From a virus, in IMG/VR virus record IMGVR_UViG_3300033141_002015, positions 1 through 46,273 of that record: DNA of 46,273 bases, one strand, 5' to 3'. Below are positions 1 through 46,273 of this stretch, piece after piece. Under the pieces are notes generated by a model that saw nothing but the letters and a program-made list of their open reading frames with translations, made no database searches and had not been told where the DNA came from. The position numbers and the translations under genes were made by a program. Within the stretch, counting starts at the first letter, position 1, and every line of letters starts with the position of its first letter.

Positions 1-87
1 TTAGACCCCGCGCCTAATTCTAAATATATAACAATAAAATCCAGCGTTGATGCAGATTTTCTGGTCTATGTAGCGGGAGGGTTATAA
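1..87 (+). CDS. 3' end of small virion protein (same gene as 45965-46246)
   Basis: This is the last 28 codons and stop of the 93-residue protein encoded in full at 45965-46246, repeated here because the contig ends overlap. The stop TAA overlaps the next ATG (TAATG), as is usual in this tightly packed operon. Confidence 0.9.
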   Translation, partial: LDPAPNSKYITIKSSVDADFLVYVAGGL

Positions 88-114
88 TGGGAATAATCGG
101 AAGTGAATTTGGCG
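1..114. repeat. Terminal direct repeat, left copy
   Basis: Bases 1-114 are identical to bases 46160-46273. The repeat cuts through the end of one virion gene (stop at 85-87) and the start of the next (ATG at 87), so it is an assembly overlap from a circular or circularly permuted genome and not a biological long terminal repeat. The non-redundant genome is 46,159 bp. Confidence 0.95.
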
Positions 115-665
115 ATATTATAAAAAGATCGAAGCAGGAGGCGCGGCGAAGGAAGTTAGACGAGGCTCAAGCTGAACGCCAGTACGAATATCAGACATAT
201 TATCAGCCAGAGGTAGAGAAACTGGCTCAATTGGGGCAAAGCCGTGCGGGTGATGTTCTTGAAAGAGAGATGGCGAAGCTCCGAATGCGAATGGGATATA
301 ACCAATATGCCGGAGCCGGGACTGGCGGATGGTGGAATCTCGCTCGCGGGGCTATGGAAACCGCCGGTATGCAGAAGGGCATGGAATTAGCCGACCAATG
401 GACGCAATGGCAAACCGATCAATATATAAAATATATGAAGCTCAAAGATCAACAAGCACACGAATTGCAAATGGCGGCGTTTGCCTATCAGCAACAGATG
501 GAATTGATGAAACAGCAGGCCGAATTGAATGACCCGTCCTGGTGGCAAACTTTCGGGAGCATCGTCGGCATGAGTGCGGCGTTTTTGCCTGGCCTTGGGC
601 AGGTGATGGGCCTCCCGACGTATGGGCTTACCGACGTTGGCAGGGCACTTGCCTTTCAATTTTAA
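87..665 (+). CDS. Probable internal virion protein (Gln-rich, coiled coil)
   Basis: 192 residues. The first two thirds are charged and glutamine-rich helix (many Q, E, K, R and M), typical of extended coiled coil. The C-terminal 45 residues turn hydrophobic and glycine-rich (WWQTFGSIVGMSAAFLPGLG), which suggests a membrane-interacting tail. It lies after the tail hub and fibre genes and before two more proteins of similar style. In podoviruses that position holds the internal core or ejection proteins that pass into the host with the DNA. The start is the ATG overlapping the previous stop, after AGCGGGAGGG. No family is recognised; the role is inferred from position and composition. Confidence 0.6.
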   Translation: MGIIGSEFGDIIKRSKQEARRRKLDEAQAERQYEYQTYYQPEVEKLAQLGQSRAGDVLEREMAKLRMRMGYNQYAGAGTGGWWNLARGAMETAGMQKGMELADQWTQWQTDQYIKYMKLKDQQAHELQMAAFAYQQQMELMKQQAELNDPSWWQTFGSIVGMSAAFLPGLGQVMGLPTYGLTDVGRALAFQF

Positions 666-674
666 GGAGCAATC

Positions 675-1496
675 ATGCGTAGAGGGAATCTATTAGAGGG
701 AATACAGGCCGGCTTCCTGGCATACATGCAAACCAAACAATGGGGCCAGCAAATGCAGGGTAATAAGTTGGCGCAAGAGCGTATGCGCCTACAAAACCGG
801 CTGAACCAAATGCAAGTACAGAATTATATGTCGCCGGAGGAGCAGCGTCAGACTGCATACGAAGATTGGTTGAAACGGCAGGAGCATTTGTCCGGTTTAC
901 GCGCCCAAGAATCCGAGGCCGAAAGAGAGGCGGCTTATCAAGATTATATAAGGCGGAATGAATACCAGCGAGAACAGGGTATCGGGCCGCATTACAAACC
1001 TCCCACCGCCAGTAAAGAGAGCACCAAGCTGGGTAAATTTGACCCGAGAGAATGGGAATACTGGAATGACCTGGCACTGTCCGAGGGCTATGTTGGAACA
1101 TTACCGTTTGGTATTTTACGGGAACTATCGGAATATTCAAGAATCCCGTCGGTTGGTATGGAGTTGGCAAGAAAGGTTATCTGGAGAGAGGTATTGCTCC
1201 AGCAAGAACGGAATTCATGGATAGCACAACTAGACAACAACCTGCCTTATAAGCATCTGGTAATGCAGAAAATATGGGATGGGCTGGTTAATCAAAATAA
1301 AACTATAGAACAGGTGCAGGCAGATCTTGATGAAATCTTCAAGGAACTGGTAGATGAGGGCGTAATTAAGGGCTATGGAGGGGGGGCTTCTTATATGGCC
1401 GGTAATATACTAAAGCATCATCCGGGATTTGGTGCGCCCGGTTCTTCTAAATCTAGACTAGTATCGCCAATTGGGGGTATGGGCGGGAAGGAATAA
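675..1496 (+). CDS. Probable internal virion protein (Gln/Arg-rich helical)
   Basis: 273 residues, preceded by AAGGAG. Residues 1 to about 110 are rich in Q, R, E and Y (QGNKLAQERMRLQNRLNQMQ), giving a long helical or coiled-coil forecast. The C-terminal third is compact and ends in a glycine-rich tail. It is the second of three consecutive proteins between the tail genes and the lysis genes, so I infer a virion-internal or ejection role like those of the T7 gp14/gp15/gp16 group. No recognisable similarity beyond position and composition. Confidence 0.55.
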   Translation: MRRGNLLEGIQAGFLAYMQTKQWGQQMQGNKLAQERMRLQNRLNQMQVQNYMSPEEQRQTAYEDWLKRQEHLSGLRAQESEAEREAAYQDYIRRNEYQREQGIGPHYKPPTASKESTKLGKFDPREWEYWNDLALSEGYVGTLPFGILRELSEYSRIPSVGMELARKVIWREVLLQQERNSWIAQLDNNLPYKHLVMQKIWDGLVNQNKTIEQVQADLDEIFKELVDEGVIKGYGGGASYMAGNILKHHPGFGAPGSSKSRLVSPIGGMGGKE

Positions 1497-1499
1497 TCG

Positions 1500-4421
1500 A
1501 TGCAGTCGAAGCCAACCTCTAATTTCGGCAAACTAATGGATTATGCGCGCAGGCTGGAATATCTGTCGGCCAATCTAGCCGAATACGCAATTGGCCGCTC
1601 ACCCTATAAACATTGGCACAAAGCCGCCTGGGCCGGGTTGTCCGGTCAGAGAAGATTAGATTATATAGACCTTACTGGGAATCCGGCGCTTGGGCTTACA
1701 TTGGGCTTTGCTTTAGACCCGCTTACGTATCTACCTTTTGGTGCTATTTCAAAAGGTGTAAAGGCAACGAAATTGCCAGCGGCTATTAGCCGTATTTCTA
1801 TGGCTGCGGGCAAAAAATGGCCCACCCTACAGAAGGCGGGAGTATTAGCGCGATATGCGTTCATCGATCCAGCCGCTAAGCTCAAATTCATCTCCGGTTG
1901 GGATGATGCCGTTAATGCACTCAAAGCCGGTGGGTTGGCAGACGACATTCTGAATCGGGTCAAGACTACGGGCGTTATAGATGATGCCGCCCGTATGGCA
2001 GCCAAACGGATTAATCAATTAGATAATCTCGAAAAGGTAGCCGAAATATCACGTGCGGTATCGGGGGGGGCGAAAATCCCAGCACGTCTTACCGCGCTTA
2101 AAGCAAGCATGATAGATGAATATGTCGATATGACAAAATGGTTTGCGGAATTAGAAGCGAAACACCCGGAAAAGGCCGCAGCAATAATTGATTTGTTCGA
2201 AAAGAGTCTGCCGAAACGCATTGTACAAGGTAAAAAAGTTGTTTGGGGAATGGGCGATGATTTTATCGATGCACTCAAGCGGGTGGGGGTGACGCAAGAC
2301 GAGATAGACAATGTATTGAGGGGAGTAAGTAGGCCCGTATTCGGGCTTACCGATGAACAATATAAGATGATGGGTGCGATTGATGAGACGGTAAAGCACC
2401 TTAGGGAAATACCGGATCACTATAAAATGCCAGAATTCCAGGAATTGATGGATTTGGCTATGGGTAAACTGGCCCCCGAAGCAAGAGAATTGTATAAGCG
2501 GGCGAATTATGTGCAGAGCAGACTTGTTCAAGCGGCATTAAAACGGCGGATATTAGATACAGCGATGCTTGATAATTTTGCGAGGGATTTGGGACTCAAC
2601 TACATTCCGCACCTATCGATCAAGCAGAATTACAGACGATTACACAAGATTCTGGTAACGAGAAACAAGAATAATTTTGGTGAATTACTAGAGCTATGTC
2701 GTAAATACGAGGGTAAAATACTCGCCGATGATGTCATAAAAGAACTGACGAAATCAACGAGTAGCGATGATCTAATCAAAATACTCAACGCCAAGAATGC
2801 GGGGGAACTTCGCAAGGCCGGCGTTCCTCAGGATGCCGTCAATCAATTTATCAGAATCAGAGACAGCATGACGCAACTGCGGCGTATCGAGGGGGGCTTA
2901 ACCGATATAGGCAAGAAGCTGGTTGATATAGGCGTCGATAAGAAACTGTTCGAGACGAATCTGCCAAAGTTGATTTTCGAGCAAGAGTTGCGACTACGAT
3001 CATCGTTTATGTATCAGAGCCACATCAGGGGATTGTTAAAACAGTATAGGGGTACAAATCTTGTGAGGGCCGCAGAAGATGTTGCGGACATTGGAGCGGA
3101 GTTGGCGACGGGTAATTTCAAGAGAATAACAGATAAGATGGTGGGTGATTTTCTTGTTCACAAGGACCTCGCCACCGCCTTCGAGAATTGTATAAAGATT
3201 ACCACCGGACAGAGTAAGGATTTTCAAAAATTTGTACGCATGTACGACAAGGGATTGGGCATGTGGAAATATGGAACGCTGATACCGTTTGGAAAGTTCC
3301 ATATCAGAAACCTTGTTTCAGAGATGCTATTGAACAACATCGCCGGCATGTGGCTTACCGATCCGGCCTATGTAAGGGCGGCGAAATTTTTGAGTGCCGT
3401 AAAGAGTGGCGATAGGGCGGCGAAGATAAAGTATCTCGATATGATTCGGGACGGTACAATCCGCACCGGTTTTTTCGCGTCTGAAATAGGTGCAAGCCGC
3501 AAGATAATAACCCCTGCATGGAAGAGGGTAACCGGTCTAAAGGCGATGGAGAGTTTAGGCGAGTTTACGGAGGATTTCCCGCGTATCGCCATGCGTTTCT
3601 GGCTTAAAAAGAAGGGTGATAAGTTTATCAAAAAAATGGGGTTTAATAGTGCCGTTGATATGGTGCGTAAATTCCATCCCACGTATGACAAATTTACACC
3701 ATTTGAAAGGGGAATAATGCGCCGGATATTCCCCTTCTATTCGTGGAGCAGGTTTAACCTGCCGCTTCATGCGGAGATGTTTGTTCAGAATCCCAAACAT
3801 TATGCCCGCGTTGAGCGTACACGGCACGCAATAACAAAACTACGCGGTGGCCAGTTACCGGATGACATAGACCCCGAATGGATAAGGGAGGGATATGTTA
3901 TCGGCTGGAGCAAAAAGCCGGGTAAGCGCACTTATATAGTGCTTCGCGGCTGGCTTCCGCACGCCGATCTTGGAGAGTTGCTTGCCAAGCGCGGTATGCA
4001 GGATTTGATTGTAAGGCAGCTTACCCCGGTTAAAACGTTGGGTGAGGTTTTCTGGGGATATGATCTATTCAAAAAACGCAAATTACCGGCCTATCCAGGC
4101 GAAAAGACTACTGTGCTCGGGGCGAAAGTACCATCAAGATATGCTCATATATTAACACCGATAAGAATATACCAGGAAGTGAATCGGTTCTTTTTCGGTA
4201 GTAATGACAATTATTGGGATAGGGTTGTCTATCATCTGTTCGGGAGAGCTTATGAAATAGACGAGAACAAGGCAAGGCGACGCTTGAAATATGATATTGG
4301 TAAGGCGATTGGTGAATTGGAGTTCGGTATCAAGCGGGCCAAGAAAAACGGAGACCTATCAACGGCTAGAACACTGGAAAAGCAAAAGAAAAAACTCGAA
4401 AGGGCAGCCAAATGGCTTTAA
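1500..4421 (+). CDS. Large internal virion (ejection) protein
   Basis: 973 residues, one of the two largest proteins here. Near the N-terminus, FALDPLTYLP followed by a Gly/Lys/Ala stretch is of a kind often seen in very large phage proteins injected with the genome. Residues about 730-760 contain IMRRIFPFYSWSRFNLPLH, also recurrent in that class. The body is mostly helical, and the last 40 residues are a Lys/Arg-rich coiled coil. I see no lysozyme or transglycosylase motif. Position (after the tail, before the lysis genes) and size fit a gp16-like core protein. The start follows GGGAAGGAATAATCG. Function is inferred. Confidence 0.6.
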   Translation: MQSKPTSNFGKLMDYARRLEYLSANLAEYAIGRSPYKHWHKAAWAGLSGQRRLDYIDLTGNPALGLTLGFALDPLTYLPFGAISKGVKATKLPAAISRISMAAGKKWPTLQKAGVLARYAFIDPAAKLKFISGWDDAVNALKAGGLADDILNRVKTTGVIDDAARMAAKRINQLDNLEKVAEISRAVSGGAKIPARLTALKASMIDEYVDMTKWFAELEAKHPEKAAAIIDLFEKSLPKRIVQGKKVVWGMGDDFIDALKRVGVTQDEIDNVLRGVSRPVFGLTDEQYKMMGAIDETVKHLREIPDHYKMPEFQELMDLAMGKLAPEARELYKRANYVQSRLVQAALKRRILDTAMLDNFARDLGLNYIPHLSIKQNYRRLHKILVTRNKNNFGELLELCRKYEGKILADDVIKELTKSTSSDDLIKILNAKNAGELRKAGVPQDAVNQFIRIRDSMTQLRRIEGGLTDIGKKLVDIGVDKKLFETNLPKLIFEQELRLRSSFMYQSHIRGLLKQYRGTNLVRAAEDVADIGAELATGNFKRITDKMVGDFLVHKDLATAFENCIKITTGQSKDFQKFVRMYDKGLGMWKYGTLIPFGKFHIRNLVSEMLLNNIAGMWLTDPAYVRAAKFLSAVKSGDRAAKIKYLDMIRDGTIRTGFFASEIGASRKIITPAWKRVTGLKAMESLGEFTEDFPRIAMRFWLKKKGDKFIKKMGFNSAVDMVRKFHPTYDKFTPFERGIMRRIFPFYSWSRFNLPLHAEMFVQNPKHYARVERTRHAITKLRGGQLPDDIDPEWIREGYVIGWSKKPGKRTYIVLRGWLPHADLGELLAKRGMQDLIVRQLTPVKTLGEVFWGYDLFKKRKLPAYPGEKTTVLGAKVPSRYAHILTPIRIYQEVNRFFFGSNDNYWDRVVYHLFGRAYEIDENKARRRLKYDIGKAIGELEFGIKRAKKNGDLSTARTLEKQKKKLERAAKWL

Positions 4422-4681
4422 CAAACCTGAATAACGAACAATTGCTGAAAGAGATTCATAATATGGTAATCGTGTTGAACGAGCGCAGCATGAACATGAA
4501 GGAACAGCTTGATAAGATAACGCCTATATTCCAACCCAATGGTATATGCGATAAATCCCGCCGAATGATTGACAGGCTGGACACCAGCAATAAGAACAAC
4601 GCGAGAATAACATATCTTCTTTTGGGGGCGATAATAACACTGTCCTTTTTCGTAATCAGAATTATCTTGTTAAAAAATTGA
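4412..4681 (+). CDS. Small tail-anchored membrane protein, possible holin or spanin-like
   Basis: 89 residues. A hydrophilic helical N-terminal part (residues 1-62) is followed by one transmembrane segment, ITYLLLGAIITLSFFVIRIILL, at residues 65-86 and a short KN tail. This layout (coiled coil then C-terminal membrane helix) resembles XhlA-type proteins, and the gene sits one gene upstream of the endolysin. The start overlaps the end of the large virion gene. Membrane localisation is well supported; the lysis role is inferred from context. Confidence 0.6.
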   Translation: MALTNLNNEQLLKEIHNMVIVLNERSMNMKEQLDKITPIFQPNGICDKSRRMIDRLDTSNKNNARITYLLLGAIITLSFFVIRIILLKN

Positions 4682-4690
4682 ATTTTTTTC

Positions 4691-4719
4691 TTGACAAAAT
4701 ATAACTATAGTGATATTGT
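4691..4719 (+). promoter_or_regulatory. Sigma70-type promoter upstream of the endolysin operon
   Basis: A perfect -35 hexamer TTGACA (4691-4696), a 17-bp spacer and a -10 TATTGT (4714-4719) precede the endolysin. The promoter lies in the only gap (about 70 bp) between the virion genes and the lysis block, and it overlaps the palindrome at 4699-4716. It should allow the 4752-9365 block to be transcribed separately from the long late transcript. Confidence 0.7.
4699..4716. promoter_or_regulatory. 18-bp operator, copy 2
   Basis: ATATAACTATAGTGATAT lies between the -35 and -10 of the endolysin promoter. It differs from the operator at 12436-12453 at two positions. The two together give the perfectly palindromic consensus ATATCACTATAGTGATAT. 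It probably binds the XRE repressor encoded at 12100-12336 (or the Cro-like protein at 12482), which would link lysis gene expression to the lysogeny switch. Confidence 0.7.
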
Positions 4720-4751
4720 GCCGCTCAGACCGTTTCTGGCGGGGGTACTGT

Positions 4752-5153
4752 ATGCACCTGGTAAATTTTGCCGGTAATGAAAACAGGTTCGGTGAGTTCA
4801 GCCGCTTGCATCCTTTATTGCAGGCGGTTTTTTTCGATGCCGCACTGTACGCGAAAAGAGAGTTTGGGTTGAATTGGCTGTTAATCACCTCCATGCAGAG
4901 GCCGGGTGATAAGGGAGTACATGGTACCAACCCGTGTAGAGGGTTAGATGTAGATGTGTGCAACAACATTATATATGAAGGTGGGTTAATCCCTGAACAT
5001 GCCGAGCTTCTGGTGGAATACATCAACAGGGGCTGGCGATATGACCCCGAACGGGCCAAAATGAAAGTCGCCATTTACGGTGATTTGGATCCCAAGGGTA
5101 AGCATTGGGATCACATTCACTTTCAGGTACACGACAGGACGGTGGCGATATGA
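4752..5153 (+). CDS. Endolysin, M15-type D-Ala-D-Ala/L-Ala-D-Glu peptidase
   Basis: 133 residues. The M15/Hedgehog-type zinc peptidase fold is indicated by H57 in GVHGTNPCRGLDVD (D66/D68) and by the C-terminal HWDHIHFQV, where H121 and H123 would serve as zinc ligand and catalytic histidine. Such enzymes cut peptide cross-links in peptidoglycan at the end of the lytic cycle. There is no signal peptide, so release depends on a holin; candidate membrane proteins flank it (4412-4681, 5615-6070). I chose ATG 4752, after GGGGGT and downstream of the promoter. A GTG at 4710 would lie within the promoter. Its stop overlaps the next start (ATGA). Confidence 0.85.
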   Translation: MHLVNFAGNENRFGEFSRLHPLLQAVFFDAALYAKREFGLNWLLITSMQRPGDKGVHGTNPCRGLDVDVCNNIIYEGGLIPEHAELLVEYINRGWRYDPERAKMKVAIYGDLDPKGKHWDHIHFQVHDRTVAI

Positions 5154-5446
5154 AGATATATCTAGATGATTTCAGGGATGCCCCGGGAGACGATTGGGTT
5201 GTATTTAGAAGCGTCCCCCCACTAATCGCTGCACTTAAAAAAAGAGACGTTACCCATATCAGTCTTGACCACGATCTCGGGAAGCCACACGAGAATGGTT
5301 ATGATGTATTGGTCTGGATAGAAACAGAGATGGCGAACGACCCCGAGTATATCCCACCCGAGATAACGATACATACAAGCAACCCATCGGCAAGGCAGAA
5401 AATGGAGGCGGGGGTTAGGTCGATAAAGAATAGGATATTGAAATGA
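5150..5446 (+). CDS. Receiver-like domain protein (cyclic-phosphate processing Receiver type)
   Basis: 98 residues. The opening KIYLDDFRDAPGDDW, the central HISLDHDLGKPHENGYDVLVWIE and the later PPEITIHTSNPSARQKME match the pattern of the stand-alone Receiver-like family predicted to process cyclic phosphates (paired acidic residues near the N-terminus, a conserved LDHDLG, a late HxxNP). This family is often found in phages and RNA-repair or defence contexts. The start is the ATG overlapping the endolysin stop; an upstream in-frame ATG would lie inside the endolysin gene. The assignment is from memory of the motif pattern, and the substrate is unknown. Confidence 0.65.
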   Translation: MKIYLDDFRDAPGDDWVVFRSVPPLIAALKKRDVTHISLDHDLGKPHENGYDVLVWIETEMANDPEYIPPEITIHTSNPSARQKMEAGVRSIKNRILK

Positions 5447-5640
5447 AAAAGAGGCCGGGTAATGCCATAACATTACAGCGCATCGTAGATATGTGGGAGA
5501 GAACAAGACAACCGAAAGATAGAATCCTGATAATTGACAGCAAGGACGGGCAATTAAAGTATGTGGATAAAGAGAGCTTTGTGCGCGTTGGCACAGTAGA
5601 AGTGGGGTACATCGATGAAGAAGAAGCCAGAGACGATTGA
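5443..5640 (+). CDS. Hypothetical small protein
   Basis: 65 residues, ATG overlapping the previous stop (ATGA). It is a mixed-charge soluble protein with a basic N-terminus and an acidic C-terminus (DEEEARDD). The middle (RILIIDSKDGQLKYVDKESFV) looks like a small beta-hairpin or SH3-like barrel. No family recognised. Its tail overlaps the start of the membrane protein at 5615 by 26 bases in another frame. Confidence 0.7.
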   Translation: MKKRPGNAITLQRIVDMWERTRQPKDRILIIDSKDGQLKYVDKESFVRVGTVEVGYIDEEEARDD

Positions 5641-6070
5641 TGATCTGGAGAAAACGGTTGATACGCCGAAAGATGTCCAGCCGATTACAACCGAGTACGA
5701 AACAACTACGATATACGATATTGACGCCGAGTACGAATGGAAGCCGGAGCTGATACCGCACAAGGCGGGCAAATGGGATCGCATCAAGATGTCTTTACTC
5801 TCCGGCTCCACGTTTGATTTCTTACGGCACTTCATTATCGGCTTTGCCGGCGTGGGTGGCACCGTGGTGGCTACTACCGGCAATCTTGCATGGGCGTGTA
5901 TCGCCGGGATCGGTGGGGGCCTCGTCGAGGGTGGCCGCAAGATATGGAGTGTCAAGACGGCACGTAAGAACGGCGGAACGAAAAACAGGGTATTGGAGGC
6001 GTTATTGAACTTAATTGTTGCTTTGATAGATGCGTGGATTAACAGGCGAAAGGAGGCGAAAGATGGTTAA
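5615..6070 (+). CDS. Holin-like membrane protein
   Basis: 151 residues. The first about 68 residues are acidic and soluble. They are followed by two hydrophobic, glycine-rich segments (FLRHFIIGFAGVGGTVVATTG and LAWACIAGIGGGLVEGG, about residues 69-106), a basic stretch (KTARKNGGTKNR), a third amphipathic or hydrophobic helix (LLNLIVALIDAWI) and a basic tail. Small multi-helix membrane proteins beside an endolysin are the usual holin candidates. Alternative: a generic phage membrane protein. The start ATGAAGAAG lies inside the previous gene. Confidence 0.6.
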   Translation: MKKKPETIDDLEKTVDTPKDVQPITTEYETTTIYDIDAEYEWKPELIPHKAGKWDRIKMSLLSGSTFDFLRHFIIGFAGVGGTVVATTGNLAWACIAGIGGGLVEGGRKIWSVKTARKNGGTKNRVLEALLNLIVALIDAWINRRKEAKDG

Positions 6071-6335
6071 GGCATCGGTATTACTGCGACTGGGCAAGGA
6101 GGCGCAAGACGTAATCCAGTCGTGGATTGACCCGGAAATGACGAAGGGTAAAATGGCCGAGGTAGAGGACCTGGCCCCCAATCTCTGGAATCTTGCCGAC
6201 GATTACCCCGAGATCAAGGAGCACGTGCGGGAGTTCATGTCCTTTGTGTTCAGTGGTGCGGGGCTGGAAAGTCTGCGTGAGTATGCGGCAAAAGACTGGG
6301 TTGAGTGGGATTTGCCGATATTTAACGAGGAGTAA
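6063..6335 (+). CDS. Hypothetical phage protein
   Basis: 90 residues. The start at 6063 is set by AAAGGAGGCGAAAG immediately upstream; it overlaps the end of the holin-like gene by 8 bases. The protein is soluble, helical and acidic, with a C-terminal aromatic patch (DWVEWDLPIF). No family recognised. It closes the lysis-block gene string before the structured gap at 6336-6549. Confidence 0.7.
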   Translation: MVKASVLLRLGKEAQDVIQSWIDPEMTKGKMAEVEDLAPNLWNLADDYPEIKEHVREFMSFVFSGAGLESLREYAAKDWVEWDLPIFNEE

Positions 6336-6344
6336 GGCTCAAGA

Positions 6345-6442
6345 GGCCTGAGCGGTCAGGCCGTGAAGGGGATGTGACGTGTAGGGGGCAGCTTGGCCGC
6401 TCATTCCTACAGATCGGGAGAGCATGAAAGCCGATTGGGAAT
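6345..6442 (+). ncRNA. Candidate bistable RNA leader
   Basis: The gap after 6335 can fold in two exclusive ways. Hairpin A: GGCCTGA (6345-6351), loop GCGG, TCAGGCC (6356-6362). Hairpin B: 6349-6361 (TGAGCGGTCAGGC) pairs with 6391-6403 (GCTTGGCCGCTCA) for 13 pairs including two G-U. A third nested stem, ATTCC/GGAAT (6403-6407/6438-6442) around ATCGG/CCGAT (6413-6417/6431-6435), would enclose the GGGAG site and ATG of the small gene at 6424. This looks like a translational switch or leader. The pairings are read directly; function is inferred. Confidence 0.45.
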
Positions 6443-6540
6443 ACGTTCACTCAGGAGGGGTTTGCCGGGATGGATGGCCCGAAGTCAATCCGGGTAGAGC
6501 ATATCTGCTCATGCTGATACGGTGGCTGTTTAAAATCTAG
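6424..6540 (+). CDS. Putative 38-residue protein
   Basis: ATG at 6424 with GGGAG three bases upstream. The product is 38 residues with a Gly/Trp-rich N-terminus and a hydrophobic end (YLLMLIRWLFKI) that could associate with the membrane. It fills most of the gap between 6335 and 6550, and its start lies within the stem-loop described at 6403-6442. It has no recognised family. It may be a real small gene or a chance frame in an RNA element. Confidence 0.4.
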   Translation: MKADWEYVHSGGVCRDGWPEVNPGRAYLLMLIRWLFKI

Positions 6541-6549
6541 GTCGGGGAA

Positions 6550-6870
6550 ATGAAAATCATCATACCTAAAAAGCTCTATCTGTTCGGAATACCGCTCACC
6601 GTCAATCGGAATGAACGCGTACTAGACGAGCAGAATAACCTCGGTGAATTCAATCCGGTTCACAGGCAGATACAGATATATAGGGGCATGAAAGTACCGG
6701 AGGAAATCTTGTTCCACGAGGTGGGTGAGGCGATAGCTACTATGCTGGAATTGAAGGGCGAAAACAATCAGGGGCTACCGCATCAGACCATCAACGGTTT
6801 CGGACTCGGTTATTACAACTTCGTTATATCGAATCCACACATTTTCAAGATGGAGCCTAACGATGAATAA
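6550..6870 (+). CDS. ImmA/IrrE-like zincin-fold protein with altered motif
   Basis: 106 residues; start after GTCGGGGAA. EEILFHEVGEAIATML (residues 51-66) occupies the place of the HExxH metallopeptidase helix of IrrE/ImmA-type phage proteins (usually HELLHAI), but the second histidine is replaced by glutamate (HEVGE). The surrounding pattern (a short beta-rich N-terminus with 'G..NP...I.I..G' before the helix) fits that fold. With this substitution, zinc binding may be altered or lost. Known relatives cut phage repressors or sit beside anti-repressors; whether this one is active is unclear. Confidence 0.5.
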   Translation: MKIIIPKKLYLFGIPLTVNRNERVLDEQNNLGEFNPVHRQIQIYRGMKVPEEILFHEVGEAIATMLELKGENNQGLPHQTINGFGLGYYNFVISNPHIFKMEPNDE

Positions 6871-7303
6871 CCCAGAGCGTATATACGAGGAGACAATTCG
6901 GCACAAGCGACACAATATTATAGACCAATGTCGCAGAAGAATGAAATTGGGTGAAATAAACTACGGCGATAGGGATGTATGCCTATCCGAGGTGAATTTT
7001 CTCGCCAGGGATATACCCAGGGATTACGAGGAGGAGACCCTCGATAGGATTAATTACGCGAAGCTGATTATAGCGGGGCGGGTATATGCGCGCTTGAAAT
7101 CGAGACCGAGAGATTTCAAAACCTGGATCTATGATGAGATTACGAGAATAGATGAAGATATGATGGAATACGTACCGCCGGAAGGCGGGGCTGATTTCGA
7201 TATAGATGCGTTTCTGTATTACTCCATATACCAAGACATTAATTCCCTAATCAATTTCAGAATGTTGCGCGATACGGAGGAGGGGGCCGCCGATGATTCC
7301 TGA
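6863..7303 (+). CDS. Hypothetical acidic phage protein
   Basis: 146 residues, ATG overlapping the preceding gene by 8 bases. It is a soluble, acidic, helical protein with many Arg/Asp/Glu/Tyr and no cysteine cluster or membrane segment. It overlaps the following membrane-protein gene by 11 bases, so it belongs to the same translationally coupled string. No family recognised. Confidence 0.7.
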   Translation: MNNPERIYEETIRHKRHNIIDQCRRRMKLGEINYGDRDVCLSEVNFLARDIPRDYEEETLDRINYAKLIIAGRVYARLKSRPRDFKTWIYDEITRIDEDMMEYVPPEGGADFDIDAFLYYSIYQDINSLINFRMLRDTEEGAADDS

Positions 7304-7535
7304 ATATATCATACAGGGCGTTATCTTGACGGGTGCCTGTATTACCTGGTGGTTCCTAACCAAGCGTGAGGTTGATAAGCGCAAATGGGGTTTTGTTGTC
7401 ATGCTCTGTACGCAGCCGTTTTGGCTTATCACGTCGTGGCGCAACGGGCAATGGGCGGTAATCATTATAACGGTCATCTATGTAGTGAGTGCGTTGAAGG
7501 GTATCAGGAGTCATTTTTGGAATGGGGGCGGGTGA
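7293..7535 (+). CDS. Small membrane protein (2-3 transmembrane helices)
   Basis: 80 residues. Hydrophobic segments are IIQGVILTGACITWWFL (about 6-22), KWGFVVMLCTQPFWLITSW (about 32-50) and WAVIIITVIYVVSALKGI (about 54-71), with basic loops between. The LCTQPFW...RNGQW pattern recurs in small phage membrane proteins that I cannot name. A second holin candidate or an inner-membrane accessory protein. Confidence 0.65.
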   Translation: MIPEYIIQGVILTGACITWWFLTKREVDKRKWGFVVMLCTQPFWLITSWRNGQWAVIIITVIYVVSALKGIRSHFWNGGG

Positions 7536-7536
7536 G

Positions 7537-7668
7537 ATGAGTATGATGCTAATCGGGAGGCGCTTGATTTGTCTTCCCCACGCGCGGGCATCTCTTGTCT
7601 CCGGCCGAACCCGCCCCATAGCCTTGTCTGCCAAGTGGGGAAGTTGGTCACTGAGCCGTTGTGACTAA
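7537..7668 (+). CDS. Doubtful 43-residue reading frame in an RNA-like gap
   Basis: An ATG one base after the previous stop opens a 43-codon frame (basic, Ser/Arg/Leu-rich, no family). It lacks a clear ribosome site beyond GGGTGAG. The same stretch contains strong inverted repeats (see 7573-7668), so the frame may be incidental. The gap 7536-7717 holds nothing else that I can support as coding. Confidence 0.25.
   Translation: MSMMLIGRRLICLPHARASLVSGRTRPIALSAKWGSWSLSRCD
7573..7668 (+). ncRNA. Candidate structured RNA with two adjoining stems
   Basis: CTTCCCCAC (7573-7581) pairs perfectly with GTGGGGAAG (7635-7643). The next base begins a second hairpin, TTGGTCAC (7644-7651) with GTGACTAA (7661-7668), eight pairs with one G-U and a 9-base loop. 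Inside the first stem, GCGGG and CCCGC can form a further helix. Two coaxially placed stems in an intergenic region suggest a cis-acting leader or small RNA upstream of the phosphoesterase gene. Only the complementarity is directly observed. Confidence 0.4.
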
Positions 7669-7717
7669 GATACGATGATGTCGAGAATGGTCGGGGAGGT
7701 TAGGGGGGTAGCGTTAG

Positions 7718-8470
7718 ATGAAAACGGTTGAAACATGGATGGCAATACCAGACGTACACATCCCATTCCACAACGCGGTGGCTCTACGCGCTACCGAGAA
7801 GCTAATGTCAGACCTGCAACCGGACGGCATTGTCTACATGGGGGACATGGGCGATTACAAAGTCATAAAAGAGGTATGGGAGGGGAACAAGGCATATTCG
7901 GAGGTTCACTATACAAGTATTATCGAGGATCACGCGGCCGTAAGCGAGATGCTTGAAAGACACAAGGGACTTTGCGGCTCAAAGGTAAAGAGAATATTCC
8001 TGGAGGGTAATCACGAGGAACGGATACGCCGGTTTATCTGCCAGGTGCCAATGGCCGATCGTTCAAACCTTCTATTAGAGGAATTCCTTCAATTCAAAAG
8101 ACGGAACATCCAATTTTACCCGCTGAATATCCCCGCACAGCTAGGCAAGCTCTATCTGCTACACGGTGTATACCACGGCAAGTATCATAGCAACCAGCAC
8201 GTAACAGCCTATCACCGGAATGTCATGTACGGGCATACGCATGACAGACAAATCTATACGGAGATAACCCCGATAGACGTAGAGGACGTACATACCGGGC
8301 AGTCCATAGGATGCCTTTGCGACAAGAACCCCGAATATATGAGAAACAGGCCGAATCGGTGGGTACATGGATTCAGCGTGATATATGTGCATAAGAACGG
8401 CTCCTTTAACGATCATTTCGTAAAGATCACACGGGGCAAGTTCATGTTCGGCGGAAAGGTATATGGATGA
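7718..8470 (+). CDS. Calcineurin-like metallophosphoesterase
   Basis: 250 residues with all metal-binding blocks of the family: DxH at D12/H14 (IPDVHIP), GD at D43 (MGDMGDY), GNHE at 97-100, a histidine in LLHG (H149) and GHTH at 172-175. Such enzymes hydrolyse phosphomono- or diesters with two metal ions. In phages they are often encoded near nucleic-acid modification genes and may act on nucleotides or DNA ends. Length is typical of a single-domain protein. It overlaps the next gene group closely. The substrate cannot be read from sequence. Confidence 0.88.
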   Translation: MKTVETWMAIPDVHIPFHNAVALRATEKLMSDLQPDGIVYMGDMGDYKVIKEVWEGNKAYSEVHYTSIIEDHAAVSEMLERHKGLCGSKVKRIFLEGNHEERIRRFICQVPMADRSNLLLEEFLQFKRRNIQFYPLNIPAQLGKLYLLHGVYHGKYHSNQHVTAYHRNVMYGHTHDRQIYTEITPIDVEDVHTGQSIGCLCDKNPEYMRNRPNRWVHGFSVIYVHKNGSFNDHFVKITRGKFMFGGKVYG

Positions 8471-8485
8471 GGGGAACGGTGTGAT

Positions 8486-8683
8486 ATGGCGGGTAGAGTT
8501 ACAGTCCCAAAAGAGAAGCTCTGGAGAGCCATCAAAGCGTATTGCTTACAATGCAGTGGTGATAGCCGAAGGGAGCGCGAAATGTGCCCCGTCGAATCCT
8601 GCCCACTGCACCCCTATAGAAATGGCCGCATTGGTAAAAACTCGCGTAACGTTACGCAACCTACGCAAGAAAACCCTGAATAG
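8486..8683 (+). CDS. Small cysteine-rich (zinc-knuckle) phage protein
   Basis: 65 residues with CLQCSGDSRREREMCPVESCPLHPYR: four cysteines spaced CxxC...C....C, followed by LHPYR. This is a widespread short phage protein with a predicted zinc knuckle and no assigned role. It runs in a different frame from the extended reading frame of the methyltransferase, which argues for the shorter methyltransferase start. The gene starts 15 bases after the phosphoesterase stop. Confidence 0.8.
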   Translation: MAGRVTVPKEKLWRAIKAYCLQCSGDSRREREMCPVESCPLHPYRNGRIGKNSRNVTQPTQENPE

Positions 8684-8714
8684 GTATCAGAGTACTCTGG
8701 AGGTGGGGAAGCAC

Positions 8715-9365
8715 ATGGCAACACTGAAACTGCTTGATCTCTTCTGTGGAGCAGGCGGAGCAGCGATGGGATATTATCGTGCTGGGTTTCATGATATAAC
8801 AGGGGTTGATATTGTTCAACAGCCGCGCTATCCGTTCAAGTTCATTCAGGGAGATGCGCTCGAGTTCGACCTGGCCGGATTCGACGTTATACATGCGAGC
8901 CCACCGTGCCAGAGGTTCAGTGCCGCTTCGGCTGCTAACAGGAAAACGGGTAAACAATATAAGGACCTATTGACCCCAACGCGCAAGAAATTGAAAGATC
9001 ACGGGGGGTGCTGGGTGATAGAGAACGTCGTGGGCGCTCCAATGGAGCGGCATTTAATATTGTGCGGCCTGATGTTCGGCCTAAAGGTATTCAGGCATCG
9101 ATACTTCGAATCCTCGCACATCCTACTTCAGCCGGATCATCCGTCACACCGAGGTAAGCGCATCGGTGAAGGTTACTACTCGATCGCCGGGGGAGCTGGT
9201 AGGTGGAAATCCTGGGGGAAAATATATGATCATTCAAGAGGGACAAGGAATGAATGGCGTGCGGCGATGGGGATAGATTGGATGACCCGGAAGGAACTCA
9301 CACAAGCGATCCCGCCGGCATACACGGAATTTATCGGGCGGCAACTGATCGGGCAGGTGAGATAG
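8715..9365 (+). CDS. DNA (cytosine-5-) methyltransferase
   Basis: 216 residues. Motif I is LLDLFCGAGGAAMGY (residues 6-20, SAM binding). Motif IV is ASPPCQRFS with catalytic C65. Motif VI is ENV at 103-105. A late PPAYTEFIG matches motif X of compact phage enzymes. It is about two thirds of the length of a restriction-modification MTase, so the target-recognition domain is short. It likely modifies phage DNA to block host restriction. The start at 8715 follows GGAGGTGGGGAAGCAC. The frame extends back to 8463, but that part overlaps the Cys-rich gene and lacks similarity. No cognate restriction enzyme is present. Confidence 0.88.
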   Translation: MATLKLLDLFCGAGGAAMGYYRAGFHDITGVDIVQQPRYPFKFIQGDALEFDLAGFDVIHASPPCQRFSAASAANRKTGKQYKDLLTPTRKKLKDHGGCWVIENVVGAPMERHLILCGLMFGLKVFRHRYFESSHILLQPDHPSHRGKRIGEGYYSIAGGAGRWKSWGKIYDHSRGTRNEWRAAMGIDWMTRKELTQAIPPAYTEFIGRQLIGQVR

Positions 9366-9414
9366 ACGCCAAAACTCCTATAATAAGGAAAGCAAGTTTT
9401 GAGCCGTTATTTTC

Positions 9415-9625
9415 TTTAGTCCATTTTTAGTCCAGTCATTTTGCCGTTGAGGGTCATGTATGCCGTGAATGACGTATGCCAACCGTTGTATTTATTGTAG
9501 TTACGTTATTGGCAATGGGTTAGAAAAAGCGTAATTGGCGTCGGCCCCGCCATTCACACATGCAGAAATACCCACCCCGCAATAAGTTACGAGGTGGGTA
9601 TTTTCATTAGTCCCTGTTTAGTCCA
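9415..9625. other. attP: Putative attP region with integrase arm-type repeats
   Basis: Two pairs of direct repeats frame this gap. TTTAGTCCA occurs at 9415-9423 and 9426-9434, and ATTAGTCCC/TTTAGTCCA at 9606-9614 and 9617-9625. Within each pair the spacing is 11 bp, one helical turn, and all four share an orientation. This is the pattern of arm-type sites bound by a tyrosine integrase on either side of the core. Between them are two GTATGCC copies and a GC-rich TGGCG...CGCCA dyad (about 9535-9552), one of which may mark the core. The integrase gene is 1.5 kb away on the same lysogeny segment. Confidence 0.6.
9566..9603. terminator. Bidirectional rho-independent terminator
   Basis: AAATACCCACC (9566-9576) pairs with GGTGGGTATTT (9593-9603), an 11-bp perfect stem with a 16-base loop, and TTTT follows on the plus strand. 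It sits between the converging methyltransferase (plus) and RHH (minus) genes, so it can end both transcripts. Confidence 0.75.
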
Positions 9626-9760
9626 TCAATTTCGGGCCAGGTAATTCTCTATCGCCTCCCTAATGATCTCGGCTATCGATACCCTCCGCTTGAAGGCCAA
9701 CTTGCGTAGCTTATTGTAGAGAGGCTCGGTGAGGTCGAATGTGAATATGTGCTTACTCAC
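9626..9760 (-). CDS. Ribbon-helix-helix DNA-binding protein (44 aa)
   Basis: 44 residues, CopG/Arc-like: a short beta strand (HIFTFDLT), helix one (PLYNKLRKLAFKR), turn (VSIAE) and helix two (IIREAIENYLARN). These proteins dimerise and bind operators through the strand, and act as repressors or antitoxins. The GTG start overlaps the upstream repeat-gene stop (GTGA), so the two are translationally coupled. The RHH gene at 23684-23854 also follows a repeat-protein gene, suggesting a repeated gene pair. Its stop abuts the attP arm repeats. Confidence 0.75.
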   Translation of the reverse strand: MSKHIFTFDLTEPLYNKLRKLAFKRRVSIAEIIREAIENYLARN

Positions 9761-10608
9761 CTACTAACACCCCCAATCTCCTTTATGCGGTGCGCCACCC
9801 AACGGCGCGTGAGCGCGTTTGGCTCTTCAGCCGGCGTGAGCAGATGATCGAGTCGATCTACCGGAATGCGTTTCGCCACACATATACGTACCATCACATC
9901 CGGCTCTTCATCGGGTGTGAGTAGGTGGTCAAGGTTTTCCGCGTGGATACGTGCCGCTATACACCGGCGCACGTATTCGCTCGGTTCCTCATCGGGTGTA
10001 GGTAGACGGCTGATGCGTTCTGTTGGGATGCGTTCCACTATACGGCAGCGTATGCCCATACCTGGCTCTTCGTCCAGGGTGGGTATGTGATCGATCCTCT
10101 CTGGCGGGATACGGAACGCCACCCACCAACGCACTCCCGCATCCGGCTCCTCGCCGGGTGTGAGTAGGTGGTCTATGCGTTCTGGTGAAATGCGGAATGC
10201 CACCCAACGGCGCATCTTCACACTTGGCTCCTCGTCGGATTTAAGAAGGTGATCAATCATCCCCGCGGGGATATGTCTCGTTACCCACCAGCGCACGTCC
10301 GCATCCGGTTCCTCGTCCGGTGTGGGTATTGCCGTGATCTCACGAACCGTTAGCAAGCGATTGGTCTTCGATTTTTCGCCCTCGATGCGTACAACCTCAC
10401 CTGCGGGCTCGACCTCCAGTAAGTGGCCATTCCTTGGTGTGGGTGGCATATAATCACTGGGGCTTTCCGCGTAATGCAGCCCACCACCGCAGACGGGCTC
10501 GGGGTTCCAATCGGGGCACTCGGTGACCTCGCCTATGCGGTAGACAACATCCTGGCGTGCATTCAGATGCGGCTCCGTCCAGTTGGCCGATACGACTTTG
10601 AGGTTCAT
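9757..10608 (-). CDS. DUF7666-like domain plus seven 27-residue solenoid repeats
   Basis: 283 residues. The N-terminal domain (1-95: KVVSANWTEP...YRIGEV...CGGGLHYAE...HLLEVEPAGEVVRIEGEKSK) resembles DUF7666, which in other phages caps long degenerate repeats. Then come seven units of 27 residues with consensus LLTPDEEPDAxVRWWVAxRIPxERIDH. The regular VR..VA..IP pattern is like HEAT or leucine-rich-repeat-variant units and predicts a helical superhelix. It is one of six paralogues in this genome and carries the most repeats. The start at 10608 is set by GAGGGGGTAAGAAA, the same context as the copy at 24559. Function unknown; probably protein binding. Confidence 0.75.
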   Translation of the reverse strand: MNLKVVSANWTEPHLNARQDVVYRIGEVTECPDWNPEPVCGGGLHYAESPSDYMPPTPRNGHLLEVEPAGEVVRIEGEKSKTNRLLTVREITAIPTPDEEPDADVRWWVTRHIPAGMIDHLLKSDEEPSVKMRRWVAFRISPERIDHLLTPGEEPDAGVRWWVAFRIPPERIDHIPTLDEEPGMGIRCRIVERIPTERISRLPTPDEEPSEYVRRCIAARIHAENLDHLLTPDEEPDVMVRICVAKRIPVDRLDHLLTPAEEPNALTRRWVAHRIKEIGGVSR

Positions 10609-10658
10609 TTTCTTACCCCCTCGTGTGTTGGCAGGTGATCGAGCTTTTCCGGATTCAT
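10605..10658 (-). CDS. 17-codon mini-ORF, remnant of the 27-residue repeat
   Basis: AAAAGGAGGTATGCC precedes an ATG for MNPEKLDHLPTHEGVRK, whose TGA overlaps the repeat-protein start (ATGA). PEKLDHLPTxEx.VRK matches the end of one repeat and the start of the next (PERIDHLPTPDEEPDVR). It therefore looks like a decayed end of a former repeat gene that now acts as a coupled leader peptide. The strong ribosome site suggests it is translated. Confidence 0.5.
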   Translation of the reverse strand: MNPEKLDHLPTHEGVRK

Positions 10659-10672
10659 GGCATACCTCCTTT

Positions 10673-11005
10673 TCAGTCATTATCAATCCTTAATGATTCA
10701 AGCATGGCGTGGAAATTCTTCTCAATTTCCGCCCCCTTCCTCCAACGACGCTGCCATGCTGCCAGGCTGAATTTTTTCGTGCGCTCTGCCAGGGGGCGTT
10801 CTAGCCATTTATCGCGCAACGCTTCACACTCCTCAAGCGTTGGCTTGTGTGTGTGGAATAGATTGCCCTTTGAGTCACAGTACCAGTAGTCATAGATCAT
10901 ACATAACGGCCCCTGAACATAGGAGTATTGCTCGTCATCGAAATCGGTTAATTCAGGACGATCTACTCCGTTCCTGAATAATGGCTTATATGTATGTTTA
11001 TCCAT
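10673..11005 (-). CDS. Hypothetical phage protein
   Basis: 110 residues, first gene of the leftward operon 11005-9626, under the promoter at 11036-11064. ATG 11005 is chosen because GAGGGG lies 9 bases upstream; a GTG nine bases earlier overlaps that site. The protein is soluble, with an aromatic N-terminal half (YVQGPLCMIYDYWYCDSKGNLF) and a basic helical C-terminal half. No family recognised. Confidence 0.65.
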   Translation of the reverse strand: MDKHTYKPLFRNGVDRPELTDFDDEQYSYVQGPLCMIYDYWYCDSKGNLFHTHKPTLEECEALRDKWLERPLAERTKKFSLAAWQRRWRKGAEIEKNFHAMLESLRIDND

Positions 11006-11035
11006 CGCTTCCACCCCCTCTCATGTTACAATATA

Positions 11036-11064
11036 TATATAGCACAATAGCATTATATTGTCAA
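11036..11064 (-). promoter_or_regulatory. Sigma70-type promoter, leftward
   Basis: On the minus strand, TTGACA (11064-11059), a 17-bp spacer and TATATA (11041-11036) stand about 30 bp before the start of the gene at 11005. The surrounding DNA is strongly AT-rich. It should drive 10673-11005, the repeat protein and the RHH gene. Confidence 0.7.
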
Positions 11065-11098
11065 GTATTTTTTTAACTATTTTATATCTGATTATATA

Positions 11099-12103
11099 TC
11101 AAGAGGTAAGGCGGGATAATTCTTGCTCTACCAGCTCAAGTGCCGACCGTTCCTTTGTTTCGGTCGAGTGCATGTAGCGTTGTGTCGTGGTGAGTTTGGT
11201 GTGTCCCAGTATCTGGCGGGTGGTCTCCAGGTCTATCTGATTACGGCCTAGTATATCCGTTATCGTGTGCCGGAGATCGTGGAACCTCCAGTGCTTGACC
11301 CCTTTCATTTTCTGCCGCTCATAGATAAACCTCTGTATCAGTTGTCTGGCTGTTTGTTTGAAAGCGACCCCGCCGTTTTCCAGAAACCTTCTGCGTAGAA
11401 TGGATGCGGCAAAATCAGACAGGTAAAATCTTTTCGGTACACCCGCCTTGCGGTCGGGTATATCTACCGTGCCCTGTATGAAGTTCGTATTATCCTGTGT
11501 GATCTTGCATAGTTCCCCGATGCGCAATCCGCCCATTGCCAGGCATAGCAGGATGGCATCTCGGTGGAGCGGCGTTGCCTGTTTCAGAATCACCTTCAAT
11601 TCATCGTGGCTCACAATGCGATTGATTTTCGGTCTAGCCTTGGGGATCTTGATTTCCGGCAGTCTATTCAGGAAATTCCAGCGCACGGCTTTATTGAGTA
11701 TCGCTTTCAAATAGATTGATTCCTGACGGGGCAAGGCCGCAAGATCTATCTCTAGGGCGGTGAGCTGCGAGATACGCATATTACCGAAATGTTCTAATAG
11801 CCGTTTGGTGATAGATTGAAGGCGGGTTAAGTTCGGAAGCCCCGTATACATTCTCTGCTTACAGTAGTCGCTGATATAGAGTTTAACCAGTTTATCGAAT
11901 CTTATGTCTTGCGGGATATTCTCTCCGAATCCTTCAAGGCGTTTCGAGTGGCGGTATTCTCGGAGCAATTCCTTGGCCTCGGTGATCGTATCGCCCGCCT
12001 TACGCCACGTACGACTACCCGCTATGGTAGGCCGGATATAATAGGATATAGTGCCGTCCTTGTGTGTGTAGGAGTAGATGCCCTTGTATTTGGTCTTTTT
12101 CAT
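11099..12103 (-). CDS. int: Tyrosine recombinase / phage integrase
   Basis: 334 residues. The N-terminal part (1-55) is an arm-binding-type domain, followed by a core-binding SAM-like domain (about 65-150) and the catalytic domain. The catalytic residues are R194 (GGLRIGEL), H275 and R278 (HDLRH), H301 (LGHTKLTTTQRY) and nucleophile Y310. Length and layout are typical of temperate phage integrases. Its start overlaps the repressor stop (ATGA), so repressor and integrase form one operon in lysogens. The likely attP lies 1.5 kb downstream at 9415-9625. Confidence 0.95.
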   Translation of the reverse strand: MKKTKYKGIYSYTHKDGTISYYIRPTIAGSRTWRKAGDTITEAKELLREYRHSKRLEGFGENIPQDIRFDKLVKLYISDYCKQRMYTGLPNLTRLQSITKRLLEHFGNMRISQLTALEIDLAALPRQESIYLKAILNKAVRWNFLNRLPEIKIPKARPKINRIVSHDELKVILKQATPLHRDAILLCLAMGGLRIGELCKITQDNTNFIQGTVDIPDRKAGVPKRFYLSDFAASILRRRFLENGGVAFKQTARQLIQRFIYERQKMKGVKHWRFHDLRHTITDILGRNQIDLETTRQILGHTKLTTTQRYMHSTETKERSALELVEQELSRLTS

Positions 12104-12336
12104 TTCATATTGAACAGATAATCTTCATCAACACCTAATACCTGCATTAATTTTATCGCAAGAAATAGATTGAAAATCCTCCCTTTTTCAATTAGAGATA
12201 TATTCGATTGCGAGCAGCCAATACTACGGGCGAGCTGTTTTTGCGTTAGTCCCTTTCTTTTGCGTGCCAAACGAATTCGTTCGCCACGCTCCGAATCCCA
12301 AGTATACTTCTGTCTTTTTTTTATAATACCGATCAC
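12100..12336 (-). CDS. XRE-family repressor (CI-like)
   Basis: 78 residues, a single HTH_3 domain: GERIRLARKRKGLTQKQLARSIGCSQSNISLIEKGR. There is no peptidase or oligomerisation domain, so it resembles short repressors that are not self-cleaving. It is divergent from the Cro-like gene at 12482 and immediately upstream of the integrase. GTG 12336 is taken as the start. GGGGGTGATC overlaps it as an almost perfect anti-16S match, so the exact start is uncertain. It is the best candidate to bind the palindrome at 12436-12453 and 4699-4716. Confidence 0.8.
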   Translation of the reverse strand: MIGIIKKRQKYTWDSERGERIRLARKRKGLTQKQLARSIGCSQSNISLIEKGRIFNLFLAIKLMQVLGVDEDYLFNMK

Positions 12337-12356
12337 CCCCTCGCTAATCTAATGAT

Positions 12357-12385
12357 ATTATATTACTTTAATCATATGCTTGCAA
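12357..12385 (-). promoter_or_regulatory. Leftward repressor/integrase promoter
   Basis: On the minus strand, TTGCAA (12385-12380), a 17-bp spacer and a perfect -10 TATAAT (12362-12357) place the transcript start near 12350, only about 13 bases before the repressor GTG. A TGATAT half-site of the operator (12353-12358) overlaps the -10, which would allow autoregulation. Confidence 0.65.
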
Positions 12386-12426
12386 TACTTTTATTTGCAA
12401 TTCTTTAAATGAGCAAAATTTTTTAC

Positions 12427-12456
12427 TTGACAAAAATATCATTATAGTGATATAGT
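12427..12456 (+). promoter_or_regulatory. Rightward early promoter
   Basis: TTGACA (12427-12432), an 18-bp spacer and TATAGT (12451-12456) precede the Cro-like gene by about 25 bases. The spacer is filled by the 18-bp palindrome, so repressor binding would block polymerase directly. It is the counterpart of the lambda PR position and should drive the early genes from 12482 rightwards. Confidence 0.75.
12436..12453. promoter_or_regulatory. 18-bp operator, copy 1
   Basis: ATATCATTATAGTGATAT has dyad symmetry at 8 of 9 position pairs and lies between -35 and -10 of the early promoter. The near-identical site at 4699-4716 differs at two positions, and each copy fills in the other's asymmetry to give ATATCACTATAGTGATAT. 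Likely bound by the XRE repressor and/or the Cro-like protein. Confidence 0.75.
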
Positions 12457-12481
12457 CGCTTCTAACTTTAGGGGGTATCAC

Positions 12482-12682
12482 ATGGGGCACAAAAACAACA
12501 GAATCAGGGAGTTACGAGAGGCAAGGCACCTTACGGTTGATGAGCTTGCCGAAAGAGCGCGGCTAACAGTCAAGGAAATCAATAGGCTAGAAAGCGCAAA
12601 GCCGCAAAACATCATGATTAACGAGGCCGTAAAGATCGCCCATGCCTTGGATGTTGGAATCAGGGAGCTGATGTATGAGTGA
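12482..12682 (+). CDS. Cro-like XRE HTH protein
   Basis: 66 residues, one HTH_3 domain: IRELREARHLTVDELAERARLTVKEINRLE, then a helical end. It is the first gene of the rightward early transcript, after GGGGGT. Opposite orientation to the repressor and small size fit a Cro role (repressing the repressor promoter). It overlaps the next gene by 8 bases. Confidence 0.8.
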   Translation: MGHKNNRIRELREARHLTVDELAERARLTVKEINRLESAKPQNIMINEAVKIAHALDVGIRELMYE

Positions 12683-12890
12683 GCGCCATTATACGCCGCG
12701 CCAGGCCGCTGAATTATTCGGATGCGCCGAGAGGACATGGAGAGCACTTGCGGACGAATACGGTGCGGTCAAGCTCGGTCGAAAATGGCTAATTCCTGAT
12801 AGTTTGATACGACGAATACTCGATGATCACCGGAAGCAACCCACACCTCGCGCCCGACGCAGGGCCTTAATGAAAAAACTAGAAAGGTAG
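12675..12890 (+). CDS. Excisionase/MerR-type winged helix (HTH_17) protein
   Basis: 71 residues. YTPRQAAELFGCAERTWRALADEYGAVKLGRKWLIPDSLI is the standard excisionase-family helix-turn-helix and wing (x.P.QAAE.FG...RT...L...G....GRKW.IP...L). A very basic C-terminal tail (RARRRALMKK) follows. It may be the phage excisionase (directionality factor), or a generic early regulator. It overlaps the cro-like gene, so the two are co-translated. There is no homology to lambda Xis that can be claimed. Confidence 0.65.
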   Translation: MSERHYTPRQAAELFGCAERTWRALADEYGAVKLGRKWLIPDSLIRRILDDHRKQPTPRARRRALMKKLER

Positions 12891-12894
12891 TGGT

Positions 12895-13093
12895 GGATTC
12901 CATTGTATAGACATAACACGCTGGCCCTACCGATTTAACCTTCGGGCATCCGGCGGGTCGGCGGATGAGAGAGCCTGGCGTGTGCGAGCATAGACGCGCT
13001 ATGCATTGTTACCGGCTGGGTGCAACCATTAGAAACCGTTGGCCGAGGTTAAAATCGGCTGTGAGCTAGCCAGCCACACGCCAGAAGGAATCC
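12895..13093 (+). ncRNA. Candidate structured (pseudoknotted) RNA
   Basis: The gap after 12890 has no convincing gene but many exact complementarities. Closing stem: GGATTCC/GGAATCC (12895-12901/13087-13093). Then GCTGGC/GCCAGC (12920-12925/13069-13074), and CCGATTTAACC with GGTTAAAATCGG (12930-12940/13047-13058, one bulged A). Local hairpins: CATCCG/CGGATG (12947-12952/12962-12967) and GCATAG/CTATGC (12988-12993/12999-13004). CTGGCGTGTG/CACACGCCAG (12975-12984/13075-13084) crosses the long stem, so it is a pseudoknot or an alternative state. This nested architecture suggests a functional early-transcript RNA. It matches no family I know. Confidence 0.5.
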
Positions 13094-13147
13094 TGGCACC
13101 CCTGCTACCCACCTAACTCCCTTGAACCCACTCAAGCGGGGGTGCCA
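13094..13147 (+). promoter_or_regulatory. Stem-loop in the leader of the second repeat gene
   Basis: TGGCACCCC (13094-13102) pairs perfectly with GGGGTGCCA (13139-13147). Inside the loop, CTTGA/TCAAG (13121-13125/13132-13136) forms a second stem. The element starts one base after the structured RNA and ends 11 bases before the GGAGGAG of the repeat gene. No U-run follows, so it is not a simple terminator; a processing site or translational element is more likely. Confidence 0.45.
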
Positions 13148-13166
13148 AATGAATCACGGAGGAGTA

Positions 13167-13841
13167 ATGAAACTCAAGGTCGTCACATCTGACTGGACGG
13201 GCGTGCATGAAGACGCACGCCAGGACGTAGTCTACCGTATAGGCGAGATCACGGAGGCCCCCGACTGGGATCCCGAACCCGAATGCGGTGGCGGGCTATA
13301 CTATGCGGAGGGATTGTGGGACTACCTGCCTGAGACGCCGGAGGGCGGGCACCTGCTGGAGATCGAGCCCGTAGGTGAGGTCGTGCGCGTTGAGAACAAC
13401 CAATCGAAGACCAATCGTCTGCGTGTAATACGTGAGATCACGGCAGTACCCACACCCGACGAAGAGCCGGATGCGGGCATGCGCCGGTTGGTGGCGGGAT
13501 GTATCCCCGCGAAGCGGCTCGACCACCTACTCACACCCGACGAGGAGCCGGATGCGACCGTGCGCTGGCACGTAGCGTCACGCATCCCCGCGGATAGGAT
13601 CGATCGCTTGCCTACATCGGATGAGGAGCCGGATGAATACGTGCATTGGTGTTTGGCGGAACGCATTCCGGTAGATCGACTCGATCATCTACTCACCCCT
13701 AACGAGGAGCCGGATGCGGACATACGCCTGTCGGTGGCGGCACGCATCCCCACGGATCGGCTTGACCACATACCCACACCCGCCGAGGAACCGGATGCGG
13801 ATGTACGCCGAATGGTGGAGAAACGGTTGAAGGAAAAATGA
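13167..13841 (+). CDS. DUF7666-like domain plus five 27-residue repeats
   Basis: 224 residues. The N-terminal domain of about 95 residues (MKLKVVTSDWTGVHEDARQ...GGGLYYAEG...HLLEIEPVGEVVRVENNQ) is nearly the same as in the paralogues. Four full repeats and one shortened repeat follow, ending in RRMVEKRLKEK. The acidic DEEPD turn begins every unit. The start is set by CGGAGGAGTA. An in-frame ATG 18 bases earlier overlaps the ribosome site. It overlaps the next gene (ATGA). First gene after the structured RNA on the early transcript. Target unknown. Confidence 0.75.
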   Translation: MKLKVVTSDWTGVHEDARQDVVYRIGEITEAPDWDPEPECGGGLYYAEGLWDYLPETPEGGHLLEIEPVGEVVRVENNQSKTNRLRVIREITAVPTPDEEPDAGMRRLVAGCIPAKRLDHLLTPDEEPDATVRWHVASRIPADRIDRLPTSDEEPDEYVHWCLAERIPVDRLDHLLTPNEEPDADIRLSVAARIPTDRLDHIPTPAEEPDADVRRMVEKRLKEK

Positions 13842-14194
13842 ACAAGCTCCAAAAAGAGGCAATCGCAACACTGTTCTGTGAGTGGTTCAGGATGCGTACC
13901 ATCGTTCAAGATGTATGCGACGAATTAGATTACGTGAATTGCAGACCCATAGCCCTTTGCGAACATCGAAAATTCCACCCATATACACAAGACGAGGGTA
14001 CCGACGGTATATTCGATGATGATAGATGCCCGATGATTACAACCGTCATGTATGGTGAATATAGCACATACGAGGAGCGGCTTGAATATTACTCGTGGGC
14101 GAAGGATAACTGTAATTATTGGCATCATTATTTCGAGCAGTTTCTTAACGATCTAATTGAAGACCTGGAGGGTGAGCTATGCGTGAAGGAGTAA
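13838..14194 (+). CDS. Hypothetical acidic cysteine-containing protein
   Basis: 118 residues, ATG overlapping the repeat-gene stop. It is rich in Asp/Glu/Tyr/Trp with scattered cysteines (C14, C26, C35, C41 and others) but no clear zinc motif. The C-terminal half (EERLEYYSWAKDNCNYWHHYFEQFLNDLIEDLE) is helical. No family recognised. It lies between two repeat-protein genes. Confidence 0.65.
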   Translation: MNKLQKEAIATLFCEWFRMRTIVQDVCDELDYVNCRPIALCEHRKFHPYTQDEGTDGIFDDDRCPMITTVMYGEYSTYEERLEYYSWAKDNCNYWHHYFEQFLNDLIEDLEGELCVKE

Positions 14195-14265
14195 TTGTAG
14201 CGATAGGTTTGGTAATCCTCTGCATCTTTGTAGTCATGTGGGGGCTGAAAGGCGGCAAAACATGA
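14179..14265 (+). CDS. 28-residue single-pass membrane protein
   Basis: ATG after GGAGGGTGAGCT. The product is almost entirely one membrane helix (VIVAIGLVILCIFVVMWGL) with a GGKT tail. It overlaps the previous gene by 16 bases and the next start by 4 (ATGA). One of at least four tiny membrane proteins between 14179 and 15319. Confidence 0.6.
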   Translation: MREGVIVAIGLVILCIFVVMWGLKGGKT

Positions 14266-14789
14266 GAAACAAGAGTGCAGATTCGGGACGATTCGATCAT
14301 CTACTGACGCCGGCGGAGGAGCCGAACGTTTATATGCGTCGTCAGTATGCCGCACTTATCGATCCGGATAAAATCGAGCACCTACTCAAACCATCCGAGG
14401 AACCGGATGCGAAAGTGCGTTGGTGGGTGGCATTCCGTATCCCGCCAGAGAGGTTAGATCATCTGCTGACGCCAGAGGAGGAGCCGGATGCGAAAGTGCG
14501 TTGGTGGGTGGCGTCACGCATACCCGCGGAACGGATCGATCACCTGCCCACAGCAGACGAGGAGCCGGATGTATACGTGCGCTGGCATGTGGTGCGCCGC
14601 ATACCCGCGGAACGGATCGATCACCTGCCCACAGCAGACGAGGAGCCGGATGAATACGTGCGCTGGCTCGTTGCGGCACGCATTCCCGTTGAACGCATCG
14701 ATCATCTGCCCACATCAGACGAGGAGCCGGAGGAGGAGATACGCGATTTAGTGGCGATACTTATTCGCGGGATGGAGCAAGGGAGATGA
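14262..14789 (+). CDS. Repeat-only paralogue: six 27-residue solenoid repeats, no cap domain
   Basis: 175 residues. A short leader (MRNKSADSGRFDH) is followed directly by six repeat units, without the DUF7666-like domain found in the other five copies. Units 3 to 5 are close to the consensus (LPTADEEPDxYVRWxVxxRIPAERIDH), and two neighbouring units are nearly identical in DNA, a sign of recent 81-bp unit duplication. The ATG overlaps the small membrane-protein stop. It may rely on another paralogue for its missing domain or be a minimal binding solenoid. Confidence 0.75.
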   Translation: MRNKSADSGRFDHLLTPAEEPNVYMRRQYAALIDPDKIEHLLKPSEEPDAKVRWWVAFRIPPERLDHLLTPEEEPDAKVRWWVASRIPAERIDHLPTADEEPDVYVRWHVVRRIPAERIDHLPTADEEPDEYVRWLVAARIPVERIDHLPTSDEEPEEEIRDLVAILIRGMEQGR

Positions 14790-14790
14790 C

Positions 14791-14886
14791 ATGAACCGCG
14801 AGCGTCTATTTATAGCGTTTATCAGGATTTCGATTCTAGCGTTCTGCATCTATTATTGGTACTGGATATTCAGGCTGGTTTTCTAG
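14791..14886 (+). CDS. 31-residue membrane protein
   Basis: ATG follows GGGAGATGAC. The peptide has a basic start (MNRERL) and one long hydrophobic, Tyr/Trp-rich segment (FIAFIRISILAFCIYYWYW) ending IFRLVF. The next gene's ribosome site (GGAGGAGG) begins at its stop. No family recognised. Confidence 0.55.
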   Translation: MNRERLFIAFIRISILAFCIYYWYWIFRLVF

Positions 14887-14898
14887 GAGGAGGTGAAA

Positions 14899-15258
14899 AT
14901 GACCTGGCAATTAGTGTATTGGATTACGAGATTTGATGCTATTAATGTGTTCGCTATTGTATCTGTTGTGCTTGGTGGTATAAGTGGGCTTTTTTGTTTT
15001 ATGCACTGTTCTATTGAAGAGGAAATGCATAACTTGGGCAGGTGGTTGCGTATCCCAATAACTATATTGCTCATTGGGATACTTCTCTTTCTGTTCATTC
15101 CTTCCACCAAAGAAGCATGCGCTATCTATCTCATACCGAAAATCATCAATAACGAGCAGGTACAGCATGTGCCCGAGAAAGCTCTGCGCCTGCTCAACGC
15201 GAAATTCGATGAGTGGATAGATGAGCAGATGGGGGACGACAATGCGAAACAAGATTGA
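14899..15258 (+). CDS. Two-helix membrane protein
   Basis: 119 residues, ATG 14899 after a strong TAGGAGGAGGTGAAA. It has an aromatic N-terminus (MTWQLVYWITRFDAI) and a first membrane helix (FAIVSVVLGGISGLFCFM). After a charged cytoplasmic loop, a second helix (IPITILLIGILLFLFIP) precedes a soluble tail. The opening and two-helix spacing are common in a family of small phage membrane proteins without known function. It overlaps the following 25-codon gene. Confidence 0.7.
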   Translation: MTWQLVYWITRFDAINVFAIVSVVLGGISGLFCFMHCSIEEEMHNLGRWLRIPITILLIGILLFLFIPSTKEACAIYLIPKIINNEQVQHVPEKALRLLNAKFDEWIDEQMGDDNAKQD

Positions 15259-15319
15259 GTGGATATTCCTGATACTTGCTTCGCTCTACCTAATAGGGCG
15301 TTATGTCTTTTCCATCTGA
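15242..15319 (+). CDS. 25-residue membrane peptide
   Basis: ATG within the end of the preceding gene opens MRNKIEWIF followed by LILASLYLIGRYVFSI, one membrane helix. Only GGGGGAC stands upstream as a ribosome site. Together with 14179, 14791 and 14899 it forms a cluster of very small hydrophobic genes. Confidence 0.45.
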   Translation: MRNKIEWIFLILASLYLIGRYVFSI

Positions 15320-15332
15320 AGCGAGGTGCTAT

Positions 15333-16718
15333 ATGTTGCTTAAAAAGGCGGAAAACGAGACGGCTTTTCTATCTGCTGCGATTTACGGTTTCGCCGGCAG
15401 TGGTAAGAGTTTCACCGGCGCATGCATCGCAATCGGTTTACACCATCACATCAAATCAAAGGGGCCGGTGGTTTATATCGACACCGAGGCGGGATCGGAT
15501 TTCCTCTTGCCGCACTACCGGCACAACGGCATAGAGGTCATGCGTTCAAATAGCAGGGCGTTCCGTGACGTTCTGCCGACGATGCAAGAGGCGAAAAATG
15601 CCGGAGCGGAAATCATGGTCATCGACTCTTGCACGCATCTGTGGAAAGAACTGTGCAATGCATACGAGAAGAAATACAAGCGCACGAGCGGATTACAATT
15701 TCAGGATTGGAAGAACGTCAAGGGCGAATGGGGCGAGTTTATGACCGCCGTACTAAACGAGCCGTTACACATAATCCTGCTGGGGCGCGCGGGTTATGCA
15801 TATGACTATATCGATATTGACGGCAAGAAAACACTCATCAAAACCAATACCAAGATGCGGGCCGAGGGCGAGACGGAACATGAGCCATCTATAACGCTCG
15901 AAATGGAACAGATAACCCTCTCCGACGATGAGATAAAGGATCTGGCGCGCAAGCAGGCTAAGGGGTTTGGTACGAAAGTTACGGGGCAATTTTCCAGCTA
16001 TGTAATGTATGTGCTGAAAGACAGGGCGAATCTACTCACCGGTTCAGTGTTCAAATACCCGCCCCAGCCAGGTAAATTGATCGAGCCGAATAACCCTCCC
16101 TTCACAGACATACTTCCATTCATACAGACCATCAACGTCGGTGGCAAGCATGTGGGCGTGGATAATACCAGAACGAGCGAGGACATGTTCGTCGGTGCAG
16201 ATAATAGCTATACCGAACGGAGAAAGACGAAAACCATCATATTAGAGGAACTGAAAGCGGAATTAGATACGCATTTCGGGTCATCACAGAAGGATAGGGC
16301 AGCCAGGATCGCACTCTTAAAAAAGCATTTCGGCACAGCTTCTAGCACTAAGATTGAGGGGCTGGATATTGAACGGCTAAGGCTCGGCTACGATAAGATT
16401 TGGGTCGAGCTTAACCCGCAACGAGAGGAGGTAAAAAAGGTAAGAACCCCCGTACATGTTTCGGGGGAAAAAGACAGCGGGGGGGAGGGTACCGCCCGTT
16501 CGCGGGCCCATCACCCAGACCCTTCCCCCCCAATTAAAGAAGCAGAGGCAATCTACAATAATCACAAACATACAAAGAAGGACGTAGAGCGCGTCGCGGA
16601 TATGCTCGGATACAATCTGAATGAAGACCCGGCGAACATACGGGGCAATATGGACAATGAAGAATGGAAAGTCGCCATAGCCGGCATTATTGGGTACTAC
16701 AAGTTGAGGGAGTTATAG
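15333..16718 (+). CDS. RecA/AAA-type ATPase (phage recombination or replication)
   Basis: 461 residues. Walker A is GFAGSGKS at 19-26 and a Walker B-like IMVIDS has D98. The N-terminal 230 residues are an AAA_24/Sak4-like P-loop domain, as in phage ATP-binding proteins that act with annealases or load helicases. A conserved C-terminal segment (about 284-365, KAELDTHFGSSQKDRAARIALLKKHF...) is also found, duplicated, in the next gene. A Gly/Pro-rich linker and a final helical domain follow. ATG 15333 is chosen because GCGAGGTG precedes it. The linker DNA (16447-16531) holds stable inverted repeats. Confidence 0.75.
   Translation: MLLKKAENETAFLSAAIYGFAGSGKSFTGACIAIGLHHHIKSKGPVVYIDTEAGSDFLLPHYRHNGIEVMRSNSRAFRDVLPTMQEAKNAGAEIMVIDSCTHLWKELCNAYEKKYKRTSGLQFQDWKNVKGEWGEFMTAVLNEPLHIILLGRAGYAYDYIDIDGKKTLIKTNTKMRAEGETEHEPSITLEMEQITLSDDEIKDLARKQAKGFGTKVTGQFSSYVMYVLKDRANLLTGSVFKYPPQPGKLIEPNNPPFTDILPFIQTINVGGKHVGVDNTRTSEDMFVGADNSYTERRKTKTIILEELKAELDTHFGSSQKDRAARIALLKKHFGTASSTKIEGLDIERLRLGYDKIWVELNPQREEVKKVRTPVHVSGEKDSGGEGTARSRAHHPDPSPPIKEAEAIYNNHKHTKKDVERVADMLGYNLNEDPANIRGNMDNEEWKVAIAGIIGYYKLREL
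16182..16428 (+). repeat. 247-bp duplicated segment, donor copy in the ATPase gene
   Basis: This stretch of the ATPase gene recurs at 17469-17715 with the same length, no gaps and roughly two dozen base differences by eye (about 90% identity). Most changes are silent, so both copies appear to be kept under protein-level selection. Confidence 0.9.
16447..16531 (+). repeat. Inverted-repeat cluster inside the ATPase gene
   Basis: CCCCCG/CGGGGG (16447-16452/16462-16467) is followed by a long arm, GGGGGGGAGGGT (16479-16490) pairing with ACCCTTCCCCCCC (16519-16531, one bulge). The latter encloses GCCCG-TTCG-CGGGC (16494-16507). The encoded peptide is a low-complexity Gly/Ser/Pro linker, so the DNA or RNA structure may be what matters, or it is an inserted palindromic element that kept frame. 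Confidence 0.6.
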
Positions 16719-16721
16719 AAA

Positions 16722-17720
16722 ATGAACCTCAAAGTAGTATCAGCCAATTGGACGGGAGTGCATGAAGATGCACGCCAGGATGTTGTGTACAAGGTGGGTG
16801 AGATCACAGAGGCACCCGACTGGGATCCCGAGCCCAAATGCGGTGGCGGGCTGCACTACGCAGCGAACTCGTTGGACTACCTGCCCGAGACGCCGGAGGG
16901 CGGCCACCTGTTGGAGGTCGAGCCCGTAGGTGAGGTCGTGCGTGTCGAGGGCGAAAAATCGAAGACCAACCGCTTGCGTGTAATACGTGAGATCACGGCA
17001 GTACCTACACCTGAAGAGGAGTCGAGTGCGGCAGTGCGCTATTGGGTGGCGAAACGCATCCCCGCGGAGCGGATCGATCACATACCCACACCGGACGAGG
17101 AGCCAAATGAAGATGTGCGTTGGTGGATGGCGCAACACATCCCTGCGGAACGGATCGATCACTTACCTACGCCTGATGAGGAACCGGATGCGAAGGTGCG
17201 CTATCGGGTGGCGTCACGCATTCCCGCAAAGCATATCAATCATCTACTGACTCCATGGGAGGAGCCGGATGAAGGTGTGCGCCGTTGTGTGGCAAGGCGC
17301 ATTCCCGTTGAGCGGCTCGACCATCTATCCACACCTGCCGAAGAGCCCGCTGTGGGGGTGCGTTGGTGGGTAGCAGAACGCATATCTACAGAGCGCATCG
17401 ACCATCTACTCACCCCTGAAGAGGAACCGGATGCGGATATACGCCGAATGGTGGAGAAGCGGTTGAAGGATATGTTCGTCGGTGTAGATGGTAGCTATAC
17501 CGAACGGAGAAAGACGAAAACCATCATATTGGAGGGATTGAAAGCGGAACTAGATACGCATTTCGGGTCGTCACAGAAGGATAGGGCGGCCAGGATCGCA
17601 CTCTTAAAAAAGCATTTCGGTACGGCTTCTAGTACAAAGATAGAAGGGCTGGACATTGATCAACTAAGGCTCGGCTACGATAAGATTTGGGTCGAGCTTA
17701 ACCCCCTGAGAGAGGTATAG
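16722..17720 (+). CDS. Chimera: DUF7666-like domain, six repeats and captured ATPase C-terminal segment
   Basis: 332 residues in three parts. The DUF7666-like domain is 1 to about 95. Six 27-residue repeats (96 to about 249) end RRMVEKRLKD. Residues 250-332 (MFVGVDGSYTERRKTKTIILEGLKAELD...) are an 83-residue copy of the ATPase C-terminal segment from the gene just upstream. The junction replaces the usual KEK end of the family. The start follows GAGGGAGTTATAGAAA, 3 bases after the ATPase stop; the next paralogue has the same TATAGAAAATGAACC context, a likely recombination site. The shared segment may let it interact with ATPase partners. Confidence 0.8.
   Translation: MNLKVVSANWTGVHEDARQDVVYKVGEITEAPDWDPEPKCGGGLHYAANSLDYLPETPEGGHLLEVEPVGEVVRVEGEKSKTNRLRVIREITAVPTPEEESSAAVRYWVAKRIPAERIDHIPTPDEEPNEDVRWWMAQHIPAERIDHLPTPDEEPDAKVRYRVASRIPAKHINHLLTPWEEPDEGVRRCVARRIPVERLDHLSTPAEEPAVGVRWWVAERISTERIDHLLTPEEEPDADIRRMVEKRLKDMFVGVDGSYTERRKTKTIILEGLKAELDTHFGSSQKDRAARIALLKKHFGTASSTKIEGLDIDQLRLGYDKIWVELNPLREV
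17469..17715 (+). repeat. 247-bp duplicated segment, recipient copy
   Basis: Second copy of 16182-16428, fused in frame to the end of a repeat-protein gene. The duplication together with the paralogous repeat genes makes 16182-18317 a tandem array of homologous blocks prone to recombination. Confidence 0.9.
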
Positions 17721-17723
17721 AAA

Positions 17724-18317
17724 ATGAACCTGAAAGTCGTATCGGCCAACTGGACGGAGCCGCATCTGGATGCACGCCAGGATGTAGTCTACCGGGTAGG
17801 CGAGGTCGCCGAGTGTCCCGACTGGGATCCCGAACCCGAATGCGGCGGCGGGCTGCATTACGCAGCGACTTCGTTGGACTACCTGCCCGAGACGCCGGAG
17901 GGTGGTCACCTGCTGGAGGTCGAGCCCGTAGGTGAGGTCGTGCGCGTTGAGAACAACCAATCGAAGACCAATCGCCTACGCGTAATACGTGAGATCACGG
18001 CAGTACCCACACCCGACGAGGAGTCGAGTGCGGCAGTGCGCTGGTACGTGGCGGGATGTATCCCCGCGAAGAGGCTCGACCACCTACTCACACCCGATGA
18101 GGAGCCGGACGCGAGTGTGCGCTGGTACGTGGCGGCACGCATCCCCATAGAGAGGATCGATCACTTGCACACACCCGACGAGGAGCCGGATGCTACCGTG
18201 CGTTGGAAGGTGGCGGAACGTATACCCGCAAAGCGGATTGATCATTTGCTGACTCCAGAGGAGGAGCCGGATGAAGATGTGCGCCAAGTGATAGAAGAAC
18301 GCTTGAAGGAAAAATAA
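17724..18317 (+). CDS. DUF7666-like domain plus four 27-residue repeats
   Basis: 197 residues: cap domain (1 to about 95) with CGGGLHYAATSLDYLPETPEGGHLLEVEPVGEVVRV, then three full repeats and one shortened repeat ending IEERLKEK. The DNA of the cap domain is nearly identical over long runs to those at 13167 and 16722. It starts 3 bases after the chimera stop, preceded by GAGAGAGGTATAGAAA. Shortest capped member apart from 23951-24559. Confidence 0.75.
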   Translation: MNLKVVSANWTEPHLDARQDVVYRVGEVAECPDWDPEPECGGGLHYAATSLDYLPETPEGGHLLEVEPVGEVVRVENNQSKTNRLRVIREITAVPTPDEESSAAVRWYVAGCIPAKRLDHLLTPDEEPDASVRWYVAARIPIERIDHLHTPDEEPDATVRWKVAERIPAKRIDHLLTPEEEPDEDVRQVIEERLKEK

Positions 18318-18329
18318 ACGGGGCTGATT

Positions 18330-18617
18330 ATGCAATTCGTAAACGACGGATGGTTAAGGAAAGCGCAAGAGTACGATAAGTTTTGTCACGCTGGGGGAAG
18401 TTGTCTCATGGTATGTCTATTGTGGGCGGCAATAAAAAGAGTAGAGATATGGAATCTCTCTAGCCAATCTCGGCTCTTTATCGTAGGTGTTCTGATCCTA
18501 TCTGGAGGCGTCGCCCTTGAAATCGTACAGGCGTATCGTGGTATCGGCTTCTCCTGGCGTGATGTAGTAGCGGATTTGGCCGGTGTACTTGTAGCGTATA
18601 GAGCGATAGGAGGTTAG
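18330..18617 (+). CDS. YfiM/DUF2279-like small membrane protein
   Basis: 95 residues. DKFCHAGGSCLMVCLLW, then a second hydrophobic helix (LFIVGVLILSGGVALEIVQAYRGIG) and FSWRDVVADLAGVLVAY give the 'DKxxHxxGS ... E..q....G.SwrDvvaDlaG' pattern of YfiM-like (and distantly VanZ-like) membrane proteins. Common in phages near lysis or accessory genes; function unknown. Starts after the repeat-gene stop, before a Cys-containing protein. Confidence 0.6.
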   Translation: MQFVNDGWLRKAQEYDKFCHAGGSCLMVCLLWAAIKRVEIWNLSSQSRLFIVGVLILSGGVALEIVQAYRGIGFSWRDVVADLAGVLVAYRAIGG

Positions 18618-18619
18618 TT

Positions 18620-18877
18620 ATGTGTGACCATGTATGGCGAGAAGTACACGAGGCGACACTTATCTTGGGCGGGCACCACCGCGTTGGTTATATGTGCATA
18701 AAGTGCGGCGAGTGGATTTCGCAGAACAATGTAAAACCCGGCTCCGTCTCTGGCACCATGTCAGATGAGGTTGTTTTATACGGTCCGCACGGTGGCTGCG
18801 GCCAATGCTCCGATGGCTCTACATACAAGCGGCAGATATACAACAGGAAAACCGGTAAACTTACCATAGAGCGATAG
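18620..18877 (+). CDS. Hypothetical protein with CxxC motifs
   Basis: 85 residues, after GATAGGAGGTTAGTT. It has C2 and H3 at the start, YMCIKCGEW (CxxC) and GGCGQC (CxxC), suggesting a small zinc ribbon. No named family. Sits between two accessory genes of the early transcript. Confidence 0.65.
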   Translation: MCDHVWREVHEATLILGGHHRVGYMCIKCGEWISQNNVKPGSVSGTMSDEVVLYGPHGGCGQCSDGSTYKRQIYNRKTGKLTIER

Positions 18878-18888
18878 GGGGCGATACA

Positions 18889-19959
18889 ATGATAGACAAA
18901 CTAACATCAGAACAAGAGGCATACTTGCCGGTGTTCAGAGAGCGGTGGTTTAATATTGGTAGTTCTATAGAGCCGATGGACAGGGCGACTGCGACAGATG
19001 CCGTTAATGGATTCTATGCAACTATTGGCAAGCCGAGCCCAAATATTATATGGGCCAGTTCGCCGTTCACGGCACATATCATAGCAAATATGTTGGGTGA
19101 GGGTGAGGACTCGCTTGGGGACTCGCTTTGGGTCTCGCTTTGGGACTCGCTTTGGACCTCGCTTGGGGACTCGCTTCGGGATTCGCTTTGGGCCTCGCTT
19201 GGTGCCTCGCTTCGGGACTCGCTTTGGGTCCCTCTTGGTGACTCGTTTCGGGCCTCGCTTCGGGCCTCGCTTGGTGCCTCGCTTCGGGACTCGCTTGGGG
19301 CCTCAAAGTTGAAATATATACTTTGCTGGTTTTGGGGCCAGGCAGATGTACATTGGCTCGCCTTCTATCTGTTTTGCCACCATATAGGGGTTAAATACAA
19401 AGACGATGCATACAACAAACTACAGCTACACCGGAAATACTGCCAATCAGCAGGATGTCTATATCCATATGAAAATATAGCGATAGTCTGCGATAGGCCG
19501 TGTGAGATAAATTGGAATCATAATAAAACCATGCTACACAACGACGGCGGGATGGCCGTTAAGTTCAGGGATGGATGGGGGTTCTGGTCATTAAACGGTG
19601 TACTTGTACCGCAATGGCTCGCAGAAACAGAAGCTAATCAAATTAACCCGCGCAAATTTGCAGAAATTGAAAACGCAGAGATACGCCGTGAATTCGTGCG
19701 TAAAATCGGGGTTGAAAGGATTGCACAGCATTGCGGGGCAGAATTATTAGACACTATGGGAGACTATCAGCTGATTAGAATTGATTTAGGAGGTGAGACG
19801 GGAGCTTGGCCGTATTTAAAGATGCAAAACCCATCTATCGGTGTATGGCACCTAGAGTGTGTTGGTAGAGAGTGCCAAACCGTGCAGCAGGCAATTAATT
19901 TTAGGGCATCGAGATTAAAAACACTTCGGGGAGATTGGCAACCACAGCAGTTAACGTAG
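18889..19959 (+). CDS. DUF6745-like protein with xSLx tetrapeptide repeats
   Basis: 356 residues. Residues 74-137 are sixteen tandem tetrapeptides (DSLG, DSLW, VSLW, DSLR, ASLG and so on). The rest carries features I associate with DUF6745: MLHNDGGMAVKFRDGWGFWSLNGVLVPQWL, then ENAEIRREFVRKIG, then GRECQTVQQAINF. Known relatives also contain short Trp/Ser/Asp repeat tracts. Such tracts can form stacked beta-helix-like coils and change length by slippage. The start follows GGGGGCGATACA. Function unknown; cytosolic, no signal or membrane segment in the conserved part. Confidence 0.7.
   Translation: MIDKLTSEQEAYLPVFRERWFNIGSSIEPMDRATATDAVNGFYATIGKPSPNIIWASSPFTAHIIANMLGEGEDSLGDSLWVSLWDSLWTSLGDSLRDSLWASLGASLRDSLWVPLGDSFRASLRASLGASLRDSLGASKLKYILCWFWGQADVHWLAFYLFCHHIGVKYKDDAYNKLQLHRKYCQSAGCLYPYENIAIVCDRPCEINWNHNKTMLHNDGGMAVKFRDGWGFWSLNGVLVPQWLAETEANQINPRKFAEIENAEIRREFVRKIGVERIAQHCGAELLDTMGDYQLIRIDLGGETGAWPYLKMQNPSIGVWHLECVGRECQTVQQAINFRASRLKTLRGDWQPQQLT
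19108..19299 (+). repeat. 12-bp coding tandem repeat, 16 units
   Basis: Sixteen units of the form GACTCGCTTTGG or close variants, without interruption, within the DUF6745-like gene. The period is a multiple of three, so unit gain or loss keeps the frame and alters protein length only. Confidence 0.95.
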
Positions 19960-19968
19960 GAGGAGGAC

Positions 19969-20127
19969 ATGTTGAAGCAATTCCAGCATGGGGACGTACT
20001 TGGTATCAGGGTAGATGAATTGCCCGCTGGATGTAAGCACATACAACCACGCAACGGGCGATACATATTAGCCGACGGAGAAGTTACTGGACACGCACAC
20101 GCCATTGCCGTTGCTGATGGCATCTAA
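19969..20127 (+). CDS. Conserved phage protein, N-terminal part of a split gene
   Basis: 52 residues after TAGGAGGAGGAC. MLKQFQHGDVLGIRVDELPAG and LADGEVTGHAHAI are hallmarks of a small conserved phage protein (usually about 100 residues, GEVTGHAH... then THEEH...PPG.Y..GR). The second half continues downstream in the -1 frame (20136-20258). Here the frame stops at TAA 20125-20127. Either the gene is broken or it makes two separate pieces. Confidence 0.65.
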   Translation: MLKQFQHGDVLGIRVDELPAGCKHIQPRNGRYILADGEVTGHAHAIAVADGI

Positions 20128-20135
20128 GAACGGAG

Positions 20136-20258
20136 GTGGAGGCACCCCTTACACACGAGGAACACCATCGGCAGATTATTACCCCCGGCATATACGAAAT
20201 CGGCCGGGTTGTTGAGGTCGATCCCTTTGAGGGTGAAATCAGAAAAGTGATGGATTGA
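20136..20258 (+). pseudogene. Detached C-terminal part of the conserved phage protein
   Basis: The frame open from 20118 encodes APLTHEEHH, then TPGIYEIGRVVEVDPFEGE and a short IRKVMD end. This is the normal C-terminal half of the protein at 19969. The expected linker of about 15 residues (a 'YE.DG.LYL' strand) is missing. The cause is probably a small deletion that also shifted frame. GTG 20136 could restart translation, but GGAGG overlaps it. Confidence 0.55.
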
Positions 20259-20317
20259 TGCCCGACACCACATGGAAATCAGTCGAGTGTAGAATATGCC
20301 GAACGGGAGAAATGTGA
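20258..20317 (+). CDS. Putative 19-codon coupling peptide
   Basis: ATG overlapping the stop of the preceding fragment (TGATG) opens MPDTTWKSVECRICRTGEM, with a CxxC. Its TGA overlaps the GTG of the RuvC-like gene. It may be a leader peptide that couples translation. Little else supports it. Confidence 0.3.
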   Translation: MPDTTWKSVECRICRTGEM

Positions 20318-20787
20318 GATTGAGCGTGGTAACCATTGGTGTTGATATAGGGGGAACGACGGGAGTGGCTATAGTGCGTGGTGGTAAGCTATTGCATTCC
20401 ACCGTTCGTAAGTTGAAGGGCGCACGCCCTGAACGGCTAACACATCTGCGGGAATTCATAATAGAGAATATTAAACGCACGCGCAAAAGAGCGCAATATA
20501 AAGACGTTGATATAGATATTATCCAATACGAGAAACCGTTCAATATGAATATCAAGACACATGCCACCCTCTGCATGTACGCCGGCGTGCTCGAACAGAT
20601 AGCGGACGAATACGGTATCAAGGTACGCAGCATCGATAACAGAACGATTAAGAAGGCGATGATAGGCAGGGGGAACGCGACAAAGGCCGACATGATGAAA
20701 CACGCAGAGCGGTTAGCTGGTAAGAGGTGCGTCTGGCAAGATGAGGCGGATGCGATAGTGATAGCTTTTTACGGGAAAGGAGCGTGA
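20314..20787 (+). CDS. RuvC-like Holliday-junction resolvase
   Basis: 157 residues from GTG 20314, which has GGGAGA upstream; an in-frame ATG at 20296 has no ribosome site. An RNase H-fold nuclease is shown by D11 (IGVDIGGTTGVAI), E73 (IIQYEKP) and D143/D146 (WQDEADAIVIA), the RuvC acidic set. KTHATLCMYAGVLEQIA and the lysine-rich helix before the last motif fit phage RuvC homologues. It resolves branched DNA during replication and recombination before packaging. Adjacent genes are replication related. Confidence 0.85.
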   Translation: MRLSVVTIGVDIGGTTGVAIVRGGKLLHSTVRKLKGARPERLTHLREFIIENIKRTRKRAQYKDVDIDIIQYEKPFNMNIKTHATLCMYAGVLEQIADEYGIKVRSIDNRTIKKAMIGRGNATKADMMKHAERLAGKRCVWQDEADAIVIAFYGKGA

Positions 20788-20794
20788 TTGCGGC

Positions 20795-20968
20795 ATGAAA
20801 AGCGAAAAAAGTTGCCCATTATATGTGGCTTCCCCAGAAGACATTGATGTCAGATGCGTTGGCGAGGCGTGCCAGCTCTGGCACCTATGCAGTGGGGAAT
20901 CGCTGAGTGAAATTGCGGATGCAATCGATCAGTTGGTGGAGCAGATCATTTATCTGAGATCTGGGTGA
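20795..20968 (+). CDS. Small cysteine-rich phage protein
   Basis: 57 residues: CPLY near the N-terminus, then RCVGEACQLWHLC, a four-cysteine arrangement (C, C....C...W..C) found in short phage proteins that may bind zinc or an Fe-S cluster. The C-terminal half is an acidic helix. A weak ribosome site (GATTGCGGC). Confidence 0.6.
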   Translation: MKSEKSCPLYVASPEDIDVRCVGEACQLWHLCSGESLSEIADAIDQLVEQIIYLRSG

Positions 20969-20976
20969 GATGAAGA

Positions 20977-21558
20977 ATGAAGTACGGAACGCTATATACG
21001 ACATTCAGAATACTGAGAGAGGTTGGGGCATGCAAACCCAGGTATCGTTACTTGGCTCGGAAATTAGGCGGTGTGAAAAAGTACGGCGAAGATAAACCTA
21101 TCCCGATCTTGAAGATACTCGAAATTAATGGCTTCGATGATGCGTTATGGGCGCTTTGTATAGCCATGCCCGTCGATAAGGCAGATAAGCTACTCCGCCT
21201 TTTCAATTGTTGGTGTGTACGGAATACACCACTACCAGATGGCGGGACGGTATGGGATTTACTAGAGGATGAACGTTCCCGAAAGGCCGTCGAGGTGGCC
21301 GAGAGATATGCACACGGCAAGGCGAGCGAAGAAGACCTAGCCGCCGCTGGCGTCGCCGCCTGGGAAGCCTCCTGGCAATCCGACAGTTGCGCCGTCGGGA
21401 GTCTCGCCGAAGAAGCAGCCTGGACCACAACTTGGAATCACCCCAATGTCGCCGCCTCTAGTTTTGCCGTCATAGCCAACGGGGATGCCACCTCCTGGGA
21501 GTCCGCCGCCATTGAAGCACAAGCAAAGCAATTACGAAAGATGCTGAAGGGTTCATAA
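20977..21558 (+). CDS. Phage protein with Ala/Trp-rich degenerate repeat tail
   Basis: 193 residues. The N-terminal half (YLARKLGG...ILKILEINGFDDALWAL...LLRLFNCWCVRNTPLPDGGTVWDLLEDERSRKAVEVAERYAHG) is a conserved phage domain. The C-terminal half is rich in Ala, Trp, Glu and Ser (AAAGVAAWEASW, EEAAWTTTW), where relatives have perfect AAWxAA repeats, here degenerate. It ends in a basic helix. Likely soluble; function unknown. Confidence 0.65.
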   Translation: MKYGTLYTTFRILREVGACKPRYRYLARKLGGVKKYGEDKPIPILKILEINGFDDALWALCIAMPVDKADKLLRLFNCWCVRNTPLPDGGTVWDLLEDERSRKAVEVAERYAHGKASEEDLAAAGVAAWEASWQSDSCAVGSLAEEAAWTTTWNHPNVAASSFAVIANGDATSWESAAIEAQAKQLRKMLKGS

Positions 21559-21576
21559 GGGGGCGGGTGAGTAAAC

Positions 21577-22023
21577 ATGAGCAACCCTAACAGAAACCCG
21601 AAATTGAATTGGAATATCGTGCATAAAGCGCGAAACATGTACAAAAACGACAAAACACTTACTATTAAGGATGTGGCAAGAAAATTCGGTATCTCACTAT
21701 CCGCCATGTACAAGGTGATACACAACCAGACATGGCGAGACCCCAATTACGAGGAGCCGTCTGCTATCGCCCCAGGGCGGAGCCGCAGGGCGGCCATCGA
21801 ACCGAAGCGCAAGCCAGCGAATGAATATCCATTCAACTGTCATATATGCGGCATGGGATATGAAACCACAAAGGAGGCGAGTGATTGTTGTAAGCGGCAG
21901 CGTGAGGTGGATAATCGCGCCGGCGATACCGGTGAGCGTGAGGGCAAGTGGGGCGACACAAAGGGCAACCCGATGTATAAATACATAATCTGGTATGATC
22001 TGATGGGAAGGCGGCGTAGGTGA
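21577..22023 (+). CDS. HTH plus zinc-finger DNA-binding protein
   Basis: 148 residues. Residues about 8-48 form a homeodomain-like helix-turn-helix (VHKARNMYKNDKTLTIKDVARKFGISLSAMYKVI) of the kind found in HNH and replication accessory proteins. The middle has FNCHICGMGYETTKEASDCC, a C2HC-like finger. The C-terminus is basic. It directly precedes the replication initiator, so it may help origin recognition or regulation. Confidence 0.65.
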   Translation: MSNPNRNPKLNWNIVHKARNMYKNDKTLTIKDVARKFGISLSAMYKVIHNQTWRDPNYEEPSAIAPGRSRRAAIEPKRKPANEYPFNCHICGMGYETTKEASDCCKRQREVDNRAGDTGEREGKWGDTKGNPMYKYIIWYDLMGRRRR

Positions 22024-22809
22024 ATGAGCCGGTATTCGCGCATTCGAAATAAAATATGGAACTCTATCACGTTCCGCCGGCTTGACGATAGGGCCAAGCT
22101 GCTATGGTTCTACCTTCTAACCTGTACGCACTCTAATATGCTCGGCCTCTACGTATTAAAACCAGGATACGCACTAGAAGATTTGGGCTGGAGAATAAAG
22201 GAATTCGATGAGGCATTCGTGAAGCTCCAGAACGTACCCACGTCCGACGGATCCTACGGACTGATCTCATACGACCCAGAAACCAACCTCGTCTTGATAA
22301 AAAACTACTTCGATGAGGGAAACAAACTGGAAAATCCGAACCAGGTGAAGGCAGCAATCAAACAACTCGACACACTGCCAAAATCGAAACTGTTTCAAGA
22401 TTTGCAACTCATATTAAAACAACAAGATATAGATTTTTACGCGCCAATATTGAAACGGTTAGGCAAACGGTTAGCGAAACCAGTAACCGTAACCGTATCC
22501 GGAACCGTAACTGATATAACATCGAATACTGGTAGTCAAGCATTAAAGGGCGGAGCGTCCGATTTTTTCAAAAAAATATTCAGGAGAGACGGGAGAAGGG
22601 AGGCAGAGCAGATATGCACGGAATTGGGTTTCCCAGGGGCCGAGGTAGAGAATATAGCTCGGCTCATTCGCAAGCATGGCATGGCAGCGGCCAATCATGC
22701 TACTGCGGCTTTAAAAGACAAGCGTTTGGATATGCAATTGGATAGGTGCGAGAAGCTAGAGAATGAAGTGGCGTATTTCGTGTGTTGTTTACGGGATTAC
22801 AGGCGATAG
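22024..22809 (+). CDS. Phage replication initiator-like protein
   Basis: 261 residues. It opens SRYSRIRNKIWNSITFRRLDDRAKLLWFYLLTCTHSNMLGLYVL, the typical start of phage replication proteins with a winged-helix domain (lambda O/DnaD-like functional class). A variable Thr/Val-rich linker (about 155-175) and a C-terminal helical domain follow. It would bind the origin and recruit host helicase machinery. The ATG directly follows the previous stop; ribosome site GGCGTAGG is modest. No phage helicase or polymerase is encoded, so host replisome use is inferred. Confidence 0.8.
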   Translation: MSRYSRIRNKIWNSITFRRLDDRAKLLWFYLLTCTHSNMLGLYVLKPGYALEDLGWRIKEFDEAFVKLQNVPTSDGSYGLISYDPETNLVLIKNYFDEGNKLENPNQVKAAIKQLDTLPKSKLFQDLQLILKQQDIDFYAPILKRLGKRLAKPVTVTVSGTVTDITSNTGSQALKGGASDFFKKIFRRDGRREAEQICTELGFPGAEVENIARLIRKHGMAAANHATAALKDKRLDMQLDRCEKLENEVAYFVCCLRDYRR

Positions 22810-22819
22810 GAGGTATGAG

Positions 22820-23332
22820 ATGTACGATGCACAGCAGAAGCGTATCGAGGAGCTAGAGCAGAAAGCGGCCAAAGAAAAACAGACACGAATCAAGTATCAG
22901 GACATCGTTTATGCGGCGTGCATGGCTCTTGATTCCGTTGATAAGGGGAGTTGCACACAAGATGTTATTACGAGTAGAATCGATAAGATTATCAAAAACA
23001 ACAAAACCCTAAAGCAGGAGGTGGGGAGATTAAGAAAAGAACTTATAAAAATAAGAGACAAAGACAAGGGGGTGCGCATGGAAGTTAATTACTGCGATAT
23101 GTGCGAAAAAATAAAGCCGCACGGAGGGTCTTGCTACATTCCCGAGGTGGGAATAGTATGCGCCGATTGCCTATCGAAACAGATACGCTATCTAGCCGTA
23201 CAGGAGTATATCGTAGAGGTATTGCGGAAGGAGGGCGATGAAAATGACAAGATGTGCCGGCTACAAGCCACGATTGACGCTCTGTTGAAATATTTCACAC
23301 GTCTGAAATATTCTACAAGTAAAGGATCCTAA
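22820..23332 (+). CDS. Coiled-coil zinc-ribbon protein
   Basis: 170 residues from ATG 22820 (AGGAGGTATGAG upstream, overlapping-style spacing to the initiator stop). Residues 1-85 are Lys/Glu-rich coiled coil. YCDMCEKIKPHGGSCYIPEVGIVCADCL contains two CxxC pairs (zinc ribbon). The C-terminus is helical. No named family. Last gene of the rightward early string. Confidence 0.65.
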   Translation: MYDAQQKRIEELEQKAAKEKQTRIKYQDIVYAACMALDSVDKGSCTQDVITSRIDKIIKNNKTLKQEVGRLRKELIKIRDKDKGVRMEVNYCDMCEKIKPHGGSCYIPEVGIVCADCLSKQIRYLAVQEYIVEVLRKEGDENDKMCRLQATIDALLKYFTRLKYSTSKGS

Positions 23333-23683
23333 GGGGCGTGCCAGCCTAAACTCGATAACCGATCTTAATACCAGGAGGATAACCGGGCTTAATTTACCCA
23401 TACAATCACACCACCCACCTTGCGTTCGTTTCTCTATCGGCTTGTATGGCGCTCTATTATTGGGTATTATTCCCCAAATATCTTATTTCACCCCAAACAG
23501 TGGGTTGACCATAGGGAATACTCTGGCAGAGTTATTCGCACAGCCCTTCCTGGCTCTTCCCATGTGGGATCCCCCGTTATTGTTGCCAGCTTGTAGAGTG
23601 TCCGGAGTGTTTTGCCAATTAACTTATTAATTTCTACCATTGGCTCCTCTTCTAGGTTTCGGTGCACACTATTGATTTAAGGA
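23333..23683. other. Gene-free region between converging operons, with direct and inverted repeats
   Basis: No supported gene in 350 bp. It contains CCATACAA/TTGTATGG as an inverted repeat (about 23397-23404 and 23440-23447), the CTCTGGCAGAG dyad (about 23520-23530), and one copy of an 18-bp direct repeat (23466-23483, second copy 23683-23700). No clean stem plus U-run terminator is visible. Confidence 0.5.
23466..23483 (+). repeat. 18-bp direct repeat, copy 1 of ATTATTCCC(C/T)AAATATCT
   Basis: Differs at one position from 23683-23700, which covers the stop and last codons of the RHH gene. The copy here, read on the minus strand, would also encode an IFxE-stop end, so it may mark the end of a lost second RHH copy or a recombination scar. 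Confidence 0.6.
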
Positions 23684-23854
23684 TTATTCCCTAAATATCT
23701 CTTCATCCAGGTTCGCGTCTCTTTCGATCTTTTCAGCGATCGCTCTCCTGCACCACTCGGCGCGTGAAACTCTCGCCTTGAAGGCTGCTATTCTCACGCG
23801 CTCCCACATTTCGGGGGATACTGGCGTGGTGATATACTTTTTTGTGCTATTCAT
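23684..23854 (-). CDS. Ribbon-helix-helix DNA-binding protein (56 aa)
   Basis: 56 residues: beta strand KYITTPVS, helix one PEMWERVRIAAFKAR, turn VSRAE, helix two WCRRAIAEKIERD, then an acidic tail. CopG/Arc-type. The start is set by AGAGGAGG nine bases upstream. Like the RHH at 9626, it lies downstream of a repeat-protein gene in a leftward operon. Likely a repressor or antitoxin-type regulator. Confidence 0.75.
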   Translation of the reverse strand: MNSTKKYITTPVSPEMWERVRIAAFKARVSRAEWCRRAIAEKIERDANLDEEIFRE

Positions 23855-23954
23855 TGGTTGATGCCTCCTCTTTAATCTTTTTGATTTCCACGACAAAGCA
23901 TACCGCAATACTCGACAAAACGGAGCATAAGACAATCCATCCGGCCGGGTTCAT
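23847..23954 (-). CDS. 35-residue single-pass membrane protein
   Basis: The ATG overlaps the repeat-gene stop (ATGA). MNPAGW is followed by one helix (IVLCSVLSSIAVCFVVEI) and a charged tail (KKIKEEASTNE). It overlaps the RHH start by 8 bases. Sits between repeat protein and RHH protein; the analogous plus-strand repeat genes also have tiny membrane proteins beside them (14179, 14791). Confidence 0.6.
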   Translation of the reverse strand: MNPAGWIVLCSVLSSIAVCFVVEIKKIKEEASTNE

Positions 23955-24559
23955 AGCATTTCGCCTCCCTCAACCCGCATACGATGCTCCAGGGTCTGGC
24001 GTATGTCGATATCCGGCTCTTCGTTCGGCGTGGGCAGATGATCGATGCATTTCAGGGGGATACGCTCAGCCAGCCTTAGGCGCACGCCCACGTCCGGCTC
24101 CTCATCTTGCGTAGGCAGATACTCGATGCGTTCCGCAGGAATGCGATCTGCCACCTGCCATCGTACCTCGATTTCGGTCTCCTCGAAGTCCGTTAACACG
24201 TGATCGATGTATTTGGCCGGGATGTGTTTCGCTATTTGGCAGCGCACAAACTTATCCGGCTCCTCGTCCGGTGTGGGTACTGCCGTGATCTCACGTATTA
24301 CACGTAGGCGGTTGGTTTTCGATTTTTCGCCCTCAATACGCACGACCTCACCTACGGGCTCGACCTCCAGCAGGTGCCCATCCTCCGGCGTCTCGGGCAG
24401 GTAGTCCCACGAGTTCTCTGCGTAATGCAGCCCGCCACCGCATTTGGGCTCGGGGTTCCAATCGGGGCATTCGGTGATCTCACCTATCCGGCAGACTACA
24501 TCCTGGCGTGCGTCTTCATGCACCCCAGTCCAGTCAGATGTGACGACTTTGAGATTCAT
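23951..24559 (-). CDS. DUF7666-like domain plus four divergent 27-residue repeats
   Basis: 202 residues. The cap domain (1 to about 95) is close to the other copies. The four repeats diverge more (VLTDFEETEIEVRWQVADRIP, LPTPNEEPDIDIRQTLEHR) than in the plus-strand copies. The start follows GGAGGTAAGAAA, the same context as the copy at 10608. It is the second gene of the leftward operon that begins at 25135. Confidence 0.75.
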   Translation of the reverse strand: MNLKVVTSDWTGVHEDARQDVVCRIGEITECPDWNPEPKCGGGLHYAENSWDYLPETPEDGHLLEVEPVGEVVRIEGEKSKTNRLRVIREITAVPTPDEEPDKFVRCQIAKHIPAKYIDHVLTDFEETEIEVRWQVADRIPAERIEYLPTQDEEPDVGVRLRLAERIPLKCIDHLPTPNEEPDIDIRQTLEHRMRVEGGEML

Positions 24560-24571
24560 TTTCTTACCTCC

Positions 24572-25135
24572 TTATTCCCACGAACAGGGCATAATGATGC
24601 CCCTGAAATTGCCCTCATCTTCTCGGGTGAAAAACCCCAACGGTTCATCGTGGCGCTTGTTCTCGCTCGTAAAATAGACCACCTTGGAATTTGACTTCTT
24701 CAGCGCCTTTACGAGCGTCTCTAAAACGCCAACGCGTAGGGCAAAAAGCGGCTCGCCCTCGAAATCGAGATACCGCTTGGCAAGCTCGAAAAAATCACGA
24801 CCGTAATCGTCCTCTGTGCTTTCGAGCTTGCCGATCGTGCTGCCATACGGAGAAGCGATCTCGTCTGACCTTATAGAGAGCTTGACGTTCTCTCTCTTGC
24901 CGAATGGCTTCAAGGCGAGCTGAACGGTATCAGCGTTGATAGAACCGCGATCACGTTCTACCTCCAGGTCCTGGTCATCGGTGTCAACCTGGAAAAGGAC
25001 GGCCCCGCTGGTACCGACCCATTCGTGGTGGTTGTTGTCCGAAGCTTTCCGGAAGTAAAGCCGGCGATGATGAAAGGAGGAATCATCCTTGCAATTGGCA
25101 GCAATAGAAACCGCCTCAAGAACACCCTTGTTCAT
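24572..25135 (-). CDS. Sliding-clamp-like single-domain protein (tentative)
   Basis: 187 residues, first gene after the promoter at 25238-25266, start ATG 25135 with GGGGGTTTCTG upstream. Beta-rich pattern: LYFRK, AVLFQVDT, VQLALKPF, VKLSIRSDE, a central loop, a helix-like GVLETLVKALKK, KVVYFTSEN and a C-terminal FRGIIMPCSWE. The strand-helix order and ending recall a DNA polymerase III beta-clamp domain (typically ...VLMPMRL), but the match is by eye. Clamp-like phage proteins support replication or late transcription. Could be an unrelated beta protein. Confidence 0.4.
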   Translation of the reverse strand: MNKGVLEAVSIAANCKDDSSFHHRRLYFRKASDNNHHEWVGTSGAVLFQVDTDDQDLEVERDRGSINADTVQLALKPFGKRENVKLSIRSDEIASPYGSTIGKLESTEDDYGRDFFELAKRYLDFEGEPLFALRVGVLETLVKALKKSNSKVVYFTSENKRHDEPLGFFTREDEGNFRGIIMPCSWE

Positions 25136-25237
25136 CACAGAAACCCCCTAACTTACAAACTAACAAGGAACCTACGAATTTACAAGAGAGAATACCAGTA
25201 AACTAACCCCCTTTCTTTACCATTAACCCACACTAAT

Positions 25238-25266
25238 AATATAACAAAAAACCAAGTTCCTGTCAA
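25238..25266 (-). promoter_or_regulatory. Sigma70-type promoter for the leftward operon 25135-23684
   Basis: Minus strand: TTGACA (25266-25261), 17-bp spacer, TATATT (25243-25238). About 100 bases of leader precede the clamp-like gene. Confidence 0.7.
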
Positions 25267-25724
25267 GTACTTTCTTTAACAAAACAACAAAAAAATAGAA
25301 GCACAAACCATACCAACGGCTCCCACTCTGTTGTTACCATATACTATACTACATATAAAAGACTAAGTCTTAAATACAAGTAAACAATATGTTAAAAGAC
25401 ACTATTGTTACCCGTAGCTGAAACTAACGCCTCAGAGTTAATCTTAAAGAAAAAGATAAATTATAAGCTATAGTTGTTGCCACAGACTGTGGATAGGTTA
25501 AAAGAGTAGTTCCGGAAAAGAGAGCATGGAAAAGTTAAAAGAGATGAAGAAATGAAAAGAGTAAAGAAAAGAGTAAGAGGGAAAAGATAAGAAAGGGCTA
25601 GGAATAACAAGGGGAATTAACTTCCAATACAATAAGAGGGAAGCATACAATCTATTACATTGATATAAGGCTTTACTTTTTATTGAGATAGAAGAAAAAC
25701 CGCATATGATGTAATCCTTTTGAT

Positions 25725-25763
25725 GGGGGGGGGAGGCGGGGGGCGGTTTTGGGGTGGGGTGGG
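25725..25763 (+). other. G-run block (G-quadruplex potential; C-rich leftward transcript)
   Basis: Runs of 9, 6, 4, 4 and 3 guanines within 39 bases can form a G-quadruplex on the plus strand. Transcribed leftward, it gives a C-rich, G-poor RNA just after the stop of the gene at 25853, which is what a Rho loading (rut) site looks like; no hairpin terminator is present there. Confidence 0.5.
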
Positions 25764-25852
25764 TTGATATTAGTTACATTGATTGTCTCTTTCGTGATTT
25801 TGTGATTTTGGGGGTGGCGTTGAAATTTTTTGGGTTGTGCGGATCCCCGTTT

Positions 25853-26140
25853 TTAGCGTTTATCTTTTAGCCAGCTCATATATCTTTGGAAATGTTCATC
25901 TCCTGTTAGGTAATCCGATTCACCGCGTTCTCTGTCGTATGTTTTATATTTAATTTGGTTTTCTGTGTATCTTGACGTTGATCCCGGTTCTCCTATGGCG
26001 TATTTTTCGACGTATGTTGGTGTGCTTTCCAAGAATGTTTTGCGAGCCATGGCCTCTGCCTGTTTTTGGTTTTTATACACCGCGACAATACGGTAGTAGT
26101 CATATTCTCCCGTAGTAACGACATAAACATATTCTTTCAT
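25853..26140 (-). CDS. Hypothetical phage protein
   Basis: 95 residues, start ATG 26140 with AAAGGAACC upstream. MKEYVYVVTTGEYDYYRIVAVYKNQKQAEAMARK suggests an alpha/beta fold of the 'YVVTxGxYSDYRIxAVF' type common in phage accessory proteins. A basic, aromatic C-terminus. No function known. Last gene of the leftward small-gene operon. Confidence 0.7.
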   Translation of the reverse strand: MKEYVYVVTTGEYDYYRIVAVYKNQKQAEAMARKTFLESTPTYVEKYAIGEPGSTSRYTENQIKYKTYDRERGESDYLTGDEHFQRYMSWLKDKR

Positions 26141-26155
26141 GGTTCTGGTTCCTTT

Positions 26156-26383
26156 CTATTTCCCTGATGGTTCTAATGGTTCTATTGAGCGTACCGTGTT
26201 TATGTTTACTCTTTTATGGATGTAGAATACCGTATCCCTTACGTCGATTGCGTTATCTTTTATTTTTTCTGTGCCGAAATCAAACCATTGTGGTTTTTTG
26301 AATATTCCGCCCCCCGATTGTCTGCATTCTTCTGCCTTGATGATTTCGCTATTTCCGTCAGTGTAGGTTACTTTGTATTTCAT
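26156..26383 (-). CDS. Hypothetical phage protein (small beta-rich)
   Basis: 75 residues from ATG 26383, set by GGGAGGGGAA. MKYKVTYTDGNSEIIKAEECRQSGGGIFKKPQWFDFG and the later VRSIEPLE give the pattern of small phage 'YxVTYxDGxxEEI.A' proteins (a beta barrel). The start overlaps the upstream zinc-ribbon stop (ATGA). Confidence 0.65.
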   Translation of the reverse strand: MKYKVTYTDGNSEIIKAEECRQSGGGIFKKPQWFDFGTEKIKDNAIDVRDTVFYIHKRVNINTVRSIEPLEPSGK

Positions 26384-26529
26384 TTCCCCTCCCGTGATCG
26401 TTCTTCTTTGAAGCATTTGCAGTGATATTTCACGGTGTATGATATTACCTGGCCGGTGTTGTCTGCCTGGGCGTCGAGCAGTATAGGTGCTCCGCATTTG
26501 GGGCATGATGCGAGTGGAATGAACGGCAT
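26380..26529 (-). CDS. 49-residue zinc-ribbon protein
   Basis: MPFIPLASCPKCGAPILL...VKYHCKCF: two pairs of cysteines (CxxC and CxC) form a short zinc ribbon. ATG 26529 follows GGAACTACAAA. The TGA overlaps the next start (ATGA), so it is coupled. Probably a nucleic-acid or protein-binding accessory protein. Confidence 0.65.
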   Translation of the reverse strand: MPFIPLASCPKCGAPILLDAQADNTGQVISYTVKYHCKCFKEERSREGK

Positions 26530-26610
26530 TTTGTAGTTCCTTTCTTTTTTTTTTACGGGGCGTGGGTTTCGAATTTTTCCCCGCCCCCTTTGGGCGATGG
26601 GGGGATTAAT

Positions 26611-26790
26611 TTAATCTTCTTCGATCCCCTTTGTTTCAAAGCAATCCGGCTCTTCTGCGAACCGACAGATGTAAAGGCCGGCTTTTTTAGCTTCGATAGC
26701 AACCTCCTTTGTTAAAGCCCTATCGCATTCTGTTCCGATCTGGCATTTCTCCCAGAACGGGCAAAACGTCTTATCGTGGTAGCTAAGCAC
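26611..26790 (-). CDS. 59-residue cysteine-rich phage protein
   Basis: GTG 26790. CPFWEKCQIGTECDRALTKEVAIEAKKAGLYICRFAEEPDCF: six cysteines in the C..(x5)C.....C ... C.......C layout of a small conserved phage protein (predicted Fe-S or zinc binding). A weak ribosome site (AGAAGGGTT) directly precedes GTG. The 81 bp between this gene and 26529 hold GC-rich inverted repeats but no gene. Confidence 0.6.
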   Translation of the reverse strand: MLSYHDKTFCPFWEKCQIGTECDRALTKEVAIEAKKAGLYICRFAEEPDCFETKGIEED

Positions 26791-26797
26791 AACCCTT

Positions 26798-27013
26798 CTA
26801 TCTTGGTACCTGTTTATTCATTGCGTTTATTATCTGTTCCGCCGCGCTTTTCTGAATAGCCTTGATCGCTTTCTTGAGGGATTCATCATTTTGGATTGCC
26901 TTTTTCACCTCTTTTTTGATTGCGAGTTTCAGTTCTTCTATCACCAATTCAGACACCTTCGTACCCCATTCGTCGCTTATCATGTCAAGACTGATTTTGG
27001 TTTCAATTTCCAT
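26798..27013 (-). CDS. Hypothetical helical protein
   Basis: 71 residues from ATG 27013 (GGGAGGGAAAATGTC upstream). Almost all helix with many Lys/Glu/Ala: SELVIEELKLAIKKEVKKAIQ, SLKKAIKAIQKSAAEQI. No family. First gene of the leftward small-gene string, served by the promoter at 27065-27093. Confidence 0.65.
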   Translation of the reverse strand: MEIETKISLDMISDEWGTKVSELVIEELKLAIKKEVKKAIQNDESLKKAIKAIQKSAAEQIINAMNKQVPR

Positions 27014-27064
27014 GACATTTTCCCTCCCATCTCGATACCCCGAAGTTGTTGCTTTTACAATATG

Positions 27065-27093
27065 CTTATAACACAATTGTTTTTATTTGTCAA
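27065..27093 (-). promoter_or_regulatory. Leftward promoter of the divergent pair
   Basis: Minus strand: TTGACA (27093-27088), 17-bp spacer, TATAAG (27070-27065). It is back-to-back with the late promoter; only 20 bp separate the two -35 boxes, so one regulator could control both. Confidence 0.75.
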
Positions 27094-27113
27094 GTGTTAT
27101 TTTAACATTTTAC

Positions 27114-27142
27114 TTGACAAACACTATTTTTTATGATATAAT
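27114..27142 (+). promoter_or_regulatory. Consensus promoter of the virion operon
   Basis: TTGACA (27114-27119), exactly 17 bp, TATAAT (27137-27142): a perfect sigma70 consensus, about 20 bases before the first ATG of the packaging and structural operon. An ATGATAT sequence overlaps the -10 and resembles a half-site of the 18-bp operator. A constitutively strong promoter for virion genes would be unusual in a prophage, so repression or antisilencing is expected. Confidence 0.8.
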
Positions 27143-27162
27143 TAAAGTGAGAGTAAAAAAAT

Positions 27163-27375
27163 ATGAACCCGTTTCACGTGATAGAGGATGAGGAGGTGGC
27201 GGGGCTATTTGAAGCGGAGATAGCCAGGGGGGGGGGCTGTGACTACTCCATTCCCCCCGATCTCAGCGTACATTCTATTTTAACCGCGGATGAGGAGGCG
27301 GCTTTAAGGTGTATACGGTATTGGTATGTTCATTTGGATTCCTTGCGGGATTGTGTCTCGGAGCGGGATTCATAG
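27163..27375 (+). CDS. Hypothetical acidic protein, first gene of the late operon
   Basis: 70 residues, ATG about 15 bases after the predicted transcription start, with GAGAG as a weak ribosome site. Acidic N-terminal half (MNPFHVIEDEEVAGLFEAE), then a Gly-rich turn. It overlaps the following gene by 67 bases. No family recognised. Confidence 0.5.
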   Translation: MNPFHVIEDEEVAGLFEAEIARGGGCDYSIPPDLSVHSILTADEEAALRCIRYWYVHLDSLRDCVSERDS

Positions 27376-27521
27376 TAGGTTTCAAGGCTCGGGCGCGCTA
27401 TGAGGGGCGCGGCAAGTTCTTGGGTGGTATTGAGGAGGTTGACCCGATCATCTTGACGGGCAAGCGTGAGGTAGAACTTGAAGAAGAAATCTACGGTAAA
27501 AACGCGATTCTCTCAGACTGA
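27309..27521 (+). CDS. Small single-pass membrane protein
   Basis: 70 residues from GTG 27309. N-terminal helix LVCSFGFLAGLCLGAGFIVGF, then a charged soluble tail ending EEEIYGKNAILSD. It overlaps both neighbours, and no strong ribosome site is seen. Possibly an accessory membrane protein. Confidence 0.45.
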   Translation: MYTVLVCSFGFLAGLCLGAGFIVGFKARARYEGRGKFLGGIEEVDPIILTGKREVELEEEIYGKNAILSD

Positions 27522-28179
27522 TGAGCAGTTGACGGGTATACGCGAGCGTGCGAAGAAGCGCGAATTAGAGAAGAAGAAAAAGCACCTCGAAAAGAGATAC
27601 GGCAAGATACCGGAGTTCAACAGCGTTGCCAAGGCGCGCAAGAACCTCGATGCCACTATAGTCGGCCTGGAACATCTCCAGAAACAGCTCTCCAACACAC
27701 AGAAGAAAATCCTCAACGTAATTATCAGCGATTTCCGCAACGAAAAGACCTTCGACAAGGAAGGCGATAAAGAGGTATTTCGCCGGTTGAAGGCCGCTTG
27801 CTGGCGTGCCGGCATGACGAAGGACAAGAAGAGCGAGGCCGAGTTCTTTCGCACCATTGCCGACCCGCAATTTCATCAGGTGGTTAAGACGGTTGGTACG
27901 GGGCTTATCGGCATGTATATCGTACCTCTCATGTCGAAACAGATAGAGCTTGCCATGCAGGGCAATCAGACCGCGCTTGACCGCCTGCTGGAGATAGTCG
28001 GGTTGAAGCAGAGCAAGTATGACTTTTACATGAATAGGGTCGCGCTGAAGAAAACAGAGGTAAATGTAGAGGGCGATATAAACTTTGACAAGAAATCGGA
28101 CAGGGAACTTGAAGAGATCATCGCCAGTTTCGAAGAAGCAGATGAATGCGAATCGGAAACGGTTGCTTGCGGAGATTGA
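27478..28179 (+). CDS. Probable terminase small subunit
   Basis: 233 residues, start TTG 27478 (GTGAGGTAGAAC upstream). Basic coiled-coil N-terminus (KKRELEKKKKHLEKRYG), a central helical part (DFRNEKTFDKEGDKEVFRRLKAACWRAGMTKDKKSEAEF...) and a C-terminal acidic end. It immediately precedes and overlaps the large terminase, the usual place for the DNA-recognition subunit. No HTH signature is decisive. Assignment rests on position and charge pattern. Confidence 0.55.
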   Translation: MKKKSTVKTRFSQTDEQLTGIRERAKKRELEKKKKHLEKRYGKIPEFNSVAKARKNLDATIVGLEHLQKQLSNTQKKILNVIISDFRNEKTFDKEGDKEVFRRLKAACWRAGMTKDKKSEAEFFRTIADPQFHQVVKTVGTGLIGMYIVPLMSKQIELAMQGNQTALDRLLEIVGLKQSKYDFYMNRVALKKTEVNVEGDINFDKKSDRELEEIIASFEEADECESETVACGD

Positions 28180-29740
28180 GCTAAAACGCAGGCGGGCGCT
28201 ATCCGATTTGTACTATTTCGATAAGCATGTACTCGGCTACAGCAAGATGGTGGAGCGCGTGCATAAGCCCTTCTGCTCGTTCCTGCAACGCGAGGTGCCG
28301 CACGGCCCCGGCGAGCAGGTGACGAAGCTGGCCCTTATGCCCCGCGGTTCTTTCAAGACGGTATGCGGTACGGTCGGCTATACGCTCTGGCGGTTGGCGA
28401 ACAATCCCGATTTAACGGTTTTGATTACCAACGAGAAACTCGATAAGAGCAAGAATTTCTTGAAGGAAATTAAGGGACACATATCGGACAACAAGCGTTT
28501 CAAGGCGTTATTCGGTGATTGGTCGTGCGAGAACAAGCGTGGCAAGAAATGGTCTGAGACGAGGATTGACATAGCCACCCGCACGATAACGAGTGCCGCT
28601 CCGACCATCGAGGTTTCGAGTGTGGAATCAAGCGAAACGGGGAAACATGTTGACCTTCTTGTTTGCGATGATCTTGTGGGCGCATCAAACATTACAACGC
28701 CGGAGCAGATGGACAAGGTAATCGAATATTACAAGGATTTGGGTGCCGTGCTGAAACCCGGTGGCGAGATGGTGATTATTGGTACCCGGTGGGATTACCG
28801 TGATCTGTACCAGTACATTATGGATGTGAAGGATCAGCTTGGTGACCTTGCTCGCATAGAGATTCTCATGAAGAGCGCGCACAACGAGGATGGTTCGCTC
28901 TTTTTCCCCGAGGAGTTATCCGAGCAGCTATTGGCTAATCAGCGCGTTAAGATGGGCCACTATTTTTACAGCTGTCAATACGAAAATATGCCCGTCGATA
29001 AAGACAACGCTCTCATCAAGAAATCCGACATACTCAAATGGAGATACAAGTTGCCCGGCTCACCCGATCTGCGTGATGGAATCATGCACATAAGAAAGGA
29101 GGATTTGGACAAGTTCTTCCACTACGTCACGATTGATTTGGCGCATACCGACAATAAACGCAGCGATAGTACCGCGATTGTAGTCAACGCTGTCAATCCG
29201 AATAGCGGCAAGTGGTATGTCAGGCATTACGATGAGTTCAAGACGACCGATCCTATGGAAATAGTGAAGAGGATATTTGAGATAAATGCGGAATATCCGA
29301 ACATTTTAACTTGGGGTATTGAGAAAAACAATTACGGCCAATGGTTGAAGAAGCCGTTAGAGGATGCAATGCGGCGCAAGGGCATATGGTTGAATATCGA
29401 GGAGTTGAAGCATTACGGCAATTCCGGCAACAAGGCTTTGCGCTTGCGCGTGCTCGCTCCGCGTTTCGGTTTTAGGAACTGTTATATCAGGGAGGACATG
29501 ATTGAACTTGAAGATCAGTTGCTCTCGCTCACATATGACGGGCCGAAGGGCCACGATGATTTGCTTGATGCGTTTGCCATGCAGGAGGAGGTGGCGAATT
29601 GGGGGAACCAGGAGGAGGCGAACAAGAACGATAACGAAGCAACGCTGGTTATGGAGCAAGATACGCACAAGAAGGACATGGCGCGGCGTTATCGAGCGTT
29701 GGCGGATGTCGAATACCCCGATGAATGGATGCGGCTATGA
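28142..29740 (+). CDS. terL: Terminase large subunit
   Basis: 532 residues from ATG 28142. ATPase domain: Walker A-like MPRGSFKT (66-73), Walker B LLVCDD (D176/D177), coupling motif near IIGTRWD. Nuclease domain: acidic residues at TIDLAHTD (D332) and DDLLDA (472-477). The YYFDKHVLGY start and overall pattern fit T7/podovirus-type large terminases, which cut and pump DNA into the procapsid through the portal. The first 19 codons of the longer frame overlap the small subunit and are not counted. Confidence 0.93.
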   Translation: MNANRKRLLAEIELKRRRALSDLYYFDKHVLGYSKMVERVHKPFCSFLQREVPHGPGEQVTKLALMPRGSFKTVCGTVGYTLWRLANNPDLTVLITNEKLDKSKNFLKEIKGHISDNKRFKALFGDWSCENKRGKKWSETRIDIATRTITSAAPTIEVSSVESSETGKHVDLLVCDDLVGASNITTPEQMDKVIEYYKDLGAVLKPGGEMVIIGTRWDYRDLYQYIMDVKDQLGDLARIEILMKSAHNEDGSLFFPEELSEQLLANQRVKMGHYFYSCQYENMPVDKDNALIKKSDILKWRYKLPGSPDLRDGIMHIRKEDLDKFFHYVTIDLAHTDNKRSDSTAIVVNAVNPNSGKWYVRHYDEFKTTDPMEIVKRIFEINAEYPNILTWGIEKNNYGQWLKKPLEDAMRRKGIWLNIEELKHYGNSGNKALRLRVLAPRFGFRNCYIREDMIELEDQLLSLTYDGPKGHDDLLDAFAMQEEVANWGNQEEANKNDNEATLVMEQDTHKKDMARRYRALADVEYPDEWMRL

Positions 29741-29907
29741 CGGATTGGAAGAAGTTGATATGCCCGTCGTGTCAGGAATTCGTGGGGGTTGTATACGTGT
29801 GGGGGAAGTTCCAGCTTCAATGTCCCCATTGCGGATACGCGATACAAGTTCGGACGAGGTTGAAAATAAACGAGGAGGTTAGAGATGTTGATGGTGAAGA
29901 TAGTTGA
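29737..29907 (+). CDS. 56-residue zinc-ribbon protein
   Basis: ATG overlapping the terminase stop (ATGA). CPSCQEFVGVVYVWGKFQLQCPHCGYAIQV: two CxxC pairs, a rubredoxin-like or Com-like ribbon. Such short ribbons next to the terminase are common in phages and may bind DNA ends or transcripts. Confidence 0.7.
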   Translation: MTDWKKLICPSCQEFVGVVYVWGKFQLQCPHCGYAIQVRTRLKINEEVRDVDGEDS

Positions 29908-30130
29908 ATTGAACAAAACCAGATATGCCGACGGGACTGTTACACCTCACGGGATTAATGAATTGCTTATCGAGGAGTTGGCGAAGGATGGCTGGCAGAT
30001 GACGGTTGTATTCGAACCGCCCGGTCGGCCTACCCCGCTTGGAGTATTTTACCGTAAATCGCAGCCCATGCTGGAACATGATGCGAAGCCCAAAAAGAAG
30101 GTCGGGAGGCCGAAGAAGGACAATGCCTAG
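29885..30130 (+). CDS. Hypothetical protein with AT-hook-like tail
   Basis: 81 residues, after GGAGGTTAGAG. The body is alpha/beta (LIEELAKDGWQMTVVFEPPGRPTPLGVFYRK). The tail KKKVGRPKKDN has a GRPKK core of an AT-hook, a minor-groove DNA binder. No family recognised. Confidence 0.6.
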   Translation: MLMVKIVELNKTRYADGTVTPHGINELLIEELAKDGWQMTVVFEPPGRPTPLGVFYRKSQPMLEHDAKPKKKVGRPKKDNA

Positions 30131-30449
30131 ATACGGTTATTACTGTGATAAATGCGGTAAGAAGTTTGAAATCGATTGCCGCATGGATGAGCGCCGCAAA
30201 GAGGTGGAATGCCCGTATTGCGGTAATTTGGGCGAACGAACGTATGATGTGCCATATGTGATAGAGGATATAAAGCCCTACTATGACAGGGGGCTTGGAT
30301 GCTGGGTAAATAGCAGGACGGATAAACGTGCGATCCTGGCGTCACGCGGATTGGTTGAAGTGGGTAACGACAACATCGGTGAAACGGAAGATTTATTAGG
30401 TGAGGAATATGCCAAGAAAAATAGAAGACCTCCAAAAATTAATAAATAG
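30123..30449 (+). CDS. FmdB-like zinc-ribbon protein
   Basis: 108 residues from ATG 30123. PRYGYYCDKCGKKFEIDCRMDERRKEVECPYCGNLGERTY is the FmdB-type ribbon (Y.C..CG..FE......PCP.CG). The C-terminal part (IEDIKPYYDRGLGCWVNSRTDKRAILASRGLVEVG) is found in phage-encoded FmdB-like proteins just before the portal gene. It probably binds DNA or a virion partner; role unknown. Confidence 0.75.
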   Translation: MPRYGYYCDKCGKKFEIDCRMDERRKEVECPYCGNLGERTYDVPYVIEDIKPYYDRGLGCWVNSRTDKRAILASRGLVEVGNDNIGETEDLLGEEYAKKNRRPPKINK

Positions 30450-32298
30450 ATTACCCGGAGACAACACGGAGGAAAAGACCGTTACCTGGGTTCATAATCT
30501 TCTAGCCGTGGCGAAACAGGCGCGTTCCGCCAATGATGCTCGCTGCCAGAAGGTGCTTAAATACTATAAAGGCGGCAAGCATCATTGGGAAGATCGGGTA
30601 ATGCCGAATTATAAGGCGAAGATCACCGATAACCGATGTTTCTCAACCGTTGAATCTGTTATCCCGATTATCACCGATAATAGGCCGAAGGCGGAATTAG
30701 CCGCTCGTGACAGGGAAGATATCGATGCGGTTCGCACAATTAAGCGCGTGTATGATGCCAAGTGGGATGAGCTGAACCTTGAGATGCTTACAACGATGGT
30801 GATAAGGGATGCGATGATATTCGGCGACGGCTATCTCAAGGTTTGGTTTGATCCAACGCTATCAGATGGTTTGGGTGATTTACGCGTTACTCATGTGAAT
30901 CCGGCATATCTCTATAAAGACCCCGAGAGCAAGGATCCGTTGATGGATGATGCCAAGTATATTATCTATCACGCGCGGGAACCGCTTGAGAAAATAAAAA
31001 TGTGGTATCCGGAGAAGGCCGAAGCCCTTGATCGGCAATCCGTCGGTATACTTGGAACCGCGGTACAAGACTTGGCCGGCGATCAAATCCCCGGTACCCA
31101 TTCGGAACGCGGCACGATAGCTTATGATAACGCGGACGACGAACCGAGTACCACGACAACTTATCGGCAATTCACCGAATCAGATAAATATTTGGGTAAG
31201 AATCAGCCCTATTTTACCGAGATGTGGATTGACGACATGAGTCTTGAGGAGGTTGACGAGAAATACATTCTCTACGTTGATGATGGGACGGACGTCGAAT
31301 ACTCACAAAAAGCTCACCTCAAAGCCGAGGCGAGTGGTAGGGATTTCGAGATAGTAGATGGCAGAGATATTGGCAAGGTGCGTTATAGGCGGAAGTACCC
31401 CCATGGCCGCATTATTACTGTATGCGAAAAGGTATTGCTGGATGATAGGCCATCAGATTATCAGCATGGCAAGATGCCGTATGTCAGGTTCTTCGATTAT
31501 CTGATTCCCCACGAAACATATGCCCAGGGCGAGATAGATCAGATTATCCCGTTACAGGATGAGTTGAACAAACGCAAGTCGCAGATTATAGATTTCTTCA
31601 ATATCTGCATTAACCCGCCCATCGTGCTGGATAGAAGTTGCGGGTTGAACACAACCAAGATGACAAACAGGCCGGGTCAGATATGGCCGATCAACGGGTC
31701 AACGGACAAGGTGAAATGGCTTACCCCACCGCCGATACCCGCAGCGGCCTTTGCTCATATAGATCAGATAAATAAAGATATTGATACCGTGAGTGGTATC
31801 CACGACGTGACACAGGGCCGTAAACCCGCCGGCATCACTGCCGGCATTGCGATTGAGACATTACAGGAGGCCGCGCAGACGAGATTGCGTCTTAAAACCA
31901 GGGGGGTTGAATATTCGCAGAAGCGGCTGGCCGAATTGATGGTTTCTATTATCGATCAATACTACCAGGAACCCAGGGTTGTACGGTGGCAATCGAATTT
32001 ACCGGATGTTGACTTTGAGTATGAAACTGTCGATTTCAAGGATGTTCAGCTAAAAGCCGGGTTGCCAGATGTACTTATAAAACCGGGTTCCACCATGCCG
32101 ACGAATAAGAGCATACAGCGTATGCAGGCTATTCAGTTGTTCGAAGCTGGAGCTATAGACAGACGTGCGTTGCTTGACATATTTGAATTTCCCAACAGAG
32201 AAGAGATATTAGCGCGCATGGGAGAGGGTGACATAACCAGTATGCAGAGCGGCGGCGCGTCGATACAAGGTGGTGTTCAAGGTGCCCCGCCCACTTAA
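30409..32298 (+). CDS. Portal protein
   Basis: 629 residues, ATG 30409 after AGGTGAGGAAT. The pattern (ITDNRCFSTVESVIPIITDNRPKAEL; FGDGYLKVWFDPTLSDGLG; LIPHETYAQGEIDQIIPLQDELNKRKSQIIDF; a later GRKPAGITAGIAIETLQEAAQTRLRLK) is that of podovirus-type portals of about 600 residues. Twelve copies form the ring at the packaging vertex, through which the terminase pumps DNA. It directly follows the terminase block and precedes the scaffold and capsid genes. Confidence 0.9.
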   Translation: MPRKIEDLQKLINRLPGDNTEEKTVTWVHNLLAVAKQARSANDARCQKVLKYYKGGKHHWEDRVMPNYKAKITDNRCFSTVESVIPIITDNRPKAELAARDREDIDAVRTIKRVYDAKWDELNLEMLTTMVIRDAMIFGDGYLKVWFDPTLSDGLGDLRVTHVNPAYLYKDPESKDPLMDDAKYIIYHAREPLEKIKMWYPEKAEALDRQSVGILGTAVQDLAGDQIPGTHSERGTIAYDNADDEPSTTTTYRQFTESDKYLGKNQPYFTEMWIDDMSLEEVDEKYILYVDDGTDVEYSQKAHLKAEASGRDFEIVDGRDIGKVRYRRKYPHGRIITVCEKVLLDDRPSDYQHGKMPYVRFFDYLIPHETYAQGEIDQIIPLQDELNKRKSQIIDFFNICINPPIVLDRSCGLNTTKMTNRPGQIWPINGSTDKVKWLTPPPIPAAAFAHIDQINKDIDTVSGIHDVTQGRKPAGITAGIAIETLQEAAQTRLRLKTRGVEYSQKRLAELMVSIIDQYYQEPRVVRWQSNLPDVDFEYETVDFKDVQLKAGLPDVLIKPGSTMPTNKSIQRMQAIQLFEAGAIDRRALLDIFEFPNREEILARMGEGDITSMQSGGASIQGGVQGAPPT

Positions 32299-32437
32299 AG
32301 GTGAATCGAAGGAGAGTTTTATATCCCGCGCAATACGATACATGATTAAGCGCGAGGGTTTATCGAGAGATCATGCCGCTGCTAAAGCATATGGGATTTG
32401 GAAGCAGCATAGGAGCAAAAGAAAGGGGAAGAAGTAA
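32282..32437 (+). CDS. 51-residue basic protein
   Basis: GTG start overlapping the portal end by 17 bases. Basic throughout (SKESFISRAIRYMIKREGLSRDHAAAKAYGIWKQHRSKRKGKK). The 'R.I..LI.EG.S...A.A.A...' pattern recurs in tiny proteins encoded between portal and capsid genes of many phages. Function unknown. Its stop overlaps the next ATG (TAATG). Confidence 0.6.
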   Translation: MPRPLKGESKESFISRAIRYMIKREGLSRDHAAAKAYGIWKQHRSKRKGKK

Positions 32438-32769
32438 TGCCAATATATGATTCGGCGAGGAATGAGATGGCTCGGCGCATGGGTTCAAGACCAGGTGCAT
32501 CCCCAGGCGGACTGTCACCCTCGATGGGTTCTCCGCCTCCTCCGCCCGGAGTTGGGGGGCAACTCCCGCCGGGGGCGGCACCTCAACAGCCTTCGCAGTT
32601 AGAGCCTTTACTTCAGCAGGTTTTACAAATTCTGGTACAGGGCAGACCGGAGGATTTGGAAGCATTTGGCAGGTTTCAGGGGCAATTAGTTGAACTGGTA
32701 AAATCGCACCAGATGGGGCAGCAGACTCCGCCGCAGGGTGGCGGAAATCCCGCTATGCCCATGAGGTAG
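32437..32769 (+). CDS. Pro/Gln/Gly-rich protein, likely virion or head assembly
   Basis: 110 residues. It has a proline/glycine-rich low-complexity N-terminal half (SMGSPPPPPGVGG) and a short amphipathic helix (LEPLLQQVLQILVQGRPEDLEAFGRFQGQLVELVK), then a Gly/Pro tail. It lies between portal and scaffold. Likely disordered, perhaps a head-assembly helper. Confidence 0.55.
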   Translation: MPIYDSARNEMARRMGSRPGASPGGLSPSMGSPPPPPGVGGQLPPGAAPQQPSQLEPLLQQVLQILVQGRPEDLEAFGRFQGQLVELVKSHQMGQQTPPQGGGNPAMPMR

Positions 32770-32789
32770 CGAAGGAGGAGTGATATAGA

Positions 32790-33713
32790 ATGTCGGGGGA
32801 GCATGTGGAATTTGAGGAATCGTTCCCGCAAATGACTGAAGAAGACCTGGCGGAACTTAATAAAAAAGTCGATTGGGAAACGACGGAGGAGGATAGCGTA
32901 CCGAAGGTTGGCAGCCCCGCGGAGGAATTAGGGGAAACGCCAGAGGGGGAGACGGACGCGAAGTCTGCAGGCGAAGAAGATGAAACGCCGGAAGACGAAG
33001 AAACTGAAAAGCCCGAGGTTGATTTAGAAGATGCGGTAGAGTATGAACTGCCGGATGGTACAAAACTTACCGCGCAGCAAATACAGGAATTACTTACCGC
33101 TGAAAAGAGGTTCAAGGATACGCAGGCTTATTCAACGCGACTTGCACAGGAAAACGCAGAGCTTAACCGCTTGGTTATGCAGAACAGGTTGATGCAACAG
33201 CAAACTCCGCAGTTTGAGCCACCGTATTATGGGCCGCAGCCACCCGCACCGCAGCAATTAGAAGATAATTACGCCACAGAAACGGAGCGGTTGTTGGCCG
33301 AGCAACTCAAGGGCGTTCAGAGTAAATTACAGCAAATCGAATACAATAATTGGCAACGTGAACAAGCGGAATTAAAGCGCAGAACGGATGAACTTATCGG
33401 AAGGTTCAGAGAGAATCACAAGGATTTGGGCGACGATCAGGTTGCTGCCGTGTTGCGTAAGGCGAACGAAACGGGCACATATGACCTCGAGCTTGTCTAT
33501 AACGGCATGCGCGATATAGAGGCGGAACGCGAAATGGCGAGAAAACAAGCGCGCGAGGAGCTTATTGCAGACCTCCGCAAGAAGGGTAAGGCCAAAATCT
33601 CACCCAGCGGATCGCCCGCGAAGAAACCGCCCCCGCTTGACGTTTCGAAGCTGTCAGAAGATGAAATTGAAGCTCTGATGACAGCTGATGCCAAAAGGAT
33701 ATTTAAGGGGTGA
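32790..33713 (+). CDS. Scaffolding protein
   Basis: 307 residues, after GAAGGAGGAGTGATATAGA. Residues 1-90 are very acidic (ETPEGETDAKSAGEEDETPEDEE). A Gln-rich coiled coil spans about 100-250 and a basic C-terminus (KGKAKISPSGSPAKKPPP...) follows. Acidic N-terminus, helical middle and basic C-terminal capsid-binding end, placed just before the capsid gene, are the marks of phage scaffolds. Confidence 0.8.
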   Translation: MSGEHVEFEESFPQMTEEDLAELNKKVDWETTEEDSVPKVGSPAEELGETPEGETDAKSAGEEDETPEDEETEKPEVDLEDAVEYELPDGTKLTAQQIQELLTAEKRFKDTQAYSTRLAQENAELNRLVMQNRLMQQQTPQFEPPYYGPQPPAPQQLEDNYATETERLLAEQLKGVQSKLQQIEYNNWQREQAELKRRTDELIGRFRENHKDLGDDQVAAVLRKANETGTYDLELVYNGMRDIEAEREMARKQAREELIADLRKKGKAKISPSGSPAKKPPPLDVSKLSEDEIEALMTADAKRIFKG

Positions 33714-33721
33714 GAATATAG

Positions 33722-34672
33722 ATGGCTACCTCAAGGGACTATGACGAGCTTGTACGCAAGTACATTGACCCGAAGGTTGAAGATAACGTCTATAACGCTA
33801 CTCCTCTGCTTCGCAGATTGAAGGCCAAGGCCAAAGTCCGCAATCTAGCTGATTGGCATAAACTGCCGCTAGAAGTTGCTGAAGGCATTGGCGGCCCGAT
33901 GCACGATCTTGATACTATCGACCGGAGCCGTAAGGAAATCACAGACTATTCCTACTGGCAACTGAAGGAATACTACTGTGTGCTTACGGTATCGAAGCGT
34001 GATCGGCTGATTTGTAGTGGGGCGGAGGATGTGGTTGATCTGTTGCAGGCGAAGGCCCGCAACGCACAAAAGAAGATGCGTAAGGAACTCACCAGCGGTA
34101 TCGTGAGCGATGGGACTACCAACACGAAGCACTTCGTTGGGCTTCAGAGGGCCATCCCCGACACTACGTCCGACGACAGTACGGCGTATGGTAATATCAC
34201 CGGCTCAACGGATACCTGGTGGAATCCGCAGCATCAGAATAAATCAAGTACTGCTCTTACCTATCCCGACATCGTCAACATGAAGGCCGCATGCGAAGAT
34301 GGTGATGACACGCCAACCTGCCTTTATACCGACAAATTCATCAAGGCCGACATTTGGGGTCGTCTGCTCCAACCGCAGGAACGGTACAATGATGGCGGCA
34401 AGATCAAGACCGCGGATGGTTTGGATGTTGTCGCCGGCATGTCGATTCTGACGGATGCGGCTTTCGAGTCGGATGGAGAAACGGGTGGCAGGATATATTT
34501 CGTGAACGAGAACTACCTGAGGCTCTGGATTCACAGCAAAGACAACTTCAAGTATTGGCCGTTCATGCTGGCTGACGATCAATTCGCGTACTCGGCCAAA
34601 TGGACGCTTTCGGGCTTCTATGCATGCACGAATCGTAAGCGTCAGGGTCTTATATATGGGATTTCTGTCTAA
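33722..34672 (+). CDS. Major capsid protein
   Basis: 316 residues. Position directly after the scaffold, size, and layout (DELVRKYIDPKVEDNVYNATPLLRRLKAKAK at the N-terminus, a SYWQLKEYYCVLTVSKRDR beta hairpin, and the IADIWGRLLQP...MSILTDAAFE-like P-domain strands) fit an HK97-fold major capsid protein of the non-cleaved type. Start at ATG 33722. It should assemble with the decoration-like protein of the next gene. Confidence 0.85.
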   Translation: MATSRDYDELVRKYIDPKVEDNVYNATPLLRRLKAKAKVRNLADWHKLPLEVAEGIGGPMHDLDTIDRSRKEITDYSYWQLKEYYCVLTVSKRDRLICSGAEDVVDLLQAKARNAQKKMRKELTSGIVSDGTTNTKHFVGLQRAIPDTTSDDSTAYGNITGSTDTWWNPQHQNKSSTALTYPDIVNMKAACEDGDDTPTCLYTDKFIKADIWGRLLQPQERYNDGGKIKTADGLDVVAGMSILTDAAFESDGETGGRIYFVNENYLRLWIHSKDNFKYWPFMLADDQFAYSAKWTLSGFYACTNRKRQGLIYGISV

Positions 34673-34689
34673 TTGGGAGGTGATTACAA

Positions 34690-35068
34690 ATGAGTGGAGT
34701 TTATTCTCTTGTCGCTGATGAGATTTTGACTAACACCTACACGACGGCCCTCCTACAATAGTTGGGCTGTTGCGGCCAGAACTACTGACGCGCTTGCTAC
34801 CAGGCTTGCCGTTGGTATTGCTGCGACGCTCATCGGGACGCAGCACTATGGCTGGGTGTGCATCAAGGGTGTTTGTACCGGTTACATGACGGCGGCGGTT
34901 GACACTGCTGGTTTCCCGCTTCAGCCGTCTGGTACTGGCGGCTTGACTCCCAGCACCGGCACAACTACCGCGAATAACCTAGCTGCGCAGGGTGCCATTT
35001 TCGCTCGTGCGGTTGGAACGGTCACCGAGGCTGGTACCAATCTTGTTGAAGTATGTGGTGGCATCTAA
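34690..35068 (+). pseudogene. Capsid decoration-like gene split by a +1 frameshift
   Basis: GGGAGGTGATTACAA precedes ATG 34690, which reads MSGVYSLVADEILTNTYTTA and stops at TAG 34759-34761. The +1 frame carries straight on (NSWAVAARTTDALATRLAVG...GTQHYGWVCIKGV...AQGAIFARAVGTVTEAGTNLVEVCGGI) to TAA 35066-35068. The joined protein of about 125 residues is a beta-sandwich type often encoded after the capsid gene (decoration or cement-like). Either a sequence error, a real mutation, or a programmed +1 frameshift near CTCCTACAATAG. Confidence 0.65.
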
Positions 35069-35083
35069 CTTATGCCATAAACC

Positions 35084-35111
35084 GCGGGGGCGGGTACGCT
35101 CTCGCCCCCGC
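35084..35111. terminator. Strong stem-loop after the capsid genes
   Basis: GCGGGGGCG (35084-35092) pairs perfectly with CGCCCCCGC (35103-35111) around a 10-base loop. No clear U-run follows, so it may be a partial terminator or RNA-processing/stability site that sets capsid mRNA level apart from the tail genes. Confidence 0.6.
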
Positions 35112-35137
35112 ACAACTATACACGGAGGAAGGGGAGC

Positions 35138-35206
35138 ATGAAGAAACTATTACTTGCTATGGTAATTGTAGTCTTTTGGGCGGTTAATGCAGCCAGAGAA
35201 TGGTGA
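35138..35206 (+). CDS. 22-residue signal-peptide-like ORF
   Basis: GGAGGAAGGGGAGC precedes ATG 35138; the product is MKKLLLAMVIVVFWAVNAA and then REW-stop. It is a complete-looking signal peptide with an AxA-like end. It overlaps the next gene in another frame. It may be a leader peptide for coupling, or the true N-terminus of the following protein after a frameshift. Confidence 0.5.
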   Translation: MKKLLLAMVIVVFWAVNAAREW

Positions 35207-35943
35207 CGGGCTATATCACCATTTCGGGCGAAACATACGCAACGGGCGGCATTACTATGGCCGCAAGCTCGTTTGGGTTGAGCGAGATACATACCGTTAT
35301 GTTTAGTGATAATTCGGCGCTTTATTGCCCGTATTATGACATAACAAACGGCAAAATAGTTCTGTATCAACTGCGAAACACAAACGAAGATGCCGCATCC
35401 ACGCAGGATACATTCTACGTTCTCGATTCCGATAATGCGGCGGACGAAGAATTGGTTAAGGTGCGAAGCGGTGGAAGCGGGTTCGGCATGTTCGGGGTTG
35501 GTGTGGATGGTCTTGGTACGGAGGGTTTTGTTTTCGCGAAAGACAGTTCAACCGTTCTCGCCATAATGGACAGTTCGTTTTGTGAGGATTTCGGTGATAC
35601 TGTTTTTTATGACGAAGATGGCCTTTTGTATCGTTTGTATCATAATGCGAGCGTTACCGGGTATAAGCATGATTATATGATCCCATATAATTATGGGCGC
35701 GATATTATCAGGGTCCGTTACGCCAGTAATGCATCTTCGTTGGGCGTTCCGCTGTATTTTGACCACGACCAATCCGAGAAAGATGAAAAGTTTACGGCAG
35801 CCAGCCCCACCAATGCGAATGGTGGTTTTTTCGTTGTAACAGAATACGCAATGTTGTCATGGGATGACCCCGTGAGTTATGAGGTTTCAGACGGGACTTC
35901 CCTTATTACGACAACCCTGAGATTTGTTGCCTTTGGTTTGTAA
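35200..35943 (+). CDS. Probable virion (capsid spike or tail) protein, beta-rich
   Basis: 247 residues from ATG 35200, overlapping the upstream 22-residue ORF. Beta-rich and Gly/Asp/Thr-rich: GYITISGETYATGGITM, DTFYVLDSDNAADEELVKVRSGG and later FFVVTEYAMLSWDDPVSYEV. It looks like a virion surface beta-sandwich. Next to the glycosyltransferase gene. No family recognised. Confidence 0.6.
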   Translation: MVTGYITISGETYATGGITMAASSFGLSEIHTVMFSDNSALYCPYYDITNGKIVLYQLRNTNEDAASTQDTFYVLDSDNAADEELVKVRSGGSGFGMFGVGVDGLGTEGFVFAKDSSTVLAIMDSSFCEDFGDTVFYDEDGLLYRLYHNASVTGYKHDYMIPYNYGRDIIRVRYASNASSLGVPLYFDHDQSEKDEKFTAASPTNANGGFFVVTEYAMLSWDDPVSYEVSDGTSLITTTLRFVAFGL

Positions 35944-35969
35944 TCTGTTGATGAGGAGGCGGGGAGGAT

Positions 35970-37154
35970 ATGGTAACGACCATAAAGAACGAGCAGCCGG
36001 AGAATGTGATTGCCATATGTACACCCACTAAAAACGGGTTACTGTCAATCAACGCTCACCTGGCTCATACGGGGGTGGGTTCACCCCTCAACACCAGCAC
36101 GGTACGGCTTCTGGTAGAAGGAAAGCCAGTAGATAAGGCAAGGAATGAATTAGTCGAATTGGCTCAAAAACATAAAGCGAAATATCTGTTTTTTCTCGAC
36201 GATGACACCTTGCCGCCACAATATTCCTTGCTACGGCTTCTGGCCCTATTACAGCGCAACCCCAAGACGGGTAAGGAGGAGCGGGTAGCAAGCGGCGTAT
36301 ACTATACCAAGAGCGTACCACCCATCCCCGTATTGCTCAAGAAGAACTGGCCTGGCGGATATACGAATTGGGAATTTGGAGATATATTCGAAGTTGATTA
36401 CATCGGGCTGGGTTGTGCTCTTATAGACATGCGGATATTCAGCGAGATAGATAAACCGTATTTCAGTTATCACAAGGGCTCGGCCGATCCTAATGAATAT
36501 CAGGGCACGATAGGCGAGGACGTGTACTTCTGTGAGAAGGTGCGTAACGCCGGATACAAGATATGGGTAGATGCTGGCATCCAATGCGAACATGAAGATA
36601 AAGCCAATAACATGCGCTATTTCCACTGGAAGGAAGCCGGTATGGGCGCATGGATGGCGCAAGACGGTGTGGTGCGATATTTCCCCACGGCCGGTTCTTC
36701 AGACAGGCCGGATCCGACCGCCTCCGCCGTGGCGGGCAAAAAAGTTTGTTGGGGATACGACAAAGAGGTGCCGGAAGGTTTTGAAGAAGCGGGTATTACA
36801 AGCGGGGAATTGCTACGCACGAAATATAAGGATATTGAAGCCGTGAAAATAAGAGGTTTGATTGAGTATTTGCCGGTGCAGGATGCCATAGGATTCTTAA
36901 CCCGCCTGGTACGTTTAATGAAAGTTGGAGCTTGGATAGAAGTTGTTGTGCCGGATACGGTCAGTGCCGTTCGCAATCTTACCGAAGAATCAGACGAAAG
37001 GGTTATTGAGGGTGTCATCGGTGCGCCAAACAAGCCGTATCGCAATCTATTCACCAAGAAGGGTCTTGAGAGAACGCTCGCCGCTGCGGGGATTATCAAG
37101 AACATAGAGATAAACTCCGTTGATGGAAAGCTGGTATTTATCGGGAGAAAATAG
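35970..37154 (+). CDS. Glycosyltransferase (family-2-like) fused to methyltransferase-like C-terminus
   Basis: 394 residues. The GT-A type N-terminal half has ICTPTKNG at the nucleotide site, a DDD metal-binding motif (77-79, FFLDDDTLPP) and a later EDVYFCEKVRNAGYKIWVDAG acceptor motif. Residues about 290-390 read GLIEYLPVQDAIGFLTRLVRLMKVGAWIEVVVPD, the last strands of a class I SAM methyltransferase without a visible SAM-binding start. Sugar transfer onto a virion or host-surface component is plausible, since it lies inside the virion operon between two beta-rich surface proteins. GGCGGGGAGG precedes the start. Confidence 0.75.
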   Translation: MVTTIKNEQPENVIAICTPTKNGLLSINAHLAHTGVGSPLNTSTVRLLVEGKPVDKARNELVELAQKHKAKYLFFLDDDTLPPQYSLLRLLALLQRNPKTGKEERVASGVYYTKSVPPIPVLLKKNWPGGYTNWEFGDIFEVDYIGLGCALIDMRIFSEIDKPYFSYHKGSADPNEYQGTIGEDVYFCEKVRNAGYKIWVDAGIQCEHEDKANNMRYFHWKEAGMGAWMAQDGVVRYFPTAGSSDRPDPTASAVAGKKVCWGYDKEVPEGFEEAGITSGELLRTKYKDIEAVKIRGLIEYLPVQDAIGFLTRLVRLMKVGAWIEVVVPDTVSAVRNLTEESDERVIEGVIGAPNKPYRNLFTKKGLERTLAAAGIIKNIEINSVDGKLVFIGRK

Positions 37155-40061
37155 ATGCGGCGAATTGTTACGCCCATAGTTTTGTTAGCGGTTTTGGTCG
37201 GTCTGTATTTAATCGCTTCCGCTGGCGTTGTAACCGTAGATGAGTATGGGATAGCCAACGGCGATGGCAGTTCGGCTATATATGCCGGAGCATATTACAT
37301 GCGCGGGCAATCGTTTGCCTGTGTTAATGCCGTTACATTAGATTCATGTACATTTGCTATTTATAAAGTTGGGAGTCCGACGGGGGGTGTAACGGCAGAA
37401 ATATTCGCCGAAACCCACGCTACCGATTATGGAGTGGATAGTAGGGGGACTGGTAATGCATTGGCTATTTCTGATACTATAGATGCATCTACTTTAGGGC
37501 TTGTTTCTGATACTGTATCATTTGCTTTTTCTGGCGCAAATAAAATATCATTAGAGGCAAGCACCTATTATGTTGCAGTAGTGAAATATAATGATGGCGA
37601 TGCTAGTAATTATGTTAAAATTGTACATGATGAAAGTTCCCCATCCCATGCGGGTAACTATGTAGCATATAACGGTAGTTGGGATGGCACCACCGCGTGG
37701 GATTGTGTGTTTTATGTATTTGGCACTACTGGCGCAGCGCAGGGTGATACCTCTTGCGCCGTCTATACCTCGCCGCTTGCCTTCGGTTCGGTTGATACCG
37801 GCTCGACGGCTCTCGACTCATTCTATATCAAGAACGATGGCGATAGTGCATTAATTGATACCGTAAGATGGTCTGGGGTCTTATCGGTATTTACTCCACA
37901 ATCAGATAGTGCATATAGTTTGTCTGCGGGTGATTCGGCATATTTTAGTGTTCAGTTTGCCCCAGTAGCGGTTACGAGCTATGAAGATGATCTTGATTTG
38001 GGCCATGATAGTTGTGGGACAATCACCTTAAGCGGTAGCGGGCGGGCGGTTGCGCCTAGCGGCGGTAATACGTTCTATTTGGACAATTATGGCAGCGATG
38101 ATAGTACCGGGGCATCTCCCGCTACTGCATGGAAAACGCTGCAAAAAGCACAGGCGGAGATGGACAGTGGCGATACGCTACTTATAATGGGTGGGAATTA
38201 TACTGGTGAGCAATATTTCCGTGATGCCACATCAGATTATGAGGGGTTGCTTATAAAGGCATATGGGGATTCGGTTGCATATTTTACGAATACAAGAGAT
38301 GGCGTAGATGAATACTCGTCTATATTTATATATATCTCTGGTGGGTCTGATTCTGTCATCATAGATGGCTTCAGTTATCTTGATCCGGATTCTGCCGGTT
38401 GGCTCTCGTTTGAGATAGACACGCTTTCGAATTCAATAATTAAGATTACTGGTAGTGCCAGCGATTACGCCGTTAATGCACGGGTTCGGGGGGTTGTATT
38501 AGATGGTAATAGCGGCGATCTGCATGACAACAAGCGAACCGGGCAGGGTATATGGTTCAGCTTTTGCCAGAATTCACTCATTGAGCACTGTACTATCTCG
38601 CAGATAAACCATCCGAGTGGCCCTATCGCGCCGGGCGACGATTCGGATACAAGCCAGGGTAGCGGCAACGGGATACAGATATGTAGCTGTATCGGGGTTA
38701 TTATCAGAAACAACACACTAACAACATGCAACCATACGGCAATCAATCTTGGGGCTGATACTGGGGCGGAATTTCCATGCAGTCAATATATAACCATTAA
38801 AGATAACTATATCAATAACGGATGGGGAGGGGGAATATATATAACGTGCGAGGCCGAATATTGCTTGGTTGATAATAATGTCATTGTGAACTGCGGTGCG
38901 ACGACGACATTCAACAAGCCAGGTATCCAGGTATCTGGCCCGCATAATGTTATAAGAAGGAATATCGTATATAACCCCGACAACAATGGTATTGATATGG
39001 AAGCGCAATCTTATGGTTATTACGATTATATTATTGATTCCTGCCTAGTTTATAACAATACCGTGTTCAATTCGGGCGGGAAGTATTCATTAAAGATATT
39101 CGTGAATAACTCTAGCGACGCAACATGTTCGGGCGAGAATATGCTGATTGCCAATAATATCTTTTACAAATCAACGGGTTCGCTCGATGTAAACGCAACC
39201 CCCGAAATATATATGCCGCTTGGTAATGCTAACGACGCGCATAACTGGCTTGATCCAGACAACTCCGGGACAGAGCCATATAGCACCCATTGGGGTAATA
39301 ATACGTTCTATAATAACTGCATTAGACGCAATAGCGATGGCTCGGCACACGATTCACTTATAACCTTTATTATGGACGCTGACTATGGCGGTGCTACAAG
39401 AAGATACTCTCTTGATAGCGTACAGAGTCAAGATACTACTGCGTGGCATGATAACATCGGCACCGATCCGATGCTGACATCTGAAGCACCAGATTCCTAT
39501 GGGCTAAACTCCGGCTGGTGGTATCTGCGAGCCGGCTCTCCCTGTATTGACGCGGGGGCTTTCATGGGGGCGCTCGATACAATCGGTGCCTATGTAGAAT
39601 CGCAGGCTCCGGGTTACGGATGGGATTCTCTTTCCGTCAAGGGCGATGCCCCCGACATTGGGGCATATGAATCGGAGCAGTCGGATACTTGTTGTGCGGC
39701 TTTGCCTACTACACATGATTATGGCAACGTAAGCGTGGGTAGTACCTCTGACTACGATTTCTATGTATCCAATTGCGGCGATAGCACGCTCTACCTATCG
39801 ATTGAATTGTCCGACAGCACCGAGTTCAACATTCAATCCGGCGGTGGGTTAGATACGCTTATCGGTTCGGCGGCGTGTACCGTGACGGTGCAATTCGCTC
39901 CGACGAGTAGCGGGGAAAAGCTGGATACGCTTACACTCGGTAATGCGGCGTGTAGTTCTGTTCCGCTGTCTGGAACGGGCACGGCGGTATCGGATGGAAC
40001 GGGTGTTATTCGCAGATTGTGGCACGGGGCTAAAAAAGTTATTTGGATGTGGCGACACTGA
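37155..40061 (+). CDS. Giant secreted-type beta-helix virion protein (tailspike-like)
   Basis: 968 residues. Signal peptide: MRRIVTPIVLLAVLVGLYLIASA (1 to about 24). A choice-of-anchor-R-like domain (about 25-195) is followed by a Hydin/choice-of-anchor-D-like Ig domain (about 197-298, FGSVDTGSTALDSFYIKNDGDSALIDT). A right-handed parallel beta-helix (about 300-845) starts NTFYLDNYGSDDSTGASPATAWKTLQKA. A second anchor-D-like domain (about 845-955) comes before a basic/aromatic tail. The helix is like polysaccharide-degrading tailspikes. Signal peptide and Ig domains are typical of bacterial secreted proteins and unusual for a virion protein. It starts at the base after the glycosyltransferase stop. 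Confidence 0.75.
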   Translation: MRRIVTPIVLLAVLVGLYLIASAGVVTVDEYGIANGDGSSAIYAGAYYMRGQSFACVNAVTLDSCTFAIYKVGSPTGGVTAEIFAETHATDYGVDSRGTGNALAISDTIDASTLGLVSDTVSFAFSGANKISLEASTYYVAVVKYNDGDASNYVKIVHDESSPSHAGNYVAYNGSWDGTTAWDCVFYVFGTTGAAQGDTSCAVYTSPLAFGSVDTGSTALDSFYIKNDGDSALIDTVRWSGVLSVFTPQSDSAYSLSAGDSAYFSVQFAPVAVTSYEDDLDLGHDSCGTITLSGSGRAVAPSGGNTFYLDNYGSDDSTGASPATAWKTLQKAQAEMDSGDTLLIMGGNYTGEQYFRDATSDYEGLLIKAYGDSVAYFTNTRDGVDEYSSIFIYISGGSDSVIIDGFSYLDPDSAGWLSFEIDTLSNSIIKITGSASDYAVNARVRGVVLDGNSGDLHDNKRTGQGIWFSFCQNSLIEHCTISQINHPSGPIAPGDDSDTSQGSGNGIQICSCIGVIIRNNTLTTCNHTAINLGADTGAEFPCSQYITIKDNYINNGWGGGIYITCEAEYCLVDNNVIVNCGATTTFNKPGIQVSGPHNVIRRNIVYNPDNNGIDMEAQSYGYYDYIIDSCLVYNNTVFNSGGKYSLKIFVNNSSDATCSGENMLIANNIFYKSTGSLDVNATPEIYMPLGNANDAHNWLDPDNSGTEPYSTHWGNNTFYNNCIRRNSDGSAHDSLITFIMDADYGGATRRYSLDSVQSQDTTAWHDNIGTDPMLTSEAPDSYGLNSGWWYLRAGSPCIDAGAFMGALDTIGAYVESQAPGYGWDSLSVKGDAPDIGAYESEQSDTCCAALPTTHDYGNVSVGSTSDYDFYVSNCGDSTLYLSIELSDSTEFNIQSGGGLDTLIGSAACTVTVQFAPTSSGEKLDTLTLGNAACSSVPLSGTGTAVSDGTGVIRRLWHGAKKVIWMWRH

Positions 40062-40084
40062 CAACAGAAGAAGGGAGCTTGCAA

Positions 40085-40438
40085 ATGTACAGTAGAATGT
40101 TGGTGGGGTTGCTTGGGTTGGTTCTCGTTTGCGCCCTGGCTATGGGGTTAGCCGAGGGTCAACCAAGGCCATATGGTAACAATAAGGCCGGATGCGATAC
40201 GATCAATACTAATGTTGCCGTTGGTGTTGGGTTTGATGCGTGGTATTTCTATTGCTGGCTGGATGACAGCGCGAGTAGCTACGGTACGCTGACGAGATAT
40301 TTCAATAGCTCCGCCATAGAAACGTGCGTTATTATCCTCCGGCCCGGTGCTGATTTTGTTAGTTTCGCTTTGATGGATAGTTTTTATTTCACCAAAGCTG
40401 ATTCGGCTGATATTTTCTGCTATGAAGTGGCGAGATAA
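40085..40438 (+). CDS. Small secreted-type protein
   Basis: 117 residues from ATG 40085 (GGGAGCTTGCAA upstream). Signal peptide YSRMLVGLLGLVLVCALAMGLAEG (about 1-25), then a compact beta-rich domain (INTNVAVGVGFDAWYFYCWLDD...). Four cysteines could form disulphides. Second signal-peptide protein in the same part of the virion operon. Function unknown. Confidence 0.65.
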   Translation: MYSRMLVGLLGLVLVCALAMGLAEGQPRPYGNNKAGCDTINTNVAVGVGFDAWYFYCWLDDSASSYGTLTRYFNSSAIETCVIILRPGADFVSFALMDSFYFTKADSADIFCYEVAR

Positions 40439-40471
40439 CTAACGCTAAGGAGGAGGCGTTGGGAGAGATGT

Positions 40472-40933
40472 ATGGCGGGATGGACAAACAGGATAAAATA
40501 CAACGCCCTGAATTGGATATACGAGGGGCAGGAAGCGAATGTACCGTCAAGTTTCTTTATGGTTCTCTATACAAGCGAAACCGTACCAACGCAGGATGCG
40601 AACTTAATAGGGGACGCCTCCGAGATCGCCGCGGGTAACGGATACACCGCGGGCGGCTCCGAACTTACCGCCGGCACCGATTTCGATTCACTCACAGAAG
40701 ATGACAACAACGACAAGGCCTATGTGCAGATTGTCGATGTAACGTGGACTGCATCGGGTGGTTCTATTCCCGCCAGCGGAAACGCTGCTGCGTATGCCGG
40801 TCTAACCGATAATAACAGCACAACGGCCAATAGGGAACTATATCACTACTGGTCGCTGGGAGATGACTATTCCGTGTCCGATGGTCAAAAGATAACCATT
40901 CAAGACGCGCAGATTGAAATAGACGAATCGTAG
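40472..40933 (+). CDS. Phage structural protein (tail or head accessory)
   Basis: 153 residues. SFFMVLYTSETVPTQDANLIGDASEIAAGNGYTAGG and WSLGDDYSVSDGQKITIQDAQIEI are the signature of a small beta-rich virion-protein family in phages, often with a head-fibre or tail role. GGAGGAGGCGTTGGGAG precedes the start. Confidence 0.7.
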   Translation: MAGWTNRIKYNALNWIYEGQEANVPSSFFMVLYTSETVPTQDANLIGDASEIAAGNGYTAGGSELTAGTDFDSLTEDDNNDKAYVQIVDVTWTASGGSIPASGNAAAYAGLTDNNSTTANRELYHYWSLGDDYSVSDGQKITIQDAQIEIDES

Positions 40934-40943
40934 GGGGGCCGAT

Positions 40944-41339
40944 ATGCCAAGAGAGATGGTGAAGTGGTCGATAGATTTGCCTGACTGGGCATCGTGGGGA
41001 GAGGATGATAAGGGGCGGTTGCGGGTGGTTCTCGACCCAGATGTCATTTATCCCAAGTTTCTTGGTATTATGAAACAGGTAATGCCCGAGCTTGATATAG
41101 ATCATCCAACGCAGAACATGCTTCAGATCGCCACATGGCTGGCGCAACGAAGGATAAAAAAACTTATGTACGATAGTGGGTATGATTTCGTTCGATTCTA
41201 TTTCCCTAAAAGTACGGGTGATCGTTGGAAATTCGTTAATTTCCCCAGGGGTGATAAGATCAACAAGCGGGTTTTTTATAGGAAGCTCGGGCTTGACAAG
41301 ATAAGGCCAGAATCGGGGCCGGTTAGGATTGACTGGTGA
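40944..41339 (+). CDS. Hypothetical virion-operon protein
   Basis: 131 residues after a GGGGGG run. Soluble, mixed charge, aromatic, with a basic C-terminal third (KINKRVFYRKLGLDKIRPES). No family recognised. Its stop overlaps the next GTG start. Confidence 0.6.
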   Translation: MPREMVKWSIDLPDWASWGEDDKGRLRVVLDPDVIYPKFLGIMKQVMPELDIDHPTQNMLQIATWLAQRRIKKLMYDSGYDFVRFYFPKSTGDRWKFVNFPRGDKINKRVFYRKLGLDKIRPESGPVRIDW

Positions 41340-41665
41340 AGATTGAAATAGAACTCCCCGATTGGGTTGAAGGGCGGCATATACGAATCTTTGCGGGGAT
41401 AGAAGAAGTCGCCCGCCGATTGACTAATACTAATTATTGGGAAGTCAAAACAGACAGATGCAATATGTGCGGCGCATGCTGCAAGTGCGTCCCCGAGGAT
41501 TGGCCCTATGGTGTGAAGGTTGTCGATGGTGAGCGGTGGTGTGAACAATTGCGATATGAGGCGAACGAGTATTTATGCGGGTATGGCGATGGCCGCCCAT
41601 TTCTCTGTTGTCACGGTGGAGACATTATAAGCGGATGCAATATCAAATGGGAGAAGGTTGAGTAG
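41336..41665 (+). CDS. YkgJ-like cysteine-cluster protein
   Basis: 109 residues, GTG overlapping the previous stop (GTGA). CNMCGACCKCV (about 43-53), C at WCEQL and YLCGYGDGRPFLCCHGG give eight to nine cysteines in the CxxCGxCC layout of YkgJ-type iron- or zinc-chelating proteins. Its presence inside a virion operon is unexpected. Possibly a metal-binding assembly or host-modifying protein. Confidence 0.6.
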   Translation: MKIEIELPDWVEGRHIRIFAGIEEVARRLTNTNYWEVKTDRCNMCGACCKCVPEDWPYGVKVVDGERWCEQLRYEANEYLCGYGDGRPFLCCHGGDIISGCNIKWEKVE

Positions 41666-41668
41666 ATA

Positions 41669-42550
41669 ATGGCGTCGCAATTAGAAGTGGTTGGAATACG
41701 ATTCGCCGATAAATACCGCGCATGGCTAGCGGCTGAGAATATATCTGTCACCGATTGGGTCGTTGGAGACAGCTTCATTGTGGCCGCCGCCTATAAGAAC
41801 AAAACACCGAAAGCAATGAATAGCTCTACCGTCCGTCTGCGATGGCGGGATGTAACAGATGAAGGTTCGTTCGCCAATCTCGGCAGCTCAGGTGAATTGA
41901 ATTGGAACGGTATAACCGCGCTTGTAAACGGCAATGCGGTTACCGCGCAAGAGGCGACCTTTGATGATGATGTTGATACGTATGTTGAGGGGATAGAACG
42001 CGCGGGCGCAAACGATGTATCGGTGACATTGTTTTATGGATATGGCACCGAATGCCATTGGGCGGTTAATACTGATAACGCAGAGGCGGGACACGAATAC
42101 GCTTTTGAGCTGTATGATAACAGCAGCGGTGTAAGCATAGGAACGTTGGCGGCTACAATTACAATGGCCGGTGGCGGAGAAACCATTTCGCCCGATGCCG
42201 CCACGGCGGTTGGAGTTGTTTCCAACCCAACGGTTTCGGTTGCGGATGTCGTTATTTTCATTACGCCCGGAACCCCTGCCGGCGCGATTGGCTCGGTTAC
42301 TTCTCCGTTTGTTGACATGTGGGGGCTGAATGTCAATGTTTTCGTTATACCCGAAACCTCTGGGGCGCTTGAATGGGCACAGCGAGAATTGTCTACCAGC
42401 GCTTTCACGGCAAGGAGTATTAATACTACATCGTTCACGGAAAGAACGCTATCTACATTATCGTTCACCGAAAGAACAATATCGACATTGAGCTATACCA
42501 GAAAGGGCATGTCAAGGATTACTTATGACAGGGAGCAATTAAATGGATAG
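41669..42550 (+). CDS. Structural protein with C-terminal decapeptide repeats
   Basis: 293 residues. Mostly beta structure. A Gly/Thr/Val-rich centre (GGGETISPDAATAVGVVSNPTVSVADVVIFITPG) resembles fibre-shaft or Ig-like segments. Residues about 245-284 hold four tandem 10-residue units (AFTARSINTT, SFTERTLSTL, SFTERTISTL, SYTRKGMSRI), a triplet-spacer-like pattern. Likely a fibre or baseplate-type protein placed before the head-tail adaptor. It ends with an 8-base overlap to the next gene. Confidence 0.6.
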   Translation: MASQLEVVGIRFADKYRAWLAAENISVTDWVVGDSFIVAAAYKNKTPKAMNSSTVRLRWRDVTDEGSFANLGSSGELNWNGITALVNGNAVTAQEATFDDDVDTYVEGIERAGANDVSVTLFYGYGTECHWAVNTDNAEAGHEYAFELYDNSSGVSIGTLAATITMAGGGETISPDAATAVGVVSNPTVSVADVVIFITPGTPAGAIGSVTSPFVDMWGLNVNVFVIPETSGALEWAQRELSTSAFTARSINTTSFTERTLSTLSFTERTISTLSYTRKGMSRITYDREQLNG

Positions 42551-43202
42551 GGCGACAATTCGAAGCGAGGCAAGGCGGCAATCGGGTGAACCCTCCAGCG
42601 GGGGTAGGTGGTCGGATTCTGATTGGAACAGCGCAATAGAGCGGGCGCAAGAGAACTTCGCCAGGCGCACGAAATGCCTTAAAACCTATGCCTCCTTCAC
42701 CACCTCGGCTGATAAGGCTATCTACGACATAAGCGAGGATTCGCTTTCGAATATGTTAAAAATTACCGAAGTACGATACTACACCGATACCAATACATAT
42801 TACAAGCTCAAAAGTGTTAGCAGGGATCATCTTGAGATGTTGCAAAACTATATCGGGGGGATAGACGGTACGCCCGTAGCTTACTGTTACGAGGACAGGA
42901 CTATCGAATTCGATTGCGACCCCGAAGCTGATAAGACAGTGCGTGTATATTACTATTATACCCCCACCGCATTATCAGAAGATTTCTCCGTGCCCGATAT
43001 ACCGGTTAAATTCCACGATGCGCTTGTGCATTATACATGCTGGAAATTCAAAGAGGCGGACGATCTTGATTTTGAGGGGGCGATATATTTTAAGAACCTG
43101 TATGAGGAAGCGGTATTGGAGGCTAAAGATATATTGGAGCCGGCGGCAGAAACCTATGATTATATAAGGGACGAAATATCGGAGTCTGACCAATATGTAT
43201 AA
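42543..43202 (+). CDS. Head-to-tail adaptor / tail tubular A-like protein
   Basis: 219 residues. MDRATIRSEARRQSGEPSSGGRWSDSDWNSAIERAQENFARRTKC gives an N-terminal helical hairpin as in phage adaptor proteins. A beta-rich middle is followed by KFHDALVHYTCWKFKEADDLDFEGAIYFKNLYEEAVLEAKDIL, a long helix. This is the pattern of podovirus gp11/DUF6682-type adaptors that extend the portal ring. Position next to the tail hub gene agrees. Confidence 0.75.
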   Translation: MDRATIRSEARRQSGEPSSGGRWSDSDWNSAIERAQENFARRTKCLKTYASFTTSADKAIYDISEDSLSNMLKITEVRYYTDTNTYYKLKSVSRDHLEMLQNYIGGIDGTPVAYCYEDRTIEFDCDPEADKTVRVYYYYTPTALSEDFSVPDIPVKFHDALVHYTCWKFKEADDLDFEGAIYFKNLYEEAVLEAKDILEPAAETYDYIRDEISESDQYV

Positions 43203-45417
43203 TAAGCGCAGAGACAGATACAGCACCTTGCGTATTAACAGATTCAAGGGGTTGAACAAGTCGGATAACCCGCGCAACATCGATGATGCGGAATTTTCCA
43301 GCATGTTGAATTTGTACCTTGAAAAGGATGGTACCGTCAAATCGCGCAGGGGATACAATAAGATATGCAGTAATATAAGCGGAAGCACCAAAATCAGGGG
43401 AATATACAAAACAGAATGGGAAGGCGCCGGAGAAGCACTGTACGCTATGGGTGATTTTTTCCTCTACAGAATAAACGAGAGCACGTGGGAAAGCACACCA
43501 ATATCTTCTATTATAGGTGGAACCGAGCATGTTTCATTCGATCGTTATAAGGATAAACTGCTTTTTCTGCCACCCGGTAAGCCGCTCGCGTGGATAGATA
43601 GTAATGATAATTTTAGTACGGCGAGCTATCCGAAACCGAAGGCGGCAATAGGTTGCAGTGTGTACATATCCACTCAGGAAGGTGGTTCTCTCGAAGCAAA
43701 TACATATTATCAATATAACGTATCATATATATTGGGCGAAAATTTCGATGATGGAGAAACGATAGGGGCGTTACCGGCGGACGAGTGGTCTAGTTGGGAG
43801 GATCCCAAAAACCCCGGGCCGTCTGTTGTCTTACGTTTCCCGGCTTCTCACCCGGTGCAACAAACGACGGATACCGATAAAACCCTCGTAGCTACTAATC
43901 AGCCGTTTTCGTGTACTATGAATGGCTTTGATGTTACGATGGTCAATTTATTTCGCAGGAAGGTCAGCCCCACGCAGGGCAGCTTTAGTTATTCGCCCGA
44001 AACGGCATGGGAGCTTATAGACCAGGCCTATATACGCAAGATATACGATGGCTCTGATTGGGTATATCAGTTTGAAAGCAACACAATGAGCGGCGAGGAT
44101 GCTGACGGGGAGTCGGTTGGTGTTATAACTGATATTACCGGCACATACAACCCGTCTACCGATGAAACCACTTTATACATTGATTTTATTGATAATGGTA
44201 CGGTTAAAGCTAACCCCGCCTACATGCCGAGGGACGAATCGAGTGAGCCCGTTGTCCATGCAAAATACATGACGCGGCTTAATAACAGGGTGTTACTTGC
44301 CAATATCACCAATACCGGCGAGGAATCCGGCAAGAAGATGGTGCGTTTCAGCTATCGTGGATATACGGGTTTCGGGTCTGAAGAAGAACCCATTATGGAA
44401 TTACCCGATTTCATGTGGCCGTATCCAATGCTCATATTCCCGCCATCAAATTATTTCTACTGCGAGAAATACAACGTCTCTGACGAAATAACGGCAATAC
44501 ACGCATTCCAGGATGGTGTATTTGTTTTTACTAATAATAAGACATTCATGTGGCGTGAAGGCTGGATAGATCCGGTTAAAATATCTGATAACATCGGTTG
44601 TGTCGCTGCTCATTCGATCTGTGAATTTGAGGGCAAATTGATATGGCTCGATAAGAACGGCGTATATCAGTATGACGGGAAAAAGGTGAAAAATTTAACT
44701 TTTGATAAGATGCAATACTATATTGATAATCTGACCTCGAATCGCCTGCATAGAGTATCCGCCGCGATCCATAATCGCAAATATTACCTGGCTATCCCCA
44801 TAGAGGGCAAAACCGATAGCCGTCATGTTATTATATATGATTTCGACTTAGAGGAATGGTATCTCTATCAATACAGATACTACTCGGGTTCTGCGACGTT
44901 CTATCTGTACGTCGATTATCTGTTCAACTATGCCAGCGACGGGTCGGAGAAATTACTATTTGGCGGGCATTACGATGTATATCCATTTGTGGGGCAGCTT
45001 GAGGTGGGCGAAACGGATTATGAATTATCACCAATACAAATCAGTTTCAGGACGAAAAACTTTACATTGGGAGCCCCGGATATAAAGAAAACAATCCGTA
45101 GGGCGTATATTGATTTAGACAATTACGGCGGCGGGGCTTTGTTCAAAACATATGTTGATCAGACCGATACGGCCGATAATACCGTTACGCTAACAGCCGA
45201 TGAGTTTGGTTTCATTGTGAATCAATCTATAGTGAATAGTGATTACATCGAGAATGCACCCGACAAATCGTTCGCTATATCATTACCGCAGGGCTTGGAG
45301 GGCTCATCGTTTCAAATAGGATTATCAACCGATATAATTGGCCCCCAACTGTGCATGAAATCTATCGGCATAGATTGGTTGCCGAAACGTAAAATTGTTC
45401 GAGTTATTGGAGGTTAA
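43195..45417 (+). CDS. Tail hub / stabilisation protein (tail tubular B-like)
   Basis: 740 residues. RINRFKGLNKSDNPRNIDDAEFSSMLNLYLEKDGTVKSRRGYNKI is the typical opening (F.GLN.SDNP..I.D.E...M.N..LE.DG.L..R.GY) of tail-tube/hub proteins of short-tailed phages, as in T7 gp12 or P22 gp10. Later strands such as HAFQDGVFVFTNNKTFMWREG, LIWLDKNGVYQYDGK and RHVIIYDFDLEEWYLYQY form a beta-propeller. Overlaps the adaptor by 8 bases. It forms the tail nozzle with the adaptor. Confidence 0.8.
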   Translation: MYNKRRDRYSTLRINRFKGLNKSDNPRNIDDAEFSSMLNLYLEKDGTVKSRRGYNKICSNISGSTKIRGIYKTEWEGAGEALYAMGDFFLYRINESTWESTPISSIIGGTEHVSFDRYKDKLLFLPPGKPLAWIDSNDNFSTASYPKPKAAIGCSVYISTQEGGSLEANTYYQYNVSYILGENFDDGETIGALPADEWSSWEDPKNPGPSVVLRFPASHPVQQTTDTDKTLVATNQPFSCTMNGFDVTMVNLFRRKVSPTQGSFSYSPETAWELIDQAYIRKIYDGSDWVYQFESNTMSGEDADGESVGVITDITGTYNPSTDETTLYIDFIDNGTVKANPAYMPRDESSEPVVHAKYMTRLNNRVLLANITNTGEESGKKMVRFSYRGYTGFGSEEEPIMELPDFMWPYPMLIFPPSNYFYCEKYNVSDEITAIHAFQDGVFVFTNNKTFMWREGWIDPVKISDNIGCVAAHSICEFEGKLIWLDKNGVYQYDGKKVKNLTFDKMQYYIDNLTSNRLHRVSAAIHNRKYYLAIPIEGKTDSRHVIIYDFDLEEWYLYQYRYYSGSATFYLYVDYLFNYASDGSEKLLFGGHYDVYPFVGQLEVGETDYELSPIQISFRTKNFTLGAPDIKKTIRRAYIDLDNYGGGALFKTYVDQTDTADNTVTLTADEFGFIVNQSIVNSDYIENAPDKSFAISLPQGLEGSSFQIGLSTDIIGPQLCMKSIGIDWLPKRKIVRVIGG

Positions 45418-45419
45418 CA

Positions 45420-45965
45420 ATGGTACAGACCAACGCCTATACTTGGCATGATTGGGCTACGGGAACCAGCACGGAAACGTTATATGGTTCGCATTTGAAT
45501 AACAACTTTGATTATTTGTCGGCCATAATCAACAAGGGTATCACCGGAGCGAACATAGCGACTGGTGGTATAGATTCTGCCGCCTTGTTTGCCGGCTCGG
45601 TGATAGTGGAATCGGCGATTGATTACGGCACCGGTGACGGGGTTGGTGTAGTTCAGATCGGCAAGGATCGCACGACGACGGGCGGGCAAATGGCGATAAA
45701 GGGCACCTCACTCATTACCGCCGCCGATACAACCAATACAGATATAACCGTTTATTTCACCAACGGAGATGTGTGTACGGCTGGAGACCCCGGTTATACC
45801 TGTGCGCCGCATGTTTACGTTACCTGTTACACGGATGATACATCCGCCAGATATACCATCAAGGCCGTTGCCACGGACAGCGCACTGGTAAATATTGATC
45901 CTGGCGATACGGCTACTTTCACCGAGAATTGGACGCTTTACTGGCAAGCGTTTGGGGATATTTAA
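45420..45965 (+). CDS. Tail fibre-like protein
   Basis: 181 residues, after GTTATTGGAGGTTAACA. The opening WHDWATGTSTETLYGSHLNNNFDYLSAII recurs at the N-termini of phage tail and receptor-binding proteins (hub-attachment part). The rest is beta-rich with a Gly/Thr/Asp-rich end (YVTCYTDDTSARYTIKAVATDSALV). Likely a short fibre attached to the hub. Confidence 0.65.
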   Translation: MVQTNAYTWHDWATGTSTETLYGSHLNNNFDYLSAIINKGITGANIATGGIDSAALFAGSVIVESAIDYGTGDGVGVVQIGKDRTTTGGQMAIKGTSLITAADTTNTDITVYFTNGDVCTAGDPGYTCAPHVYVTCYTDDTSARYTIKAVATDSALVNIDPGDTATFTENWTLYWQAFGDI

Positions 45966-46246
45966 TGTTCGACCTGGATGAAGAACGGTTACTAGAGAGG
46001 GCCAAAAAGCGAAGTGCGGTTAGGAGTAAAGATTTCGGCAGGGTGCGGATCAGCCCGAAGGGTACGCGCTTATATCATGGCCTTGGAGCGGTGCCGAAGA
46101 TTATTTCTATACAGCCGCTTGATATATATATAGTTGGCGGGGCATTGCCGACGTGGGTGTTAGACCCCGCGCCTAATTCTAAATATATAACAATAAAATC
46201 CAGCGTTGATGCAGATTTTCTGGTCTATGTAGCGGGAGGGTTATAA
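45965..46246 (+). CDS. Small virion protein (possible tail or internal protein)
   Basis: 93 residues from ATG 45965, which overlaps the fibre stop (TAATG). A charged helix (FDLDEERLLERAKKRSAV) is followed by a beta-rich domain (VRISPKGTRLYHGLGAVPKIISIQPLD...FLVYVAGGL). No family recognised. Its end lies in the contig overlap and is repeated at 1-87. Confidence 0.65.
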   Translation: MFDLDEERLLERAKKRSAVRSKDFGRVRISPKGTRLYHGLGAVPKIISIQPLDIYIVGGALPTWVLDPAPNSKYITIKSSVDADFLVYVAGGL

Positions 46247-46273
46247 TGGGAATAATCGGAAGTGAATTTGGCG
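46160..46273. repeat. Terminal direct repeat, right copy
   Basis: Identical to bases 1-114. See the left copy; it shows that the contig closes to a circle and that the gene at 45965 joins the gene at 87. Confidence 0.95.

Follow-up and report, generated by a model that had tools for sequence, protein, structure and literature searches.

In phage lambda, the nutR site sits just past cro, and in the ColE1 system, RNA I and RNA II form kissing hairpins on two antisense RNAs. Protein-free RNAs that control the early transcription of phages are rarely recognised from sequence. In HK022, putR lies ~270 nt after the PR start, and the put RNAs are described as ~70-nt molecules of two stem-loops that bind directly to polymerase, without requiring a protein (PMC9378689). 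Among ornate RNAs, ROOL, GOLLD and OLE are described with contacts that include kissing loops, and ROOL and GOLLD are phage-borne (PMC12286853). Thousands of candidate structured RNAs have been reported from human microbiomes, 28 of them mostly near integrase, sortase or phage domains (PMC8040213). AlpA of Pseudomonas is presented as a small DNA-binding antiterminator from a phage-like locus, which allows polymerase to read through terminators (PMC7969949).

Here we analysed a virus record of 46,273 bases (the window), in which an earlier note had picked out positions 12891-13147 for their pairings. The unusual pairing and folding of this element are real, and it is best read as a candidate structured, non-coding, orphan RNA. 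Our favoured reading, to which we give a rough probability of 0.45, is that of a cis-acting nascent-RNA or leader element of the early rightward transcript.

Genomic setting

The window encodes a P22-like portal and large terminase subunit and also carries an integrase gene. In the early region, a divergent repressor/Cro-like pair flanks a strong predicted promoter that a palindrome overlaps, and the element lies ~430 nt downstream of this promoter, past cro and before most of the early genes:

12427..12456, + strand: predicted early (PR-type) promoter, TTGACA-18-TATAGT, 11/12 in a consensus scan (predicted only)
12436-12453: operator-like palindrome ATATCANNATANTGATAT over the early promoter, 0 mismatches
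12482-12682: Cro-like gene, overlapping the excisionase-like gene
12675..12890, + strand: excisionase-like small helix-turn-helix gene, directly 5' of the element
13167..13841, + strand: first solenoid gene, its ATG at 13167 set from six aligned N-termini of paralogues

The excisionase-like protein matched Pfam HTH_17 (E 1.7e-5, slightly below the cut-off) and a PHROG excisionase (E 3.6e-5), while Pfam and PHROG searches with the first solenoid gene returned nothing above the cut-off. The 276-nt gap between the end of the excisionase-like gene (12890) and the first solenoid ATG (13167) is atypical of the operon, since the remaining spacings among the nine genes taken for 12482-18317 run only from -8 to 103 nt. 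The reading frames of this gap lack a credible Pfam or PHROGs family match, in agreement with the earlier description of a stretch without a good gene. A decayed gene was rejected as well: the six stop-to-stop pieces reached at best E 0.087 (PHROGs) and 0.013 (Pfam), below the cut-off and in implausible families.

The palindrome ATATCANNATANTGATAT was found again at 4699-4716 with one mismatch, and positions 6882-6920 of G001, the nearest phage relative (portal 99% identical), match window 12417-12456 at 88%; these matches may mark a second operator site for the same repressor. The solenoid genes form a family of at least five paralogues in the window (9757-10686, 13167-13841, 16722-17720, 17724-18317 and 23951-24559), which have a common N-terminal domain of ~90 residues, 68-85% identical to that of the first, and vary in repeat content.

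Predicted structure

The predicted fold has the following parts, with pair probabilities given for the element alone and in an 845-nt context:

12895..12901, + strand: 5' strand of stem A, GGATTCC, which closes the core (probability 1.0 alone, 0.87 in 845 nt)
13087..13093, + strand: 3' strand of stem A, GGAATCC, a perfect 7-bp pair with 12895-12901
12919..12963, + strand: arm B, a 9-bp stem (12919-12927/12955-12963) with hairpin 1 (0.84 alone, 0.75 in 845 nt)
12930..12945, + strand: hairpin 1 of the fold, CCGA-UUUAACCU-UCGG, loop 12934-12941
12975..13084, + strand: arm C, stem 12975-12983/13076-13084 (0.85 alone, 0.76 in 845 nt)
12984..13009, + strand: branch hairpin of arm C, GCATAG/CTATGC (0.86-0.92 alone)
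13041..13060, + strand: hairpin 2 of the fold, GGCCGA-GGUUAAAA-UCGGCU
13094..13147, + strand: 3' hairpin, 13-bp stem and C-rich loop, no U run behind

All the inverted pairs that the earlier note had named were found. Among them, 12975-12984/13075-13084 in arm C is indeed an exact and perfect 10-bp pair, and the stem-loop that was said to follow the pairs is the 3' hairpin, whose 9-bp perfect outer stem extends to 13 bp if one G-U is counted. Arm C forks into the branch hairpin and a longer arm, which carries an 11-nt bulge (13030-13040) and then hairpin 2 at its tip. The Shine-Dalgarno sequence of the first solenoid gene lies 11 nt downstream of the 3' hairpin. In the 845-nt fold, which runs from near the promoter onward, the major helices have pair probabilities of at least 0.70 and the minor ones 0.45-0.65.

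Folding strength and controls

Compared with shuffled controls, the element folds better than its composition would predict. At -104.5 kcal/mol, the element was better than all of 200 dinucleotide shuffles (0/200 as good; mean -88.1, z -3.43) and than 2995 of 3000 in a larger run, being matched or beaten in 5/3000. The reverse strand was near ordinary (z -1.11, equalled by 28/200 shuffles). The core (12895-13093) reached z -3.14 on the plus strand (1/300 shuffles) and -1.82 on the minus strand, and the 3' hairpin (13094-13147) -4.68 (0/300 shuffles) and -2.31, respectively. Arm C (12975-13084) was nearly equal on both strands (z -2.82 and -2.76), and this weakens the strand argument for this arm. 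The assertion that such a density of pairs is unlikely by chance stood for long pairs only: the three exact inverted pairs of at least 8 nt (mean 0.33) were reached in 0/150 dinucleotide shuffles, whereas the 11 pairs of at least 6 nt (against 6.4) were reached in 11/150 and are unremarkable.

These controls bear on the possibility of an ordinary spacer that folds well by chance and was chosen for its pairings. When the window was tiled at the same length on both strands (16 shuffles per tile), the element ranked second of 362 tiles by energy deficit, behind the tile at 34696 and with those at 11566, 23645 and 33925 close to it, so that energy alone would not single it out genome-wide. The single-region p-values are also optimistic because the place was picked for its pairings, and the lack of a homologue fits a spacer too. 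However, the energy (5/3000) and the loop match described below (1/3000) are each rare in shuffles, as are three pairs of at least 8 nt, and the gap is unusually long for a packed operon; chance is an unlikely account of the element.

Elsewhere in the window, the tile 23645-23901 on the minus strand folds far better than its shuffles (-70.0 vs -54.4), and a sister record (L256) is rearranged around window 23253-23683.

A proposed contact between two hairpin loops

A 19-nt long pair, 12930-12948/13040-13058, is 79% complementary and exact over the 8 nt of 12934-12941/13046-13053, and it crosses the 10-bp pair of arm C. The earlier note had this 10-bp pair crossing an unnamed main stem, by which the long pair was probably meant; that crossing exists at the level of sequence, but within the nested fold the 10-bp pair crosses nothing.

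Hairpins 1 and 2 have a CCGA/UCGG stem in common and loops of 8 nt each, and the loops are complementary over 7 consecutive Watson-Crick nt (12934-12940 with 13047-13053). A loop-loop match of at least 7 occurred in 1/3000 shuffles and in 4/1500 random windows of the genome, two of these being the element itself and two a single further locus, covered by windows starting at 27682 and 27707 and with loops of 12 and 14 nt. The pseudoknot is best interpreted as kissing between the two local hairpins of the element, a model more economical than the long duplex: forcing the duplex (11 pairs, one-base bulge) gave -100.5 kcal/mol, against -104.5 for the nested fold, where leaving both loops open carries no penalty. 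On its own, the loop helix contributes ~-5.0 to -6.9 kcal/mol, with the entropic cost of the kiss not counted. We thus propose, from these models, a tertiary loop-loop contact between hairpins 1 and 2. Counting 21 pairs outward on arm C and 6 in return, loop 2 would sit ~15 pairs, and loop 1 13 pairs, away from the junction, and the bulge 13030-13040 could act as a hinge.

Comparison with RNA classes and search for relatives

At gathering score, the Rfam 15 covariance models had no match in the window. Relaxing the limit to E 10 brought up just two families, both below the cut-off: sR33 (E 0.067), which lies outside the element, and a lncRNA (E 5.7). This upholds the earlier view that no named RNA class fits. 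ROOL, GOLLD and OLE were rejected for the same lack of an Rfam match. ARAGORN detected no tRNA or tmRNA gene in the window, ruling out that reading, and an attachment site derived from a tRNA 3' end was set aside, the T-arm pattern being at chance level with none near the integrase. The 3' hairpin does not look like an intrinsic terminator: its stem is followed by AAATGAATCA, with no U run, and no terminator-like site was called. A pseudoknot sequestering the Shine-Dalgarno sequence would have only 5 nt (13116-13120 with 13161-13165), too short in the C-rich loop.

Searching phage and plasmid records by blastn gave no match at E up to 1, and the integrase and portal searches found a relative only in record 3300033150_000765. 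G001 spans roughly window 23167-46273 and 1-11584, its ends lying in the integrase gene and near 23167; it says nothing on the element because its contig stops short of the place on both sides. In viral contigs, the excisionase-like protein gave 56 pattern stretches and no relative. The hairpin-1 pattern gave 25 stretches, where the GGTTAAA partner within the next 200 nt occurred only in the window's own copy, and two further patterns gave at least 119 and 58 stretches; among the matches listed, the three exact-pattern scans of viral contigs yielded chance matches only. Over 254 loci, including the pattern stretches listed, nhmmer and blastn gave best non-self E values of 0.45 and 0.025, the match at 0.025 centring on the typed pattern itself. 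A search with the solenoid-domain alignment returned 43 viral and 2 genome loci, all distant matches save L002, from a sister phage.

We also built a covariance model, R1, whose input was a single sequence supplied in duplicate. R1 recovered only itself from the window and 50 loci, and against 100 and 63 further loci its best E values were 0.16 and 0.11, nothing credible (these locus searches leave out L158-L196, L001 and L003-L005). No match was found in 16 whole records. Among 398 genomes from the phylum of G011, three matches at E up to 0.01 are about the chance number, and 288 genomes from the phylum of G012 gave none at E up to 0.001, both phyla being arbitrary choices. These blanks are weak evidence, since a single-sequence model reaches near relatives only and the two phyla need not include the host.

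Two side observations concern the sister phages. L002 has intergenic runs of the CCTTGCC/CCGCC/GAGCC type, ~80 bases each, at about 1888-1972, 2847-2928 and 3599-3680. At the junction 34749/34750 (34690-35068; L255), ~116 bases of G001 are missing from the window, the flanks of the two being 95-98% identical; the cause is either a real deletion or an assembly collapse. A small gene starting at 34690 meets a stop soon after this junction, and its second half stays open, though in a different frame.

Possible function of the element

As a cis-acting part of the early transcript, the element, which is on the strand presumed to be transcribed, would be read from the predicted promoter at 12427-12456, and the RNA would fold while polymerase leaves the cro and excisionase genes. 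It would form a closed core, two arms with kissing terminal loops and then a strong hairpin before the ribosome-binding site of the solenoid gene. So folded, it may act in cis on the rest of the early operon, by way of polymerase, transcript processing or ribosome entry. The fold energy, the strand bias of the whole fold, the loop complementarity and the non-coding gap are computed, and a regulatory role is suggested, by analogy, from position alone.

This reading is favoured by the shuffle results, the weaker other strand, the stable helices in 845 nt, the matching loops, the three pairs of at least 8 nt, the unusual 276-nt gap and the putR-like position after the promoter. Against it, we count the missing homologue and hence covariation, the second place among the tiles with several close behind, and an arm C whose minus strand folds just as stably. 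Terminator-like sites downstream are not in excess (12 vs 9.3 in shuffles), an excess that would have argued for antitermination. The first solenoid start codon is free in the predicted fold, part of the Shine-Dalgarno region pairing locally, so that a ribosome-occlusion or translation switch is not evident; both points count against the reading as well.

The closed domain, its matching ends (stem A) and the strong 3' hairpin would also suit a separate trans-acting small RNA, cut from the early transcript or made apart from it and possibly self-associating by its loops. A two-strand fold at -221.1 is 12.1 kcal/mol lower than 2 x -104.5, a gain common for self-complementary sequences and here uncontrolled. 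With neither a promoter-like site just upstream nor a terminator-like site downstream, and with the comparable phage and bacterial RNAs ROOL, GOLLD and OLE being larger and widespread, we hold a trans-acting RNA to be improbable, if worth keeping in mind.

The palindromes could also mimic RNA structure in a DNA element, either sites bound by the excisionase-like or the Cro-like protein or another recombination or replication site. The near-palindrome CCGANNNNNNNNTCGG occurs in two oppositely oriented copies and nowhere else in the window (0.89 copies expected), the excisionase-like gene adjoins, and the stability of arm C hardly differs between the strands. Set against these points are the strand bias of the whole fold, the different sequence of the operator-like palindrome at the promoter and the absence of a tRNA-type attachment core near the integrase, and we judge a DNA element quite improbable. 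A self-cleaving or otherwise catalytic RNA, as the earlier note had allowed, is hardly credible, as only compactness and the crossing interaction speak for it, no Rfam ribozyme family appeared at E up to 10 and no catalytic motif was recognised, leaving no evidence for catalysis.

Returning to the cis-acting reading, an element acting on polymerase or the early operon would be a new RNA regulator where lambdoid phages hold their nut and put sites, and one compact enough to be tested directly in reporters; a trans-acting element would extend the short list of ornate RNAs known to be encoded by phages. A whole new phage RNA class of ~200-260 nt with a 7-bp kiss-locked core, acting early on host polymerase or self-associating, is a bolder and rather unlikely proposal. 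As an orphan without covariation, the element is for now a candidate only, and its novelty is tempered by the human microbiome candidates described near integrase and phage domains.

Comparison with known systems

Like HK022 put as described, the element would be a stem-loop structure of nascent RNA downstream of an early promoter, here ~430 nt from a predicted one. It differs from the described put RNAs in its ~200-257 nt, closing stem, two arms and proposed loop-loop contact, and its size and form, set beside ~70 nt and two stem-loops, place it apart from them. GOLLD is often >800 nt, so the element is smaller, and its proposed kiss would lie within one chain. As in ColE1 RNA I/RNA II, two hairpins have complementary 7-nt loop stretches, but those of the element are on one RNA, 106 nt apart. 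The excisionase-like neighbour resembles AlpA in being a small protein of DNA-binding type in a phage-like locus, a reminder that it might itself be the regulator; AlpA, however, is described as working via a site at the promoter rather than via a structured RNA. By analogy, the element is best read as sited like the lambdoid nutR and putR, yet outside those families.

Follow-up and report, generated by a model that had tools for sequence, protein, structure and literature searches.

Domain mosaicism is established in phage proteins: otherwise unrelated proteins carry a common fragment of high identity, and their shuffling is ongoing (Smug et al. 2023, PMC10684548). In the available sections of that paper, contemporary mosaicism is defined by an identity of at least 50% and a minimum fragment of 50 aa. 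Sak4-type recombinases are credited, in the available part of another report, with recombination between diverged sequences and with the generation of phage mosaics (PMC5499656).

The window analysed here is the whole 46,273-nt stretch of the viral record IMGVR_UViG_3300033141_002015 (IMG/VR). In it, the chimeric gene R4 (16722-17720, + strand) encodes a DUF7666 head, six 27-aa LRV repeats and a helical domain of the type found in the neighbouring Sak4-like ATPase. The fragment common to the ATPase and R4 is 82 aa long and 93% identical, while the remaining parts of the two proteins belong to different families, so the pair falls within contemporary mosaicism as those sections define it. It differs from the mosaics presented there in that donor and recipient lie side by side in the same genome, which allows the joint and the likely path to be read. 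The combination of DUF7666-LRV with a Sak4-like C-terminal domain does not occur in the available sections of PMC10684548, and the R4 architecture was not found elsewhere in the searches made. We consider it likely that a copied segment of ATPase domain, leader and repeat gene was joined through the sequence AGGA to an upstream repeat gene, giving R4, that the tail of the ATPase was gained later, and that the R4 product is a solenoid with a four-helix domain.

Two copies of one ATPase domain

A repeat search of the window gives 16180-16428 and 17467-17715 as a two-copy family of 249 nt, 90% identical and ungapped. The identity drops to background directly before 16180 and past about 16428. In codon register, copy A (16182-16427, + strand) and copy B (17469-17714, + strand) differ at 24 of 246 nt without any indel or stop, and the block has the same frame in both ORFs. 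The differences consist of 18 transitions and 6 transversions; by path count, 17 are synonymous and 7 are non-synonymous. The estimates are about 0.04 for dN, 0.26-0.40 for dS depending on the method, and about 0.1 for dN/dS. The preliminary description had reported a 247-bp block that recurs with equal length and mostly silent changes and is fused in frame to the last solenoid unit. Both observations are confirmed, and copy B joins the end of the last 27-aa repeat.

Such a pair might also be produced in assembly, with copy B arising from the ATPase end by misjoining or strain mixing, and the longest exact stretches common to the copies (up to 41 nt) are enough to confuse short k-mers. However, the copies differ at 24 sites, and only 4 bp are common at the joint between repeat and block, so no k-mer can cause that joint. 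Also, core-block-X-block-R5 is the sole order in which a single molecule can contain both copies. An exact 114-bp direct terminal repeat (1-114 and 46160-46273) closes the record, which is therefore probably a complete circular assembly. Judged from the sequence, misassembly appears unlikely, and an artefactual copy of the ATPase end in particular is highly improbable.

The gene at 15303-16718 (+ strand) codes for a Sak4-like / AAA_24 ATPase whose core is of RecA/Rad51 type, and copy A is the C-terminal domain of this ATPase, predicted to form four helices. The gene matches PF13479 (E 2e-13; 51 bits against a cut-off of 27), phrog_1366 (5e-41) and the Sak4-like phrog_124 (1e-8), contains the Walker-type motif GFAGSGKS, and has a modelled core that aligns to Rad51 paralogues in a structure search (VIA, Z 9.6). 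Pfam, PHROG, motif and fold thus all give a RecA-type core with Walker A. Like the single-strand annealing ATPases HK620 Sak4 (PMC5928155) and staphylococcal Sak4 (PMC5499656), as presented in the available parts of those papers, it is a RecA-core phage ATPase among recombination genes. ATP-dependent single-strand annealing is a property of the class and is putative for this protein. HK620 Sak4 has about 25.6 kDa (PMC5928155), whereas the window ATPase adds the C-terminal helical domain and a 97-aa tail. In the AlphaFold model, the mean pLDDT of the whole ATPase is only 54, and the block is its best-predicted part, with four helices at pLDDT 81-89. Structure searches with the ATPase and chimera models gave nothing firm on the four-helix domain, as larger domains filled the lists.

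A search with the block alignment found 35 block-bearing viral loci, and in every one a Walker-A ATPase has the block as its C-terminal part. These relatives have about 370 residues and end within about 40 residues of the block, and none of the 35 loci has the block fused to any other protein. In Cronobacter phage phiES15, such an ATPase adjoins a gam-like gene. A single-sequence search of viral contigs with the whole ATPase gave no confirmed relative. Because the block belongs to Walker-A ATPases at all 35 loci and the sister repeat genes end without it, we take the ATPase as the source and the repeat gene as the recipient, and this comparison of sequences makes the direction of capture clear. 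The earlier proposal that a repeat-protein gene took a piece of the neighbouring ATPase therefore stands. The wording that this piece is the end of the ATPase has to be modified: it is ATPase-derived, but it is a C-terminal domain beyond which the ATPase continues for 97 aa.

Architecture of R4 and the fusion joint

The N-terminal DUF7666 domain of R4 (16722-17003, + strand) lies above the Pfam cut-off (PF24703, E 1e-9; 38.9 bits against 27). It is followed by an LRV-type repeat array (17004-17468, + strand), which ends in an MVEKRLK cap like that of the paralogue R2. A profile of the repeat family finds the Azotobacter LRV protein (1lrv) at E 3e-10 with hmmsearch, and 1lrv is also the top structural row for the R4 model (Z 9.3, 27% identity over 141 residues), its Z being tied with designed alpha-helical repeats. 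The R4 array is thus similar to Azotobacter LRV in repeat sequence and predicted fold, but it has a DUF7666 head and no N-terminal 4Fe-4S cluster domain was found. For this reason, we describe the array as LRV-like repeats and not as an LRV orthologue. When compared with DUF7666 phage proteins (PF24703) from 57 viral loci, R4 has the same head; LRV arrays were found only in the window and at two further loci (L005 and L150), and the ATPase-derived domain only in R4.

The ends of R2 and R5 read KRLKEK and ERLKEK before the stop, while R4 reads KRLK and continues with DMFVG, the fusion lying between KRLK and D. At the DNA level, TTGAAGGA is followed by AAAATGA in R2 and by TATGTTC in R4, and the ATPase has GCGAGGA followed by CATGTTC. 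The 4-bp AGGA is common to all of them (17467-17470 at the fusion joint, + strand; 13831-13834 in the R2-type end; 16180-16183 in the ATPase), and the sequence across the R4 joint is RRMVEKRLKDMFVG. This comparison indicates a sharp recombination joint at 17467-17470, at the end of the last repeat. The 4-bp microhomology is weak alone, with a chance occurrence estimated at a few per cent.

In the AlphaFold model of R4, the LRV array has pLDDT 93-96 and the four-helix domain (copy B) 81-92; residues 253-261 form a low-confidence linker and the head is poorly modelled. The product would most likely fold as an LRV solenoid, a flexible linker and an intact four-helix domain. If R4 is expressed, the likeliest effect would be to bring the solenoid to whatever the ATPase C-terminal domain binds in the recombination complex. 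Other phages with the same fusion, which the preliminary description had suggested looking for, were not found: tblastn of the block or the chimera gave no match in phage records and only a weak LRV-type match in plasmids. A BFVD fold search with the chimera returned nothing at E <=0.001, and NCBIfam and PADLOC gave no match.

Mobility of the repeat genes

The window contains six paralogous repeat genes, R1-R6, with a DUF7666 head and LRV repeats, and the block is found only in R4. R1 has 7 repeats (9757-10608, - strand), and R2 has 5 repeats and a C-cap like that at the end of R4 before its fusion (13167-13841, + strand). R3 is an LRV array without the head, a rearranged member of the family (14238-14789, + strand). 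R5 lies downstream of R4 (17724-18317, + strand), with its ribosome-binding region within the end of copy B, and R6 (23951-24559, - strand) is absent at this locus in a close relative. The family relatives at L005 and L150 have plain ends. Leader TATAGAAA is common to R4 and R5, and GTAAGAAA is found in R1 and R6. Beside the LRV genes, the window has a second kind of repeat gene, coding for a DUF6745 protein with a 4-aa (12-nt) array of DSLW/ASLG type (18889-19959).

The N-domain nearest to that of R4 is at L005, and those of R4 and R5 are not mutually closest. The N-domain of R5 (17724-18023) is itself a mosaic, R1-like in its 5' part and R2/R4-like in its 3' part, with a breakpoint near nt 92 (permutation p <=3e-6; 120 triplets screened). 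The close relative, IMG/VR 3300033150_000765, matches the window at about 95-98% identity across most of the genome that the two share. Its integrase locus carries an R6-type gene in the place taken by R1 in the window (9757-11000; L005 584-1773), and its own R6 locus (L017 11250-11450) retains only a scar, namely a repeat-gene leader and the 12 nt that follow it, in which ATG has become ACG. The repeat genes recombine into mosaics and move from locus to locus, and this mobility accounts for how the fusion arose. The contig of this relative lacks window positions 11583-23167 and so gave no outgroup for the ATPase; no orthologue of the fusion locus was found. Two stretches among the late genes (35191-35953 and 37265-39684) have no blastn match in the approximately 96% identical relative, including the middle of a 968-aa ORF (37155-40061); they are possibly variable surface-type loci.

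Over the 57 viral loci, DUF7666 heads are joined to varied arrays (9-aa GAASATGxx, 8-aa GTATAGxx, 20-aa leucine-rich) or to none, and the head family appears modular by habit. At loci L055-L110, the heads occur with several unrelated short tandem arrays, often with a common C-terminal segment WYDGxRxRxxVGYVGEDGIEP. A scan of genome contigs with the repeat family gave one distant DUF7666-type match, in a Burkholderiales MAG, which was not useful.

A probable older end of the ATPase

The ATPase-specific C-terminal extension (16428-16718, + strand; 97 aa) consists of a low-confidence linker followed by helices and is absent from the chimera and all relatives found. No homologue of it was found in phages by tblastn or blastn; the part at 16533-16715 gave only chance-level matches and the tail DNA none. 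The linker part contains a GC-rich stem-loop with a 12-bp outer stem and an inner hairpin (16479-16531, + strand), which is only mildly exceptional (z-score -1.7). Rfam had no match in the window. The stem-loop has G7 and C7 runs inside the ATPase frame, and a sequencing indel there could shift the frame of the tail.

The preliminary description regarded TATAGAAAATGAACC, with which both the ATPase and the chimera end, as a likely crossover point. This is contradicted by the alignment: the block homology stops at 16427/17714, the ATPase runs through 16428-16718 before it reaches the shared TATAGAAAATGAACC, and TATAGAAAATGAACC belongs to the following repeat gene as its leader and start. A motif scan places a repeat-gene leader motif, GGAGGTAAAAAA, inside the ATPase ORF exactly at the end of block homology (16427-16438, + strand). 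At one mismatch or less, GGAGGTAARAAA has three occurrences in 46 kb, and the other two are the leaders directly before R1 and R6; by chance, the mean is 0.4 and three occurrences were reached in 1 of 100 shuffles. If GGAGGTAAGAAAATG, the usual leader, stood here, the ATPase frame would stop at the overlapping ATGA.

The motif at 16427-16438 is probably the scar of an older ATPase end and repeat-gene start. Since the relatives lack the tail and a repeat-gene leader motif stands at the block end, the tail is probably a later gain: the ATPase would formerly have ended at a leader directly before a repeat gene, with readthrough or insertion adding the tail, and the chimera, which ends in LREV and a stop, probably retains the older end. 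Alternatively, the tail may have been deleted from the second copy between GGAGGTA and GGAGTTA, which would yield an identical chimera end.

Route to the fusion

The most likely route is that recombination copied a segment that begins inside the ATPase (16180), spans its C-terminal helical domain and extends over the leader into the next repeat gene itself. At the 4-bp AGGA, this segment would have been joined to the upstream repeat gene within its last codons. The upstream gene would have lost its stop and, by chance of frame, acquired the ATPase domain, giving R4, while the same cassette would have provided the ribosome-binding region and start of R5. At that time, a repeat-gene leader shortly after the block probably marked the end of the ATPase, and the 97-aa tail probably came later. 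Given mobile repeat genes, it is no surprise that a duplication or cassette transfer should take in the ATPase end together with leader and repeat gene. The donor may be the ATPase/repeat-gene junction of the phage itself, by tandem duplication, or that of a sister phage, and both fit. Because Sak4-type recombinases are credited with recombining diverged sequences, the donor ATPase gene may have helped to build the chimera. R4 is clearly a fairly recent fusion, a phage protein built from swapped parts.

In favour of a single event, dS is 0.40 in the block (95% 0.21-0.69) and 0.51 in the N-domains of R4 and R5 (0.30-0.85), values compatible with the duplication or transfer of one segment. Against a single local event, R4 and R5 are not closest in their N-domains, which calls for either gene conversion afterwards or a foreign donor. 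The foreign donor is a sub-case of the route above, in which copy B, leader and R5 were imported from a sister phage diverged by about 10% and landed at the 3' end of R4. Repeat-gene cassettes swap between loci and phages, R5 is a mosaic that is not the sister of R4, and an overall low dN/dS is expected between two ATPases. However, a local origin is the simplest account of the TATAGAAA leader common to R4 and R5 (an orthologous donor junction would carry TATAGAAA too), and the search for a donor phage found none. We regard such an import as quite possible but short of probable; the chimera would then be very young, its silent differences having arisen between two ATPases under selection.

Fate of the chimera

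The preliminary description took the silent changes as a sign that both copies are used. The low dN/dS agrees with this, but a neutral chimera is rejected only if the copies diverged in place. Under in-place divergence with silent changes split evenly, a neutral chimera gives 8 or fewer replacements in 1.3% of simulations, while an omega of up to about 0.3 on the chimera fits easily. If copy B came from a diverged sister phage, the pattern reflects two working ATPases, and it is therefore uninformative on the use of the chimera. No closer ATPase that would separate in-place from foreign origin was found. It is plausible from the sequences that both copies are in use, and we infer that the chimera could share a partner with the ATPase.

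The event may have been kept for the leader and start of R5, with the ATPase domain on R4 as a neutral passenger. The block end does provide a purine-rich ribosome-binding region directly before R5, and repeat genes are often duplicated and lost. However, only the last 15 nt or so would be needed, yet 82 codons are open with no indel or stop across the 24 differences, and neutrality is unlikely if the copies diverged in place. We find this explanation doubtful.

Selection for an adaptor would instead require that the chimera is expressed and kept, its four-helix domain docking the LRV solenoid on the recombinase complex, either on a partner or on SSB-coated DNA. The fusion falls exactly at the domain border with both folds predicted intact, ATPase, R4 and R5 form a translationally close gene chain, and so few non-synonymous changes would be rare under in-place neutrality. 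On the other side, a foreign cassette voids the dN/dS argument, a Glu to Gly change specific to the chimera in the first helix (16248/17535) hints at some relaxation, and a second phage with the fusion was not found in the searches. Such selection is unlikely on the present evidence, and it is quite improbable that R4 works as an adaptor by which a rapidly recombining LRV solenoid is tethered to the recombination machinery of the phage itself.

Implications

Domain mosaicism of phages is usually inferred from distant genomes. Here, about 15 kb of one genome contain the donor, the joint, the recipient and several sister genes without the fusion. The steps that lead from tandem repeat genes to a new multidomain protein thus become readable and testable. 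Six mosaic, relocating solenoid genes in one phage look like a reservoir for such fusions. If the adaptor reading were true, the repeat-gene family would be physically linked to the recombinase that shuffles it.
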